Both the position numbers and the translations under genes were made by a program. Shown one piece after another: positions 1 to 64,000 of a stretch of DNA of 64,000 nucleotides (positions are counted from its first letter, which is position 1; every line of letters begins with the position of its first letter). This stretch comes from Burkholderiales bacterium PBB2 (GTDB taxonomy: Bacteria; Pseudomonadota; Gammaproteobacteria; Burkholderiales; Burkholderiaceae_C). The stretch is from positions 1 through 64,000 of the forward strand of contig NKIM01000026.1 in assembly GCA_002255955.1 (NCBI GenBank). The letters run 5' to 3'. The notes beneath the pieces are model-generated. The model did no database searches, had not been told where the DNA came from, and was given only the letters and a program-made list of their open reading frames with translations.

Positions 1-317
1 TGTGTTCGATGCGGCCGAATGCGACCTCCCGACGACCAGCCGGTTTCTCCGTAGACGTAGGTGTTAGAAGGCTTGTCTTTGGCCAGTGCTTCATAGGCCA
101 AGACAATGATCTCCGCTACTTTTGAGTGCACGTATGTTCTGCCTGCAGCCGCAGCCAACGTGCTGTATGACGTGAAGTTCGGGCCTTCGCTTGGAAGCTT
201 TACCCCACCCTCCAACCGACCATTGCTTACTGTGCCGTAACACTGACTTTCTGCCGCGACGAGTGCTAGCGGTTGAAGCGAAAGGAATGCAGATAGAAGC
301 CATGTGAAGCGGCGCAT
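1..317 (-). CDS. MepA-like murein endopeptidase, N-terminal part (runs off the left edge)
   Basis: Translation from the ATG at 317-315 is open to the window edge, giving 105 residues. It starts with a signal peptide (MRRFTWLLSAFLSLQPLALVAA). The mature part contains CYGTVSNGRLEGGVKLP, GRTYVHSKVAEII and YGETGWSSGGRIRPHRT. These follow the layout of penicillin-insensitive murein endopeptidases, in which a conserved Arg-Tyr-(Phe/Val)-Gly/His-His segment precedes GxxGxxxGGRxxxHxxHQxGLxVD. The family cuts D-alanyl-meso-diaminopimelyl cross-links in the periplasm. The zinc-binding H-x-x-H-Q part would lie just beyond the edge, so activity cannot be judged. A GGGAG element lies 4-8 bases before the start. 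Family assignment is by motif resemblance only. Confidence 0.7.
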   Translation of the reverse strand, partial: MRRFTWLLSAFLSLQPLALVAAESQCYGTVSNGRLEGGVKLPSEGPNFTSYSTLAAAAGRTYVHSKVAEIIVLAYEALAKDKPSNTYVYGETGWSSGGRIRPHRT

Positions 318-570
318 GGGGCTCCCGATGCCGGCTAACGTATTGTAGGGAGACAGGTGTGTCCGCTTATCACGGTCAGCTGTCCCCTTAATGCTGCAAC
401 CCCAACCTGCCTGCAGGGCGCACCAAGTCTGGGCTTACGTTGCATATATGTGTATTTATACAGTATTCTTGATTCCGGCAAGCCCGGCGCCGGCAGTTTG
501 CCAGTCCTAACGGGCTAGATCTTCTTGGTTTGCCCGACGACGGACTGTGTGCCGTTGATTGGAGGCAAGC

Positions 571-837
571 ATGCTCAGTCCGTCAATCACCTTTGCAGGG
601 GGAGCCCGGTCAGTTGCCCGCGGCCTTCTTTGTCCGCCGCCGTCTCAACTGCCTCCGCTGCAGTCGGTCAAGCTGCTCGACCAGGTCCGTGAGCGGATCC
701 GCTACGTGCATTACAGCCGCCGCACCGAGGACGCATATGTGCACTGGTGTCGGGCCTTCATCCGCTTTCACCGCATCCATCACCCTAATGCGATGGGTGG
801 CACTGAGGTCGAGGCCTACCAGTTGATCGGGAAGTAG
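571..837 (+). pseudogene. N-terminal fragment of a tyrosine recombinase (integron/phage integrase type)
   Basis: Residues 33-85 of this frame ([19 protein letters not shown], then [20 protein letters not shown]) match the SAM-like N-terminal domain of IntI/XerC-type integrases, which bind DNA as the core-binding domain. The frame ends at a TAG at 835-837, directly after the [10 protein letters not shown] segment. None of the catalytic domain (R...HxxR...Y) follows. The first 30 residues are unlike an integrase start. This is a truncated relic, not a working recombinase. Confidence 0.7.
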
Positions 838-1044
838 CTGCACATCCAGCATCTGCGCAATTCGTTCCCGGGTCAGGTCAAGGCACGATGACAGCACCCT
901 GGTCCAGCTCAACCATTGACACCAGGGACACAGAGTAGATGCATTTACGGTCAGGCCTTTGACCAGCTTGCTCTCCTTGTCAGGGGGGCGTCGCATGACA
1001 CGCCGTTGCACGAACGTTTGCAGTACTAAGCGAATGGACTAAGC

Positions 1045-1731
1045 GTTTTCCTGACGAGACGACGAACCTGCGCTTTGGCGAAGCCTTCGATTTTTTCGAC
1101 ACGCACGGGAGAAGCACGAGCTAGCGGCACAGATCCTGAATACGATCAACGAGCAACTGCTGAGCAAGGCCGTATTGCTCTGCGTGGGCCTGGTGGTGGA
1201 CGCTCCGATGATCGGCACCCTAAGGTCGACCGATAATGCTGCCGGCGAACTCGAACGTTAGATGGAGCAGAGCAAGAAGGGCGATCCGTGGTGCTTCGGT
1301 ATAGCGGCGCACATTGGCGTGGATGCTGAATCGAGCCTAATGCTCAAGGTGCGCGGCGCGACGGGCAGCCCAAATGATGTGACCGAGGCCAAGGCGCTGC
1401 CAAACGGTGACGAGACCAAAGCTTCCGCGGACGCGGGTTACCAGGGCGCGGACAAGCGAGCTGACGCCAAGCCGGAAAAGCGCTCGAACTTTGCGATGCA
1501 GCCCAGCAAGCGTAAGAAGCTGAGCGAGCTGGGAATCGAATCGGCTGATTGATGAGCTCAAAAGCCTTAAAGCGAGCATCTTACCCAGAGGATCACCCAT
1601 TCCGCGTGATCAAACACCTGTTCGACCATGTGAAGGCGCGCTATCACGGGATAGCGGAGAACACTGCGCGGCTGCCCGCTCTGTTCGCGCTGTCCATCCT
1701 TTGGATGCTGCGGCGCCAACTGGACGGGACT
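1045..1731 (+). pseudogene. Degenerate IS5-family transposase
   Basis: Pieces of one transposase appear in different frames. RFPDETTNLRF lies near 1045, then EKHELAAQILNTINEQLL after a frameshift near 1100. KKGDPWCFGIAAHIGVDAES and DAGYQGADKR follow an in-frame TAG at 1259-1261. After two stops and a further frameshift near 1550 comes HPFRVIKHLFDHVKARYHG with NTARLPALFALSILWM. The order and spacing are those of IS5-type DDE transposases, in which the HPFRxIK-x-F-x-KxRYRG block is C-terminal. At least two frameshifts and three stops make it inactive. No clear terminal inverted repeats were seen. Confidence 0.85.
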
Positions 1732-1933
1732 TCAGGGCTCCTGCAAATCTCGAAATCCTCTGAGAAGTCGGCAAACGCATCGCGAAATGCGGAAGAGCCA
1801 GGTGCAAACAGCACAACAGACTTCAATATTCGACTTCAAACCAGGGGCCGCACATATGGCGGCGCTTTGTGCAGACCTTCTAAAAATTAGAGGCTAGGCC
1901 CCGAGTTGAATACCCTCACATTCGGACGGTACG

Positions 1934-2848
1934 CTATTTCGCCTTCGTAGCGCTCATTTCGACCGAGTCGCCAATAATATCAAACTGTTGGCTTGGGAGC
2001 CTTGCGATGACTGCGGTTGTCCAACCGGCGCTTTGCAGTTCTTGAATTGAAACTCTTCCGATCGTCGCACAATTGAAAACCACATCACCCGACACGGGCG
2101 TCCCACGGGGCACCAGTCGATCTGAAGAGCAGTTCACGTTTATACCCGCCGAGTACCCACGCAATCGCACTACCCGACCAGCGCTTTCGGCTTTGAGCTG
2201 AGCAGCACGCTCGACAGCCGCTGCACTTTGGCGCACGGCTTCCTCTTGGCGCGAGTTTTTTACAGCCTTGGCATGCATCTCTTCTTTGTCAACATGAGCA
2301 GCCCACTCATCAGCACGATAAATATTCCGGAAGTACTTATTGCCTCCAGCATAGGAATACATGCTCATGCCCGATAGCTTTTGCTCAGCGCGGGCGCGGA
2401 AACCGTTGCGTTCATCCATGAGCGTGCCGCCGAGTTCACTAACCTGAGGGCAATCGGAGTGCACTTTGGGCGCTACTCCCGGCGGACAAACGAGCAGCAC
2501 CCGAGTTCGGGTGACAAACTTCGCACTGTTCTTCGAAATGATGACTGTGTAAGTATTTCCAGTCGCATCAATACTCTTGACCTCATCAAGGCGCAAGAAG
2601 CTGACTCCTTTTTCATCTCCGTTCTGCACCCAGAGAATGCCAGTCGGAATGTTTTGCGCTGTATGCGCATCAGCCGCCACGCGATTGATCTTGAAGAATT
2701 CGTCTGAAGAATAAGCGAAGTACTGGATGGTTATCGGGGACTCGAGGTTCGTTTGAACCTTGTACGTTGGGGTAGGCGTCGCGCACCCTGCTAACAAAAA
2801 CGAACAAATGGCCGCGGTGATGTACCCACACTTACTCTTGTTCAGCAT
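1934..2848 (-). CDS. Putative lipoprotein of unknown function
   Basis: The protein has 304 residues from the ATG at 2848, which is preceded at 7 bases by AGGGGG. An upstream in-frame TTG is less likely. The N-terminus is a lipoprotein signal with the lipobox LLAGC, so the mature protein is predicted to be lipidated at that Cys and attached to a membrane from the periplasmic side. Two extracytoplasmic stretches follow. Then comes an Ala/Glu/Gln-rich segment around residues 195-230 that is likely helical or coiled coil, and a C-terminal part with two Cys residues (VNCSS and VFNCA) that could form a disulfide. I recognise no family. AT content is slightly higher than in the core genes of this window, in line with accessory DNA. 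Confidence 0.7.
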   Translation of the reverse strand: MLNKSKCGYITAAICSFLLAGCATPTPTYKVQTNLESPITIQYFAYSSDEFFKINRVAADAHTAQNIPTGILWVQNGDEKGVSFLRLDEVKSIDATGNTYTVIISKNSAKFVTRTRVLLVCPPGVAPKVHSDCPQVSELGGTLMDERNGFRARAEQKLSGMSMYSYAGGNKYFRNIYRADEWAAHVDKEEMHAKAVKNSRQEEAVRQSAAAVERAAQLKAESAGRVVRLRGYSAGINVNCSSDRLVPRGTPVSGDVVFNCATIGRVSIQELQSAGWTTAVIARLPSQQFDIIGDSVEMSATKAK

Positions 2849-3126
2849 TCTCAAGCCCCCTGATTGGCAGTGGAATTTGTGTATCGAAAAGTCTATGACC
2901 TCGCTGTAGCAGGTGAGGAAAATGCCTCTTCGGTATGCGTGAAAAATTACTGGAAAACGAATTGCGTTCCGGCCCAGGAACAGCAGATCCAGCCTGCAGA
3001 CCAGTTTGTCAAAGCTGAAAATGGCCCACAGCTGAAGGACTGAAGCGAGCTGTAGTCCGGTTTTACGACGACGTTCGCCGACGGACCTAGTTGGCCGCGA
3101 TTCCGTTGCTGATCGTCAACCACCAG

Positions 3127-3190
3127 CTTTAGCTTTGGGCACTTTGCTGACCGACGAGGGGCCGAGTCCGAACGGCTGCAACCAGTCTGG
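3127..3190 (+). repeat. Dispersed repeat, copy A
   Basis: This roughly 64-bp stretch resembles 6002-6075 (opposite strand) and 11797-11874 (same strand). All share AGCT/GGCTTTGGGCAC, then TTGC(T/G)G, a variable middle, and C(T/A)(G/A)CAACCAG near the end. A partial second copy of the GCTTTGGGCACAT part begins at about 3213. The surrounding 2849-3343 holds no gene that I can support. Confidence 0.6.
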
Positions 3191-3343
3191 TGCTAACGGA
3201 CTAGGCACTTTTGCTTTGGGCACATGCTGCCGCTGACGCCTGAAGACCGATCTGCCACTCTGGATCAACTTCGGCCAGGCGCCAGGCCTACTGCAACGCC
3301 ATCTCCGAGCCTCAAGCCGATGCTCAGGATCAGTTACTGGGCC

Positions 3344-3589
3344 TTAAAGCTGTGCGGCCGCAATCAAGTCCGCCAAACTGGTGTCAAGGGCCTGCGCGAT
3401 TTGTGCGGCGAGTACAAGCCCCACGTTCTGCCCTCCGCGCTCGACACTGCTCACGTAAGAGCGGTCAATTCCCGCCTCGTGGGCCAAGCCTTCCTGAGAC
3501 AGGCCAAGGCTCAGCCGGCGTTCTCGGACAGCTGCGCCGAACGCCAACAGTGTTGGTGTTTGAGCGTGACGAGGAGACTTGCGCGGCAT
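3344..3589 (-). CDS. Small Xre-family transcriptional regulator
   Basis: The protein has 81 residues from the ATG at 3589 (MPRKSPRHAQ). The helix-turn-helix covers about residues 20-70: FGAAVRERRLSLGLSQEGLA, then HEAGIDRSYVSSVERGGQN, the classic Xre/Cro fold with the recognition helix at DRSYVSSVERG. It is almost nothing but the DNA-binding domain, like controller proteins of restriction-modification systems and phage Cro-type regulators. No restriction-modification genes are beside it. A perfect 20-bp palindrome 12 bases before its start suggests autoregulation. It is divergent from the sigma-factor gene at 3828, so it may also act there. The specific target is inference. Confidence 0.85.
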   Translation of the reverse strand: MPRKSPRHAQTPTLLAFGAAVRERRLSLGLSQEGLAHEAGIDRSYVSSVERGGQNVGLVLAAQIAQALDTSLADLIAAAQL

Positions 3590-3601
3590 CCATAAATGGT
3601 T

Positions 3602-3621
3602 TGCTATTGACGTCAATAGCA
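3602..3621. promoter_or_regulatory. Perfect 20-bp palindrome, likely operator of the Xre regulator
   Basis: TGCTATTGAC followed by GTCAATAGCA is a perfect inverted repeat with no spacer. It is centred 23 bases upstream of the start codon of the Xre gene, on the divergent side facing the sigma-factor gene. A dimeric Xre regulator would fit this symmetry. Binding is inferred from position and symmetry. Confidence 0.65.
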
Positions 3622-3737
3622 CCACGGACGATCATCCTCAATCTGCGGTTTGTGCTCGAACGCGGTGCGCGGCACAGATTGAGTTGGCCGAGTTGCCTCG
3701 AGTGCCTTTTTTCTTGCATCCGTAGGGGCGCGTTGCG

Positions 3738-3757
3738 GCTCGGGCTGCAGCCCGAGC
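3738..3757. promoter_or_regulatory. Perfect 20-bp GC-rich palindrome upstream of the sigma-factor gene
   Basis: GCTCGGGCTG followed by CAGCCCGAGC is a perfect inverted repeat located 71 bases before the ATG of the ECF sigma factor. No T-run follows, so it is not an intrinsic terminator. It could be an operator or a hairpin in the 5' leader. Confidence 0.4.
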
Positions 3758-3827
3758 TGCTGCTCGATCTGAACTGGCCGCCTTGGCGTTAGCCCTATCT
3801 GTCTGACCCTGCCTGGAGGGATACCCC

Positions 3828-4307
3828 ATGCTCAAGAAACTACCGCCGGTCTTTTTTCGCATACGCACCGCGCTGATGCGCAGCGGTCGTTCCTCCCATG
3901 ATGCGGACGACCTTGTGCAGGAAGCTTGGGTTCGCCTGGCTTGCTATGAAGGTGAGCAGGTGGTTGCCAAACCTGAGGCTTTCATGATGCGAGCGGCTCT
4001 CAATTTGTCCATTGATGCTCACCGGTCCAGCGTCTGCCACGGTGAACAGCTGATGGTGGATGAGGTGGTTCTGCTCGACACCGCTCCGGGCACCGAGGCA
4101 ATCGTGCTGGCTCGGGAGCGCATGGCGCGTCTGAGTCTCGGGTTAGGGCGCCTGACCGACAAGACCCGGGACATTTTTCTGTCACACCGGATCGATGGTT
4201 TGACCTACCAAGAGATTGCCCAGAATCATGGCTTGAGCATCAGCACGGTGGAAAAGCATGTCGCCAAGGCCACCCTGCAGCTGACTAGCTGGATGGAAGG
4301 TTGGTAG
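3828..4307 (+). CDS. FecI-like ECF sigma factor
   Basis: The protein has 159 residues, the usual size for the FecI group. Region 2 (about residues 8-75) includes HDADDLVQEAWVRL. Region 4 (about 100-155) includes LTDKTRDIFLSHRIDGLTYQ and EIAQNHGLSISTVEKHVAKA, a helix-turn-helix that would read the -35 element. The start has GGAGGG 8 bases upstream. The stop overlaps the GTG start of a FecR-type regulator, so the two are co-translated. In the known Fec/Fpv systems such a sigma factor recruits RNA polymerase to the gene of a TonB-dependent receptor. No receptor adjoins this pair. The only one in the window is about 26 kb away, outside the island. Confidence 0.9.
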   Translation: MLKKLPPVFFRIRTALMRSGRSSHDADDLVQEAWVRLACYEGEQVVAKPEAFMMRAALNLSIDAHRSSVCHGEQLMVDEVVLLDTAPGTEAIVLARERMARLSLGLGRLTDKTRDIFLSHRIDGLTYQEIAQNHGLSISTVEKHVAKATLQLTSWMEGW

Positions 4308-5413
4308 TGGTTGCTGAGTTTGAGGCTGATCCGGGCAGGGCAGGACGTGTGGACAGTGGGCGTGTTGGGCTTGCTGCGGAAGCGGGAGGACATTCACCGC
4401 CTTTGGTGACGCCTGACATCGCTGCTGAAGCCGCTGTGTGGATCGCGAGATTGCATGGCCCCAGCCGTACGCCAGCTATGGTGCGCGAGTGCTTGGCTTG
4501 GCAGGCCCAGTCACCCGCGCATCGCCTTGCCTTCGAACGGTGTACGGAGACATGGCAGGAAGTTACAAATCTCAGTCTCAGTGCTTATGCAAACACCTGG
4601 AGCAGCGCCGAGAAGGTTTCAGGGCATCGCTTGAGAGTCACCAAGCCTATGCAGTGGGCCTTGGCGGCGGTGTTCCTGGCGCTGGCCTCCGTGCTGGTCT
4701 TGGCGCTGCAGCCATCGCGAACTGGAGAGGTGTACGCCACGGAAGTGGGGGAGCACCGGGTGGTGATGCTCGCGGATGGCAGTCGCATGTCTCTGAACAC
4801 CGCCACGAAAGTTCGGGCAAGTCTAAGTTCGTCTCAGCGGCTCGTTGAAGTCGAGGCTGGGGAGGCGCTGTTCGAAGTGGCCAAGGACGCGAGCCGCCCC
4901 TTTCTGGTGACTGCGGGTGAGACTGCGGTCAAAGCGACTGGAACCGCTTTTCTCGTGCGCTTGCTGCCGAGCATGCAAGAGGTCAGCACGTCGCTCGAAG
5001 TGACCTTGATTGAGGGACAGGTTGTCTTGCGGCCTCAAGAAGGTCTTGTGGGCTTAGCGGCGGGTGCTGGTCCGGTCGAGATGACTGCTGGGGAGCGTGT
5101 GCGCTTTGATGGCGCGATGGCCGCTTCACGGTTTTTAAAGGTGCGAGTTGATCGGTCAAGTCTGGACCGAGCTGTCGCCTGGACACGTGGTGAGGCCTCG
5201 TTTGACGATGTCACCCTCAATGAGGCCGTGGCGGAAATGAATCGCTACAGCTCGAAGCCCATCGTGATCGTCCATGCCGACAGGCTCAAGGCGCTGCGAG
5301 TCAGTGGCCTGTTCAGGACGGGCGACAGTGTGAGCTTTGCGCGAGCTGTGGCAGCGCTGCATGGTTTGGACGTCCGAGAGCACTCTGATCGTTTGGAGCT
5401 GGCGCCGCGCTGA
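4307..5413 (+). CDS. FecR-type anti-sigma / signal transducer
   Basis: The protein has 368 residues. The start is taken as GTG at 4307, overlapping the TAG of the sigma gene by one base; the first in-frame ATG is about 55 codons in and would cut the N-terminal domain. Residues about 40-90 form the cytoplasmic DUF4880-type sigma-binding region (AVWIARLHGPSRTPAMVREC, then LAWQAQSPAHRLAFERC). One membrane helix follows (QWALAAVFLALASVLVLAL). The periplasmic FecR domain contains LADGSRMSLNTATKVR and EVEAGEALFEVAKD. A C-terminal STN/DUF4974-like domain (FDDVTLNEAVAEMNRYS) would touch the signalling domain of a receptor. The partner receptor is not adjacent, which is unusual for this pair. Confidence 0.9.
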   Translation: MVAEFEADPGRAGRVDSGRVGLAAEAGGHSPPLVTPDIAAEAAVWIARLHGPSRTPAMVRECLAWQAQSPAHRLAFERCTETWQEVTNLSLSAYANTWSSAEKVSGHRLRVTKPMQWALAAVFLALASVLVLALQPSRTGEVYATEVGEHRVVMLADGSRMSLNTATKVRASLSSSQRLVEVEAGEALFEVAKDASRPFLVTAGETAVKATGTAFLVRLLPSMQEVSTSLEVTLIEGQVVLRPQEGLVGLAAGAGPVEMTAGERVRFDGAMAASRFLKVRVDRSSLDRAVAWTRGEASFDDVTLNEAVAEMNRYSSKPIVIVHADRLKALRVSGLFRTGDSVSFARAVAALHGLDVREHSDRLELAPR

Positions 5414-5641
5414 AGGGCAGCTGCGGCAGCAGCAGGGCAGGGGAGAGGCGGCCCGCTCCCGTGTCAGTGGATGGAGGCTTCAATGCCTTCATGCGTTGTA
5501 TGAACGCGCCCCCTTGCCGGACAGGCCTTCGGCCAGACCGGCACCGCCGACACCCGCCACGCCCGATGCCGGGCCGCCGGAGCGCGTTCAGGCCGACTTG
5601 ATGTCGCGCCCGGGGCGTCACTCGTGCACTGGGCTCAAAAG

Positions 5642-5751
5642 GGTTCGGATGCGGTCCGGATATGGTCCGCTTTTGGTCCGGATACGGTCCGGATACGGTT
5701 CGCTTACGGTCCGGATATGGTCCGGATATGGTCCGGTTTCGGTCCACATCC
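5642..5751. repeat. Tandem array of ten 11-bp units (GGTCCGGATAY)
   Basis: Ten contiguous 11-bp units can be read without a gap: GGTTCGGATGC, GGTCCGGATAT, GGTCCGCTTTT, GGTCCGGATAC twice, GGTTCGCTTAC, GGTCCGGATAT twice, GGTCCGGTTTC, GGTCCACATCC. GGT is invariant and TTCG/TCCG is nearly so. The period is close to one helical turn. The array sits between fecR and the nucleotidyltransferase cassette in 750 bp with no supported gene. Minus-strand frames through it give an 11-residue peptide repeat, but no start or codon pattern suggests a gene. Confidence 0.85.
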
Positions 5752-6001
5752 GCCTGATTGCTGTCGGTTGGCTAGCGACCAGGCTCACCGCGCGCTCGGA
5801 AAGTTAGGCATCGGCGGTGATCTGGGCCTGAAATTCAGCGCCTGGCCGCAGCTTTGAAGACCAAGAACACTAGGAAAACTTGAGTGCAGGATAGGCTAGC
5901 TGCCAGCATTTGGATGCCAATCTTGCCTTTCCGCGCGCTGCTGTGGATTGGGGTTTTGGCGGACCCGGGCGCTATGTTGATCTGATGGATTTAGAAGGCA
6001 G

Positions 6002-6075
6002 GTTTAGGCTGGTTGCAGCCAATTGGATTCGGCAATCGTGGGGCAGCAATGTGCCCAAAGCCGAAATTCGCCGAC
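6002..6075 (-). repeat. Dispersed repeat, copy B (left of the nucleotidyltransferase cassette)
   Basis: Read on the minus strand, this stretch contains GCGAATTTCGGCTTTGGGCA, CATTGCTGCC and later GGCTGCAACCAGCCTAAA. It matches copy C at 11797-11874 over most of its length, and copy A at 3127-3190. B and C lie in opposite orientation on either side of the five-gene cassette. The rest of 5752-6164 shows no gene. Confidence 0.65.
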
Positions 6076-6164
6076 CCCCAGCAGTTGCCCTCTGGATTCG
6101 ATAGCGACGCGCTTCTATCATGGTTGTCTACTGACCAATCAATCAGCATCCCTGGGGAGGGCTT

Positions 6165-7376
6165 ATGCGGAGATGGCAAGTTTTGCTGGGAGCGGTGCTC
6201 GCCGGCTGGAGTTTGAACGCCCATGCAGCGGAACTGGGCATCGCGGCGTTCAATATCGCGTGGGCCGGCTCCGAGGCCGATTTCAACGAGCACATCCGGG
6301 TCTGCACCAGCCCGCAGGTGAACTGGTGCGACACGCGCGCCAAGATTGCCAAGGGCGAGACGGCCCCCCCGCCCGAAGAAGACGTCCGCGCAAAGCGGTG
6401 CCAGACGGAGTTCGACACTGCCGCCGGCGGTGCCGGCAAGGGCATGCTCGTTGCACCGTGCAACGCGTACAAGCTCACCGCGTCGAAGTGGAAGAAGGCG
6501 GCGCCCGGGATCTATGCCGAGAAGCTTGACGGGCTGCGCCAGACCGTCGATGGCCTCATCCGGGCGCGGCACGTGGACGTTATCGCTTTCCAAGAGGTCC
6601 GCTCCGCCGGCGTCATCAAGGAGATCCTTGGTAGCCATGCGGCCGACTTCGAGGTTTGCGTTGCGGACCACACGGCGTTCCAGACGGTCGGATTCGCGTG
6701 GCGGCGCTCGGTGACGTCCAAGCCCGGGAAGTGCGCCCCAGAGGCCGGGCTCGCCATCAAAGAGAACCCTCAGGATCCGGCGTCTCTGCGGCACCTGCGG
6801 CCGGGCGTGGCCTTGTCGCTCACCATCGGCAAGGATCCCCTCACGCTGATGAACGTGCACCTCAAGTCAAGCTGCGCCAACCTCATCACCAGCCCGGCCT
6901 TCAAAGGCCATGAACTGACCAACCCAGACTCGGCCTGTCAGGTGCTGAACCGGCAGGTCGCGCCGCTGGAAGCCTGGATAGACGGCGTGGCCAAGACTTC
7001 GCCCCTTTTCGTCGTGCTCGGAGACTTCAACCGCAGGCTGGACGAGGAGGCTGCCAAGGCTGTGGCCCCCAAGGACGTGCGCACGGACCACACGGATCCT
7101 GCGGCACCGAACAAGACGGGCCCCAACGGTGAGGTCAGCTCCAGGTTCCTCTGGCAGGAGCTGTCTGATGGAGACCCGACGCTGGTCCAGGTTCCGCCGC
7201 CGGTGGCGACGGACTGCAAGGGCTTTGAAGGGCTGGACCACATCTTGATCAGTGCAGCGCTGAACAAGCGGCAGACCGGCCCGCTCTCGTCGGAGAAGGT
7301 CAAGGTCGAGCAGAAGGACAAGCAGTTCATCATGACCAGCGACCACTGTCCCCGGATCACCAGACTCACCCTCTGA
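6165..7376 (+). CDS. Secreted endonuclease/exonuclease/phosphatase-family protein
   Basis: The protein has 403 residues with an N-terminal signal peptide (RRWQVLLGAVLAGWSLNAHA, cut after Ala-21/22). The metal-dependent EEP fold motifs are all present in order: AFNIAW (about 28-33), FQEVRS (about 140), MNVHLKSS (about 228), VLGDFNRR (about 284), GLDHILIS (about 357) and SDHCPRI (about 391). These correspond to the Asn, Glu, Asp-x-Asn and Asp-His residues used for catalysis, as in DNase I and related phosphodiesterases. Two family-specific stretches with several Cys residues lie at about 45-90. GGAGG precedes the start at 6 bases. It is the first gene of the same-strand cassette, 61 bases before the LOG gene. 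Being exported, it would act on a different side of the membrane from the others, so functional linkage is uncertain. Substrate unknown: nucleic acid, phosphodiester or lipid. Confidence 0.85.
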   Translation: MRRWQVLLGAVLAGWSLNAHAAELGIAAFNIAWAGSEADFNEHIRVCTSPQVNWCDTRAKIAKGETAPPPEEDVRAKRCQTEFDTAAGGAGKGMLVAPCNAYKLTASKWKKAAPGIYAEKLDGLRQTVDGLIRARHVDVIAFQEVRSAGVIKEILGSHAADFEVCVADHTAFQTVGFAWRRSVTSKPGKCAPEAGLAIKENPQDPASLRHLRPGVALSLTIGKDPLTLMNVHLKSSCANLITSPAFKGHELTNPDSACQVLNRQVAPLEAWIDGVAKTSPLFVVLGDFNRRLDEEAAKAVAPKDVRTDHTDPAAPNKTGPNGEVSSRFLWQELSDGDPTLVQVPPPVATDCKGFEGLDHILISAALNKRQTGPLSSEKVKVEQKDKQFIMTSDHCPRITRLTL

Positions 7377-7437
7377 CCTCGCGCTGTCCGGCGAGACCAT
7401 CCACCGGCCAGGCACTGGCCTCACGTTCATTCAAACC

Positions 7438-8619
7438 ATGAAAACTGAAGTTCGCAATGCTGCTGAGCTGGCTGCCTGGTTGACGCTCCCCGGACCTGCG
7501 GTCATCCAGGATCTCGACCTCACGGCCGCGGCAGCGGAGTTCGCCAAGCGCGACCTCGCCGGCTGCGCCTTCCTGGGCTGCGTCATGGCCCCTGACCTGG
7601 CCAAGGCGGCGGGGGAAGCTCACTGTCTGGTACTTCCGCCCATCGAGGCGTCGGACGAAGCCCCCTTCAATCCGTACTCGGTGAGCATGTACACGCCGTG
7701 CGAACTTTACGATGGCTACGACCCGGACGATGTCGGCACCTACGACAGGTATTTCGACCGCAAGGTGTATCTCTCGTACATGTCCCTTGGTCCGCCGGCC
7801 GAGCTCAAGCCGGTGGCGGCCGATGTCCTGCTGCTGCGCCGGATGCATGACGCCACGATTGCCACCGCGCTGGACGCCTTCGTCAAGGGCGCCCAGGGGC
7901 GCATCGTCGCCATCATGGGTGGCCACGATCGTGCCCGCAGCGACGCGCTCTACCTCGAAGTGGCCATGCTGGCGCTGGAGTTGACGCGCAAGGACTACAT
8001 CATCGCGACCGGCGGTGGCCCAGGCCTCATGGAGGCCGCCAATCTGGGCGCCTATGCCGCCGGCTTTGCTGACCCCGAAGCCGTGGTTAAGGCGTCCGTC
8101 GAGCAACTGAAGGCGGCGCCGACCTACAAGGACGCCAACTGGCTGAAAGTCGGCTACAAGGTCTGGAAGGGGCTGGGCAAGCCGGTCGATTTCCAGAAGA
8201 GCCGCAACCTCGGCATCCCCACCTGGTTCTACGGGCACGAGCCGCCCAACCTGTTTGCCACGGACATCGCGAAGTACTTTGAGAACAGCGTCCGGGAGGA
8301 GGGCCTGCTGGCCATCGCGCATTCCGGCGTGCTTTTCGCCGAGGGCAATGGCGGCACCGTGCAGGAGATTTTCCAGGATGCCTGTCAAAACTACTACCGC
8401 ACGTACGCTCAGCTGAAGAGCCCGATGGTGCTGTTGGGGACGGCGTACTGGAACTCGGCCTATTCCGACTACAGCAATCCAGCCGACCGCCGGCGGCCGC
8501 TGTACCCGGTCCTGAAGAAGCTGGCTTTCGAGAAGGGCTTCGCCGACTACGTGCACATCACCGACAGCACAACCGACGCGATCGATTTCCTCGTCAAGCA
8601 CCCGCCGGTCAAGGCCTAG
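7438..8619 (+). CDS. LOG/SLOG-type Rossmann nucleotide-binding protein
   Basis: The protein has 393 residues. The N-terminal 145 residues are of unrecognised type. From about residue 154 there is a LOG-like Rossmann fold: GRIVAIMGGHDRARSD (154-169), ATGGGPGLMEAANLGAY (190-206) and FAEGNGGTVQEIFQD (300-314). In LOG phosphoribohydrolases the last motif is PGGxGTxxE; here it reads EGNGGTVQE. The Glu and the GT are kept, while the Pro and one Gly are replaced. LOG enzymes release a base from nucleoside monophosphates. Wider SLOG proteins sense or process nucleotide signals in conflict systems (Thoeris ThsA carries one). The gene precedes two nucleotidyltransferases and a phospholipase on the same strand, so a role in making, sensing or removing a nucleotide signal is a reasonable inference. 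No catalytic claim can be made from sequence. Confidence 0.8.
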   Translation: MKTEVRNAAELAAWLTLPGPAVIQDLDLTAAAAEFAKRDLAGCAFLGCVMAPDLAKAAGEAHCLVLPPIEASDEAPFNPYSVSMYTPCELYDGYDPDDVGTYDRYFDRKVYLSYMSLGPPAELKPVAADVLLLRRMHDATIATALDAFVKGAQGRIVAIMGGHDRARSDALYLEVAMLALELTRKDYIIATGGGPGLMEAANLGAYAAGFADPEAVVKASVEQLKAAPTYKDANWLKVGYKVWKGLGKPVDFQKSRNLGIPTWFYGHEPPNLFATDIAKYFENSVREEGLLAIAHSGVLFAEGNGGTVQEIFQDACQNYYRTYAQLKSPMVLLGTAYWNSAYSDYSNPADRRRPLYPVLKKLAFEKGFADYVHITDSTTDAIDFLVKHPPVKA

Positions 8620-8690
8620 GCTGGCTGGCCGCTCACCCTTGGACGGTGAGCGCGGCGAACAACACAACTCGAACACGGAAGAGGGACGGA

Positions 8691-9833
8691 ATGGCCGATA
8701 TCGGAAAGCGCTTGATCCAGCTGCGCGCGCGGCGGGTAGGAGACGATCGCCCGCAACGCACGGCGTTGAGTGCCGCGCAGACGCTCGACGTCATGGCGAA
8801 GTCGCTGTACCAGTCGGACGAGAAGTGGGAAAGGAACCGACAGGCCCGCCCCTACACCGCCTATGCACTGGGTGCGATGCAAGAAGTCGGGGAGACCTAT
8901 ACCAGGGTCAGCGTGGAGGAGGCCGAGCGCGTGGGCAAGCAGCTTGTCCCACGGCTGGCCCGCCGCGGCATTCCTGCTGAGTACCGCCTGCAGGGATCCG
9001 TGCCGCTGAACGTGCACATCCGCCGTGTGAGTGACGTGGACCTGCTGTTGCTGGACACCAGCCATCGGACGTACGACAGGCAAGGCGTCATGGCGGCGAG
9101 CGGCGCCTATCTCTATCAACCTGCGAGGAGCTCGGTAAGCGTGCTCGGCTCGCTGCGCGCGGGGGTGGTATCGAGCTTGAGGGAAGCCTTCCCGGCTGCG
9201 ACAGTCGATTCCTCGGGCGCAAAGGCCGTCACCGTTTCCGGTGGATCGCTGCAGCGCGTGGTCGACGTCGTCTCCTCGCACTGGCATGACACCATCCAGT
9301 ACCAGAGTTCTCGCATGGAGCGGGATCGCGGCGTCACGATTCTCGACTCCAAGAAGGTCACGACGATCGACAACCTGCCATTCCTGCACATCCACAGGGT
9401 GGGAGAGCGATGCGACGGAATATTCGGAGGGCTGCGCAAGTCGATCCGCCTGTGCAAGCAGGTCAAGGCCGACATGGAGATGGAAGGCAAGACGGTCTCG
9501 TTCCCGAGCTTCGACATCGCAGCGACGATGTATCACGCCGACATGGGGCAGCTCCGAATGGGCCTGGTGTACGAGCTGGCCATCCTGGCCGAGACGCAGC
9601 GCTTCCTTGACTATTTGCACCATAACAAGGACTACGCCAGGACGCTGGTGACGCCGGACGGCCTGCGCCGCATCTTCGACGATCCGAAGAAGCTGGACGG
9701 CCTCACCCAACTCTCGGTTGAGATGGACGATCTGCTCAAGCAGGTCGCGCGGGAGCATGGCTACGGCGTTTCCACGTATCTCTCCACGGAAGACCTTCGC
9801 ACCAAGCTCAAACTCACGAACGTCGAGGCATGA
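8691..9833 (+). CDS. CD-NTase-like nucleotidyltransferase 1
   Basis: The protein has 380 residues from the ATG at 8691 (GAGGG 5 bases upstream); a start 45 bases earlier is open but has no such site. The polymerase-beta-type active site is complete: G102-S103, then 11 residues, then D115-V-D117 in RRVSDVDLLLLD, and a third acidic residue, D192, in QRVVDVVSS. The GS-x11-DxD spacing is that of cGAS/DncV-like and OAS-type enzymes, which make cyclic or linear oligonucleotides. The N-terminal 95 residues are helical and charged. The C-terminal half (about 200-380) would be the helical lid domain. The stop lies 4 bases before the phospholipase start, so the two are in one operon. Product and clade cannot be told by eye. 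A non-signalling nucleotidyltransferase (for example a MNT-type toxin or antitoxin) is less likely at this size. Confidence 0.8.
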   Translation: MADIGKRLIQLRARRVGDDRPQRTALSAAQTLDVMAKSLYQSDEKWERNRQARPYTAYALGAMQEVGETYTRVSVEEAERVGKQLVPRLARRGIPAEYRLQGSVPLNVHIRRVSDVDLLLLDTSHRTYDRQGVMAASGAYLYQPARSSVSVLGSLRAGVVSSLREAFPAATVDSSGAKAVTVSGGSLQRVVDVVSSHWHDTIQYQSSRMERDRGVTILDSKKVTTIDNLPFLHIHRVGERCDGIFGGLRKSIRLCKQVKADMEMEGKTVSFPSFDIAATMYHADMGQLRMGLVYELAILAETQRFLDYLHHNKDYARTLVTPDGLRRIFDDPKKLDGLTQLSVEMDDLLKQVAREHGYGVSTYLSTEDLRTKLKLTNVEA

Positions 9834-9837
9834 CCCC

Positions 9838-10785
9838 ATGGCGGAAATCCCGGAATTTGCAGCGCCCGACCGGCCGCTGCGCGTCTTGACGCTCGATGGC
9901 GGTGGCGCCAAGGGCTTCTACACGCTCGGTGTGCTCACCGAGATCGAGGCCATGGTCGGCGGGCCGCTGCATGAAAAGTTCGATCTGATCTTCGGTACGA
10001 GCACCGGATCCATCATTGCATCGCTGATCGCGCTGGGCCAATCCGTTGACGAGATCCTGACGTTGTACCGCGCACATGTGCCGACGGTGATGTCCGAGAA
10101 GACGCGCGCCGGCCGAACGCGGGCGCTGACCGAGTTGGCCAAGACGGTCTTCGGCGATGCCAGCTTCGCGGCAGTGAAGACCGGCATCGGCGTCGTGACC
10201 ACGAAGTGGTTGACCGAGCGGCCCATGATCTTCAAGGCCAGCGTGGCCCAAGCCCATGGTCGAGCGGGCACCTTCGTGCCGGGATTCGGCGTGTCGATCG
10301 CGGACGCCGTCAGGGCATCTTGCTCGGCCTACCCATTCTTCGAGCGCACCATTGTCAAGACGTCGAAGGGCGAAAGCATCGAGCTCATCGACGGCGGCTA
10401 TTGCGCGAACAATCCGACGCTGTATGCCATCGCGGATGCGGTGCACGCGCTCAAGCGAGACCGTCAGGACATTCGCATAGTCAGCGTCGGCGTGGGCGTG
10501 TACCCCGAGCCGAAGCCGCCGTTCTGGATGCGGCTGGCCAAGAGGTACGTGGTAAGCGTCGAGCTGCTGCAGAAGACGCTGGAGATCAACACGCAGTCCA
10601 TGGATCAACTGCGCCAGGTGCTGTTCCACGACGTGCCCACCGTCCGCATCAGCGACACCTTCGCCCAGCCGGAGATGGCCACGGACCTGCTGGAACATGA
10701 CCTGGCCAAGCTGGACGTGCTGTTCCAGCGCGGTAGAGAGTCCTTCGCGTCGCGCGAGAAGCAGCTGCGCGAGTACCTGATGTAG
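9838..10785 (+). CDS. Patatin-like phospholipase (CapV-like effector)
   Basis: The protein has 315 residues. It has the oxyanion-hole motif DGGGAKG (20-26), the nucleophile elbow GTSTG with Ser-55 (53-57), and the catalytic Asp in DGG (185-187), which is the full Ser-Asp dyad of patatins. [19 protein letters not shown] near the start is typical of bacterial cytosolic patatins. In type I CBASS the CapV patatin is activated by a cyclic dinucleotide and degrades membrane phospholipids, which kills or stalls the infected cell. Here the gene sits between two GS-x11-DxD nucleotidyltransferases, 4 bases after one and 14 bases before the other. GAGG lies 10 bases upstream. The effector role is inference from context; the fold is clear. 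No HORMA, E1/E2 or JAB ancillary genes adjoin. Confidence 0.88.
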
Positions 10786-10799
10786 GGGCAGAGTTCGCC

Positions 10800-11693
10800 A
10801 TGGCCATTCCCGAGTCTCAGTTGGTGACCTGGTCACACCAGGGGTCCATCGCCCAATCGTCGACCACCTACAACAGCATCAAGGGGGTCCTCGAAGGCAA
10901 CGGCACGCCGTACGCGGGCAAGAACTACAAAGTCTTCCTGCAGGGCTCTTACGGCAACGACACCAACATCTGGGCGGAGAGCGACGTCGACATCGTCATC
11001 TGCTTGAACGATTGCTGGCAGCGGGATATTGAGGCCTTGTCGCCAGATGACACGGCCGCGTATCAGGGTGCGTTCGTCGACGCCACCTATGGGCATGTCG
11101 AGTTCAAGAACGATGTGGTTGCTGCGTTGACGGCCCGGTACGGGGCAGACGTCAAGGTCGGCGACAAAGCCATCGCCCTCGCGGCCAATGGTACCCGGCG
11201 CAAGGCGGATGTCATCGCTGCGATCCAGTTCAGGCGCTACTACAGGTTCAAGTCCGCCTCCAATTCGACCTACGACGAAGGCATCTGCTTCTACAACGCG
11301 GCCGGTGAGCGCATTGCAAACTATCCGCGCCAGCACTCGGCCAATCTCACGCAGAAGCACAAGGACACCTCGCAATGGTTCAAGCCCGTCGCGCGGGTCT
11401 TCAAGAATATGCGCAGCCGCCTCGTCGACGACGGCCTCCTCAAACCGGGCGTGGCGCCGTCTTATTACATCGAAGCGCTGCTCCACAACGTGCCGAGCGG
11501 GCTATTCGGCACCAACTACCAGAGCTCTGTCGCCAATGTCATCGACTGGTATCGCAACGAGGCTGACAAGACGCAGCTTGTCTGCGCCAACCACCAGTAC
11601 TACCTGCTGCGCAACGGCGCGCACACCTGCTGGAACCAGGCCAACTGCGATGCGTTCGTCGACGCTGCCGTGGAGCTTTGGCATAGCTGGTGA
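10800..11693 (+). CDS. CD-NTase-like nucleotidyltransferase 2
   Basis: The protein has 297 residues. The active site is G49-S50 (LQGSYGND), 11 residues, then D62-V-D64 (SDVDIVI), with the third acidic residue D137 in [10 protein letters not shown]. This is a compact CD-NTase layout with a helical C-terminal half ([13 protein letters not shown] and [18 protein letters not shown]). It is not a duplicate of the 8691-9833 gene: outside the catalytic motifs the two share little. It starts 14 bases after the phospholipase and ends the cassette; dispersed repeat C follows about 100 bases later. It presumably makes a nucleotide second messenger. Whether it and the upstream enzyme make the same, different or a joint product is open. 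Confidence 0.85.
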
Positions 11694-11796
11694 GGGTAAG
11701 AATCAGATGTTCCTTGGGTCACACCCGTTTCTGCTGGCGACCTGCGATATCGACACGCCTAGCAATGCCCGCAACGAAACCCGGTGGGCGGTGTAC

Positions 11797-11874
11797 TCGC
11801 CGAGCGAATTTCAGCTATGGGCACATTGCGGCCACTTGCTTGGCGGATCCATGCGACTACAACCAGCCCAAAGG
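11797..11874 (+). repeat. Dispersed repeat, copy C (right of the nucleotidyltransferase cassette)
   Basis: GCGAATTTCAGCTATGGGCA, CATTGCGGCC and CTACAACCAGCCCAAA line up with copy B read on the other strand and with copy A. Together B and C bracket 6165-11693 as imperfect inverted repeats. The flanking 11694-12033 holds no supported gene. Confidence 0.65.
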
Positions 11875-12033
11875 TGCGTCTTCCGAGGCTGGTTAGTACG
11901 AGTCAGTACAGGCAAGCAAAGTGGGCAGTAGGAATCGGCACGGATGATCAATGAGGCCGAAAGCCCCAATCTTTGTCCCTGTGAAGCTGGTCGGATCGCC
12001 TAGGAGATGAGCATGGTGCTTAGTGCATAGAGG

Positions 12034-12312
12034 CTGGAGGAGCAGCGGGGCGCCTCCGCCGAGCTTCGTACACAGGTAAGCACGTCAGTTGAGCGCCGCA
12101 ACAAGGCTCGCGAAGAAATCGAGAAAGCCCGAAGTTTCGAGCCGCTCAACGCAGAGGGGGCAATTGCCGTCCTACAAGAGACCCTCAAGGTCGCCTACAT
12201 CCACGATCTGCACATCACAGCGAAGTACGCCAGCCTGATATCGACCAAAGGGACCCGCCCCATGTCTCCAGACTCAGGGCAGCGACTCTCAACGAAGCCT
12301 TACGCTAGCTAG
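12034..12312 (+). pseudogene. Open frame without a start, probable gene remnant
   Basis: After a TAG at 12028-12030 this frame stays open for 92 codons to a TAG at 12310-12312. The peptide looks coding: charged and helical with ERRNKAREEIEKARSFEPLN and TLKVAYIHDLHITAKYASL. The only ATG is 17 codons from the end. It looks like the tail of a larger gene whose beginning has been lost. Family not recognised. Confidence 0.35.
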
Positions 12313-12397
12313 CGTGCAAGCTCAGCACAAGCCACCCAGGCAGTCGGTACAGTCGCTGTCGGCTTCGTGCTGACAGCTTGTTTGAAGGGAAGAGCCC

Positions 12398-12883
12398 ATG
12401 CCAAAGAACCTGACCACGACCTTGATCCTGTTGTTGGTCTTCGGGCTGGCCATGACGATGATCGCCCTCAAGAGCATGAGCGCTGGGCGCCGCAGGGCCA
12501 GGGGCGACATCCGCGCGCGCAAGCTGCTAACGAATCGAGAACAGGCAATGTTTCACCGCCTGCAGCAGGCCTTCCCTGAGCACATCGTGCTCACCCAGGT
12601 TGCCTTCTCCGCACTAATCACGGCCAAAGACCTACCCACTCGCGCCATCTTCAATCGCAAAGTGGCGGACTTCGTCCTGGCGAGCAAGGCCTTCGACGTC
12701 GTGGCGGTCATCGAGCTCGATGACGCCAGCCACCGTGGCCGGGAAGATCATGACCGCGGGCGTGACATCTTGCTGGAGCGCGCGGGCTATCGCGTGACGC
12801 GGTTCAAAAACGTACCGGACGTTGAAGCAGTCCAGCTCGCGGTGCGCCCGCCTATCGCAGCGGACCCGGCGCTTCGGGTTTGA
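12398..12883 (+). CDS. Membrane-anchored DUF2726 protein
   Basis: The protein has 161 residues. A membrane helix at about residues 6-24 (TTTLILLLVFGLAMTMIALK) is followed by a DUF2726 domain from about 40: LTNREQAMFHRLQQAFPEH, then NRKVADFVLASKAFDVVAVI and ELDDASH, then RAGYRVTRFKN. The pattern KVADFVL...VAVIELDD.SH resembles the D...ExK core of PD-(D/E)XK nuclease-like folds, and DUF2726 is thought to belong there. It might therefore act on DNA at the membrane, but no function is established. GGGAAGAG lies before the start. It stands alone between the nucleotidyltransferase cassette and a toxin-antitoxin pair. Confidence 0.8.
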   Translation: MPKNLTTTLILLLVFGLAMTMIALKSMSAGRRRARGDIRARKLLTNREQAMFHRLQQAFPEHIVLTQVAFSALITAKDLPTRAIFNRKVADFVLASKAFDVVAVIELDDASHRGREDHDRGRDILLERAGYRVTRFKNVPDVEAVQLAVRPPIAADPALRV

Positions 12884-13047
12884 CGCTGCAGGTAGACGGC
12901 GGTTGTCGCATCACAGGGCCACGCCCCCAGCGCGCAGCGCGTTGGCGATAGCCGGTTGGCTCTCGCTACGCCTCTGCATGATGAAAAATTCTGTTTTGGG
13001 TTACTATTCTTTCAGCAGAAATAAGAAAGAGCACCCAAGGAAGAGCT

Positions 13048-13422
13048 ATGCAAGCCAGCCCCGTAATGGAAGTTGACCGCACCCATGTGCTGGGCAAGGC
13101 CACGCAACGTGCCGCCGAAGCCCTGGGCCTGAACGGCCGCGAGTTGGCACTGACCGTCGGATTCAGTGAGCCGACGGTGTCACGCATCGTGAAAGGTGAG
13201 CGTGGCATCGATCCCACTTCCAAGGAAGGCCAACTCAGCCTCATGCTGGTGCGGGTGTTTCGCTCACTCGACGCGCTGGTGGGCGGCGACGCCGCAAAGC
13301 GTCTAACCTGGATGAAATCGCACAACTCCGCCCTGAACGGTGTTCCGGCGACACTCATCGTCACGGCTGAAGGCCTGGGTCGAACACTGGCCTACCTCGA
13401 CGGCATGCGCGCTCCGATCTGA
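13048..13422 (+). CDS. Xre-type antitoxin of a RES toxin-antitoxin pair
   Basis: The protein has 124 residues and belongs to the Xre/MbcA/ParS-like antitoxin family. The N-terminal helix-turn-helix has LNGRELALTVGFSEPTVSRI and VKGERGIDP. The C-terminal half (RVFRSLDALVGGDAAKRLTW, NSALNGVPATLI and LGRTLAYLDGM) is the conserved region that occupies the active-site cleft of RES toxins. AAGGAAGAG lies 6 bases before the start. The final TGA overlaps the ATG of the toxin by one base. It should bind its own promoter with the toxin. An AT-rich promoter-like stretch with a CTTTC/GAAAG inverted repeat lies at about 13005-13035. Confidence 0.92.
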   Translation: MQASPVMEVDRTHVLGKATQRAAEALGLNGRELALTVGFSEPTVSRIVKGERGIDPTSKEGQLSLMLVRVFRSLDALVGGDAAKRLTWMKSHNSALNGVPATLIVTAEGLGRTLAYLDGMRAPI

Positions 13423-14147
13423 TGACCACGGCTCCAATCGAAATTCCGTTCGCTTGGGAACCAGCCTGGTTTCAGACTTGCGCGCCGGCCGAAATGACAG
13501 CCTGGCGAGGCGTGGAAAGCCAAGCACAAGTCGCCACATGGCGGCTCGTCGATTCGAGCGCCGAACACGACGCATTGGAAGGAATGCTGGAGGCTTCGAA
13601 GCCACCGCTGCCTGAAGGCTGCCAGGGACTTCACTATTTGCTGTTCACACCGTTTCGATACACCTCGCCCTACCAGTCGCGGTTTCGGCGCCCGAACGAG
13701 GCTGGCATCTGGTATGGCGCCGAATCGGTGGAGACCGTGTGCGCCGAGCTCGCATATTGGCGCCATCGCTTCATTCTCGATTCAGCAGGCTTGGCCAAGG
13801 ATGCCGATGGACTGCTGACGCTGCACACGCTTTTTCAGACTCGTGTCCAAGGTCAGTCAATGAACCTGACTGAGGCCCCTTGGGATGCTGGGCGCGCCCT
13901 GTGGACACACGGCGCCGACTACAGCAGCACACAGGCAGTCGCCGCCGAGGCTCGCGTTCATGGCGTCGAGTGGATTCGTTACGAGTCGGTGCGTTGCCCC
14001 GGGACGCACTGCGCAGCGGTTCTTAGCCCGCGGGCACTGCGCTCAGTTCCGCCCTTCGGCATGCAGGAATGGGTCTGTAGTACAACCCGCGCTCGGGTGA
14101 TCGTCACCCACAAGGACAGCGGCACGACCTTCAGCTGGGATTTCTAG
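13422..14147 (+). CDS. RES-domain toxin (NAD-degrading family)
   Basis: The protein has 241 residues. RES toxins carry conserved Arg, Glu and Ser residues. Here TAWRGVES supplies the Arg, GIWYGAESVETVCAELAYW the Glu, and RYESVRCPGTHCAAVLSPRA the later Ser segment. The family degrades NAD+ and is structurally related to ADP-ribosyltransferases. The protein is longer than the typical 150-180 residues because of an N-terminal extension of about 45 residues (IEIPFAWEPAWFQ), found in one subgroup. It is co-translated with the upstream Xre antitoxin through an ATGA overlap. It probably works as an addiction or abortive-infection module that stabilises the island. Confidence 0.9.
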   Translation: MTTAPIEIPFAWEPAWFQTCAPAEMTAWRGVESQAQVATWRLVDSSAEHDALEGMLEASKPPLPEGCQGLHYLLFTPFRYTSPYQSRFRRPNEAGIWYGAESVETVCAELAYWRHRFILDSAGLAKDADGLLTLHTLFQTRVQGQSMNLTEAPWDAGRALWTHGADYSSTQAVAAEARVHGVEWIRYESVRCPGTHCAAVLSPRALRSVPPFGMQEWVCSTTRARVIVTHKDSGTTFSWDF

Positions 14148-14471
14148 CGTCAGATGCAATGCTGCGACGGGGTACTCCTGCAGTTAGACACTACCGTCAC
14201 TGAAATCGGTACCTCGTGCAATTTGGCTGGGCTTGTGGGTCAGCACTTATCGTCTGTTCCGTGTCAGTTGGCAGCTTCGTGCCCGAAGTCGAAGTCCGTC
14301 GAATTTCAGCAATAGGCTGGTTGCAGACCTTCGCGCCAGGCTTGCCAGGGACTGCTTCCGGCTCAAGCGGACACTCATCATCAGCCGGCCCATGGCCGCG
14401 AGCCGAGTAGCGAGCTGTCCGACGGGAGCCTCAGCCGCAAACGGGGTGGTTTCAGCGCTACCGTGCTGACG
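14148..14471. other. Intergenic stretch with a partial dispersed repeat
   Basis: No gene is supported here. On the minus strand, 14275-14326 contains TGCAACCAGCCTA and TTCGGGCAC, fragments of the repeat family seen at 3127, 6002 and 11797, but rearranged. Both neighbouring genes converge on this stretch; no clear terminator is visible. Confidence 0.4.
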
Positions 14472-17400
14472 TTAGGCGCCCGGCCGCTCGGCCGCCTGAA
14501 GCCACTCGCCAAGCATCGAGGTCGGCACGGACAGGAACAAGTCCTGCAGGGCGACGACCCTCCGAAGCATCTCCCCACTGTCCGAAGCCTCGCGCTCTTC
14601 TGCCTCCCTGAACAGAGACGTGAGCAGGGCCCCAAGTGGCTTTGGGTCGTAGAACGGCGTCGTGTCCCGGGCCTTGCAGATGCCGGCAATGATCTCCGCG
14701 ATCTCGAGCGCCTGGTCCGGGTCAATCTCGGCGAAGCGGCTGAGCCACTCGTCAATCCCGGGAGCAAGATTGCCGCCGGGCTCCGGGCCCACGCCACCGT
14801 TAAGGTACACGGAGCGGAACAAACCCAGCGGAATACGCGGTACGGGAGATTGTTCCCGGAACAGTGCGCTCATACGTTGAAGCAGCGGCGCGTGGGCCAC
14901 GGCATGGGAGGCGGCGGCAGTCATCCCTGAGAAGCATTCAGACGCATGGGTGGCGTTGCCTGCGTTGGCGACCCACACCGAGACGGCGCCATCCCATGCG
15001 GATGCCTCAGCACGCTGCGCCAGCTTCTCAAGCAGGACCTGCGAAGCGATCTGCCCCTCAAGCACAGCGAGCGCAGACAGGCGCGCCCAGACCTTCAGCG
15101 CAGTTGGCAGGTCGGAGTGCTCCATCCTGTCGATGTACGGCTTGGCGCGCGCGAAGAGCTTGCCCGTCGCGTAGTACAGCGTGTGAGCTGCGTACTTCCA
15201 AACCCGCTGATCGTTCGCAGAGAACGCCGCATCGAACAGTTCCCAGCCCAGCTCGCTCTTCGTCTGCATATAGGCCAGTTGCTGAACGACTACCGCGCGC
15301 ACGGCAGGATGGCAGTCTTGCGCCAGGCGCCGGAGCGCTGGCGCCAGAAGCGCGGGCAGCTCCCGCCCCTCCTCAAACAGGCGATTCGCCAGCGAGAGGA
15401 GCCCTTCCGCCAGTTCGCCGCGCGAGCTATTGATGGCCGTGAAAATCAGATCATCGTCCTGCCGCTCGCCGCAAGGCGGGTCTTCCGCCCTGATGTGCGC
15501 CGGTGCGAGGAAGGCCACACGCGCCGCGTGGTCGTCGCTCGACGCCACCGATGCGCAGCCAGATAGCGCCGTTGCCCCCTCCCGCCTTCCGGTCCAGAAG
15601 GCCGGGTGCCGCTCCAGTTCCACCAGCAGCAACTCCAGGATTTCCGAGCGGTCGACATCTTCCTTGGCCCTCCACGCCGAGTTCTGGAGGTTGCCGTACC
15701 GATATCGCAGGTAGTGCGCTGCGCCGTCGAATACCGCCCGCTTCGACGGGTCGGGCAGGTCATGCCAACGCAGCGCAAGGAGCTCGAGAAAGCGACGTGG
15801 CGCCTCACTCGAAACCGAGTGCAGCAGTTGATTGACCGACTCGAAGCCGCCAACGAGTTCGTGGAATGGACGGAGGCCGTTCCCGAGGGTCATGCTGCTG
15901 TCCAGCAAGGCAACCAGCGCATCGTCGCTGAGTCCCGTCAGTTGGTCTGCGTGAAACGGAGCGCCCACCATACCGCTTGAGGAATGGATGTCCGGCCGGC
16001 CGTCAGGTGGCGGAAGTTCGACCGCCATGCGGGCAATGGCCGACGTCACGATTGGCGAGCGCAACAACACTGGAATTTGAGTAAGCAACTCATAGCGCTC
16101 GACCTCGACCCAGGGCTTGGACCGGCTCTCGTACTCGCTGAGCCTTTGGAATATGTGCCGTTCGGCAAGTTCGATCGCCTCGCCGAGAAAGGGGGCCACC
16201 GCCCAGATCAATCGACCCAGCTCGTAGCGATCCGTCAGCCGCGGGCGTCGATCATCGGCAAAGAACTGCTTGGCCGCGTCGGCATTGCGCTCCGGGCAGT
16301 CGGTCATTGCCAGAACGCCGATGTAGCGCAAGGCGCCGCAGTCGGCCAGGCAGATCCTGAGTGCGTTGGCGCTCCACCAGCCATCATGAGCCTTCGCGCG
16401 CTGAAGGATGGCGGCCTCGATCGACCGTACCAACCTTTGCAGGGGCGACACATGCCGCACCGCATGATTGGAGTGTGTGACCGAATAGCTCGTCTCTTCG
16501 CGCAGTTCATTGTTTGGCCCTTCTGCAACTTCGCCAGGGGCAGAGTAGGGGCCGAGCGCGAGAGTCCTGCTCCAGGACTCGAGGGCCGACACGGCCAGGT
16601 TCAGCAGAGCATCGGAGTCGGCGAAGCGCTGGAGCAGTTCCTTTTCGTGCCTAAAATTCGATTCATCGCATTTCAGCTTCTCCTCGATCTCGCTGTCCCT
16701 GCTTGGGTTCGTCGGTACGTCTCCGGCGATGTACTTCCAGACGAGGGCGTCGCCCCGAGCATCGTGGCGCGCCCACTGCAGGAGGAAGTCGCCCAGAGAG
16801 TCGTGATCCCCGGACGGCAGACTGAGCAGGCTCTCCAGGAGTGCCTGAGCATCGACCTTCTCGAGATGCTTGAAGCCGCGGACCATGTAGCTGAACTGGC
16901 CTCGAAGGTTCCTCTCCTTCGCCACGCTGGATGCGGCAAGCCGCGTCCAGAATGCAAAGACGCCCGCGGGATCGTCATTGACCCATGCCTGCAATTTCCG
17001 GAAGTGGATTCCAAGCCACCTCGTATCGCCATCGGCATCCAGCATGGGCACCAGGTTACGCATCCAGAAGTGGTGCCAGGCCAATTTGTGGCCGTGGTCG
17101 TACACCGACGCGAAGTGCTCTGGATGTTTGCGGAACAGGTGCCGTACAAGGCTCCAGTCGCGATCATCAGGTTCGCAGGCGGCATACGACTCGCCGATCA
17201 GCCGCTTGATGTGGAACGCCGCGTCGCTGTCGAAGACTGATCGAACCTGCGCGCCGAAGTTTGCACGGTCGGTCAAGCGGAGGTGCGCGAAGAACGCGCG
17301 GATCGCCGGCCTGATGAAGGGCACGGGCTGCAGCGACTGGATGAACTCGAGCAAGCCCAGACCACGGCGGACGCCATCGCGAACCGCAAGCGCATCAAGC

Positions 17401-19052
17401 AGCGTCTGGTGTCCGAAGCCGACGTCGCCGCGCCCGCTCTCGAAAAGCACGTTGGCACTGCACAGGCGGCGCAGCAGGTCATCGCTGGCCTGTACCCTGC
17501 TGCGCCGCAGTTGATGACGGCGCTGGGTCAGCATCTCGTTGGCCATCGTCTCGATGGCAATCATCGCCGGTGTGCCCAGGTTCGAATCCCCGGCAATCAC
17601 GATATCCAGATAGAGGTCGGTCAGTTCCTGTGCGCTGGAGAGGCTCTTCCGCTCGGACTTGGTGGCGACATCCGCAAAGAGCGCCAAGTTGCGGGGATTG
17701 CCGAGCAGTTCCCGCGTTGACGCATCAAGGGCGGCAGTGTCGACGCTGAGCCCGCTCAGCAGCGGCTCGACAACATCGCTCCAATCCAGCAGGCCGATCT
17801 CGACCGTTTGGTCCCAGCGCCGACCTGCCAGATTCCAGTTGTATTGCAGGTCGAAGCTGCGGCAGGCCACGACGACGCAGGCATCAGGAATCATCCTCAA
17901 GCGATCAATGAGGGTCAGGAAATAGGTCAGGCACTGCGTCTCGCGGTTCAGCGAGAGTACGTCCAGTGAGTCGATGATGACGACGACGCGTTTCCATTCG
18001 GACATTGCCGACACCAGCGCAGGAATGTCGGGATCCAGGCCCAGAGCCACGCGGCCCTCCTGGTCGTTGGCGTCGGCGTAGTCGCGCGCCTGCAGGAAGA
18101 GCGTGGCGACGTCGGTGCGAGCTTCCAGTTCCTCCGCGAGTTGCAGCAGCACGCAGGTCTTGCCCGACCCCGGACCGTCGGTCAGCAGGACGCTCCCACC
18201 GGCGGCGATTGCATTCCTCAGGTCCGCCACCGCAGTGCGCTCGACCCGCTTGCCGGCGATCTCGCGCCGCCACTGGCGCCCGATGGCCGACATTCCTCTT
18301 AGCTTGCCCTCTACATCCGCCTGGACGCGTGGGGGGGCAATGGCACACCCCTTGTCCTGGAGAATCTGGAGCAACTCGCTTCGCGAAATGCGATGGGTCT
18401 CGGCGACCAGGGATGGATCGGCCGTGCGGGCGCCCAGCCCATCGAGCACGGTCCAAAGCGCGTTGTAGGCATCGTCCGCACGGGTGACCTGCTGAGCAAG
18501 GTCCAGCTTCAAATGGGTTTGGAGTTCACCTAGCCCGCGGGTCGGGTCAAACCTGATCCTCCGCAGCAGCGCGTGAATGTCGCGCGTGCCCTTTGCAAGA
18601 GCATCCTTCCATGCAGCGTTCAGTTTGGCCAGCTCGGCTGAAAGCGCCTTCGGGAAGCCACTCTGAAATGCAGCCAAGTCTGGCGTCTGATGTGCCCGCT
18701 CAACCAATCGTCCGAGATCGCCGAAGTCTGCTCGCGAGTAGAAGCGTACTTCCACATTCGGCTCAGCCATCAAGTGCTCAGCTGCTTTCTTGAGATCTTC
18801 TTCGAGCTCGGTCACCTTCCAAGCGGTGAATCCAGGCTCGTTCTTTTTGCATTGGCAGCAGATCTCGTGGCCAGAGGCTTGGCCAAGAATGACGTCGTCG
18901 ACTGGCGCCGGTATGCCTCCCGAGATGACTCGGGTCGAGTCGAGTTCCATCCAGACAAGGTCTGGGTCCTTGATCATTCGAATCGCCCAGTCCATGGCGA
19001 CGCAAACTTGGTAGATGTCGCCGCGACTGGAGCGTGTGCCCGCAAGGCTCAT
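14472..19052 (-). CDS. Avs-like STAND NTPase with N-terminal nuclease-like domain
   Basis: The protein has about 1,526 residues from the ATG at 19052, which has AGAGGGAAG 4 bases upstream; an in-frame GTG 54 bases earlier lacks a site. Domains in order: residues about 8-110 resemble a PD-(D/E)XK nuclease of the Cap4/Mrr type (GDIYQVCVAM, VDDVIL at 51-56, then EICCQCKK at 63-70, giving D...QxK). An NTPase follows, with Walker A GPGSGKT (293-299) and Walker B VVVIIDSLD (356-364). A long C-terminal helical-repeat region fills the last 900 residues (DCHPAVRAVVVQQLAY looks HEAT-like). Nuclease, STAND ATPase and repeat sensor is the plan of Avs anti-phage proteins, which recognise phage portal or terminase and then cut DNA. 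It is a single-gene unit and neighbours other defence genes. Exact Avs type not determined. Confidence 0.8.
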   Translation of the reverse strand: MSLAGTRSSRGDIYQVCVAMDWAIRMIKDPDLVWMELDSTRVISGGIPAPVDDVILGQASGHEICCQCKKNEPGFTAWKVTELEEDLKKAAEHLMAEPNVEVRFYSRADFGDLGRLVERAHQTPDLAAFQSGFPKALSAELAKLNAAWKDALAKGTRDIHALLRRIRFDPTRGLGELQTHLKLDLAQQVTRADDAYNALWTVLDGLGARTADPSLVAETHRISRSELLQILQDKGCAIAPPRVQADVEGKLRGMSAIGRQWRREIAGKRVERTAVADLRNAIAAGGSVLLTDGPGSGKTCVLLQLAEELEARTDVATLFLQARDYADANDQEGRVALGLDPDIPALVSAMSEWKRVVVIIDSLDVLSLNRETQCLTYFLTLIDRLRMIPDACVVVACRSFDLQYNWNLAGRRWDQTVEIGLLDWSDVVEPLLSGLSVDTAALDASTRELLGNPRNLALFADVATKSERKSLSSAQELTDLYLDIVIAGDSNLGTPAMIAIETMANEMLTQRRHQLRRSRVQASDDLLRRLCSANVLFESGRGDVGFGHQTLLDALAVRDGVRRGLGLLEFIQSLQPVPFIRPAIRAFFAHLRLTDRANFGAQVRSVFDSDAAFHIKRLIGESYAACEPDDRDWSLVRHLFRKHPEHFASVYDHGHKLAWHHFWMRNLVPMLDADGDTRWLGIHFRKLQAWVNDDPAGVFAFWTRLAASSVAKERNLRGQFSYMVRGFKHLEKVDAQALLESLLSLPSGDHDSLGDFLLQWARHDARGDALVWKYIAGDVPTNPSRDSEIEEKLKCDESNFRHEKELLQRFADSDALLNLAVSALESWSRTLALGPYSAPGEVAEGPNNELREETSYSVTHSNHAVRHVSPLQRLVRSIEAAILQRAKAHDGWWSANALRICLADCGALRYIGVLAMTDCPERNADAAKQFFADDRRPRLTDRYELGRLIWAVAPFLGEAIELAERHIFQRLSEYESRSKPWVEVERYELLTQIPVLLRSPIVTSAIARMAVELPPPDGRPDIHSSSGMVGAPFHADQLTGLSDDALVALLDSSMTLGNGLRPFHELVGGFESVNQLLHSVSSEAPRRFLELLALRWHDLPDPSKRAVFDGAAHYLRYRYGNLQNSAWRAKEDVDRSEILELLLVELERHPAFWTGRREGATALSGCASVASSDDHAARVAFLAPAHIRAEDPPCGERQDDDLIFTAINSSRGELAEGLLSLANRLFEEGRELPALLAPALRRLAQDCHPAVRAVVVQQLAYMQTKSELGWELFDAAFSANDQRVWKYAAHTLYYATGKLFARAKPYIDRMEHSDLPTALKVWARLSALAVLEGQIASQVLLEKLAQRAEASAWDGAVSVWVANAGNATHASECFSGMTAAASHAVAHAPLLQRMSALFREQSPVPRIPLGLFRSVYLNGGVGPEPGGNLAPGIDEWLSRFAEIDPDQALEIAEIIAGICKARDTTPFYDPKPLGALLTSLFREAEEREASDSGEMLRRVVALQDLFLSVPTSMLGEWLQAAERPGA

Positions 19053-19960
19053 GCTTCTTCCCTCTAGTGCTGTGGGTTGCTGTTCATGTTGTAGCTGGTG
19101 GCCCACCCCATCCAGCCTAGTCCGTTGTACTTCGTGGCGGTGAAGTCTGTTGGGGCCGGAACGCCAGCAGCAGCTCGCTGCTTCGCAGTGGAGCCGAGCT
19201 TACATGTCGTGGCGATGGCACGGTCTCGCTAGTGCCGAGCCACGGCTTCCGCCCGAAGCCATGTCCCGGCAGCGTTGTTCCCGCAAGACTAGCCATTGCG
19301 TTCGGCGACTTGCAGTCAGACGCAGGAAAGCCTGCCGTACCGGTGCAGGCGTTTGGGGTCCTTTTCGCGCAACAGCACGACGTCGCTCTCATCCCGGGTC
19401 GTCTTGTCGAGGAGTTCCAGTCTGGCCAAGTCGCGCAACGAGTCCCTAGAGTTCAATAGGACCTGCTCATAGGGCGCCCGCGCGAGCAAGGTGACGGGCA
19501 CCTGCGCGCGCACAGCCGATCCGACACCGTATTCGAGCTCAGTGGTCGCTGCTTCGGGACAAGCTGGGAGCGCCGAGTGACAGGACCACAGCCGACGCTG
19601 GCGCCGCGGGGGAGAGTGACTGCAACCGCTGCATAGATGCCGACCGACGGCCAACGATGCCTTCAGGCTGATCTGAGACGTTCGACGCCCGAGTCCTGAA
19701 CGGCGCCAACGACGAACACCGGTGATCCAGTGCCGGCGGCCTTTACCGAAAGCGTTACCGCCGATTCTTGTTGCCCGATCAAGGCCGGCCTAGCAAGCCG
19801 GACCGCCCCCCGGATTGCTGCAGGCTCAAGCGACCCTGAGCTGTATGTCAGTCAGGCCGCAACCGTCTGACTTTAACCAACTGGCCTCCGCGGAAACCAG
19901 GGCGGTTCAAGTATGCTCAGTGTTGATGCTTGACTATCCGGATTTCCAGGCCTTCTAGAC
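19053..19960. other. 900-bp stretch without a supported gene
   Basis: Several short open frames exist. A minus-strand one near 19316-19560 reads DSLRDLARLELLDKTTRDES, then DVVLLREKDPKRL, which looks like eroded coding sequence, but I cannot name it and its upstream part is not protein-like. The remainder (19650-19960) is consistent with decayed mobile DNA. Confidence 0.4.
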
Positions 19961-20218
19961 ATGAGACACGACCGTCGTCTGCCACCATCCGTCTGCAGAC
20001 TATTTGCCGCGCTATTAGTAGTAGTTACTAGCGTTGCAATCTATGCGACCGTCATTGTGGGTCGCGCAATTGCCACTGCCCTTGATAGGGGTTCAGACGC
20101 TCAAGGAGGTCTAAGCGCTCTCTATGTCGTGATTGTTGTTTGCCTCATTTCTGTGTTGGGAGCCGCGTACAGCACGTCCCTGCTATGGCAAATGTCTAAG
20201 AGGCCTTTGAGGTCATAA
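19961..20218 (+). CDS. Small two-helix membrane protein, unknown
   Basis: The protein has 85 residues. Two hydrophobic helices lie at about 13-33 (LFAALLVVVTSVAIYATVIV) and 53-72 (LYVVIVVCLISVLGAAY), with a short polar loop (ALDRGSDAQGG) and basic ends. Codon use is less GC-rich than in the core genes. No family recognised. It could be a chance frame, but the clean two-helix pattern and an isolated ATG after a spacer favour a gene. Confidence 0.45.
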   Translation: MRHDRRLPPSVCRLFAALLVVVTSVAIYATVIVGRAIATALDRGSDAQGGLSALYVVIVVCLISVLGAAYSTSLLWQMSKRPLRS

Positions 20219-20310
20219 GGTGATCCTGCGTTTCTCGCCCCAGCGAGTTAGGTAGCCCCCTGAATCCCCGGACACGGTCCATCGCTTATCTTCCAGATAG
20301 GCTTAGGGCT

Positions 20311-20688
20311 GTGCGAGAGACCATTGAGGTCAGCACCCGATATCAGTGCAGGCCGCGCTGGTCGGCGGCCGAGAAGGCTGCCTTGGTTCGCAAGACGTAT
20401 GAGCCGGGGCTGATGCTGATTTCGACTATCAACCGCACGCTTCGCAGTTACTTCATCGCTATCGTCGGCGGAGAAATGGTGTTTCGTGCGTTGCCCTTGG
20501 GTACGCATCGCTGGGCTCAGTTTGTGCGTCCCAATGAGCTGGGGAAGCTCGCCGGGGCCTGCGGGTTGCGCACTGTCGAGCAACGCGGCATGGCCTACCT
20601 GCCGGTCATTCATCGCGTTTGGTGGACGCGCGGTATGGCCGTCAACTACATCGCCAGCTACATGAAATCGGCTGCCACCGCGGTTTAA
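20311..20688 (+). pseudogene. Chimera: IS orfA N-terminus joined to the C-terminus of UbiG
   Basis: The frame has two unrelated halves. Residues about 5-32 (RYQCRPRWSAAEKAALVRKT, YEPG) match the start of an IS66/IS3-type orfA helix-turn-helix protein. From about residue 33 the sequence (GLMLISTINRTLRSYFIAIV, then RALPLGTHRWAQFVRPNEL and the later AVNYIASYMKSA) matches the last third of UbiG, the ubiquinone-biosynthesis O-methyltransferase. The SAM-binding core of UbiG is absent, so this is a non-functional remnant. The join at YEPG|LML is probably an insertion or deletion scar. A functional ubiG is presumably elsewhere in the genome. Confidence 0.75.
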
Positions 20689-20716
20689 AGTTACTAAAGC
20701 GAGGCGCGCCAGGCCG

Positions 20717-21250
20717 TCAGGGCAGGCGCCCGATCAGCTTCAAGCCGCCCGCATGCGGCTGCAGCACCACGCCCGATCCCGATTCGGGCACCACGCCGGT
20801 CAACGCCGTGATATTGACTTGGTGTGTGACGACCACCAAAACGCCGGGGCCGCGCCAACTCTGAAGCTGGGCCAGCGCCGCTTGTGTTTGTTCCGCTTGC
20901 AACTCACTGCGGCCAAAAAATGAGTTGAATTCCGGACGGTCCTGCCGCTGACCGGGGAAGGCAAGATCGGCGGTCTCACGCGTGCGGCACCATCGCGATG
21001 ACCATACCGCGCCGATCTTGACGCCGCGTTCAACGAACGCGCGCCCGATGCGCTTCGCTTGCTCGCGGCCTGCCTGGCTCAGATTACGCTGGGTGTTGCA
21101 GTCGTCGAGCTTGAACTCAGCCGGATCGCCGCCGCCCGGCGCGAGCGCATGGCGAATCAGCACGACCGAAGCAGGCGGCAGGTCGGGCCAGTCTGAAGCA
21201 GCCACAAGTCCGGGCAAGGTGAGCAAGAGCAGTACGAAGATGCGGCACAT
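20717..21250 (-). CDS. Exported histidine-phosphatase family protein
   Basis: The protein has 177 residues from the ATG at 21250 (MCRIFVLLLLTLPGLVAAS is a signal peptide). The histidine-phosphatase motif is VVLIRHALAPGGG; the catalytic His follows Arg. A second conserved His lies in VVVTHQVNITALTG, with the Arg pair in SSRWCRTRETA. This set is typical of branch 1 of the superfamily (SixA/phosphoglycerate-mutase-like). The catalytic motif RHALAPG, with the further CNTQRNLSQAGREQA stretch, is common in small periplasmic members of unknown substrate. It is convergent with the chimeric pseudogene and stands alone. It may be an old chromosomal gene rather than cargo. Confidence 0.85.
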   Translation of the reverse strand: MCRIFVLLLLTLPGLVAASDWPDLPPASVVLIRHALAPGGGDPAEFKLDDCNTQRNLSQAGREQAKRIGRAFVERGVKIGAVWSSRWCRTRETADLAFPGQRQDRPEFNSFFGRSELQAEQTQAALAQLQSWRGPGVLVVVTHQVNITALTGVVPESGSGVVLQPHAGGLKLIGRLP

Positions 21251-21569
21251 GCGCGGAGTATCTGGTGCTTGCAATTTCCCTGCCTGGCCGCCTGTCAATG
21301 TCGCCACCAAGCTCAGGCACTTCTACTTAAAAACCTCATCAATCCGCTGACCCGCTCCAGCATCCAGATGCCGCATCCGCTGCACCGCCTTATCGCTTGA
21401 GTCGATATTGAGCTTTCTATTGGCGTGTTTGAATTGCGTTTGCACGGTGGGGCGGTTAGGTTCGTGGATCCCATTGCCGTGTTGAACATGCTTCGACGCC
21501 ACCGGGCTGTCAAAAGCTTTGAAAATGCCCCGTAGAAACATCGAAATTTCCTGGACGACGAGACTCTCC

Positions 21570-21869
21570 ATGATCGTTCTTGAATCTAGCGCAGCCCCTG
21601 GTCAAGCCATGCCCTCCGTGTTGACAACAAAGTCCCCAACCGATCTTGCCCGCATCATGGAGATGGCTTGGGAGGACCGCACTTCTTTCGAGGCCATTGA
21701 GCTTCAATTTGGCTTGAACGAGTCCGCCGTGGTCGCCTTGATGCGCCGCCAGATGAAGCCGGCGTCCTTCCGGATGTGGCGTAAGCGCATGGCCGGCCGC
21801 CGCACCAAGCACGCCGCCTTCCAAGGTGGCGCCTTGATGCGCCACCGTGCTACTCACACGCGTCCGTAG
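21570..21869 (+). CDS. TIGR03643-type small protein
   Basis: The protein has 99 residues from the ATG at 21570; an ATG at 21609 (86 residues) is equally possible because neither has a strong ribosome site. The core (DLARIMEMAWEDRTSFEAIE, then QFGLNESAVVALMRRQMKPA and SFRMWRKRMAGRRTKHA) is the well-conserved TIGR03643 family, found in many proteobacteria and cyanobacteria. It looks like a helix-turn-helix plus a basic tail, so nucleic-acid binding is plausible. Function is unknown. The last 15 residues depart from the family. Confidence 0.8.
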   Translation: MIVLESSAAPGQAMPSVLTTKSPTDLARIMEMAWEDRTSFEAIELQFGLNESAVVALMRRQMKPASFRMWRKRMAGRRTKHAAFQGGALMRHRATHTRP

Positions 21870-22183
21870 TGGTCTCTCACGCAGCAGTGGGCTGCTGCCG
21901 ATTCGTAGACATCGGCTGAGCTCGATGAGCGTGGTCCAAGCGTACCGGGCTGGCTTAGCTGAGGCTCGAATGACGCCGATCTGGTTTCTAAAACCGCTCG
22001 AAGTCGTCGAACGGCTCCGCCCGTGCTTGGGCGCCTGGCCTGTAGGCCTCGCGTGCACTTCGTTCGGTTTTCATTGAACTGAAGACGCTCACCGTCGCCG
22101 AGTTATCGCGCTCGTGGGTTTCTCGCCTTTTCTCTGGCAATGCCGCAGTCCTTGGCCTACTTGCAGCAAAGATGGTGGCACGT
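21870..22183. other. Intergenic stretch, nothing recognised
   Basis: No gene, RNA or terminator with a T-run was seen between the TIGR03643 gene and the end of the integrase. Confidence 0.4.
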
Positions 22184-23524
22184 TCATGTGCCTGTTGTGC
22201 ATGCCCTCTCTAGCTCCTCTAGTGCTGCGTGCAGCTCGGGCAAGTAGTCGTACGCGTCGTAGTGGCGGTCTTGCACTCCACTGATGCCATGGCTTTGGAG
22301 CCTGCCGCGTGTGTCCTTGCTGATCTTGAGGCTGGCCAGGATGGTCTCCACGCCGCTTCGAATTCGTTTGGTCTGAAAGCAGGCGATCTTGTCGCCCACG
22401 GCATCGCTGGCCCAAGCGCTCAGTGTCGAACTGACGACATGGGTTGCGCCGACGTTTTCGCCCGCGACTGTAGAGATTGCATAGTCACCCGACAGGTCTA
22501 GCTGCTGAATGGCTTCTTGCGCTTTCACGGTCAGGGGCAGGGTATGCCTTCGTGCCGGCCGACCTGGGCGCCCCTTGCCGTCGAAGATCGTGATGCTGTC
22601 AGCGGACACATCAGCAGACTTCAGTCGGACCAGTTGTTCGATTCGCTGCCCGCCTGTGAGCAGGTGCAGTCTGAGCGTCGCGCCCTTGATGCCAGGCAAA
22701 TCCTTGATGCAGTTCCAATAGACCCGCATTTCGTCAGCAGATAGCGGGTTCTTGTCGGCCTTGTTTGCTTCACTGTTGGCGGCGGTTTCAGCTGCGGGGT
22801 TGTGCTTCACTTGGTAGCCCTTGAATGCAACCGGAATTTTGGGATTCGTCTTGGCTTTGCGAGCGACCTCGTAGGCCGCTCCCATATAGGCCCGGAGCTT
22901 GTTGGCTGTACGTTCTTTGCCCGCCTCGATCAGTCTTCGGCTCATGTCCGCCACTTGCTCGTCGGTCACGTCCGCAGCGGGCTGACTTGCCGTTTCAGGA
23001 AAGGCCACTATCGCGTGATTGGTCAAAATGGATTTGGCGTCCTTGTATGAGGTTCGGCCGAGCGATTCAAGATAGAGCCAATAGGCTCTCAGCAATTCGG
23101 CCAGCGTGTATTTGCTCCGCCGATCAAGCTCGGCTTGAGCTTGGGCTAGTGCAGCCGCTTGGTCGTTGATGGCTTTGGCTTGGGCTTCTGCCTTGGCTTG
23201 TACAAGTCCCGCATGCCCACCTTGGCTCTTGGCATCGTCGTGCTGCAAGGCCAGTCTTGCTGCTTCAGCCGTTGCCGCGGCAATAGTCCAGCGCCCGTCG
23301 ATGGGGGCTAGGGTCTTGGGCGGCAACTTACCGTCATACAGGCCAATCTCTACACGATCAGTCCCACCTTTGAATGTGTAGCGCCAGTAGAGTTTCACCG
23401 CTCCGCTGGATAGCTTGCGGGCTTGCAGTGCGCCGTTTGGAATGACCTTTGCCAGCGTGATGAACTGTCCTGGCTTCAGGCCTGCGAGTGTCTCGCCAGC
23501 AGTTTTTTGTACTTTGGTCGCCAT
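22184..23524 (-). CDS. Tyrosine-type integrase of an integrative element
   Basis: The protein has 446 residues from the ATG at 23524, with GGAGG 8 bases upstream. Residues 1-150 form an arm-binding/DUF4102-like region followed by an Ala/Gln-rich helix. A SAM-like core-binding domain follows (YTLAELLRAYWLYLESLG). The catalytic domain is C-terminal: box I Arg in LLTGGQRIEQLVRLK, then KRIRSGVETILASL where HxLRR is usual (the His is replaced), QSHGISG, and the nucleophile Tyr in RHYDAYDYLPE. It lies about 190 bp from a partial tRNA-Lys gene, with four direct repeats in its upstream region. It should catalyse site-specific integration and excision at that tRNA. The His substitution may lower activity or be a subgroup trait. 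Confidence 0.92.
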   Translation of the reverse strand: MATKVQKTAGETLAGLKPGQFITLAKVIPNGALQARKLSSGAVKLYWRYTFKGGTDRVEIGLYDGKLPPKTLAPIDGRWTIAAATAEAARLALQHDDAKSQGGHAGLVQAKAEAQAKAINDQAAALAQAQAELDRRSKYTLAELLRAYWLYLESLGRTSYKDAKSILTNHAIVAFPETASQPAADVTDEQVADMSRRLIEAGKERTANKLRAYMGAAYEVARKAKTNPKIPVAFKGYQVKHNPAAETAANSEANKADKNPLSADEMRVYWNCIKDLPGIKGATLRLHLLTGGQRIEQLVRLKSADVSADSITIFDGKGRPGRPARRHTLPLTVKAQEAIQQLDLSGDYAISTVAGENVGATHVVSSTLSAWASDAVGDKIACFQTKRIRSGVETILASLKISKDTRGRLQSHGISGVQDRHYDAYDYLPELHAALEELERACTTGT

Positions 23525-23540
23525 CCCTTGCCCCTCCATC

Positions 23541-23604
23541 TGGTGCCAGTCTGGTGCCAGTCTTGCCTCAGCGATTTGGAGCTGGTGCCAGTCTGGTGCC
23601 AGTT
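23541..23604. repeat. Four direct repeats TGGTGCCAGT(C/T), likely integrase arm sites
   Basis: Copies start at 23541, 23552, 23583 and 23594: two tandem pairs with an 11-bp period, the pairs offset by 42 bp (four helical turns). Each unit with its preceding C reads CTGGtgCCAG, a short inverted repeat. Lying between the integrase start and the tRNA-derived attachment site, they are good candidates for arm-type integrase or excisionase binding sites, or for an operator of the integrase gene. Confidence 0.7.
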
Positions 23605-23716
23605 TTGGCGCGATTGATGTTGGAAATTCTAGGACGTTGTTGGCAGCGTTTCTATATGAATCAACAACTTACGATTGATGTGTTGTCCGGCTTCAGCCGC
23701 GAAAATCCATATTTTT

Positions 23717-23765
23717 CGGACTCTTAATCCGTAGGTCGAGTGTTCGAGTCACTCAGGGCCCACCA
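23717..23765 (+). other. 3' portion of tRNA-Lys(CUU): attachment-site remnant
   Basis: The 49 bases run from the anticodon stem to CCA: CGGA-CTCTTAA-TCCG (anticodon CTT), then a T-arm GAGTG-TTCGAGT-CACTC and the acceptor strand AGGGCCC-A-CCA. Upstream sequence does not supply the D-arm or the matching 5' acceptor strand, so the gene is incomplete. Such 3' duplications mark the far end of elements that integrate in tRNA genes. The intact tRNA-Lys should be at the other end, left of this window. Confidence 0.8.
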
Positions 23766-23783
23766 AAAATTAAGAATGAAATC

Positions 23784-23820
23784 AACAGCTTAGCGGCGTA
23801 GGTCGCTAAGCTGTTTTTCT
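23784..23820 (+). terminator. Intrinsic terminator after the tRNA-Lys remnant
   Basis: AACAGCTTAGCG and CGCTAAGCTGTT form a perfect 12-bp stem around an 8-base loop, followed by TTTCT. It probably belonged to the original tRNA-Lys gene. The following 23821-24080 has no gene that I can support. Confidence 0.8.
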
Positions 23821-24080
23821 TTGTACTTCTGATTTTCGGCCCACGCAGGCACCATGTAGCCGTGGGCACCCGCTGAGGCCGGCGGTTTCTGAGAGCGTGG
23901 AAGGTAGACCTCCAACTCGGCCCCGCCATCGCCCTCTAGACAGCGGTTGCCTGATGCGCTGTCGGTCCTGTCGAGGTATCTCAGCACCGCGCACTTCCCA
24001 GTAGGGGTGAGTCAGGTTGACGATCGAGTGGGAATGATCTCGTGGGCTAGAAACTTAGGTTCAGGCCCCGAGTGAAAGCA

Positions 24081-24110
24081 AAAGGCGGCCTGCAAGGCCG
24101 CCTTTTTTGT
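24081..24110. terminator. Bidirectional terminator beyond the aldehyde dehydrogenase gene
   Basis: AAAGGCGGCC-TGCAA-GGCCGCCTTT, followed by a T-run on the plus strand and by TTTTGCTTT on the minus strand, 24 bases after the dehydrogenase stop. Confidence 0.8.
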
Positions 24111-24133
24111 TTCAAGTCAGCAGCGCTGGAGGC

Positions 24134-25654
24134 TCAGAAGAAACCCAGGGCATTGGGCGAGTAGCTGACCAGCAGGTTTTTGGTCTGCTGATAATGGTCC
24201 AGCATGGCTTTGTGGGTTTCGCGGCCAATGCCGGATTCCTTGTAGCCGCCGAAGGCCGCGTGCGCCGGATAGGCGTGATAGCAATTGGTCCAGACCCGGC
24301 CCGCCTGGATGGCGCGGCCCATGCGGTAGGCGCGGCTGCCGTCGCGCGTCCAAACGCCGGCGCCCAGGCCGTAAGGCGTGTCATTGGCGATCTGCAGGGC
24401 CTCGGCCTCGTCCTTGAAGGTGGCCACGGCCAGCACGGGGCCGAAGATTTCTTCGCGGAACACGCGCATACTGTTCGTGCCCTTGAAGAGCGTGGGCTCG
24501 ATGTAGTAGCCGCCCGCCAACTCGCCCGACATCTGCTTGCGGCCGCCGCCGATCAGCAGCTGCGCGCCTTCCTGCTTGCCCACTTCCAAGTAGGACATGA
24601 TTTTGTCCATCTGCAGGGCTGAGGCCTGGGCGCCCATCATGGTGTCGGTGTCCAGCGGGCTGCCTTGCTTGATGGCGGCCACGCGCTTGAGTGCGCGTTC
24701 AATGAAGCGGTCGTAGATCGACTCTTGAATCAGCGCCCGGCTCGGGCAGGTGCAGACCTCGCCCTGGTTGAAGGCAAACAGCACCAGGCCTTCGATGGCC
24801 TTGTCCAGGAAGGCGTCGTCCTGGGCCATCACATCGTCGAAGAAGACATTGGGGCTCTTGCCGCCCAGCTCCAGGGTGGCCGGGATCAGGTTGCTGGCTG
24901 CCGCCTGCGCAATCACGCGGCCGGTGGCGGTGGAGCCGGTGAAGGCAATTTTGGCGATGCGCTTGCTGGTGGCCAGCGGCATGCCGGCCTCGCGGCCATA
25001 GCCGTTGACGATGTTGAGCACGCCGGGCGGCAGCAAGTCGGCGATCAGCTCGGTCAGCACCAAGATGCTGATCGGTGTCGATTCCGCCGGCTTGAGCACC
25101 ACGCAGTTGCCTGCGCCCAGGGCAGGCGCCAGCTTCCAGGCCGCCATCAGGATGGGAAAGTTCCAGGGGATGATTTGCCCGACCACGCCCAGCGGTTCGT
25201 GGAAATGGTAGGCCACGGTGTGGTCGTCGATCTGGCTCAGCGCGCCTTCCTGCGCGCGCAGGCATCCGGCGAAGTAACGGAAATGGTCGGCGGCAAGCGG
25301 GATGTCGGCATTGAGGGTTTCGCGGATGGGCTTGCCGTTGTCCACGGTCTCGGCATAGGCCAGCAATTCGAGATTGGCCTCGATGCGATCGGCGATCTTG
25401 AGCAGGATGTTGGCGCGGGTGGCGGCATTGGTGGCGGCCCACTGGGTCGTGGCGGCATGGGCGGCGTCCAGGGCCAGCTCGATGTCCTCGGCGGTGGAGC
25501 GGGCGGCGCGGGTGTAGACCTGGCCGCTGATGGGGGTGACGACGTCGAAGTACTCGCCTTTGACCGGCGGCACGAAGCGGCCGCCGATGAAGTTGTCGTA
25601 CTGCGCTTTGTAGGCAAGTGTGGCGCCGGGGGTGTTGGGGCTGGCGTAAAGCAT
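24134..25654 (-). CDS. NAD-dependent aldehyde dehydrogenase (ExaC/AcoD type)
   Basis: The protein has 506 residues from the ATG at 25654 ([16 protein letters not shown]) with GGAG 6 bases upstream; the frame is open further but the family starts here. It oxidises aldehydes such as acetaldehyde to acids in the cytoplasm. Motifs: the cofactor-site [29 protein letters not shown], the general-base Glu in [12 protein letters not shown], and the catalytic Cys in [14 protein letters not shown]. The [11 protein letters not shown] form is that of bacterial acetaldehyde dehydrogenases AcoD/ExaC/AldB. A divergent sigma-54 activator lies next to it, and a good -24/-12 promoter lies 109 bases upstream, so expression is likely induced by its substrate or a related alcohol/aldehyde. 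Confidence 0.93.
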
Positions 25655-25762
25655 GTCGGTCTCCGTGTGTTGTGTTGGGGTCTCAAGGTCTGGGCCCGCT
25701 CCGTCTCCATCCCAGATGCTGAGTTGCGGGGTTGGAGGCAAGCAGGCCAGCCGCAGGATTTC

Positions 25763-25780
25763 TTGCACGGAGCGTGCCAA
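25763..25780 (-). promoter_or_regulatory. Sigma-54 (-24/-12) promoter of the aldehyde dehydrogenase gene
   Basis: On the minus strand TTGGCACGCTCCGTGCAA carries GG and GC exactly 10 bases apart (GG at 25778-25777, GC at 25766-25765), close to the consensus TGGCAC-N5-TTGC. It lies 109 bases before the start codon and faces the dehydrogenase. The next gene encodes a sigma-54 activator, which supports it. Confidence 0.75.
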
Positions 25781-25875
25781 GGCCTTGGTTTGCTCGGAAT
25801 TTGGGCGTAAGGGGCTGCTGCTGCGCGGGGCGAAAAGACTGGCCGGTACGGCTGGCTGCGCACCGTGTCGCCCCA

Positions 25876-25894
25876 CTGTCACGAAAGAGGACAG
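25876..25894. promoter_or_regulatory. Inverted repeat, possible activator site
   Basis: CTGTC-N9-GACAG lies 96 bases upstream of the sigma-54 promoter, a usual distance for an upstream activating sequence of an AcoR-type regulator. Only one copy was seen, so this is tentative. Confidence 0.4.
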
Positions 25895-26072
25895 GTGGCC
25901 GCCTCGCATGGCACAGCAGTCCAGCCGCTTGTGCTGGAAGCGGGCAAAACCAGCTCAAGGGCTTGGCAAGCGCCATGAGCCTGTTAAGGTCGCGCTGCGG
26001 CTCGGGTGCCAACACCTGAGCCGCGTCCGATTCAGAGCCCGTTCACAAGGGCCGATCACGGAGACACACGCG

Positions 26073-28127
26073 ATGACTGCTGCCAATGCCTTGATGAGCT
26101 TGCGCACGCCGCCCAGCCGCCTGCGACAGGCGCGCCGGCAGCTGCTGGAAACCGGTGAGCTGGGCGCCGGCTTGCTCGATGCCCGACTCCATGCCAGCTG
26201 GCAGCGCAGCCGGGCCTATGGTCTGGCGCCCGAGGGGCGGCCGCAGGGGGTGCCGCATGCGTCGGCCGCCCAGCTGGCGCGGGCCCTGGAACAGCGCCGC
26301 GCCTTGCTGGCCCAGGCCCGGCCGGTGATGGAGTTTGTGGCCGAGCAGGTGAGGGCCAGCGACAGCCTGGTCATTCTGGCCGACCCTCAAGGCATGCTGC
26401 TGCACGCGCTGGGCGACGATGGCTTTGCCGACAAGGCCGCACGGGTGGCCTTGCGGCCCGGCGCCGTCTGGCTGGAACAGTGGCGCGGCACCAATGCGAT
26501 CGGCACGGCGCTGGCCGATGGCCGGCCTGTCGTCATCAACGGTGCCGAGCATTACCTAGAGCGCAATGGGTTCCTGACTTGCGCCGCTGCGCCCATCGTC
26601 GACCCCAGCGGTGCCTTGCTTGGGGTGCTGGATATCTCCGGCGACCGGCGCGGTTACCACCCCCACACCCTGGGCCTGGCCCGTTCGGCCGCGCGCATGA
26701 TCGAGCACCAGCTGTTTGTGGCCCGCCACGGCGGCGGCCTGGTGCTGCGCCTGCACAGCCGTCCCGAAGGCCTGGACACAGTCACCGAGGGCTTGCTGGC
26801 CCTGGCCGATGACGGCCTCATCCTCGGCGCCAACGGCCTGGGCCTCGAGTGGCTGGGTCTGGCGTCCGGTGCCTTGGGCCGCTGCACGGTGGAGGCGGCG
26901 CTGGGGGTGCGCATGCAGGAGCTGCTGGCCGATGTGCACGGGGCGCATGGCTCGCAGCCGCGGCGCCTGCAGCGGGTGGACGGCAGCTTGATCTACGGCC
27001 GGCTCGATGGTGCCCGGCCCCTGCAGCCCCGCCCACGCGTGGCGCCGCCGGCTGCCTCGGTTTTGCTCACGACGGCGCCGCCAGCGTATGCGCCTGCCCC
27101 TGCCCCGGATGCACTGAGCGCGCTCGACACCGGTGACGCGGTCGTGCACAAGCTGATCGAGCGGGCGCGTCGCGTGCTGGCCAAGCCGATTGCCTTGCTC
27201 TTGCAGGGCGAGTCGGGCGTCGGCAAGGAGTTGCTGGCGCGGGCCTGTCACCAGAGCGGGCCGCGGCGCGCCGGGCCTTTTGTGGCCATCAACTGCGCGG
27301 CGCTGCCCGAGCATCTGATCGAGGCCGAGCTCTTCGGCCACCGGCCGGGCGCCTTCACCGGGGCGCTCAAGGAAGGGGCGCCAGGGCTGCTGCGCCAGGC
27401 GGATGGAGGCACGCTATTCCTCGACGAGATCGGTGACATGCCGCTGGCGCTGCAGGCCCGGCTGCTGCGGGTCTTGCAGGAGCGCCAGGTCTCGCCGCTG
27501 GGCGGTGGGCAGCCGGTGGCGGTGGACTTTGCGCTGATCTGCGCCAGCCATCGGCGCCTGCGCGATGAGGTGGACGCGCAGCGCTTCCGCGAGGATTTGT
27601 ACTACCGCATCAACGGGCTCAGCGTGCAACTGCCGCCGCTGCGCGAGCGCAGCGATTTTGCGGCCCTGGTGCAGCGCCTGCTGGCCGAGGCGGAGCCGAG
27701 CCGCAGTGTGAGCGTAGAGCCCGATTTGTTGGCGCTGCTCGCCCGCCATCGCTGGCCTGGCAATCTGCGCCAGCTGGCCAATGTGCTGCGCACCTGCTGC
27801 GCGCTGCTCGATGCAGACGAGGCGCAGATCGGCTGGAGCCACCTGCCCGACGAGGTGGCCGAAGAGTTGCAAGCCCTGGTGTGGGCAGAGTCCGCCCAGC
27901 CTGAGGAGGAGGAGAAGGAGGAGGCGGCGCCGCTGGAGCTGGACCTGCGCCTGGCCTCCAGCCGCTGCGTTCAGCAGGCCCTGGCCTTGGCCCAGGGCAA
28001 CCGCAGCGAAGCGGCACGCCGGCTGGGCGTCAGCCGCAACACCCTGTACCGCAAGATGCGCGAAGCGGGCCTGGATGCACGGCTGGATGCGCGTCTGGAT
28101 GCCCGGCTGCATGGTCCGCTCGATTAG
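26073..28127 (+). CDS. AcoR-like sigma-54-dependent activator
   Basis: The protein has 684 residues from the ATG at 26073 ([19 protein letters not shown] 9 bases upstream). The frame extends upstream but into the divergent promoter. The N-terminal sensor region (about 60-210) is GAF-like, with [20 protein letters not shown] and GEPHYL-type [19 protein letters not shown], as in AcoR. A PAS-like stretch follows. The AAA+ domain has Walker A GESGVGKE (about 378), the sigma-54 contact loop GAFTGA (about 425) and Walker [12 protein letters not shown]. The Fis-type helix-turn-helix is C-terminal ([20 protein letters not shown]). It probably activates the divergent aldehyde dehydrogenase through the -24/-12 promoter. 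The C-terminus ends in a short [10 protein letters not shown] repeat. Confidence 0.92.
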
Positions 28128-28174
28128 GCTGGCGGCTTCTGGAGCTTTTGTTTTCCGCAGGAGGCGGTTTCTCG

Positions 28175-30124
<1,950 letters not shown>

Positions 30125-30179
30125 TCGCCGGAACCTGCGAGACCCCAAACACGGCCAGGTCCGTGGCTTCGCACCCATC

Positions 30180-30206
30180 AGGGCGCCCGAGAGGGCGCCC
30201 TTTTTT
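30180..30206 (+). terminator. Terminator of the tadA-ldcA unit
   Basis: AGGGCGCCC-GAGA-GGGCGCCCT followed by TTTTT, 56 bases after the ldcA stop. Confidence 0.85.
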
Positions 30207-30423
30207 GTCCGCTCGCCTGCCTCAGGTCGTTGCTTTTGCAGGCACCAGGGGTCGAAAGTGCCAGGGCTGACGCGGGAAAACCCTCCGAAACGCTTGTCGC
30301 GCAAGTGACAAAAGCGATGGATGCCGTGCAATGCGGCGTTGCAGCATGGCGACAGCACGAATCTTTACCTGCTGCCGAGATGGCTCTGAATGGCGCATGA
30401 CCTTTGGCATGGGGTGAGCGTAA

Positions 30424-30443
30424 ATGCTTGAAGAATCAAGCAT
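30424..30443. promoter_or_regulatory. Inverted repeat upstream of the TonB-dependent receptor
   Basis: ATGCTTGA-AGAA-TCAAGCAT is a perfect 8-bp inverted repeat 208 bases before the receptor start, with no T-run. It could be an operator. The rest of 30207-30650 has no gene. Confidence 0.4.
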
Positions 30444-30650
30444 CTAGCGCTCCAGCGCTGATGTGAAAACGACCATTTTTCAGGCGCGCCGCGCGTACTT
30501 TCCCTAGGCAGCCACCTGGGCGAAGCGCTCGCCAGAATGCGTTCAAGCGTGCGTTCAGCGCACCAGTGCTTTTATCCATCGCTCTGGGTGTGCCGGCCTC
30601 GCTCTGTGTCTATCGACCTCGCCCGCATTCTTTCCTGGAGTTAGCAGTTC

Positions 30651-33374
30651 ATGTTCAAAAAATCCCCGGTCGGCGCCGCTGTTTGGATCGCTCTTGGCGG
30701 TCTGGCGCTGGCCACCTCGTCCGCGCACGCCCAACAACAACTCGAGCGCATCGAGGTCACTGGTTCGTCCATCAAGCGCATGGTCGACACCGACAGCGCC
30801 TTGCCCATCTCCGTCATCTCGGCCGCTGATCTGCGTGCGACCGGTGTCAACTCGGCCGAAGGTGCCCTGGCCAAGATCGCAGCCAGCCAGTCCATGACCG
30901 GCAGCTCGCAAACGATTGGCTCCGGCACGGGTGGTGCGGCTTACGCCAATCTGCGCGGCCTGGGTTCGAACAAGACTCTGGTGTTGCTGAACGGCCGCCG
31001 TGTGGCCGCCTTTGCCTTCAGCTCCGCCTCGGTAGACCTGAACTCCATTCCCTTTGCAGCGATCGACCGCGTGGAAGTGCTGCGTGACGGCGCTTCCGCC
31101 ATCTACGGCACCGACGCCATCGGCGGCGTGATCAATTTCATCACCAAGCGTGATTACCGCGGCATCGACGCCTCGGTGAACTACTCGAAGCCGCGCGAGG
31201 AAGGCGGCGTCAAGAAGGGCATCGCCGTGAGCGGCGGCTGGGGCAATCTGGAGGCCGACGGCTTCAACGTCTGGGCCTCGGTCGACAAGCAGACCAATGA
31301 GCGCGTGCGTGCCGTGGATCGCGACTTTGCCCGCACGGGTGTGATCCCTGATCGCGGCCTGCTCAAGACCTCGGGCACCTCCTTCCCGGCCAACTTCTCG
31401 CAAACCCAGCCGGTGCTGGATGCCGCGGGCAAGCCGGTGCTGGACGAGACCGGTGCCCCTACGTCCGTCTCGTTGTCGGGCAACCCCTCGCTGAAGGGCT
31501 GCGCACCGCCGTTCTCGCTCTACCTGCCCAGCATTTCGACCAGCACCTGCCGTTTTGATTACACGGCCTTCATCGACATCATCCCGGACACGGAAACCAA
31601 GACGGGCCTGCTCAAAGCCACCGCCAAGGTGGGTGGCCAGTACCTGTCGCTGGAACACATGGCGACGGATAGCAGCAATATCGCGCGGGTCGCTTCTGAC
31701 CCGGTGACCGGCCTGAGCATGCCCACCAGCAGCCCCTTCTTCCCGAAGAGCTATGCCGGCATCGACCCGACCCTGCCCATCACCGTGGGCTGGCGCATGA
31801 TCCCTGGCGGTGCTCGCACCAACCAGGCCTCGACCAAGGCCAACCGCACCGTGATCTCGGTGGACGGCAGCTATGGCAACTGGGACTACCGCGCCGGCTT
31901 CTTCAATGCCGAGAGCAAGGGCAACCAGGACATCCAGGATGGCTACGTCAACAAGTCCTTGATCCAAAAGGGCGTGACCGAAGGCAAGCTGAACCCCTTT
32001 GGTGAAGCCGATGCCGCCGCACTGGCGCTGATCGAAGCCGCCAAGATGCGCGGCGTCTACTCCAACGCCAAGGGCAGCAGCCAGGGTGTGGATTTCAATG
32101 CCTCGACCCAGTTGTGGGACATGGCTGGTGGCCCCGTGGGCGTGTCGGTGGGCGCCGAGTTTCGCAAGGACAAGTACCGCAACGACACCATCGACAGCAT
32201 CGTCGATAACGTGCCTTCCCTGGGCGTCGCGCCCTACCACGTCAGCGGTGACCGCAAGATCTCGGCGCTGAGCACCGAGTGGCTGTTCCCGGTGAGCAAG
32301 GATGTCGAGCTGACCTTTGCCGGCCGTTTCGACAAGTACTCGGACTTTGGTTCCACCTTCAACCCGAAGGCTGCCATCCGTTGGACGCCGGCCAAGAACG
32401 TCAATGTTCGCGCGTCCTACAACACCGGCTTCCGCGCTCCCTCGCTGGACGAGGTCTACGGCCCGCAAGCCGTCAGCTTCACCGGTGACCCGTACGACGA
32501 TCCGGTCCTGTGCAAGGGTGGCGTGGTGCAGTCGGGCGGCGTGGAGTCGCGCGATTGCGGCCAGCAGGCACAGATCCAGTCGGGCGGCAACACCGAGCTG
32601 AAGCCGGAGAAGTCCAAGACCTTCTCGCTGGGTCTGGCCTTTGAGCCGGTCAAGGGTCTGACCGCCTCGATCGACTACTGGAACATCAAGATCACCAACT
32701 CCATCTCGGCCGTGTCCGAGCAGGCGATCTTCGGTGACCCGGCCAAGTACGCCTCGCGCTATCGCCGCTGCAAGGACCTGAGCGCCGACGTGCAAGCCAC
32801 GCTGGACCGCTGCAACACGCCCGAGTGGAAGAACTCCAACGCGCTCGGCTATGTGGTGGCCTTGAATGACAACCTCGGCGATGTGAAGACCGATGGCTTC
32901 GACTTTGCTGCAGGCTATGCCTTCCACAACAGCTTCGGCCGCTTCCAGCTCGGTTGGGAGGCTACTTATGTTCGCAGTTATGAGTACCAGCGCGACAAGG
33001 GTGATCCGTTCATCCAGAACGTGGGCAAGTACACCGACTCCAGCCCGGTGCTGCGTTGGCAGCATGCCGTGACGGTGAACTGGCGCCTGGGTGACTTCAG
33101 CACCAACTTCGGTCTGGGTCACAAGTCGGGCTATGTCGATCAGAACGCGGTGGAAGAGCAGTACTTCAACAAGGTGAAGTCCTACACCTTGGCCGATCTG
33201 TCGGTGACCTGGAGTGGGATCAAGCACACCAAGTTCACCGTCGGCCTGAAGAACCTCTTCGACACCAAGCCGCCGTTCTCCAACCAAGGCACCGTGTTCC
33301 AGCAGGGTTATGACCCCCGACTGACCGACGCCTACGGCCGCACCTTGCTGCTGCGCGCCAGCCTGTCCTACTGA
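30651..33374 (+). CDS. TonB-dependent outer-membrane receptor
   Basis: The protein has 907 residues with a signal peptide (GGLALATSSAHA) and a TonB-box-like ERIEVTGSSIKR. The plug domain has ANLRGLGSNKTLVLLNGRRV and YGTDAIGGVINFITKR. The beta-barrel ends in LLLRASLSY, an aromatic C-terminus as needed for BAM insertion. The form of the plug (GSSIKR, LNSIPFAAIDRVEVLRDGAS) is that of the large receptors for carbohydrates, peptides or other nutrients in Burkholderiales and Xanthomonads rather than of a clear siderophore receptor. No STN signalling domain precedes the plug, so it is not an obvious partner of the FecI/FecR pair. tonB-exbB-exbD-exbD lie downstream. Confidence 0.93.
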   Translation: MFKKSPVGAAVWIALGGLALATSSAHAQQQLERIEVTGSSIKRMVDTDSALPISVISAADLRATGVNSAEGALAKIAASQSMTGSSQTIGSGTGGAAYANLRGLGSNKTLVLLNGRRVAAFAFSSASVDLNSIPFAAIDRVEVLRDGASAIYGTDAIGGVINFITKRDYRGIDASVNYSKPREEGGVKKGIAVSGGWGNLEADGFNVWASVDKQTNERVRAVDRDFARTGVIPDRGLLKTSGTSFPANFSQTQPVLDAAGKPVLDETGAPTSVSLSGNPSLKGCAPPFSLYLPSISTSTCRFDYTAFIDIIPDTETKTGLLKATAKVGGQYLSLEHMATDSSNIARVASDPVTGLSMPTSSPFFPKSYAGIDPTLPITVGWRMIPGGARTNQASTKANRTVISVDGSYGNWDYRAGFFNAESKGNQDIQDGYVNKSLIQKGVTEGKLNPFGEADAAALALIEAAKMRGVYSNAKGSSQGVDFNASTQLWDMAGGPVGVSVGAEFRKDKYRNDTIDSIVDNVPSLGVAPYHVSGDRKISALSTEWLFPVSKDVELTFAGRFDKYSDFGSTFNPKAAIRWTPAKNVNVRASYNTGFRAPSLDEVYGPQAVSFTGDPYDDPVLCKGGVVQSGGVESRDCGQQAQIQSGGNTELKPEKSKTFSLGLAFEPVKGLTASIDYWNIKITNSISAVSEQAIFGDPAKYASRYRRCKDLSADVQATLDRCNTPEWKNSNALGYVVALNDNLGDVKTDGFDFAAGYAFHNSFGRFQLGWEATYVRSYEYQRDKGDPFIQNVGKYTDSSPVLRWQHAVTVNWRLGDFSTNFGLGHKSGYVDQNAVEEQYFNKVKSYTLADLSVTWSGIKHTKFTVGLKNLFDTKPPFSNQGTVFQQGYDPRLTDAYGRTLLLRASLSY

Positions 33375-33398
33375 TCCTTCGCGGCATCGGTGGCGCCC

Positions 33399-33426
33399 AA
33401 ACGCGGCCCTTCGGGGCCGCGTTTTC
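33399..33426 (+). terminator. Terminator of the receptor gene
   Basis: AACGCGGCCC-TTCG-GGGCCGCGTT followed by TTCTGTTT, 25 bases after the stop. The following 33427-33899 holds no gene; a weaker AATGCC/GGCATT hairpin followed by TTTTG lies at about 33682-33727. Confidence 0.85.
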
Positions 33427-33899
33427 TGTTTCAGAACCTTTCCTTTTCTCACGCAAGACCTCGCGTAAACCCTGATCTGGCGCGTGATGGGAATTGGCTC
33501 GATACCACTAAAATACCAGTGTGGCTTGCCGCTTGTTGAGGATCAAGGCCTGCCGAACGATTGGGCTGTCATGCTCTTGTCAGGTCCTGGGGTAATCCCC
33601 ACGGCTTAGGGGCTTGGGAACTCGTTTATGATCGTAGGCGCTTGTGTAGATGTCCGACTCCGCCTGACGCGGCTTCGGGTGAATGCCAGGCTCAAGCCCG
33701 CGGTCGAAAGCTGACGGGCATTTTTGTTGTAGGTGGTGCTGCAAGTGCCGATAAGCGAACTCAAGTCGTTCTTCTGGGGCGATGAGAGCTCAGAAATTGG
33801 CAAACTGCGGGACCCGAACGTTCGAGACGGGCGCTGCGCAGGGGTGATGAACCCACGTGTCTTGATGAAAGAAATTCGCAGTCTTAAGAAGGAGCGCGC

Positions 33900-34550
33900 A
33901 TGAACTTTGCGCAGGATAAGCAAGGCTCGTCACGCTTCACGGGTATTGGCATCGTGGTCTTGATCCACGTGTTGATCGCGTGGGCGTTGGCAAGTGGACT
34001 GGCCCGGAAAGCCATTGAGGCGGTCAAGGGTCCCATCGAGACCAAGGTGATTGAAGAGAAGGTCAAGCCGCCGCCGGAGCCTGAAAAGGTCGTTCCGCCG
34101 CCGCCGGACCTGAAGGCGCCTCCGCCGCCGTTCATCCCGCCGCCGGAATTCCAGGTGACCGCACCCGCTCCGCCGGCACCGGCTATCCAGTCGACCCAAG
34201 TGGCGCCCCCGGCTGCCGCACCGGTTCGCCCGGCTCCGCCGCCGACTGCGGCACCGGCACCGGCACCGGCCCCGGTTCGCACGGGCCCCAAGACCGCTGG
34301 CATGGTTTGCACCAAGATGGGCAAGCCGGAAGTGCCTTCGGTGAACTGGAGTGGTGAAGCGCTGTACAAGGTCACCGCGACCGTCAAGTCGGGTCGTGTG
34401 GCCAGCATTGAAGTGCAGAGCCTGCGTCCCGGTGTGGATCGCAAGGCCCAGCGCGCCATCATTGCGGCCATCGAGGAAACACTGCGCGACACTTACGAGT
34501 GCCCCGGTGACCACGTGTTCGAGCAGGAATTCCAGTTCCGCATCGAATAA
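33900..34550 (+). CDS. tonB: TonB energy transducer
   Basis: The protein has 216 residues. A single N-terminal membrane helix (GIGIVVLIHVLIAWALASGL, with the usual His) is followed by a proline-rich periplasm-spanning stretch at about 55-135 (PPPEPEKVVPPPPDLKAPPP). The C-terminal domain (VNWSGEALYKVTATVKSGRV to QRAIIAAIEETLRDTYEC) contacts receptor TonB boxes. It couples the inner-membrane proton gradient to outer-membrane transport with ExbB/ExbD, encoded directly downstream. Confidence 0.93.
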   Translation: MNFAQDKQGSSRFTGIGIVVLIHVLIAWALASGLARKAIEAVKGPIETKVIEEKVKPPPEPEKVVPPPPDLKAPPPPFIPPPEFQVTAPAPPAPAIQSTQVAPPAAAPVRPAPPPTAAPAPAPAPVRTGPKTAGMVCTKMGKPEVPSVNWSGEALYKVTATVKSGRVASIEVQSLRPGVDRKAQRAIIAAIEETLRDTYECPGDHVFEQEFQFRIE

Positions 34551-34656
34551 GGCCGCGACAGGCTAGAGTTCTGCAAGACCCCAACACTGGGGCAGGGCAG
34601 TGCCCGGCTCCATTTCTCTCAAACCGATTTCGATTTCATTCGCAGGAGTTGACTCC

Positions 34657-35490
34657 ATGATTTCTCGTATTTCCGGCCTGTTCGCCGCCATCGCTTTTGC
34701 TGCGGCAATGGCTGTTTCGCCTGTGCAAGCTCAAGAAGCTGCTGCTTCCGCTGCTGCACCCACCGAGGCAGTTGCTCCTGCTGCCGACGCTGCTCCCGTG
34801 GCCCAAGCCGCTGCCAAGCCTGCTGACAATCCTTACGGCCTGCAAGCCATGCTGGCTCACGGCGACATGGTGTCCAAGGGCGTTCTGGCCCTGCTGCTGA
34901 TCATGTCCATGGGCAGCTGGTACATCCTGATCACCAAGCTGTGGGACACCCAGAAGCTGGCCAGCGAAGCCAAGGACGTGCGCGCCACCTTCTTCAAGAA
35001 GGCCAGCCTGGCCGAAGGCGTCAAGGGCCTGAAGGAATCGAGCGCGTTCCGCTATATCGCGGCCAACGCCATCGAAGCTTCGGAGCACCATGAAGGCGCC
35101 CTGACCGAGAACATCGACCACAACACCTGGGTGTCGACCAACATCGAGCGCTCGGTGGCTGAAGTGCAAGGCCGCGTGCAAACCGGTCTGGGCTTCCTGG
35201 CGACCGTCGGTTCGACCTCGCCTTTCATCGGTCTGTTCGGTACCGTGTGGGGTATTCTGCAAGCCCTGACCGCCATCGGCGTTGCCGGCCAAGCGTCCAT
35301 CGACAAGGTGGCAGGCCCTGTGGGTGAAGCGCTGATCATGACCGCCATCGGTCTGGGCGTCGCTGTGCCGGCCGTGCTGGGTTACAACTGGCTGGTGAAT
35401 CGCAACAAGTCGGTGATGGGCCAAGTGCGTGCCTTCGCTGGTGACCTGCACGGCGTCCTGATGGGCAACCGTCAAGTTGCCAAGCGCTAA
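34657..35490 (+). CDS. exbB: ExbB-type proton channel protein with signal peptide
   Basis: The protein has 277 residues from the ATG at 34657 (AGGAG 9 bases upstream). An N-terminal signal peptide (FAAIAFAAAMAVSPVQAQ) and an Ala-rich linker precede the MotA/TolQ/ExbB domain. That domain has three membrane helices (VLALLLIMSMGSWYILI; LGFLATVGSTSPFIGLFGTV; GEALIMTAIGLGVAVPAVLG). The pore-lining Thr/Ser-rich helices are conserved. The cleaved periplasmic extension is typical of one ExbB subgroup. It acts with ExbD and TonB. Confidence 0.93.
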   Translation: MISRISGLFAAIAFAAAMAVSPVQAQEAAASAAAPTEAVAPAADAAPVAQAAAKPADNPYGLQAMLAHGDMVSKGVLALLLIMSMGSWYILITKLWDTQKLASEAKDVRATFFKKASLAEGVKGLKESSAFRYIAANAIEASEHHEGALTENIDHNTWVSTNIERSVAEVQGRVQTGLGFLATVGSTSPFIGLFGTVWGILQALTAIGVAGQASIDKVAGPVGEALIMTAIGLGVAVPAVLGYNWLVNRNKSVMGQVRAFAGDLHGVLMGNRQVAKR

Positions 35491-35515
35491 TCAGCGCTGA
35501 CCCGGAGAACCCATC

Positions 35516-35944
35516 ATGGGAATGAACGTCGGATCTTCTTCCGGCGATGATGAAGTGGTCTCAACCATCAACACCACGCCCCTCGTGGACGTGATGTTGG
35601 TGCTGTTGATCATCTTCCTCATCACCATCCCGGCGGTGGTCAGCACGGTCAAGGTTGAGCTTCCTAAGGAAACCAACGTCGTCCGCGTGACCAAGCCGGA
35701 GAACATTGATATCTCGGTCACCAAGAGCGGCGAGATCTACTGGAACACGACCCTGGTGCCTGATGTCGATGCCCTGGTGCAGCGTCTGGGCAAGGTGGCG
35801 GTGCTGAATCCGCAGCCTGAGGTGCATGTTCGTGGCGATGACAAGTCGCGCTACGAATCCGTGGGCCGTGTGGTTTATGCCTGCCAGCGTGCCGGCATCA
35901 TGAAAGTCAGCTTCGTCACCGAGCCGCCTGCGCGCGGTGGTTGA
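35516..35944 (+). CDS. exbD: ExbD/TolR-family protein 1
   Basis: The protein has 142 residues. The N-terminal cytoplasmic tail GMNVGSSSGDDEVVSTINTT precedes one membrane helix with the proton-path Asp (PLVDVMLVLLIIFLITIP). A periplasmic domain follows (VHVRGDDKSRYESVGRVVYA). It pairs with ExbB. A second exbD follows, beginning with nearly the same GMNVGSSSG tail, so the two arose by duplication. Confidence 0.93.
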   Translation: MGMNVGSSSGDDEVVSTINTTPLVDVMLVLLIIFLITIPAVVSTVKVELPKETNVVRVTKPENIDISVTKSGEIYWNTTLVPDVDALVQRLGKVAVLNPQPEVHVRGDDKSRYESVGRVVYACQRAGIMKVSFVTEPPARGG

Positions 35945-35961
35945 AGCGAGGAGCGAATAGC

Positions 35962-36396
35962 ATGGGAATGAATGTAGGTAGCTCCTCCGGTGGCGACGAG
36001 CCCGAAGTCATGATGGACGTCAACACCACGCCGTTGATCGACGTGATGTTGGTGCTGATCGTGATGCTGATCATCACGATCCCGATCCAGCTGCATTCGG
36101 TGAATCTGGATATGCCTCCGCCTGCTCCGCCGATCGAGAATCCGAAAGAGCCGGTGATTCACACGGTGTTGATTGACTTTGATGGCAAGGTGTATTGGGA
36201 TGAAAACGAAATGCCCAATCACCAGGCCGTAGAAGCGAAGCTGGCTGAAGTTGCTGCTGAGGCAGACCAAGCCGAAGTGCACATCAAGCCCAACAAGCTG
36301 GCCGAATACGGCGCCGTGGCAGCCGTCATGGCTTCCGCTCAGCGACTGGGTGTCAAGAAGATGGGCATGGTCGGCAACGAACAGTACGTCAAGTGA
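35962..36396 (+). CDS. ExbD/TolR-family protein 2
   Basis: The protein has 144 residues from the ATG at 35962 (GGAGCG upstream); a TTG start overlapping the previous gene is less likely. It has the same architecture as its neighbour: a GMNVGSSSGGDEPEVMMDVN tail, a membrane helix with the conserved Asp (PLIDVMLVLIVMLIITIP), and a periplasmic domain (AEVHIKPNKLAEYGAVAAVM). Two ExbD copies in a TonB operon are known from Xanthomonas and other bacteria, where the second can be dispensable for iron but needed for other functions. Confidence 0.9.
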   Translation: MGMNVGSSSGGDEPEVMMDVNTTPLIDVMLVLIVMLIITIPIQLHSVNLDMPPPAPPIENPKEPVIHTVLIDFDGKVYWDENEMPNHQAVEAKLAEVAAEADQAEVHIKPNKLAEYGAVAAVMASAQRLGVKKMGMVGNEQYVK

Positions 36397-36433
36397 GACG
36401 GCGCAAGCCGTGAACTGAGACGACAAAAGAACA

Positions 36434-36468
36434 GCGCGCCGTCCGTCAAGGGCGGCGCGTTTTTTTTC
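36434..36468 (+). terminator. Terminator after the second exbD
   Basis: A GC-rich hairpin (GCGCGCCGTCC-GTCAA-GGGCGGCGCG) is followed by eight T. It separates the TonB/Exb unit from the TPR gene 20 bases later, possibly with partial read-through. Confidence 0.8.
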
Positions 36469-36487
36469 GCAAAGAGGGTAGAAGACG

Positions 36488-37741
36488 ATGAAGATCAGGA
36501 CATTGGCCTCGGTTGCTATTGGCGCCATGGCGTTTGTGTTGGGCAGCGCCCCCCAAGGCGAACTGGGCTTTGTGCAAGCCCATGCTCAGGCTGAGGGCGT
36601 GCGTCCTCAGGTGGGCAAGGCGCTGAAAGATGCCGTCGCCTTGATCAAGTCCGGCAAGTACAAGGACGCCCTGGCCAAGGTGCACGAGGCAGAAGCCGTC
36701 AGCGGCCGCAACGCCACCGAGAACTACAACATCGAAGCGATGCGCATGGCCGCCGCTTCGGGTGCAGGCGACACCGATTCCATGGTCAAGGCTTTTGAAG
36801 CCCTGAAGGCCAGCGGCAAGCTGTCGGGCGCCGAACAGCTGCGCTACATCGAATCGATCGCAGGCACCTACCTGCGTAACAAGGACAACGCCCGCGCTCT
36901 GACCTGGGCGCAGCGCTACTTCAAGGAAGGCGGCAACAGCCCCACCATGAAGCAGGTCCTGACCTCGGCGCAGTTCAATTCCGGCGACATGGGTTCCATC
37001 ATCAAGGACACCGAGGCCGAGATTGCTGCCGATGAGAAGGCGGGTCGTACGCCTTCGCAGGACAAGCTGAACCTCCTGCTGAGTGCCGCCATCCGTCAGA
37101 AGGACGGCAATGCCGAGCAATTGGCCATTGCCAAGCTGCTGAACTACTACCCCCGCAAGGAGCTGTGGACTCAGGTGCTGTCGGGCATCCAGAGCAAGAA
37201 GGGCTTCTCGGACCGCTTTGCCTTGGACGTTTACCGCTTGAAGCTGGCCACCGGCAACTTGAAGGATGCCAACGACTACATGGAAATGGCTCAGCTGGCG
37301 GCTCAAGCTGGCTTCCCTGAAGAAGGTAAGCAGGTCGTGGACAAGGGCTTTGCCGCCAACGTCCTGGGTCAAGGCAAGGAAGGTGAGCGTCACAAGCGCC
37401 TGAATGACCTGATGGTTAAGCGCATTGGCGAAGCCAAGGCTGCGCTGCCTGAGGTGGAGAAGACCGCTCAGGCCGCCAAGGACGGCAACGCCCTGGTGTC
37501 CCTGGGTCTGGCTACCGCGTTCCGCGGCGATGCAGCCAAGGGTGTCAAGTACATCGAGCAAGGCATCGAGAAGGGCAATCTGGCTCGCCCGGATGATGCC
37601 AAGCTCTACCTGGGTCTGGCCCAGTCCATGGCCGGAGATGCATCCAAAGCGCAATCCACCTGGCGCTCGGTCAAGGGCACGGACGGCTCGGCCGATCTGG
37701 CTCGTCTGTGGGGCATCCACACCCGCAGCGCCAAGCGCTGA
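36488..37741 (+). CDS. Exported TPR-type repeat protein
   Basis: The protein has 417 residues with a signal peptide (TLASVAIGAMAFVLGSAP, cut near AHAQA). The rest is helical repeats of TPR type (ALIKSGKYKDALAKVHEAEA; YLRNKDNARALTWAQRYFKE; GDASKAQSTWRSVKG). It is probably periplasmic and involved in protein-protein contact. Its place behind tonB-exbB-exbD-exbD suggests a link to TonB-driven transport, but no partner can be named. A terminator precedes it and another follows. Confidence 0.8.
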   Translation: MKIRTLASVAIGAMAFVLGSAPQGELGFVQAHAQAEGVRPQVGKALKDAVALIKSGKYKDALAKVHEAEAVSGRNATENYNIEAMRMAAASGAGDTDSMVKAFEALKASGKLSGAEQLRYIESIAGTYLRNKDNARALTWAQRYFKEGGNSPTMKQVLTSAQFNSGDMGSIIKDTEAEIAADEKAGRTPSQDKLNLLLSAAIRQKDGNAEQLAIAKLLNYYPRKELWTQVLSGIQSKKGFSDRFALDVYRLKLATGNLKDANDYMEMAQLAAQAGFPEEGKQVVDKGFAANVLGQGKEGERHKRLNDLMVKRIGEAKAALPEVEKTAQAAKDGNALVSLGLATAFRGDAAKGVKYIEQGIEKGNLARPDDAKLYLGLAQSMAGDASKAQSTWRSVKGTDGSADLARLWGIHTRSAKR

Positions 37742-37811
37742 TCTCGCGCTTCTTGTTGCCTCGCTGTCGCTCAGGCCGGACTTCGGTCGCTTGAGCGAGA
37801 GCACCGTCAAG

Positions 37812-37846
37812 AAAAAGGGCCCTGGCTTTGCGCCAGGGCCCTTTTT
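37812..37846. terminator. Bidirectional terminator between the TPR and SDR genes
   Basis: AAAAAGGGCCCTGGC-TTTGC-GCCAGGGCCCTTTTT: 15-bp stem with T-runs in both directions, between two convergent genes. Confidence 0.9.
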
Positions 37847-37895
37847 GCTTGTGCGGTGCCGTAGCGCTCCCGCAACTTGCCGCTGAATTTCCGGC

Positions 37896-38654
37896 TTACT
37901 TCGGTGCCAGGCGGATGGCGCCGTCCAGGCGAATCACTTCGCCGTTCAGCATCTCGTTGGTGATGATCTGGTGCACCAGCTTGGCGTAGTCGGCGGGCGT
38001 ACCCAGGCGCGAAGGGAAGGGCACGCCAGCGGCCAGTGCGTCCTGCACCTCTTGCGGCATGCCGAAGAGCATGGGCGTGCCAAAGATGCCGGGAGCGATG
38101 GTCATGTTGCGGATGCCGTTGCGGGCCAGATCGCGTGCGATGGGCAGGGTCATGCCGACCACGCCGCCCTTGGATGCCGCGTAGGCGGCTTGGCCGATCT
38201 GACCGTCGTAGGCCGCGACCGAGGCGGTCGAGATTAGCACGCCGCGCTCGCCGGTGGGCTCGGGATCGTTCTTGCTCATGGCCTCGGCGGCCAGGCGGAT
38301 CATGTTGAAGCTGCCGATCAGATTGACCGTGATGGTCTTGCTGAACAAGGCCAGGGCGTGGGCGCCGTCCTTGCCGACGGTCTTGGCGGCCGGGGCAATG
38401 CCGGCGCAGTTGACCAGGCCGAAAAGCTTGCCCAGGCTCAGGGCCTTGGCGACCACGGCCTGGCCGTCGGCTTCCTGGCTGACGTCGGCCTTGACGAAGG
38501 CGCCGCCCAGCTCGGCCGCGACGGCCTCGCCACGCTCGACCTGCAGGTCGGCAATCACGACCTTGGCGCCGTGCGCCGTCAGCATGCGTGCCGTGCCTTC
38601 ACCGAGGCCCGAAGCGCCGCCGGTGACGATGAAAACCTTGCCTGCGATGTCCAT
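37896..38654 (-). CDS. Short-chain dehydrogenase (3-hydroxyacyl-CoA dehydrogenase type II-like)
   Basis: The protein has 252 residues from the ATG at 38654 ([23 protein letters not shown] 7 bases upstream). It has the NAD-binding [12 protein letters not shown] and the Asp in VIADLQ that favours NAD. NCAGIAP follows, then the catalytic Ser ([11 protein letters not shown]), Tyr and Lys (YAASKGG). The overall sequence, including [20 protein letters not shown] and [15 protein letters not shown], is typical of the HSD17B10/FadB2x group that oxidises 3-hydroxyacyl-CoA or related alcohols in fatty-acid or branched-chain degradation. Confidence 0.9.
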
Positions 38655-38711
38655 GTTCAATCCTTTGAAAGAAGGGTTGGTTGACGTTGACGTAAACGTC
38701 AATTATTGGTC

Positions 38712-38738
38712 AAAAGAAAGCCGCATTGAAGCGGCTTT
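38712..38738 (-). terminator. Terminator after adk
   Basis: On the minus strand AAAGCCGC-TTCAAT-GCGGCTTT is followed by CTTTTG, 20 bases after the adk stop. Confidence 0.75.
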
Positions 38739-38757
38739 GTTCGAGAAGGAAAAATGC

Positions 38758-39483
<726 letters not shown>

Positions 39484-39565
39484 CTACGCCAGACTGACGC
39501 AAACCCCGCTTGTTGTCTCAACGTAACCCCGGGCTTCGCAGGAGCCGGGCCTCTATGCCCGCGCT

Positions 39566-40345
39566 TCAGTTGGCGGCCTGGGCGCGAAACACGGCGCGCA
39601 CGCGCTCCAGGTCTTCCGGGGTGTCGACGCCCGGGCCGGGGCGCTCGGCGCTCAAGTGCACCGCGATGCGCTCGCCGTGCCAGAGCACGCGCAGCTGTTC
39701 CAGCGATTCGATCTGTTCCAGCGGGCTGACCTCCAGCTGCGGGAAGCGGCGCAGAAAACCGGCCAGATAGCCGTAGAGCCCGACATGGCGCAAGGCCGAG
39801 CCGGGCCGGGCGCGCGCCACACCTGCGGCCTGGCCGTCGCGCCAGAAGGGAATGTGGGCGCGCGAGAAGTACAGCGCCAGGCCGTTCTTGTCGGTCACGA
39901 CCTTGACCACATTCGGGTTGGCGAACTCGGCCTGGCCTTCGGGTGTGTCGTCCAGCCCATGGGCCACCGTGCTCATCACGCATTCGGGTCGCTGGCGCAG
40001 CAACTCGGCGCAGGCGTCGATCATGGCCGGCTCGATCAGCGGCTCGTCGCCCTGCACATTGACGACCAAGTCCTGGCCGTCCAGGCCCAGCAGCTCGCAG
40101 GCCTCGGCCAGACGGTCGCTGCCCGAGACATGGTCCGCACGGGTCAGCACCGCCTCAATGCCATGGGCGGCACAGGCGTGCAGCACCTCGGGCGCGTCAC
40201 TGGCCACCACCACACGGCTGGCGCGCGACTGGGCGGCGCGCTGGGCCACGCGCACGATCATGGGCAGGCCCTCGATATCGGCCAGCGGCTTGTTGGGCAG
40301 GCGGGTGGAGGCCAGCCGAGCCGGCACGATGACGGTGAAGCTCAT
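39566..40345 (-). CDS. kdsB: CMP-KDO synthetase (3-deoxy-manno-octulosonate cytidylyltransferase)
   Basis: The protein has 259 residues. It activates KDO with CTP for lipopolysaccharide inner core. Motifs: [31 protein letters not shown] with the metal Asp, and [18 protein letters not shown]; the end has [20 protein letters not shown]. Its ATG overlaps the stop of the Trm112-like gene by four bases (ATGA). Confidence 0.97.
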
Positions 40346-40548
40346 AGGGCGGCAGGCTTGTGGCTCTCAGCGTCCGGGTCGTAGGCGCGCGCCTCGTTTT
40401 CCAGCATCACGGGGATGCCATCGCGCACCGGGAAGGCCAGGCGGTCGGCATGGCAAATCAGCTCGCGGCCGCCATCGGGGCTGCGCAGATGTTCCAGCGG
40501 ACCTTTGCACAAGGGGCAGACCAACATTTCCAACAAGCGGTTATCCAT
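40342..40548 (-). CDS. Trm112/YcaR-family protein
   Basis: The protein has 68 residues from the ATG at 40548 ([20 protein letters not shown]). The pattern CPLCKGPL...ELIC...[12 protein letters not shown] is that of the Trm112/UPF0434 family, small zinc-ribbon-like proteins that in eukaryotes activate methyltransferases. Only three of the four ribbon Cys are kept. Its location between lpxK and kdsB is the standard proteobacterial order. An ATG two codons earlier is possible. Confidence 0.9.
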
Positions 40549-40608
40549 CGTCATCCCCATCTTCAACTGCAGTGCATCGTTCATCAATGATTCGTTCAGC
40601 CGTGCCAA

Positions 40609-41742
40609 CTAGGCCGCGGCGGTGGCCAGGCCCAGGGTGTTCAATCGCTCTTGCAAGGCTTGCGCAAAGGCGGCTTCGGGGCGGAAGTCTAGCGCCACCA
40701 CCCAGATGCGCGGGCCGCCTGCGGTGCTCGCCTCGCTGGGGCGCAGTTTGACCGCGTCCTTTTCGGTCACCAACAGATCACCCGGTTCGGCGCCCCAGGG
40801 GCGCTCGGCGAAGTCGTAGTGGTCGGGCAGGGCGTGGCGCGCTTGCAGCGTCAAGCCGCAGGCCTCCAGCATGTCAAAAAAGCGCGCCGGCTGGGCCATG
40901 CCGGCCGCAGCGGCCAGGGGGCGCCCGCGCAAGGCTTGGAGGTGTTTGAGCTGCGCCGGCTTGCCGGCCCACCAGTCCTGCAATGACACCGCACCTGCAA
41001 GTGCGCGCTGGGTCAGAAAACCGGGCAGCGCGGTGCTCGGCCGATCGGCGTTGTACAACACCAGGTGGTCCGGCGGCAGCTGTGCCTGAAAGGGCTGACG
41101 CAGCGGGCCGGCCGGCAAGACATGGCCATTGCCAATGCCGCGGCTGTCGAAGACCAGGATCGAGAGCGCGCGCGGCAGGCGGCCATGCTGCAGGCCGTCA
41201 TCGCTGATCAGCACCTGCAGTTCCGGATGGGCCTGCAGCAGCGCGTGTGCGGCGGCCACCCGGTCGCGGCCCACGGCCACGGGCACGCCGCTGCGCAAAT
41301 GGATCAGCAAGGGCTCATCGCCGACTTGGCGGGCGGCACTGTCACGTTGCACCAGAGCCACCGCATCGTCCTCACGCCCGTAGCCGCGAGAGACCACGCC
41401 GGCCCGGATCCCCCAGCCCTGCAAGAGCTGCAGCAGGGCCAGGGTGGTGGGCGTCTTGCCGGCGCCGCCGACGATCCAATTGCCCACCACGATCACCGGC
41501 ACGGGCAGGGTTTCGGGCTTCAGGAGGCCCAGCTGGTAGAGCAGGCTGCGGCCGGCCCAGAGCAGGCGGTAGAGGCTCGAGAGGGGCAGCATGCTGGCGG
41601 AGAGGGCGCCACCCGTGAGCCACTGCGCTTGCAGGGTCTGCGCCAGGGACGGAGACAAAGGCTGGGGCAGGGGCCGGGGCAAGGGCGCCGGCGGGCGCGG
41701 CGCGCCGGCGGGCGGCGCGGACGGTTCTTGCTCAGCGGCCAT
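40609..41742 (-). CDS. lpxK: Tetraacyldisaccharide 4'-kinase
   Basis: The protein has 377 residues from the ATG at 41742, overlapping the exbD stop by one base (TGATG). It phosphorylates the lipid A precursor at the 4' position on the inner membrane. P-loop GNWIVGGAGKTPTTLALLQL; VVSRGYGRED; the metal/ATP Asp-His in DEPLLIHLRSG; SDDGLQHGRLPRALSILVFD; C-terminal VTEKDAVKLRP. The N-terminus has a 40-residue Pro-rich extension (PPAGAPRPPAPLPRPLPQPL) before the membrane-associated helix, longer than usual. Confidence 0.96.
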   Translation of the reverse strand: MAAEQEPSAPPAGAPRPPAPLPRPLPQPLSPSLAQTLQAQWLTGGALSASMLPLSSLYRLLWAGRSLLYQLGLLKPETLPVPVIVVGNWIVGGAGKTPTTLALLQLLQGWGIRAGVVSRGYGREDDAVALVQRDSAARQVGDEPLLIHLRSGVPVAVGRDRVAAAHALLQAHPELQVLISDDGLQHGRLPRALSILVFDSRGIGNGHVLPAGPLRQPFQAQLPPDHLVLYNADRPSTALPGFLTQRALAGAVSLQDWWAGKPAQLKHLQALRGRPLAAAAGMAQPARFFDMLEACGLTLQARHALPDHYDFAERPWGAEPGDLLVTEKDAVKLRPSEASTAGGPRIWVVALDFRPEAAFAQALQERLNTLGLATAAA

Positions 41743-42158
41743 CACTGGCCGCTGGTTTGCGCGGCGAAGGTCAGGCGGGACAAGCCAGCGCGGCGCGCCG
41801 CGTCCATCACATTCACCACCGATTGGTGGGCGGCCGAGGCATCGGCGGACACGATCACCATGGTCTCGGGCCGGCCCTGGCTGGCCTGGGTCAGCGAGGC
41901 GGTCAGCAACTCCACCGTGCGGCCTTCCACCGCCTGGCCGTTGATCACGTAGCGGCCATCGGCCGAGACGGCGATGATGATTTCCTGCGGCCGCTCCTTG
42001 AGCTGCTCGGAATTGGCCACCGGCAGCGCGATCTGCAGCTCGGTGAACTTCGAGTAGGTGGTGGACAGCATCAGGAAGATGAGGACCACCAGCAGCACGT
42101 CGATGAAGGGGATCAGATTGATCTCCGGCTCTTCGCTGCGGCGCTGTCTGAATTTCAT
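41742..42158 (-). CDS. ExbD/TolR-family protein beside lpxK
   Basis: The protein has 138 residues: a basic N-terminus (KFRQRRSEEPEINLIPFIDV), a single membrane helix with the conserved Asp (LIPFIDVLLVVLIFLML), and a periplasmic domain (VIVSADASAAHQSVVNVMDA). It pairs with the ExbB-type protein encoded 21 bases upstream. In betaproteobacteria this exbB-exbD pair precedes lpxK at the place where msbA stands in enterics. Confidence 0.93.
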   Translation of the reverse strand: MKFRQRRSEEPEINLIPFIDVLLVVLIFLMLSTTYSKFTELQIALPVANSEQLKERPQEIIIAVSADGRYVINGQAVEGRTVELLTASLTQASQGRPETMVIVSADASAAHQSVVNVMDAARRAGLSRLTFAAQTSGQ

Positions 42159-42179
42159 CGTGGCAACTCCGGCGCGGCC

Positions 42180-42803
42180 TCAGGCCGTGTAGCGCTGCAG
42201 CTGGCTCAGCAGGCGCTCGCTGCTTTGCTCCAGCTCCAGCACATACTCTTCCACGCGGCCACGGAAGTAGCGGTAGAACATCAGCGAGGGAATCGCCACC
42301 ATCAGGCCGAAGGCGGTGTTGTAGAGGGCGATGGAGATGCCATGCGCCATCTGCGCCGGATTGCCACCGCCAGGTGTCTGGCTGCCGAAGATCTCGATCA
42401 TGCCGACCACCGTGCCCAGCAGGCCCAGCAGGGGCGCGGCCGTGGCGATGGTGCCCAGGGTGTTGAGGTAGCGTTCGAGCTGATGGATGGCGCGGCGGCC
42501 GGCCAGCTCGAAGACCTGGCGCAGTTTCGCTTCGGCCATCTGCGGCTCCAGCGTCACGGCGCGCAGGCCCGAGGCCAGCAGCTCGCCCAGCAGGGAATGC
42601 TCGGCCAGGCGGTTGACCATATCGGGTGTGGGCAGGGACTGGCTGCTGATGCCGAGCACTTCATCGAGCAGGCGGGGCGGCACGATGCGGCTGCGGCGCA
42701 GGCTGGAGAAGCGCTCGATGACCAGGGCCAGGGCAATAACGGAACAGATCAGCAGGGGCCAAATCGGCCATCCGGCGGCTTGTATGATCGAAAACAAAGA
42801 CAA
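42180..42803 (-). CDS. MotA/TolQ/ExbB proton channel family protein
   Basis: The protein has 207 residues with three membrane helices: GWPIWPLLICSVIALALVIE near the start, NTLGTIATAAPLLGLLGTVV, and GISIALYNTAFGLMVAIPSL. It forms a proton-conducting complex with the downstream ExbD-type protein. Unlike the exbB at 34657 it has no signal peptide or extension. First gene of the exbB-exbD-lpxK-trm112-kdsB unit. Confidence 0.93.
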   Translation of the reverse strand: MSLFSIIQAAGWPIWPLLICSVIALALVIERFSSLRRSRIVPPRLLDEVLGISSQSLPTPDMVNRLAEHSLLGELLASGLRAVTLEPQMAEAKLRQVFELAGRRAIHQLERYLNTLGTIATAAPLLGLLGTVVGMIEIFGSQTPGGGNPAQMAHGISIALYNTAFGLMVAIPSLMFYRYFRGRVEEYVLELEQSSERLLSQLQRYTA

Positions 42804-43208
42804 CCCCTGTCGTTGAGTGCTGCGATTGCGGAAAAACCTGTCGCGGGGCGGTGCCCTGGTGGAGCCCCTCGCGATTGCGGGCGATTATGGCCCGAAGCGC
42901 GGGGCTTTCAAGCGAGCCTGGGGTTGACCATCAGTTGCCGTGCGCGCTGCGTGGCGGGCGGTGAAAATCGGCGCCGAACACTCATCCACTTTCGCTGTGG
43001 ATAACTTTGTGGGCAAGCTGAGTTTTCATGCCGCCAGGGCCCGAAAATCCAGGCTCCGGGCTAAGTTGCCTCATTCTTAAGCAGAAAAAACACTTGAAAA
43101 ACAAGCGCTTGTGTGCGTATGACGGCGGCGTGACGGGCTCGACTTCCGGCCGGTCCATGATTGCGCTCGCTGTGGAGTTCTCGGCCGCTCTGAGCGAAAG
43201 GGCGACGC
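42804..43208. other. Divergent intergenic region, promoters of exbB and xseA
   Basis: About 400 bp between two divergent genes. No gene or RNA is supported. Promoters for both directions must lie here but none stands out. Confidence 0.4.
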
Positions 43209-44519
43209 ATGTTTGACCGCTCCAGCGGCCCGCCGCAGCGCGTGGTCTGGGGTGTGCAGGCCTTGCTGACGGCGGTCAGCGACAGCCTGGCCGCGCGCTT
43301 TTCGGTCTGTGTGGTCGGCGGCGAAATCTCCGGCTTCATGCGCGCGGGCAGCGGCCATTGTTATTTCAGCCTCAAGGACTCCAACGGTGCGGGTGCGGTG
43401 CTGCGCTGTGCCATGTTCCGCCGCGCTGCGGGCCTGCTCGACTTTTCGCCGGGGGAGGGCATGTTGGTCGAGCTGCGCGGCAAGGTCACGCTCTACGAGC
43501 CGCGCGGTGAGCTTCAGTTCATCGTCGAGAGCATGCGCCGCGCCGGCGCTGGCGCGCTGTATGAACAATTCCTGCGTCTGAAAGCGCGGCTGGAGGCGCA
43601 AGGCTATTTCGATGCCGACCGCAAACGGCCACTGCCTGTGTTCCCGCGCCGCCTGGGCGTGGTCACCTCGCGCGCGGGGGCGGCCTTGCACGATGTGCTG
43701 ACCGCGCTGGCGCGCCGCGCGCCCCATGTCGAGGTGGTGATCTATCCCTGCCTGGTGCAGGGTGAGCAAGCGCCGCCGCAAATCGTGCGGGCCCTGGAGC
43801 TGGCCAATGAGCGGCACGAGGTGGATGCCCTGCTGTTGGTGCGGGGCGGCGGCTCGCTGGAGGACTTGTGGGCCTTCAACGACGAGCGGGTGGTGCAGGC
43901 CCTGGCGCTCAGTGCCTTGCCGGTGATTTGCGGTGTCGGCCATGAAACCGATGTCACCCTGGCCGATCTGGCTGCGGACTTGCGTGCACCCACGCCGACC
44001 GCCGCGGCCGAGCTGGCCGCGCCCTCGCGCGAGGCACATCTGGAGCGCCTGGCCGCGATCTCCGATGCCCTGAACCGCCGCCTGGAGCAGCGCCTGGACG
44101 GCCTGGCCCAGCGCCTGGACCGCGCGGCCCTGCGCCTGGCCCGGCCGACCGAGGTGCTGACCCGTCAGCGCCGCCGCCTGGCCTTGCTGGCCCAGCGCTG
44201 GGGTCAGGCCTTGCCTCGGGTGCAGGCGGCCGAGGCGCAGCGCCTGGAACATCTGAGCCAGCGCCACCGCCGTGCGGCGCCGCAGCTGCTGCGGGCGCAG
44301 GTGCTGCGGCTCGAGGCCTTGCAGGCCCGGCTGTCGGTCTTGGACCCGCAGCAGGTGCTGGCCCGCGGCTTCGCCTGGCTGGACGATGGCGAGGGCCGGG
44401 CCCTGATCTCGGTGCAGCAGCTGCAGCCGGGCCAGCAGGTCCATGCCGTGCTGGCCGACGGCGAGGCGCAGATGCAGGTGCTGGCGCCCCGGCCCAAGCC
44501 CGCCAAGCCCGCCGCCTGA
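43209..44519 (+). CDS. xseA: Exodeoxyribonuclease VII large subunit
   Basis: The protein has 436 residues. It degrades single-stranded DNA with XseB. An N-terminal OB-fold (FSVCVVGGEISGFMRAGSGH, then CYFSLKDSNGAGAVLRCAMF and LVELRGKVTLYEPRGELQFI) precedes the catalytic region (RLGVVTSRAGAALHDVLTAL; VRGGGSLEDLWAFNDERVV; ICGVGHETDVTLADLAADLR with APTPTAAAELAAP). A long C-terminal coiled coil follows (LNRRLEQRLDGLAQRLDRAA), then an Ala/Pro/Lys tail. xseB is not adjacent. Confidence 0.96.
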   Translation: MFDRSSGPPQRVVWGVQALLTAVSDSLAARFSVCVVGGEISGFMRAGSGHCYFSLKDSNGAGAVLRCAMFRRAAGLLDFSPGEGMLVELRGKVTLYEPRGELQFIVESMRRAGAGALYEQFLRLKARLEAQGYFDADRKRPLPVFPRRLGVVTSRAGAALHDVLTALARRAPHVEVVIYPCLVQGEQAPPQIVRALELANERHEVDALLLVRGGGSLEDLWAFNDERVVQALALSALPVICGVGHETDVTLADLAADLRAPTPTAAAELAAPSREAHLERLAAISDALNRRLEQRLDGLAQRLDRAALRLARPTEVLTRQRRRLALLAQRWGQALPRVQAAEAQRLEHLSQRHRRAAPQLLRAQVLRLEALQARLSVLDPQQVLARGFAWLDDGEGRALISVQQLQPGQQVHAVLADGEAQMQVLAPRPKPAKPAA

Positions 44520-44638
44520 AGGGTTATCACCGCCGCCCCGTCAAAGCCAGCCAAGCTGCCTACAATCGTCCGCAACGCTCAGGCCCCGCCTGCCCGAGCC
44601 CAGCTTTCTTTCTCTCAATACAGCCCTGAGGAGTTGAT

Positions 44639-45220
44639 ATGGAACATCTGTTGCCCGCACTGCCCTATGCCAAGGACGCCCTGGCCCCTCACTACAGCGC
44701 CGAGACGCTGGAGTTCCACCACGGCAAGCATCACAACGCCTACGTGGTCAACCTGAACAATCTGCAAAAGGGCACCGAGTTCGAAGCCCTGAGCCTGGAA
44801 GAGATCGTCAAGAAGTCCAGCGGCCCGATCTACAACAACGCCGCCCAGATCTGGAACCACACCTTCTTCTGGAACTGCATGAAGCCCAATGGCGGCGGCG
44901 CACCGACCGGCGCTCTGGCCGAGGCCATCAACGCCAAGTGGGGCAGCCTGGATGCCTTCAAGGAAGCCTTCACCAAGAGCGCCGTGGGCAACTTTGGTTC
45001 CGGCTGGACCTGGCTGGTGAAGAAGGCCGACGGTTCCCTGGACATCGTCAACACCGGCGCCGCCGGCACGCCTCTGACCACCGCCGACACCGCGCTGCTG
45101 ACCATTGACGTGTGGGAGCATGCCTACTACATCGACTACCGCAATCTGCGCCCCAAGTTCGTGGAGACCTTCCTGAACCATCTGGTGAACTGGGACTTCG
45201 CTCAGGCCAACTTCGCCTGA
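44639..45220 (+). CDS. sodB: Iron superoxide dismutase
   Basis: The protein has 193 residues. It dismutates superoxide in the cytoplasm. Metal ligands: His in [13 protein letters not shown], His in [11 protein letters not shown], Asp and His in [13 protein letters not shown]. Fe-type features include the GSGWTWLV region and AAQIWNH (Gln in the N-terminal half). GAGG lies before the start. Length and sequence are typical of SodB. Confidence 0.96.
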
Positions 45221-45244
45221 GTCGCTGCTGACGCGTTCTGCCTG

Positions 45245-45272
45245 AAAGGGCCGGCTGGTGCCGGCCCTTTTT
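45245..45272 (+). terminator. Terminator of sodB
   Basis: AAAGGGCCGGC-TGGT-GCCGGCCCTTT followed by TT, 24 bases after the stop. Confidence 0.88.
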
Positions 45273-45347
45273 CATGGTCGTTTGAGAAGCAATTTGAAAA
45301 GTTGGGGGCGACAGCGGGCGCCGATGAAGCAGCTTTGCGACAGGGTC

Positions 45348-45361
45348 TTGATAAATGTCAT
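45348..45361. promoter_or_regulatory. Candidate FNR box upstream of ccoI
   Basis: TTGAT-AAAT-GTCAT differs from the FNR/ANR consensus TTGAT-N4-ATCAA at two positions in the second half. It lies 49 bases before the ATG of ccoI, at the head of the cbb3 oxidase cluster. An FNR-type regulator is encoded 8 kb away. Confidence 0.6.
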
Positions 45362-45409
45362 GACGAGGCAGGGGGTTCGGGCCTAGATTACGAACACGGC
45401 AGCCGAACC

Positions 45410-47827
45410 ATGACCCCCATTTCCGCTTCAGTTTCCCCCCATTTCCAGCGCGCCGGCGAGGCCGCGGGCGTTTCGCCTGCCTCTGCCACTGCGGGTGCCG
45501 TCTCGGTCGCCACCACGGTTGCCGCCGCAACGTCTGGCGCCGACCAGCCTTTGGACGATCCCGATCTGCTGGCGCCCTTCACGCGCTGGCCCGGCGATGC
45601 TGCGCTGGCGGAGTCGCAGTTTCAGCTCTCCGGCCTGCATTGCGCCGCCTGCGCCGGCATCATCGAGCGCGCTTTGCTGGAGCTGCCGGGCGTGCAGGGC
45701 GCCGTGGTGAATGCGGCCAGTGCCCGCCTGAGCCTGCGTTGGCGGCCGGCTCAGGTCCGTCTGGCCGGGGTCCTGGCACGCATCGAAGCGGCTGGTTATG
45801 GCGCTGCGCCCGATGTGGCCGCGCCAGCCCGTCAGCTGCGTGAGCGCGAGCAGCACCAGGCCGTTTGGCGCCTCTTTGTCGCCGCCTTCCTGATGATGCA
45901 GGTGATGATGATGGCGGCGCCGGCCTATTTTGCCGAGCCCGGTGATCTGAGCCCCGATCTGGAGCGCCTGCTGCAGTGGGCCAGCTGGGTGCTGAGCCTG
46001 CCGGTGCTCTTGTTCTCGGCCGGCCCATTTTTCCGCGCCGCCTGGCAGCAGCTGCGCGCGCGCCGCCTGGGCATGGATGTGCCGGTGGCTCTGGGGCTGG
46101 CGGTCACTTTTGTCGCCAGCAGTGGGGCTTTGTTTGAGCCGGGTGGCCTGTTCGGCCGCGAGGTGTATTTCGACTCGCTGACCATGTTCGTCACATTCCT
46201 GCTGGCCGGGCGCTGGCTGGAACTGCGGGCGCGCCACCGGGCGGCGGGTACGCTGGAGGCGGCCAACTCGGCGCTGCCGGATGCGGTGGAACGCATTGAA
46301 GCCGATGGTTCGGTCAGCCGCGTGGCGCCCATTCGTTTGCGCGTGGGGGATCTGCTGCGCATCGCGGCGGGCCAGGCATTTCCGGCCGATGGCTGCGTGG
46401 AGCGTGGCAGCAGTGCGGCCAATGAGGCCTTGCTCAGCGGTGAGTCGCAGCCGGTGGCCAAGACCGTGGGCGACGAGGTGGTGGCGGCCAGCATCAATGT
46501 GCAGGCGCCGCTGTGGGTGCGGGTCAGCCGCGTTGGCGCTGACACCCGCCACGAGGCCATCCAGCGCCTGATGCGCGAGGCCATGAGCCAGCGCCCGGCC
46601 ATGGTCGAGCTGGCGGACCGGGTGGCGGGCTATTTTCTGTGGGCCGTGTTGCTGCTGGCCGGCCTGGCCGCAGCAGCGTGGAGCCAGATCGAGCCCGGTC
46701 GTGCGGTCTGGGTGGCGGTGTCGGTGCTGATCGTCACCTGCCCCTGCGCCTTGTCGCTGGCGGCACCGGCGGCGCGCTTGGCCGCGACGGGCGCTCTGGC
46801 TCGCCGTGGCTTGTTGCTGGTCCATATGGATCTGCTGGAAACCATGTGCAAGGTCGACACCGTGGTGCTCGACAAGACCGGGACTCTGACCGAGGACCGC
46901 ATGAGCTTGCTGGCCCACGCAGCGGCTGATCCAGCGCAAGCGGCCGAGCTGCTGGCGGCAGCGCGCAGCCTGGCTCAGCAATCGCAGCATCCGTTTTCGC
47001 GCGCCCTGGTGCAGAGCGCGGGATTGCAGAGCGCGCCCGCTCGGGACGACGAGGCTACCGCGGCTGGCCTGTGGTCCGAGGTGCAAGAGCATCCCGGGCA
47101 AGGCCTGCAGGCCCGGGATGCGCAGGGTCGGGTCTGGCGCCTCGGCGCGCCGGCCTGGGTGGCCGCGGCGGGCTTGTCGGGAACCCTGCCTGCCGACTTG
47201 CGCCGCGAAGCGCAGCTGGCCTTTGCCTGCCAGGGCCAGGACCAGGGCCAGCAGGCCGAGGGTCAGGTCTTGCTGATGCAGTTTGGAGAATGCCTGCGGG
47301 CCGATGCGCGCGAAGCCTTGCAGCGCTTGCAGGCCCTGGGCTTGCAGACCTGTCTGCTGTCGGGCGACGCGCCCGCTCGGGCCGAAACCCTGGCCCGAGA
47401 GGCTGGCGTGCAGCGCGCCATCGGCGGCGCCAGCCCGGAGCGCAAGCTGGCTGAGGTGCAGCGTTTGCAAGAGGCGGGGCACTGTGTCTTGATGGTGGGC
47501 GACGGCATCAACGATGCGCCGGTGCTGGCGCGGGCTGACGCCAGCGTGGTGATGGGGCAGGGCGCCATGCTGGCGCGGGCCAGTGCCGATGCACTCTTGC
47601 TGTCCGGCCGTTTGACCGATCTGGCGCAGCTGCGTGAATTGGCCCTGCGCACGCGCCGCATCATCCGCCAGAACCTGGCTTGGGCGGCTGGCTACAACGC
47701 GGCCTGCATTCCCCTGGCGCTGGCCGGTTATCTGCCGCCTTGGGCTGCAGGCCTGGGCATGGCTTGCAGCTCGGTCTGGGTGGTCTTGAACGCGCAGCGT
47801 CTGGCGCGCAATCTGAACGGACTCTGA
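45410..47827 (+). CDS. ccoI: Copper-exporting P-type ATPase for cbb3 oxidase assembly
   Basis: The protein has 805 residues from the ATG at 45410. It moves copper across the inner membrane for the CuB centre of cbb3 oxidase. A heavy-metal-associated domain with GLHCAACAGIIE lies at about 70-135. The membrane copper site is TCPCALSLAAP, the phosphorylation site DKTGTLTEDR, then SQHPFSRAL and the hinge GDGINDAP. The long Ala-rich leader (about 60 residues) precedes the metal domain. Two bases separate it from ccoS, and the oxidase structural genes follow, which identifies it as CcoI/FixI rather than a general CopA. Confidence 0.93.
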   Translation: MTPISASVSPHFQRAGEAAGVSPASATAGAVSVATTVAAATSGADQPLDDPDLLAPFTRWPGDAALAESQFQLSGLHCAACAGIIERALLELPGVQGAVVNAASARLSLRWRPAQVRLAGVLARIEAAGYGAAPDVAAPARQLREREQHQAVWRLFVAAFLMMQVMMMAAPAYFAEPGDLSPDLERLLQWASWVLSLPVLLFSAGPFFRAAWQQLRARRLGMDVPVALGLAVTFVASSGALFEPGGLFGREVYFDSLTMFVTFLLAGRWLELRARHRAAGTLEAANSALPDAVERIEADGSVSRVAPIRLRVGDLLRIAAGQAFPADGCVERGSSAANEALLSGESQPVAKTVGDEVVAASINVQAPLWVRVSRVGADTRHEAIQRLMREAMSQRPAMVELADRVAGYFLWAVLLLAGLAAAAWSQIEPGRAVWVAVSVLIVTCPCALSLAAPAARLAATGALARRGLLLVHMDLLETMCKVDTVVLDKTGTLTEDRMSLLAHAAADPAQAAELLAAARSLAQQSQHPFSRALVQSAGLQSAPARDDEATAAGLWSEVQEHPGQGLQARDAQGRVWRLGAPAWVAAAGLSGTLPADLRREAQLAFACQGQDQGQQAEGQVLLMQFGECLRADAREALQRLQALGLQTCLLSGDAPARAETLAREAGVQRAIGGASPERKLAEVQRLQEAGHCVLMVGDGINDAPVLARADASVVMGQGAMLARASADALLLSGRLTDLAQLRELALRTRRIIRQNLAWAAGYNAACIPLALAGYLPPWAAGLGMACSSVWVVLNAQRLARNLNGL

Positions 47828-47829
47828 GC

Positions 47830-48030
47830 ATGGAAGTTCTGTATCTCTTGATCCCGGTGTCGGTGCTCTTGGTGCTGGTGATCGTGGGTGTGTTCGGGTG
47901 GGCAATTAACAACGGCCAACTCGACGATCTGGAGCGCGAAGGCGTTCGTATTCTTGAAGAAGCTGCGGGGGTTGATGAAGGTCAATCCTCCGCTCCGGGC
48001 GCTGGCAAAGAATCGCCCTCGTCAAACTAA
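47830..48030 (+). CDS. ccoS: cbb3 oxidase assembly protein CcoS
   Basis: The protein has 66 residues. One membrane helix ([20 protein letters not shown]) is followed by [20 protein letters not shown], the signature of CcoS/FixS, which is needed to insert cofactors into CcoN. It follows ccoI after two bases and precedes ccoN by 22. The C-terminal tail is short and variable. Confidence 0.93.
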
Positions 48031-48052
48031 AAGCTGCAAGGAGCCAAAAAAA

Positions 48053-49498
48053 ATGGCAAAGACTGCTGCGCCGGACATTGCATCCGGAGGCGTATATGAG
48101 GACGGTGTGGTCCGTGCATTTGCACTGGCCGCTGTTCTCTGGGGTGTTGTGGGCATGTTGGTGGGGGTGGTCATTGCTGCCCAGCTGGCCTGGCCGGAAC
48201 TCAATCTGGGCATTCCATGGCTGAGCTATGGTCGCCTGCGACCGCTGCACACCAATGCGGTGATCTTCGCGTTCGGCGGTTGCACCTTGTTTGCGACCGC
48301 TTACCACGTGGTGCAGCGCACCGGCCAGACGCGCCTGTTCGCGCCCGGCCTGGCCTGGTTCACGTTCTGGGGCTGGCAGCTGGTCATCCTCTCGGCCGCG
48401 CTGACCCTGCCGCTGGGCATCACCAGCGGCAAGGAATACGCCGAGCTGGAATGGCCGATTGACATCCTGATCACCTTGGTCTGGGTGTCCTTCGCCCTGG
48501 TGTTCTTCGGCTCGGTCGGCATCCGCAAGGTCAAGCACATCTACGTGGCCAACTGGTTCTTCGGCGCCTTCATCATCGCCGTGGCCCTGCTGCACCTGGT
48601 CAACAGTGCCGCCATCCCGGTAAGCCTGTTCAAGAGCTACTCGGCTTACGCCGGCGTGCAAGACGCCATGGTGCAGTGGTGGTACGGCCACAATGCCGTG
48701 GGCTTCTTCCTGACCGCAGGCTTCCTGGGCATGATGTACTACTACATCCCCAAGCAAGCTGGCCGCCCGGTCTACAGCTACCGCCTGTCCATCGTCCACT
48801 TCTGGGCGCTGATCTTCACCTATATGTGGGCGGGCCCGCACCATCTGCACTACACCGCGCTGCCGGACTGGGCGCAATCGGTGGGCATGGTGTTCTCTCT
48901 GGTGCTGCTGGCTCCCAGCTGGGGCGGCATGATCAACGGCATCATGACCCTGAGCGGTGCCTGGCACAAGCTGCGTGACGACCCGATCCTGAAGTTCCTG
49001 ATCGTGTCCCTGTCCTTCTACGGCATGTCGACCTTCGAAGGCCCGATGATGTCCATCAAGACGGTCAACGCGCTGAGCCACTACACGGACTGGACCGTGG
49101 GCCACGTGCACTCCGGCGCTCTGGGCTGGGTGGGTCTGATCTCCATGGGTTCGCTGTACCACCTGATCCCGCGCATGTTCGGCCGCACCGAGATGTACTC
49201 GAAGAAGGCCATCGAGCTGCACTTCTGGATCGCGACCCTGGGCATCGTGCTCTACATCGCCGCGATGTGGATTGCCGGTGTGATGCAGGGCCTGATGTGG
49301 CGTGCAGTCAACCCGGACGGCAGCCTGGTCTACACCTTTGTGGAAAGCGTCAAGGCGACCTATCCCTTCTACGTGATCCGTTTGCTGGGTGGCCTGCTCT
49401 ACCTGAGCGGCATGTTGGTGATGGCCTGGAACGTGGTGAAGACGGTGCAAGTGGGCCGTGCCGTCAAGGCACCGATCCCCACGCTGGTGGCCGCCTGA
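48053..49498 (+). CDS. ccoN: cbb3-type cytochrome c oxidase subunit I
   Basis: The protein has 481 residues from the ATG at 48053 (AAGGAG 11 bases upstream). It is the catalytic subunit with hemes b and b3 and CuB. Haem/copper His residues lie in [33 protein letters not shown] (CuB His and the cross-linked Tyr region), [15 protein letters not shown], and [20 protein letters not shown]. There are about 12 membrane helices. It works with CcoO and CcoP, encoded directly downstream, as a high-affinity terminal oxidase for low-oxygen respiration. Confidence 0.98.
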
Positions 49499-49532
49499 AG
49501 CGCTGAACGCGAGATCCAAGGAGAAATACAAA

Positions 49533-50156
49533 ATGGCATCCACAGAACACAAGTCCAGTGGCCACCAACGCATCGAGACCAGCAACTTTCTGATGATCGT
49601 GCTGGTGCTGCTGACGGTGATCGCCGGTGGCGCAGTGGAAATCGTGCCGCTGTTCTTCCAGCGCTCGACCACTGAGGCCACCCCGGGCCTCAAGCCCTAC
49701 ACGCCGCTGCAACTGGCCGGCCGGGACGTCTACATCCGCGAGGGCTGCTACAACTGCCACTCGCAGATGATCCGCCCCTTCCGCTCGGAGACCCTGCGTT
49801 ACGGCCACTACTCGACCGCCGGTGAATTCGTCTATGACCACCCCTTCCAATGGGGCAGCAAGCGCACCGGTCCCGACCTGCACCGTGTCGGCGGCAAGTA
49901 CAGCGATGAATGGCACCGCATTCACCTGAACAATCCGCGTGACCTGGTGCCCGAGTCGAACATGCCGGCTTACCCCTGGCTGGTGGGCGCTCAGCTGAAC
50001 CCGGCTGAGCTGGCCCCCAAGATGAAGGCCCTGCGCACCGTGGGCGTGCCCTACACCGACGCCGAAATCGCCGGTGCGGCCGACGAAGTCAAGGGCAAGA
50101 CCGAGATGGAAGCTGTGATTGCTTATCTGCAGGTGCTCGGCACCGCGCTGAAGTAA
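49533..50156 (+). CDS. ccoO: cbb3-type cytochrome c oxidase subunit II
   Basis: The protein has 207 residues from the ATG at 49533 (AAGGAG upstream). An N-terminal membrane helix ([20 protein letters not shown]) is followed by a periplasmic mono-haem cytochrome c with [14 protein letters not shown]. The distal Met ligand is in [10 protein letters not shown]. It passes electrons from CcoP to CcoN. Confidence 0.98.
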
Positions 50157-50176
50157 TAAGCAAGAAGGAGTCCGCA

Positions 50177-50332
50177 ATGGATATCAATAGCTTGAGAACC
50201 GCGGTGACCCTGCTGTCGCTGCTGGTGTTCCTGGTGATCGTGGTCTGGGCCTATTCCAGCCGCAACAAGGCGCACTTTGACGAACTGGCCGGCATGGCCT
50301 TGCAAGATGAAGCCGATGGGAGGCCTCAATGA
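50177..50332 (+). CDS. ccoQ: cbb3 oxidase subunit CcoQ
   Basis: The protein has 51 residues (MDINSLRTAVTLLSLLVFLV, then IVVWAYSSRNKAHFDELA). A single membrane helix and a short cytoplasmic tail are typical of CcoQ/FixQ, which stabilises the CcoP-CcoNO complex. AAGGAG precedes the start. Its TGA overlaps the ccoP ATG (ATGA). Confidence 0.93.
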   Translation: MDINSLRTAVTLLSLLVFLVIVVWAYSSRNKAHFDELAGMALQDEADGRPQ

Positions 50333-51246
50333 GTGATTTTTTCTCTGACGGTTGGTCCATGTTCGTGGCCGGCGTGACGGTTGCAGGCCTGATCTTCTGC
50401 ATCATCTTGCTGCTGATCGCCGCCCGCCACCGCGTCATGGCCAGCGACAACAGCACCGGCCATGTCTGGGACGAAGACCTGCGCGAGATGAACAACCCGC
50501 TGCCGCGCTGGTGGGCGATTCTGTTCGTCCTGACCGTGGTGTTCGCCGGCATTTACCTGGCGGCTTACCCGGGCCTCGGCGCCCGCAAGGGCTCACTCGG
50601 CTGGAGCAGTGCCGGCCAGTACGAAAAAGAGCAGGCCGATGCCCACAAGGCCATGAGCGCCCTGTACGCCAAGTTCAACGGCAAGCCGGTGGAACAGCTG
50701 GCTCAGAACCCGGAAGCCATGGCCATCGGAGAGCGCCTGTTCGCCAACAACTGCGCCGGTTGCCATGGCTCGGACGCCAAGGGCAGCAAGGGCTTCCCCA
50801 ACCTGACCGACAGCGACTGGCTCTACGGCGGTTCGCACGACACCATCGTGCAGACCATCACCAACGGCCGCAACGGCGTCATGCCGCCCATGGCCGCCGC
50901 CGTGGGCACCGCTGAAGACGTGCGCAACCTGGCCAACTATGTGCTGAGCCTGTCCGGCAGCGCCCACAACTCCATCGCCGCACAAAAGGGCAAGGAGAAG
51001 TTCGGTGCCTGCGCAGCCTGCCACGGCGCGGACGGCAAGGGCAATCAAGCCCTGGGTGCCCCCAACCTGAGCGACAAGATCTGGTTGCATGGCTGGGGTG
51101 AAGATGCCGTCATGGCCATGATCAACAACGGCAAGAACAATCTGATGCCGGCCCAGTCGACCCGACTGAGCGCGGAGCAGATCCAGGTCTTGGGCGCCTA
51201 TGTCTGGAGCCTGTCCAACAACAAAGCCGTGGCTTCGGCCCCTTGA
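50329..51246 (+). CDS. ccoP: cbb3 oxidase di-haem subunit III
   Basis: The protein has 305 residues. Two N-terminal membrane helices (VAGVTVAGLIFCIILLLIAA; WAILFVLTVVFAGIYLAAYP) are followed by two cytochrome c domains with NNCAGCHGSDAKG and GACAACHGADGKGN. Distal Met ligands are in GVMPPMAAAVG and NNLMPAQSTRL. It accepts electrons from soluble cytochromes and feeds CcoO. Confidence 0.97.
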   Translation: MSDFFSDGWSMFVAGVTVAGLIFCIILLLIAARHRVMASDNSTGHVWDEDLREMNNPLPRWWAILFVLTVVFAGIYLAAYPGLGARKGSLGWSSAGQYEKEQADAHKAMSALYAKFNGKPVEQLAQNPEAMAIGERLFANNCAGCHGSDAKGSKGFPNLTDSDWLYGGSHDTIVQTITNGRNGVMPPMAAAVGTAEDVRNLANYVLSLSGSAHNSIAAQKGKEKFGACAACHGADGKGNQALGAPNLSDKIWLHGWGEDAVMAMINNGKNNLMPAQSTRLSAEQIQVLGAYVWSLSNNKAVASAP

Positions 51247-51256
51247 GTGATCGACC

Positions 51257-52774
51257 ATGACTGAAGCCCGGGCAGTACCGCCGGCGCCCCGCGTCGGACC
51301 GGCCATCGCTTCTGCTCCCTCGGCCGCCAAGGCGGCCGACGGTGAGGATGCCGTGGTGGAAATCATCTCGCTCTACGCAGCGCAGAAAAAGATCTACCCC
51401 CGCGCCGTGTCCGGCCTCTTCGCCTCCTGGCGTTGGGCGCTGGTCTGGTTCACGCAGGTCCTGTTTTACGGTCTGCCCTGGCTGCTCTGGAACGACCGGC
51501 AGGCGGTGCTCTTCGAGCTCGCCAGCCGGCGTTTTTACATTTTTGGCCTGGTCCTGTATCCGCAGGACTTCATCTACCTGACTGGGCTGTTGCTGATCTC
51601 GGCCTATGCCCTGTTCCTGTTCACCGCCGTGGCCGGGCGGCTGTGGTGCGGCTATGCCTGCCCGCAGACGGTCTACACCGAAATTTTCTTGTGGATCGAG
51701 CGCCAGTTCGAGGGTGACCGCCAAGCCCGCATGAAGCTGGATGCCTCGCCCTGGGGTTTCAACAAGCTCTGGCGCAAGGGCGGCAAGCAGGCCGTGTGGA
51801 TCACCGTGGCCCTGTGGACCGGCTTCACCTTTGTCGGCTATTTCACACCCATCAAATCGCTCTGGGCCGAGGCTTTCACGCTCAGCTTCGGACCCTGGGA
51901 ATGGTTCTGGGTGCTGTTCTATGCCTTCGCGACGTATGGCTTCGCGGGCTTCATGCGCGAGCAGGTCTGCAAGTACATGTGCCCCTACGCGCGCTTCCAG
52001 AGCGCCATGTTCGACAAGGACACGCTGATCATCAGCTACGACGCCGAGCGCGGCGAGCCGCGCGGTTCGCGCAGCAAGAAAGCCAGTGTGGACGACGTCA
52101 AGGCCGCCGGTCTGGGCTCCTGCATCGATTGCACCCTGTGCGTGCAGGTCTGTCCGACGGGCATCGACATCCGCCAGGGCTTGCAGTACGAGTGCATCGG
52201 TTGTGCCGCCTGCATCGACGTCTGCGACGGTGTCATGGACAAGATGAACTACCCGCGTGGCCTGATTCGCTACGACACGCAAAACGGCCTGCAGCAGCAC
52301 CTGAGTCCGGCGCAAAAGCTGCGCCGCATGTTCCGCCCGCGCGTGATCATCTACACCGTGGTCTTGTTTGTGCTATGCACGGCCTTGCTGGCCAGCCTGC
52401 TGTTCCTGCGCAGCCCCGTCAAGCTCGATGTGGTGCGCGACCGCGGCGTGTTGGCCCGGGTGGTGGAAGATGGTTATGTGGAAAACCTCTACCGCCTGCA
52501 GGTGATGAATGCCACCGAGCAGAATCACCGTTACCAGGTGACGGTCAGCGGCATGGACGGCATCAAGCTGGAGCAAGCGGCCGAACTCAGCGTGGCACCG
52601 GCCGAGGCGCGCTGGCTGACGCTGTCGGTGCGGGTGCCGCCCGAGACAGCGGCCCGCGCGGCGCAAGATCACAAGGGTTCACACGCGATCGAGTTCCAGC
52701 TGCGCAGCCTCGACGGCGCCAGCAGCGGCGCGACCGTCGTGCATGAAAAATCAACCTTCATCGTGCCACGCTGA
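51257..52774 (+). CDS. ccoG: cbb3 oxidase accessory iron-sulfur protein
   Basis: The protein has 505 residues. CcoG/RdxA is a membrane ferredoxin-like copper(II) reductase needed for oxidase maturation. It has four to five membrane helices, with GRLWCGYACPQTVYTEIFLW and a VCKYMCPYARFQS Cys pair in the membrane part. Two 4Fe-4S clusters are CIDCTLCVQVCPTGI and CIGCAACIDVCD. A C-terminal immunoglobulin-like FixG domain (VENLYRLQVMNATEQNHRYQ) completes it. Ten bases after ccoP. Confidence 0.97.
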   Translation: MTEARAVPPAPRVGPAIASAPSAAKAADGEDAVVEIISLYAAQKKIYPRAVSGLFASWRWALVWFTQVLFYGLPWLLWNDRQAVLFELASRRFYIFGLVLYPQDFIYLTGLLLISAYALFLFTAVAGRLWCGYACPQTVYTEIFLWIERQFEGDRQARMKLDASPWGFNKLWRKGGKQAVWITVALWTGFTFVGYFTPIKSLWAEAFTLSFGPWEWFWVLFYAFATYGFAGFMREQVCKYMCPYARFQSAMFDKDTLIISYDAERGEPRGSRSKKASVDDVKAAGLGSCIDCTLCVQVCPTGIDIRQGLQYECIGCAACIDVCDGVMDKMNYPRGLIRYDTQNGLQQHLSPAQKLRRMFRPRVIIYTVVLFVLCTALLASLLFLRSPVKLDVVRDRGVLARVVEDGYVENLYRLQVMNATEQNHRYQVTVSGMDGIKLEQAAELSVAPAEARWLTLSVRVPPETAARAAQDHKGSHAIEFQLRSLDGASSGATVVHEKSTFIVPR

Positions 52775-52810
52775 GCTCAGCTCGGCGCGCACACACCGGA
52801 GACGAAACGC

Positions 52811-53050
52811 ATGAGCCAGAACCTCAAGCCCGAAAACGATGCCTCGCCCTGGTGGCGCACCCCCATGATGTGGCTGGTGGTCGGCGGCCCCTTGCTGGTG
52901 GTGGTGGCCAGCTTCATCACCCTGAGCCTTGCCATCGGTCACCCCGATCCGGTGCTGGAAGACAAGGTCGTGGCCAACAAGGCCAGCGGTGCCAAAGCCT
53001 TGATTCCGGCGCGCGAGGCGCGCAACCACGCAGCCACTGGCGGGCAGTGA
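52811..53050 (+). CDS. ccoH: FixH/CcoH-like small membrane protein
   Basis: The protein has 79 residues. One membrane helix (PMMWLVVGGPLLVVVASFIT), with the WWRTPMMW motif before it, matches the short FixH-type proteins of betaproteobacterial cco clusters. The longer periplasmic domain of classical FixH is missing. The position after ccoG supports the call. It ends just before the next small membrane gene. Confidence 0.7.
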   Translation: MSQNLKPENDASPWWRTPMMWLVVGGPLLVVVASFITLSLAIGHPDPVLEDKVVANKASGAKALIPAREARNHAATGGQ

Positions 53051-53052
53051 TC

Positions 53053-53355
53053 ATGGACACCGCTGATCGTTCCGAATCGGCAGTTCCCAAACAAGGCAGC
53101 CGCTGGGCCATGGCTGTGGCCTGGCCTTCATTTTTCATGGCTGGGGTGATGGAGGCTCTGGTGTTCGCGGTCGTGGACCCCAGTGACCTGACTTGGTTCG
53201 GCGCCGAGCGCCTGGATTGGTCGCGCCAGGCGGTCTACACCGTCAGCTTCATGATCTTCTGGCTGGTTATCAGCCTTTCGGCCAGTGTCAGCGTGATGCT
53301 GGCCACGCTGCCGGATGTGCCGGAGGATGCGCATCCCCGCGGCTGGCCGCGCTGA
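53053..53355 (+). CDS. Unknown two-helix membrane protein at the end of the cco cluster
   Basis: The protein has 100 residues from the ATG at 53053, two bases after the ccoH stop. Two membrane helices (WAMAVAWPSFFMAGVMEALV and QAVYTVSFMIFWLVISLSAS) are separated by a loop with two Trp (DLTWFGAERLDWSRQ). The tight spacing puts it in the cco transcript, so a role in oxidase assembly or stability is a reasonable guess. No established name is recognised. Confidence 0.75.
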   Translation: MDTADRSESAVPKQGSRWAMAVAWPSFFMAGVMEALVFAVVDPSDLTWFGAERLDWSRQAVYTVSFMIFWLVISLSASVSVMLATLPDVPEDAHPRGWPR

Positions 53356-53413
53356 GGCCGGCCACGCAGACTGCCGCTTCGAATTGGCTCGCCATGATCG
53401 GCGGCGGCCAGCA

Positions 53414-53447
53414 AAAAGGCCTTCGGATGTCCGAAGGCCTTTTGTTT
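53414..53447. terminator. Bidirectional terminator between the cco cluster and fnr
   Basis: AAAAGGCCTTCGG-ATGT-CCGAAGGCCTTTT, 13-bp stem with T-rich flanks on both strands between convergent genes. Confidence 0.9.
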
Positions 53448-53481
53448 TGCCGAGCCGCTCTTGCTCGCGGCGGCGTCGGGC

Positions 53482-54300
53482 TCAGCAGTTGCTGTTGTTG
53501 ACCAGCTTTTGCAGGCCAGCCTGGTCGAGGATGCGCAGATGGCGCTGCTTCACTTCCAGCAGGCCTTCTTCCTGGAACTTGGAAAAGGTGCGGCTGACGG
53601 TCTCCAGCTTCAGTCCCAGATAACTGCCAATTTCCTCGCGCGTCATGCGCAGCACCAGGGCGGCGGCCGAAAAGCCGCGGGCTTGCAGGCGCTGGGTCAG
53701 GTTGAGCAGGAAAGCGGCCAGGCGCTCCTCGGCGCGCATGCTGCCCAGCAGCAGCATCACGCCGTGGTCGCGCACGATCTCGCGGCTCATGATCTTGTGG
53801 AACTGACGCTGCAGGTCGGTGAACTCGCGCGACAGCTCTTCGAGTTGTTCGAAGGGGATCACGCAGACCTGGGAGTCTTCCAGCGCGACGGCGTCGCAGC
53901 TGTGGCGGTCGGTGCTGATGCCGTCCAGGCCCAGCAACTCGCCGGCCATCTGGAAGCCGGTGACCTGGTCGCGGCCGTCTTCCGAAGACACGCAGGTCTT
54001 GAAGAAACCGGTGCGCACCGCGTAGAGCGACTGGAACTCGTCACCGCTGCGGAACAGCGTGTCGCCGCGCGCCACGCTGCGGCGGGTGGCCACCAGCTGG
54101 TCCAGCTGATCCAGGTCGCCGGAAGACAAGCCCACTGGCAGGCACAGCTCGCGCAAATTGCAGCTGGAGCAGGCGACCTTCAGCGGTTCGAACTTGATGG
54201 GGACGGTGGCATTCATCGTGTGCTTTTTAAGGGATTCGCAGGCAGCAGGCGAAGCAGACTGGGGCTGCGGGACTTCCAGATTTTTCACGGACATGAGCAT
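53482..54300 (-). CDS. fnr: FNR-type oxygen-sensing transcription regulator
   Basis: The protein has 272 residues from the ATG at 54300, with GAGG 6 bases upstream; ATGs at 54294 and 54216 are alternatives. Four Cys residues for an oxygen-labile 4Fe-4S cluster are present: C44, C47 and C53 (ACSSCNLRELC) and C135 (DRHSCDA). The Crp-type cyclic-nucleotide-binding fold lies at about 60-190, and the helix-turn-helix MTREEIGSYLGLKLETVSRT near the C-terminus. The Glu and Arg of ETVSR are the residues that read TTGAT half-sites. It most likely activates the adjacent cco cluster and hemN under low oxygen, and a consensus box lies in its own promoter. Confidence 0.95.
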   Translation of the reverse strand: MLMSVKNLEVPQPQSASPAACESLKKHTMNATVPIKFEPLKVACSSCNLRELCLPVGLSSGDLDQLDQLVATRRSVARGDTLFRSGDEFQSLYAVRTGFFKTCVSSEDGRDQVTGFQMAGELLGLDGISTDRHSCDAVALEDSQVCVIPFEQLEELSREFTDLQRQFHKIMSREIVRDHGVMLLLGSMRAEERLAAFLLNLTQRLQARGFSAAALVLRMTREEIGSYLGLKLETVSRTFSKFQEEGLLEVKQRHLRILDQAGLQKLVNNSNC

Positions 54301-54350
54301 GATGCACCTCAAACATGGGTGCATTGTTGAGTCGACAATGCGCGCCGAGC

Positions 54351-54364
54351 TTGATCCTTGTCAA
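54351..54364. promoter_or_regulatory. FNR box between fnr and hemN
   Basis: TTGAT-CCTT-GTCAA matches TTGAT-N4-ATCAA at nine of ten positions. It is 51 bases from the fnr start and 35 from the hemN start, so it could control both. Confidence 0.75.
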
Positions 54365-54398
54365 GTCGATCCGCCAAAGCCTTGGCAAAGTGCGGCTC

Positions 54399-55865
54399 AT
54401 GGTACAGAACATTCAAGACCGCAGCCCTCAGCGCGCCGAGACAGCGCCGGCCTCTTCGGCCATGGTGGGGGCACCCGCTGCCGCGCAAATCAATGAAGCG
54501 CTGCTGCGCCGCTTCGATGTTTCCGGCCCTCGCTACACCTCCTACCCGACGGCCGACCGCTTCGTGGAAGCGTTCACCATCGAGCAGTACCAGCAGGCCC
54601 TGACGCAACGCGCGGGCGGTTCGCAGGTCGGTGGCAACACGCCGCTGTCGCTCTATGTCCACATTCCGTTCTGCGAATCGGTCTGTTACTACTGTGCCTG
54701 CAACAAGGTCATCACCAAGCACCATGACCGGGCCACCGAGTACCTGCAGGCCCTGGCGACCGAGATGGATCTGACCCTGGAACACCTGGGCCGCGGCGCT
54801 GCGGTTTCGCAGCTGCATTTGGGTGGCGGTTCGCCGACCTTTCTGAGCGATGCAGAGCTGAGCCAGCTGATGCAGGCCATGTTGGAGCGCTTCCGCCTCG
54901 CACCCGGCGCCGAGGTGTCCATCGAGGTGGATCCGCGCACCGTCAGCGTCGAGCGCCTGGCCCATCTGCGCCAGCTGGGCTTCAACCGCCTGAGCTTTGG
55001 CGTGCAGGACTTTGACCCCGAGGTGCAAAAAGCCGTGCATCGCCAGCAGAGCTACGAGAGCGTCGAAGCGCTGATGGTGTCGGCCCGCGCTTTGGGTTTC
55101 GAATCCACCAATGTCGATCTGATCTACGGCCTGCCGCTGCAAACGCCCGAGTCGTTCGCGCGCACCATCGAGCAGGTGGGGGCGCTCAAGCCCGACCGCA
55201 TCGCGCTCTACGGCTACGCCCATTTGCCGCAGCGCTTCAAGCCGCAGCGCCGCATCAACGAGGTCGAGCTGCCGGTGGCGGGCGACAAGGTCACCATGCT
55301 GGCGGCGGCCATCAGCGGCTTTGAGCGCCATGGCTACAGCTATATCGGCATGGATCACTTTGCCTTGGCCAGCGACTCCCTGGCCGTGGCCAAGCGCCAG
55401 GGCCGGCTGCACCGCAATTTCCAGGGCTACAGCACCCAGCCAGACTGTGACCTGATTGCGCTCGGCGTCTCGGCCATCGGCCGGGTGGGTGCCAGCTACA
55501 GCCAGAACGCCAAGACTTTGGACGAGTACTACGACGCGCTGAACCAGGGCCAGCTGCCGATCCAGCGCGGCCTGGCCCTCTCGCGAGACGACATCGTGCG
55601 CCGTGCCGTCATCATGGCCTTGATGTGCCAGGGGCGGCTGGAGTTCGAGTCCATCGAGTTGGCGCATCTGCTCAGCTTTGAGCAGTACTTCAAGCCCGAG
55701 ATGGAACGCATCCGCGAGCTGGCCGAGCAAGGCCTGGTGGTGCTGGAGCCGGGGGCCATCCAGGTCACGCCCATGGGCTGGTATTTCGTGCGCGCAGTTG
55801 CTATGGTGTTTGACCGATACCTGCAAGCCGACCGCAGCCGTGAGCGTTTCTCCCGCATCATCTGA
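54399..55865 (+). CDS. hemN: Oxygen-independent coproporphyrinogen III oxidase
   Basis: The protein has 488 residues from the ATG at 54399 (MVQNIQDRSPQRAE); earlier in-frame starts would enter the FNR box. A radical-SAM enzyme that decarboxylates coproporphyrinogen III to protoporphyrinogen IX without oxygen. The cluster motif is HIPFCESVCYYCACNKV (CxxxCxxC), with YTSYPTADRF before it, LGGGSPTFLSDAEL and SFGVQDFDPEVQKAVHRQQS after it. Its place next to fnr and the cbb3 cluster fits haem supply under low oxygen. The stop is 5 bases before the next gene. Confidence 0.97.
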   Translation: MVQNIQDRSPQRAETAPASSAMVGAPAAAQINEALLRRFDVSGPRYTSYPTADRFVEAFTIEQYQQALTQRAGGSQVGGNTPLSLYVHIPFCESVCYYCACNKVITKHHDRATEYLQALATEMDLTLEHLGRGAAVSQLHLGGGSPTFLSDAELSQLMQAMLERFRLAPGAEVSIEVDPRTVSVERLAHLRQLGFNRLSFGVQDFDPEVQKAVHRQQSYESVEALMVSARALGFESTNVDLIYGLPLQTPESFARTIEQVGALKPDRIALYGYAHLPQRFKPQRRINEVELPVAGDKVTMLAAAISGFERHGYSYIGMDHFALASDSLAVAKRQGRLHRNFQGYSTQPDCDLIALGVSAIGRVGASYSQNAKTLDEYYDALNQGQLPIQRGLALSRDDIVRRAVIMALMCQGRLEFESIELAHLLSFEQYFKPEMERIRELAEQGLVVLEPGAIQVTPMGWYFVRAVAMVFDRYLQADRSRERFSRII

Positions 55866-55870
55866 TTCCC

Positions 55871-56581
55871 ATGCTTGACGCCAGCCTGGCCGCGTCCGCC
55901 GCCCTGATGGGGCTGGCGGGCACGCCGCACTGCCTGGCCATGTGCGGCGCCACCTGCGCGGCGGCGGGCGCGCGCTCGCCGCTCGCCTTCCAGTTCGGCC
56001 GCCTGCTCGGCTACAGCCTGGCTGGGGCCGTGGCGGCCGCCAGCATGCAGCTGCTCAGTCAGATGGGCCAGGCCACGGCCCTGCTGCGGCCTTTCTGGGT
56101 GCTCATCCACGTGGCGGCTTTTCTGCTCGGCATGTCCTTGCTGTGGCGGGGGCGCCAGCCGGCCTGGATGGAGCGTTGGGGTCAGGATGTGGCGCGCCAG
56201 GTCGAAGTGCCCGTGGCCGGTTTGCGGCAGGGTGGGGTGGCTTGGGCTGGCTCCAGGCGCGCAGCCCGGGCAGGCCTGGCCGGCCTGGCCTGGGTGGCCT
56301 GGCCTTGTGGGCTGTTGCAGTCGGCCCTGCTGCTCTCGGCCCTGGCCTCGGGGCCGGCGCAGGGTGGTGCGGTGATGGCCAGTTTTGCCCTGAGCTCGGG
56401 TGCCGGTCTCGCACTCGGGCCTTGGCTGCTGCGTCGCCTGCGCCAGTCCAAGGACGGCGGCGCCGAGGGTTTGCGCTGGTCCGTGCGCCTGGGCGGCCTG
56501 GGCCTGGCCTCCGCTTCGGCCTGGGCTTTGGGTCACGGGGTGTGGGCGCAGATAGCCGCCGTGTGCAGCCAGTGGGCCTGA
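55871..56581 (+). CDS. TauE/SafE-family (UreH-like) membrane protein
   Basis: The protein has 236 residues with about six membrane helices. The first, SAALMGLAGTPHCLAMCGAT, carries the GxPHCxAMCG motif of the UreH/SafE-type family. Members near cco genes (sometimes called CcoH2 or CcsX) are thought to bind or move copper in cbb3 assembly. The paired Cys of HCLAMC and WPCG would fit metal handling. It sits five bases after hemN, so it is in the same transcript. Confidence 0.85.
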   Translation: MLDASLAASAALMGLAGTPHCLAMCGATCAAAGARSPLAFQFGRLLGYSLAGAVAAASMQLLSQMGQATALLRPFWVLIHVAAFLLGMSLLWRGRQPAWMERWGQDVARQVEVPVAGLRQGGVAWAGSRRAARAGLAGLAWVAWPCGLLQSALLLSALASGPAQGGAVMASFALSSGAGLALGPWLLRRLRQSKDGGAEGLRWSVRLGGLGLASASAWALGHGVWAQIAAVCSQWA

Positions 56582-56703
56582 TTCAGGCGCCGAAATGCCA
56601 AGACTTATATAAGACTTGAGTCCGCAGCCGGCGCCGCTGACTTAGAATCGGCGCCCTAATCGTTCCACTCCTTGGGCCTGAAGATGGCCGATCTGGAAAT
56701 CAC

Positions 56704-58941
56704 ATGACAGCAACGCAGCCGACCATCATCTACACCCTGACCGACGAAGCCCCGCTGCTGGCGACGGCCTCGTTCCTGCCCATCGTGCAGGCCTTCACGG
56801 CGCCGGCCGGCGTTCGTGTCGAGACCAGCGACATCTCCGTGGCCGGTCGCATCCTGGGCCAGTTCCCGGAGTTCCTGAGCGAAGAGCAGCGCGTGCCCGA
56901 CCGCCTGTCGGAGCTGGGCAAGCTGACCCTGAAGCCGGAAGCCAACATCATCAAGCTGCCCAATATCAGCGCGTCGGTGGCGCAGCTGAAGGCGGCGATC
57001 AAGGAGCTGCAAGGCAAGGGCTACCCGATCCCGGATTACCCGGAAAGCCCCAAGACCGACGAAGAAAAAGACATCCGCGCCCGCTACGGCAAGTGCATCG
57101 GCAGCGCGGTGAACCCGGTGCTGCGTGAAGGCAATTCCGACCGCCGCGCCCCCAAGGCCGTCAAGGAATACGCCCGCAAGAACCCGCACAGCATGGCCGA
57201 CTGGAGCCAGGCTTCGCGCTCGCATGTCTCGCACATGCATGGCGGCGATTTCTACCATGGCGAAAAGTCCATGACCCTGGACCGCGCGCGCAACGTCAAG
57301 ATGGAGCTGATCACCAAGAGCGGTCAGACCATCGTGCTCAAGCCCAAGGTGGCCCTGCTGGACCGTGAGGTCATCGACAGCATGTTTATGAGCAAGAAGG
57401 CGCTGCTGGAGTTCTACGAGAAGGAAATCGAAGACGCGCGCCAGACCGGCGTGATGTTCTCGCTGCACGTCAAGGCCACCATGATGAAGGTCTCGCACCC
57501 CATCGTGTTCGGCCACTGCGTGCGCATCTTCTACCGTGAGGCTTTCGAGAAGCACGGCAAGCTGTTCGACGAGCTGGGCATCAATGTCAACAACGGCATG
57601 GTCGATCTGTACAACAAGATCGCCACCCTGCCGCAGAGCAAGCAAGACGAGATCAAGCGCGATCTGCATGCCTGCCACGAGCACCGCCCCGAGCTGGCCA
57701 TGGTCGACTCGGCCAAGGGCATCACCAATTTCCATTCGCCCAACGACATCATCGTCGACGCGTCCATGCCGGCCATGATCCGCAATGGCGGCAAGATGTG
57801 GGGCGCCGACGGCCGCCTGAAGGACGTCAAGGCCGTGATGCCGGAATCGACCTTCGCCCGCATCTACCAGGAGATGATCAACTTCTGCAAGTGGCACGGC
57901 GCCTTCGACCCCAAGACCATGGGCACGGTGCCCAATGTCGGTCTGATGGCCCAGCAGGCCGAAGAGTACGGCTCGCACGACAAGACCTTCGAGATCCCCG
58001 AAGACGGCGTGGCCAACATCACCGATCTGGACACCGGCGAAGTGCTGATGAGCCAGAACGTGGAGCAGGGCGACATCTGGCGCATGTGCCAGTGCAAGGA
58101 CGCCGCCATCCGCGATTGGGTCAAGCTGGCCGTCAACCGTGCTCGCAACTCCGGCATGCCGGTGGTGTTCTGGCTCGATCAGTACCGCCCGCATGAGGCC
58201 CAGCTGATCACCAAGGTCAAGATGTACCTGCACGAGCACAACACGGCCGGTCTGGACATTCAGATCATGAGCCAGGTTCGCGCCATGCGTTACACCCTGG
58301 AGCGCGTGATTCGCGGTCTGGACACCATCAGCGCGACCGGCAACATCCTGCGCGACTACCTGACCGACCTGTTCCCCATCATGGAACTGGGCACCTCGGC
58401 CAAGATGCTGTCCATCGTGCCGCTGATGGCCGGTGGCGGCATGTACGAAACCGGCGCCGGCGGTTCGGCCCCCAAGCATGTGCAGCAGCTGGTGGAAGAG
58501 AACCACTTGCGCTGGGATTCGCTGGGTGAGTTCCTGGCCCTGGCAGTCAGCCTGGAAGACCTGGGCCTGAAGAACAACAACCCCAGGGCCAAGTTGCTGG
58601 CCAAGACGCTGGATGCCGCCACGGGCCAGCTGCTGGACAACAACAAGAACCCCAGCCCCAAGACCGGCCAGCTGGACAACCGCGGCAGCCAGTTCTACCT
58701 GGCCCTGTACTGGGCCCAGGCTCTGGCCGGGCAGAGCGAGGATGCCGAACTGGCCGCCAAGTTCGCGCCCCTGGCCAAGGCTCTGGCCGAGAAGGAATCG
58801 GCCATCGTCGCCGAGCTGGCTGCGGTGCAAGGCAAGCCGGCCGACATCGGCGGTTACTACAAGCCCGACATGGCCAAGCTGGCCGAAGTGATGCGCCCGA
58901 GCGCCAGCTTCAACGCCGCCCTGGCCACGATGCTGGGCTGA
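56704..58941 (+). CDS. icd: Monomeric NADP-dependent isocitrate dehydrogenase
   Basis: The protein has 745 residues, the size of the monomeric IDH-II type. It oxidises isocitrate to 2-oxoglutarate in the TCA cycle. Family sequences: [20 protein letters not shown] at the start, [20 protein letters not shown] near the C-terminus, [20 protein letters not shown], and [19 protein letters not shown]. It is unrelated in sequence to the dimeric enzyme encoded directly downstream. Confidence 0.96.
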
Positions 58942-58968
58942 TCAGCCACGGCGTCTTGAGCGCCTGAC

Positions 58969-59001
58969 CCGCCGCCGTTTGCACCCTGCAAACGGCGGCG
59001 G
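58969..59001. other. Strong hairpin without T-run after the monomeric icd
   Basis: CCGCCGCCGTTTGC-ACCCT-GCAAACGGCGGCGG forms a 14-bp perfect stem 28 bases after the stop. It lacks a T-run but lies just before a true terminator, so it may protect the mRNA 3' end. Confidence 0.6.
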
Positions 59002-59010
59002 CCCCGAGAG

Positions 59011-59037
59011 AAAGCCGGTGCCCTGCATCGGCTTTTT
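59011..59037 (+). terminator. Terminator of the monomeric icd
   Basis: AAAGCCGGTGC-CCT-GCATCGGCTTT followed by TT. Confidence 0.75.
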
Positions 59038-59125
59038 CATATCCCGGCTTCGTCATTGAATGCCGCTAGAATTTTTGGCTGCCTTCTACGAGAGGGCATC
59101 CCGTCCCCTTCGGAGTACCTCCTAC

Positions 59126-60379
<1,254 letters not shown>

Positions 60380-60421
60380 GTTGGCGGTCCGGCCCTGGCG
60401 CCGGAGACCTGCTGCGCACAA

Positions 60422-60449
60422 AAAAAGGCCCGCATCTGCGGGCCTTTTT
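60422..60449 (+). terminator. Terminator of the dimeric icd
   Basis: AAAAAGGCCCGC-ATCT-GCGGGCCTTTTT, 12-bp stem, 42 bases after the stop. Also T-rich on the minus strand. Confidence 0.88.
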
Positions 60450-60564
60450 GCTTGGGGGACTGAGCCGTGGCACATGGCCGGGTGGCGGGTCCTCTTCGCC
60501 TGGGGTCAGCGGGCTGACCGAGTGCTCAGCGTTTCGCCGGTGCTGCCACCAGCGAGCGCCAGTC

Positions 60565-60813
60565 TCAGGCGGCTTCGCTGAGTTCTTCCTGCGCTTGCGC
60601 GGTCGTGGAATACAGCGGGGTGATGTTCTGGGCCAGCTGGCCTTTGGGGCCTTGCACCAGCTCGTAACTCACCTTGCCGCCTTGTTGCAGGGTTCGAAAA
60701 CCCTCCATCTGGATGGCTGAAAAATGCGCGAACACATCTTCGCCGCCCGCTTCGGGTTCAATAAAGCCAAAACCCTTGGCATCGTTGAACCACTTCACCG
60801 TTCCTATCGTCAT
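60565..60813 (-). CDS. Cold-shock-domain protein
   Basis: The protein has 82 residues. The cold-shock domain is complete: [17 protein letters not shown] (RNP1) and [12 protein letters not shown] (RNP2). It binds single-stranded nucleic acid and melts RNA structure. It has a 12-residue acidic/Ala tail ([13 protein letters not shown]) beyond the usual 67-70 residues of CspA-type proteins. Single-gene unit. Confidence 0.95.
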
Positions 60814-61035
60814 AACGCCTCCGTCCCGGTGTCTATTGCACCGCGGCGGATTTTTGGCGGCGGCCTGTGCGCTGTCAATTCAGGGCCTGCCCGGATGGGG
60901 GAGACCCTTGGGTGCCCGCGCGCGATGAAAAAGCACGGCACGCCGGTTCAATTCGGCTCTTGTTTTCTCCCCAGTCGGCGCAAGATGGATTTCGCAGGGC
61001 CAGCGGGTATCGGTGGCTCTCGATAGAATCAATCC

Positions 61036-61392
61036 ATGCCAGATTTCCCCAGTCAACCGCCAATGCCACCCGGATTGCCGCCCGGGCGTGAAGATGCCGA
61101 CGGCACGACCACTGTTGAGCGCCTGACGCAGAAAACCGAGCCGCCGCGCCTCTACCAGGTGCTGCTGCTCAACGACGACTTCACACCCATGGAGTTCGTG
61201 GTCATGGTTTTGCAGGAATATTTCCGACATGACCTGGATACGGCCACCCAGATCATGCTCAAAATCCACCACGATGGGCGTGGGGTCTGCGGCGTCTTCA
61301 GCAAGGACGTTGCGGCGACCAAGGTCGAATTGGTGCTGGCGGCCGCAAGGCGCGCCGGCCATCCTTTGCAGTGCATTATGGAGGCCGCATGA
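61036..61392 (+). CDS. clpS: ClpS adaptor
   Basis: The protein has 118 residues. It delivers N-degron substrates to ClpAP. Conserved [20 protein letters not shown] (with the Asn-Asp pair of the N-degron pocket), [20 protein letters not shown] and [16 protein letters not shown]. The first 35 residues are a Pro-rich flexible extension. Its TGA overlaps the clpA ATG. Confidence 0.97.
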
Positions 61393-63707
61393 TTGCGCAA
61401 GAGCTTGAAGTTAGCCTGCATATGGCGTTTGTGGAAGCACGCCAGCAGCGCCATGAGTTCATCACCGTCGAGCACTTGCTGATGGCCCTGTTGGACAACC
61501 CTTCCGCTGCCGAAGTGCTGCGCGCCTGCTCGGCCAATCTGGACGATCTGCGCAAAAGCCTGACGCAGTTCATCAAGGAAAACACCCCGACCGTGGGTGG
61601 CGCCGATGAGGTGGACACCCAGCCGACGCTGGGCTTCCAGCGCGTGATTCAGCGCGCCATCATGCATGTGCAGTCCACGGGCAGCGGCAAGAAGGAAGTG
61701 ACCGGCGCCAATGTGCTGGTCGCCATCTTCGGCGAGAAGGATTCGCACGCCGTTTACTACCTGCACCAGCAGGGTGTGACGCGTCTGGACGTGGTGAATT
61801 TCATCGCCCACGGCATCAAGAAGTCCGATCCGCCCGAGCCGCCCAAGGGGCAGGAGGGCAGTGCCGGTGCCGAGACCGAGCGCGAAGAGGGCGAAGGTCA
61901 GGGCAAGGGCTCGCCGCTGGAACAGTTCACCCAGAACCTGAACCAGCTGGCCAAGGACGGCAAGATCGACCCGCTGATCGGGCGCGAGCATGAAGTCGAG
62001 CGTGTGGTGCAGGTGCTCTGCCGCCGCCGCAAGAACAACCCGCTGCTGGTGGGCGAAGCCGGCGTGGGCAAGACGGCCATCGCCGAGGGCCTGGCCTGGC
62101 GCATCACCGAAGGCGATGTGCCGGAGGTGCTGGCTGAGGCCGTGGTGTATTCGCTGGACATGGGCGCCTTGCTGGCTGGCACCAAGTACCGCGGTGACTT
62201 TGAACAACGCCTCAAGGCCGTGCTCAAGCAGCTGAAGGACCAGCCGCATGCCGTGCTGTTTATCGACGAGATCCACACCCTGATCGGTGCCGGTGCGGCC
62301 TCGGGTGGCACGCTGGACGCCAGCAATCTGCTCAAGCCGGCGCTGAGCTCCGGCGCGATGAAGTGCATCGGCGCCACCACCTTCAGCGAATACCGTGGCA
62401 TCTTCGAAAAAGACGCGGCCCTGAGCCGTCGCTTCCAGAAGGTCGATGTGGCTGAGCCTTCGGTCGAGCAGACCATCGAGATCCTCAAGGGACTGAAGTC
62501 GCGTTTCGAAGAGCACCACAACGTCAAGTACGCCCTGGGTGCGCTGCAGGCGGCGGCCGAGCTGTCGGCCAAGTACATCAACGACCGCCACCTGCCGGAC
62601 AAGGCGATTGATGTGATCGATGAGGCCGGCGCGGCCCAGCGTATCCTGCCCAAGAGCAAGCAGAAGAAGACCATCACGCGCAGCGAGGTGGAAGACATCG
62701 TGGCCAAGATCGCGCGCATCCCGCCCGCATCCGTGTCCAGCGATGATCGCAGCAAGCTCAAGAGCCTGGATCGTGATCTGAACAGCGTGGTGTTCGGCCA
62801 GGAGCCGGCCATCGATGCCCTGGCGGCCGCCATCAAGATGGCGCGCTCCGGCCTGGGCAAACCGGACAAGCCGATTGGTTCTTTCCTGTTCAGCGGCCCG
62901 ACCGGCGTGGGCAAGACCGAGGTGGCCAAGCAGCTTGCCTACATCCTGGGCATCGAGCTGATTCGCTTCGACATGTCGGAGTACATGGAGCGCCATGCGG
63001 TCAGCCGCCTGATCGGCGCGCCTCCGGGTTATGTCGGTTTCGACCAAGGCGGCCTGTTGACCGAGGCCGTGACCAAGAAGCCGCATGCGGTGCTGCTGCT
63101 CGATGAAATCGAGAAGGCGCACCCGGATGTCTTCAATGTCCTGCTGCAGGTCATGGACCATGGCTCGCTGACCGACAACAACGGGCGCAAGGCCGATTTT
63201 CGCAACATCATCATCATCATGACGACCAATGCGGGCGCCGAGGTGATGAACAAGAGCAGCATCGGCTTCATGAACTCGCGCCAGCAGGGCGATGAAATGG
63301 CCGACATCAAGCGCTTGTTCACGCCGGAGTTCCGCAACCGCCTGGACGCCATCGTGTCCTTCCGTGCGCTCGATGAGGAAATCATCATGCGCGTGGTTGA
63401 CAAGTTCCTGCTGCAGCTGGAAAGCCAGCTGCAGGAGAAGAAGGTCGAGGTCACCTTCAGCGACGCGCTGCGCAAGCAGCTGGCCAAGAAGGGCTTCGAC
63501 CCGCTCATGGGCGCCCGCCCCATGCAGCGTTTGATCCAGGACACCATCCGCCGCGCCTTGGCCGATGAATTGTTGTTCGGTCGTCTGGTCGATGGCGGTC
63601 GCCTGGGTGTGGATGTCGATGGCGCCGGCGAGGTCCAGCTGGACATCCAACCCCTGAGCAAGCCCAAGGACAACAAGCCCAAGGCGGAGCCGGCCACGGC
63701 CAGCTGA
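61389..63707 (+). CDS. clpA: ATP-dependent Clp protease ATP-binding subunit ClpA
   Basis: The protein has 772 residues from the ATG at 61389. It unfolds substrates and feeds them to ClpP. Clp-N repeats at the start ([20 protein letters not shown]). AAA-1 with GEAGVGKT and [15 protein letters not shown]-2 with GPTGVGKT and [15 protein letters not shown]. The IGF-type ClpP-binding loop is KSSIGFMNS. The D2 C-terminal domain has [20 protein letters not shown]. It has a Lys/Ala tail. Translationally coupled to clpS. Confidence 0.98.
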
Positions 63708-63749
63708 GCTTAATGCTGAGGCGCCCCGAGTCGGGCGCCCGAATCACCC

Positions 63750-63778
63750 AAGCCCCGAGCCTGCCTCGGGGCTTTTTC
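63750..63778 (+). terminator. Terminator after clpA
   Basis: AGCCCCGAG-CCTGC-CTCGGGGCT followed by TTTTCTTTTT, 42 bases after the stop. Confidence 0.88.
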
Positions 63779-63806
63779 TTTTTCGGTGTATTGCTGTTTT
63801 GAAGGC

Positions 63807-64000
63807 TCAGGCCGCCGGGTCTTGCCGGAAGAAGTCGGCCAGCAGGCGGTAGAGCGCCTCCTGCTCTTGGCGCAGCTCGGTGGGTGCTACAAAAAACGCC
63901 TCCACCGCCACGGCGAAGAACTCTTCCAGGCTCTCGGCGCCGTAGGGGTCGATCAGTGTGGCTTCGCCGGCGTCGGCGCGGGCGCAGAAGGCCTGCCACT
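63807..64000 (-). CDS. MtfA-like zinc peptidase, C-terminal part (runs off the right edge)
   Basis: The frame enters at the right edge and ends at TGA 63809-63807. The last 63 residues include LIDPYGAESLEEFFAVAVEA and FFVAPTELRQEQEALYRLLA, DFFRQDPAA. This is the C-terminal signature of M90/MtfA peptidases (DPYGAxxxxEFFAVxxExFF), in which this Glu lies near the zinc site. In E. coli MtfA binds the repressor Mlc and controls ptsG. The HExxH motif lies outside the window. Confidence 0.8.
   Translation of the reverse strand, partial: WQAFCARADAGEATLIDPYGAESLEEFFAVAVEAFFVAPTELRQEQEALYRLLADFFRQDPAA

Follow-up and report, generated by a model that had tools for sequence, protein, structure and literature searches.

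The array, the nic region and the leading genes

The window, the complete 64,000-nucleotide stretch analysed here (G000:C60:1-64000, other contigs of the PBB2 genome being cited as C27, C63 and C34), carries on its plus strand fecI (3828-4307), coding for a FecI-type ECF sigma factor of the leading region, and fecR (4301-5413), coding for a FecR-type anti-sigma regulator, followed by ten 11-bp direct repeats at 5642-5751 (plus strand; consensus GGTCCG(G/C)(A/T)T(A/T)Y), here proposed as the StbA-type box array of an origin of transfer. A conserved spacer (5752-5883, plus strand) leads from the array to the oriT core GTGCAGGATAGGC TAGCT GCCAGCATTTGGATGCCA (5884-5919, minus strand), which starts 132 bp downstream of the array and represents a MOBP nic region that the window has in common with the PromA plasmids pIPO2T and pTer331.

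Direct reading of the sequence confirmed the ten tandem units that an earlier note on this DNA had placed at 5642-5751, and TRF likewise reported 9.5 copies of a period-11 repeat at 5642-5745, with a second call as period 33 (score 152). GGT(C/T)CG recurs at 11-bp spacing in nine consecutive units, as against a run of at most two when the 64-kb window was shuffled 200 times at the mononucleotide level. The unit GGTCCGGATAY given in that note is exact in five of the ten units, the deviating five being GGTTCGGATGC, GGTCCGCTTTT, GGTTCGCTTAC, GGTCCGGTTTC and GGTCCACATCC; the statements that TCCGGA lies within each unit and that two unit forms alternate were both overstated, the hexamer being found in the five exact units and the alternation not being strict. 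Positions G1, G2, C5, G6 and T9 are invariant in the 51 units that seven homologous arrays together provide. Open reading frames of 156 (plus strand) and 144 (minus strand) amino acids do overlap the array, as a decayed coding repeat would require, but its period is not a multiple of three and the copies differ naturally by the gain or loss of one 11-bp unit at a time, which puts them in different frames, making this origin barely conceivable.

The reverse complement of GTGCAGGATAGGC, GCCTATCCTGCAC, matches the MOBP nic consensus, and a short palindrome, GGC(N5)GCC, lies within the core at 5894-5904, so that the site combines a nic core with an adjoining short inverted repeat in the manner of a PromA-like MOBP oriT. 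Judged by the MOBP consensus, the nick would fall on the minus strand in 5'-TATCCTG^C-3', between plus-strand bases 5887 and 5886. The motif GCAGGATAGGC plus GCC is present in intergenic regions of pIPO2T, pTer331, pDSM1084, pAV3334-1 and pACM6; in pDSM1084 it adjoins mobC and the relaxase gene, and in pIPO2T and pTer331 it falls within the oriT segments that the RA3 authors aligned (PMC4175270), the oriT of RA3 being an experimentally tested one. The RA3 oriT core was found here to be GCAGGAT.

A degenerate nic pattern applied to 401 family genomes gave 28 matches in 23 genomes and none for the reversed control. By our own sorting, about ten of these matches have mobC or a relaxase gene within 1.5 kb, seven have stb genes but neither mobC nor relaxase, four have fecR only (three of them in the genome of the window), and the remainder have neither. 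One pair of nic-like motifs (L223/L233, G326:C1:3444632 and 3444741) lies only 109 bp apart.

Recurrence of the unit and its relation to stbABC operons

The PBB2 genome contains three array-plus-nic units, on contigs C60, C27 and C63, and three exact nic motifs, every one beside an array. Further array copies are held by a member of the same genus, G010, apparently Paucibacter sp. DJ2R-2 (loci equal to L018 and L080), and in all the 11-bp unit and nic co-occur in seven loci of three lineages; absence of the array from all relatives, which the earlier note would have counted against it, was checked and is contradicted by these copies in other elements. The block fecI-fecR-array-spacer-GTGCAGGATAGGC...TGGATGCCA is some 85-89% conserved over about 2 kb in C60, C27 and three G010 copies, while C63 retains only the last 200 bp of fecR. 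In most copies similarity runs from approximately 3860-3885 to approximately 5919, beyond which the cargo differs: SspBCD-type genes in C27, type I methylase/specificity genes in L018, an Mrr-like gene in L080 and, on our reading, chromosome-like genes shortly after the site in C63. The spacer is about 82-88% identical among islands, that of PBB3 included, and within the aligned region GAGTGCAGGATAGGC is invariant in seven of seven copies with flanks that diverge by about 12%. At G010:C1:267665 and 280866, a degenerate array plus nic and a relaxase pseudogene interrupted by three stops lie 13 kb apart, possibly representing a stage of decay. A distant blastn search with the array region against plasmids returned no match because the units diverge.

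Copy number differs between islands by exact 11-bp units, as might be expected of a neutral tandem satellite generated by slippage, and an expanded satellite was among the readings first offered. Against this, several elements have the array in one and the same position with respect to nic, fixed at about 130 bp from it although the surroundings are unrelated, and 30 other stbABC operons have this period with units of different sequence (vide infra), which leaves slippage a very improbable explanation.

The fecI-fecR pair is intact leading-region cargo under purifying selection (dN/dS between island copies of 0.04-0.16 for fecI and 0.24-0.36 for fecR). That the array lies directly after the pair, as previously noted, is correct, but the association is positional and a functional link is not supported. 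An operator or promoter array by which FecI/FecR regulate themselves would be in keeping with the 230 bp separating fecR from the array in the C60, C27 and G010 islands; however, arrays of the same unit occur without fecIR in L081 and L090 and hence do not accompany the pair, at most of 30 fecR loci the 700 bp that follow the gene contain no array, and the array lies downstream of fecIR rather than upstream, so that control by FecI/FecR is most unlikely. Most fecIR homologues are likewise without an array. On our reading a TonB receptor with a short signalling N-terminus follows fecIR in L244, and no TonB receptor was found next to the island fecIR pairs.

The two matches that combine array and nic without fecIR are from Burkholderiales PBB3 (L081) and Schlegelella koreensis (L090). 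In both, the array is directly upstream of genes for a helix-turn-helix protein of 136-142 amino acids and a StbB ATPase, and of a third small gene; in L090, stbABC occupies one side of the array, and the other side presents nic followed by genes for a mobC-like RHH protein and a relaxase. The two StbB proteins score 278 and 282 bits against NCBIfam NF041292 (cut-off 200), and that of L081 is 47% identical to StbB of R388 (E 5e-82). StbA is poorly conserved: the L081 protein has no significant BLAST match to R388 StbA, the link to R388 being provided only by the L090 StbA (E 6e-6) and the family profile (E 4e-5), and a PDB profile search with the StbA alignment gave chance-level matches only. 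StbB homologues were detected in 38 of the 401 family genomes.

Autocorrelation of the region before stbA in 30 stbABC loci, two plasmids among them, yielded a single outstanding signal at lag 11 (excess 0.080, t=9.4), repeated harmonically at lags 22 and 33, lag 11 being the best lag in 21 of the 30 loci; omission of the four close relatives left the effect in place (t=9.6, n=26). Both positive controls behaved accordingly, R46 giving 11 as its best lag and R388 giving 11, 22 and 33 as its top three. The unit sequences are specific to each element, GGACC-type units marking L081, L090/L178 and L179. These data show that stbABC operons of the family are generally accompanied by StbA-type arrays of 11-bp units whose sequence is specific to the element, and StbA-DNA specificity therefore becomes readable from sequence. 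The predicted recognition helix of StbA has the form K-RE in L081, L177, L178 and L179 (STVKRE, TTLKRE, TTIKRE), a clade with mostly GGACC-type boxes, and elsewhere mostly the form Q-RE (STVQRE); the residue before RE is a possible determinant of specificity.

The window array thus shares with stbDR arrays direct repeats of about 11-bp period, and in L081 and L090 repeats of the window's own unit type occupy the stbDR location between nic and stbA. In the window, for lack of stbABC, the array has nic on one side and fecR on the other with no stb gene adjoining it, and the claim made is consequently for an orphan site rather than a complete Stb system. Since fecIR lies beyond the stb genes on the array side in L247, L258 and L263, the window probably lost stbABC, most likely from the order fecI-fecR> <stbC-stbB-stbA - array - nic>.

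Cargo, integrase and the search for a relaxase

Past nic, five cargo genes follow on the plus strand: a gene for an endonuclease/exonuclease/phosphatase-family protein (6165-7376), one for a SLOG cluster4-like protein scoring under the Pfam cut-off (7438-8619), a CBASS CD-NTase gene (8646-9833; PADLOC PDLC00772), a CBASS patatin phospholipase effector gene (9718-10785, with a true start probably near 9838) and a second CBASS CD-NTase gene (10800-11693; PDLC00788). The stretch 8646-11693 accordingly presents a two-cyclase CBASS, a single patatin effector lying between two CD-NTases that belong to different PADLOC families. The island also encodes a RES-domain protein of a toxin family (13422-14147) and a 1544-amino-acid protein with a weak match to the candidate defence family PDC-M54A (14472-19106).

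At the right end of the island, a tyrosine-integrase-like gene with an open frame (22184-23539, minus strand) is followed by an att-like 79-bp copy of the 3' end of tRNA-Lys(CTT) plus downstream bases (23717-23795, plus strand), and DNA common to relatives resumes near 24015 by comparison with G010. The full tRNA-Lys copy is on another contig, C34, and the left end of the island lies beyond the end of contig C60; the island boundaries are therefore incomplete, with an integrase and one att-like repeat found. The CTGGTGCCAG repeats beside the integrase (23539-23600) recur just after the intact tRNA-Lys(CTT) on C34. The tRNA-Lys 3' copy adjoins the integrase, yet the neighbouring core DNA is not beside tRNA-Lys in G010. 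A tRNA-Asn call by ARAGORN at 46116-46207, within a large copper-type P-ATPase ORF, is probably spurious.

The integrase of the window is 86.5% identical to that of a G010 island (G010:C22) that carries ssb, a DUF932-like gene, stbCBA, array, nic, cargo, integrase and the same tRNA-Lys fragment as the window, and for which no relaxase was detected in 20 kb. The possibility that the repeats are integrase-arm sites was dropped because arrays recur beside mob and stb genes rather than beside integrases.

A cognate MOBP relaxase stands beside such a site in L090: its product scores 45 bits against PF03432 (cut-off 24.6), although below the NCBIfam MobP1 cut-off, and is about 38-42% identical to the TraS/TraR relaxases of PromA plasmids and 46% identical over 166 residues to Nic of RA3. 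No relaxase, mobC or stb gene was found on the window island. In the PBB2 genome, neither PF03432 nor the L090 relaxase as query detected a relaxase, and StbB gave no match in a search run without a positive control of its own; the assembly is a draft in 90 contigs, from which a helper plasmid may be missing through loss or oversight, and it is within this draft that the island shows an oriT without a relaxase. Of 18 genomes of the genus, five encode relaxases 57-65% identical to that of L090, and one of these five is G010, which also bears the oriT.

An assembly without a relaxase could also be taken to mean that array and nic are left over from an integrated mobilizable element that lost its mob genes, and that the site is now disused; the degenerate G010 array near a relaxase pseudogene and the truncated fecR of C63 would agree with such a history. 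We consider this a possible but unlikely account, given that GAGTGCAGGATAGGC is identical in all copies despite the divergence of its flanks, the invariant positions are kept in six of seven arrays, purifying selection acts on fecI and fecR, the integrase gene has an open frame, and related relaxases occur in the genus, G010 among their hosts.

Proposed working and comparison with known systems

An integrase-bearing CBASS island in a genome with no detectable relaxase or StbB looks, for that reason, like an iOriT in need of a helper. Taken together, the array, the nic region, their conserved linkage, the Stb and PromA homologies and the lack of any detectable relaxase in the assembly indicate that the array is very probably the StbA-type accessory half of a MOBP oriT on a relaxase-less, helper-mobilised integrative element of the iOriT type, derived by loss of stbABC. 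The earlier note's suggestions of a regulator array and a partition-like site both pointed in the right direction, as is indicated by the precedent of R388, whose StbA-bound stbDRs serve in regulation, stabilisation and the gating of conjugation (PMC3098194), but the note missed the nic site at 5884.

On the proposed mechanism, a StbA-like helix-turn-helix protein supplied by a helper would bind the 11-bp boxes, one per helical turn and on one face of the DNA, and helper MobC and relaxase would introduce a minus-strand nick at 5886/5887, within TATCCTG^C. The integrase would excise the island before transfer, and the island would then be threaded into the recipient, led by the array and fecR-fecI, with the cargo bringing up the rear. 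The means by which defence islands move when they have no phage or conjugation genes are largely an open question, and these observations suggest that those with such sites pass from cell to cell on DNA-transfer machinery borrowed from other elements. If so, one helper could mobilise several islands of one genome, some with different defence cargo, and an 11-bp box array plus a GCAGGATAGGC nic would provide a searchable signature for them. Considerably more speculative, and in our estimation doubtful, is the notion of a relaxase-less Burkholderiales defence-island lineage sharing one oriT, in which the helper StbA would choose the islands and the FecI/FecR pair would let an envelope signal control excision, transfer or establishment of the immunity genes.

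The closest parallels to the array are the stbDRs of R388 (IncW) and R46 (IncN), which like that of the window are direct repeats of period 11 in a leading region. The R388 repeats, situated next to oriT between nic and stbA, are 9 bp long with 2-nt spacing and form two sets of five, to which StbA binds; StbA and its sites control both stability and transfer, and the stb genes are the first to enter the recipient (PMC3098194). StbB of R388 and R46 belongs, like that of the relatives described here, to the SGXXGK[T/S] group. The window differs in its missing stbABC, its chromosomal location, its repeat sequence and an oriT partner that is MOBP rather than MOBF.

For the nic region, the PromA plasmids pIPO2 and pTer331 have a GCAGGATAGGCT....GCC core like that of the window, whereas pIPO2T and pTer331 are without an 11-bp array and their oriT adjoins a par region and mobC; the IncU plasmid RA3 has the GCAGGAT core, and the L090 relaxase is about 46% identical to that of RA3 and about 38% to those of PromA plasmids. 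SGI1 and its kin are also integrase-bearing islands, theirs being transferred by a helper plasmid, but SGI1 encodes mobilisation proteins of its own (PMC6414798), and no mob gene was found in the window island.

Integrative elements with an oriT but without a relaxase have been described as iOriTs (PMC11389934), and oriT mimics whose specificity resides in accessory-protein sites are known from staphylococcal plasmids of the pWBG749 type (PMC8136818). Both resemble the window in combining an oriT with accessory-protein sites, in the absence of a relaxase and in their dependence on a helper, which the window island too would require for mobilisation; the window is distinguished from those examples by its chromosomal setting in Burkholderiales, StbA-type array, defence cargo and FecI/FecR pair. 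The individual parts, stbDR-like arrays, a MOBP oriT and iOriT elements, are hence of known kinds, while the chromosomal, multi-copy, defence-carrying version in Burkholderiales, together with its leading-region fecIR, is to our knowledge of the open-paper literature new.
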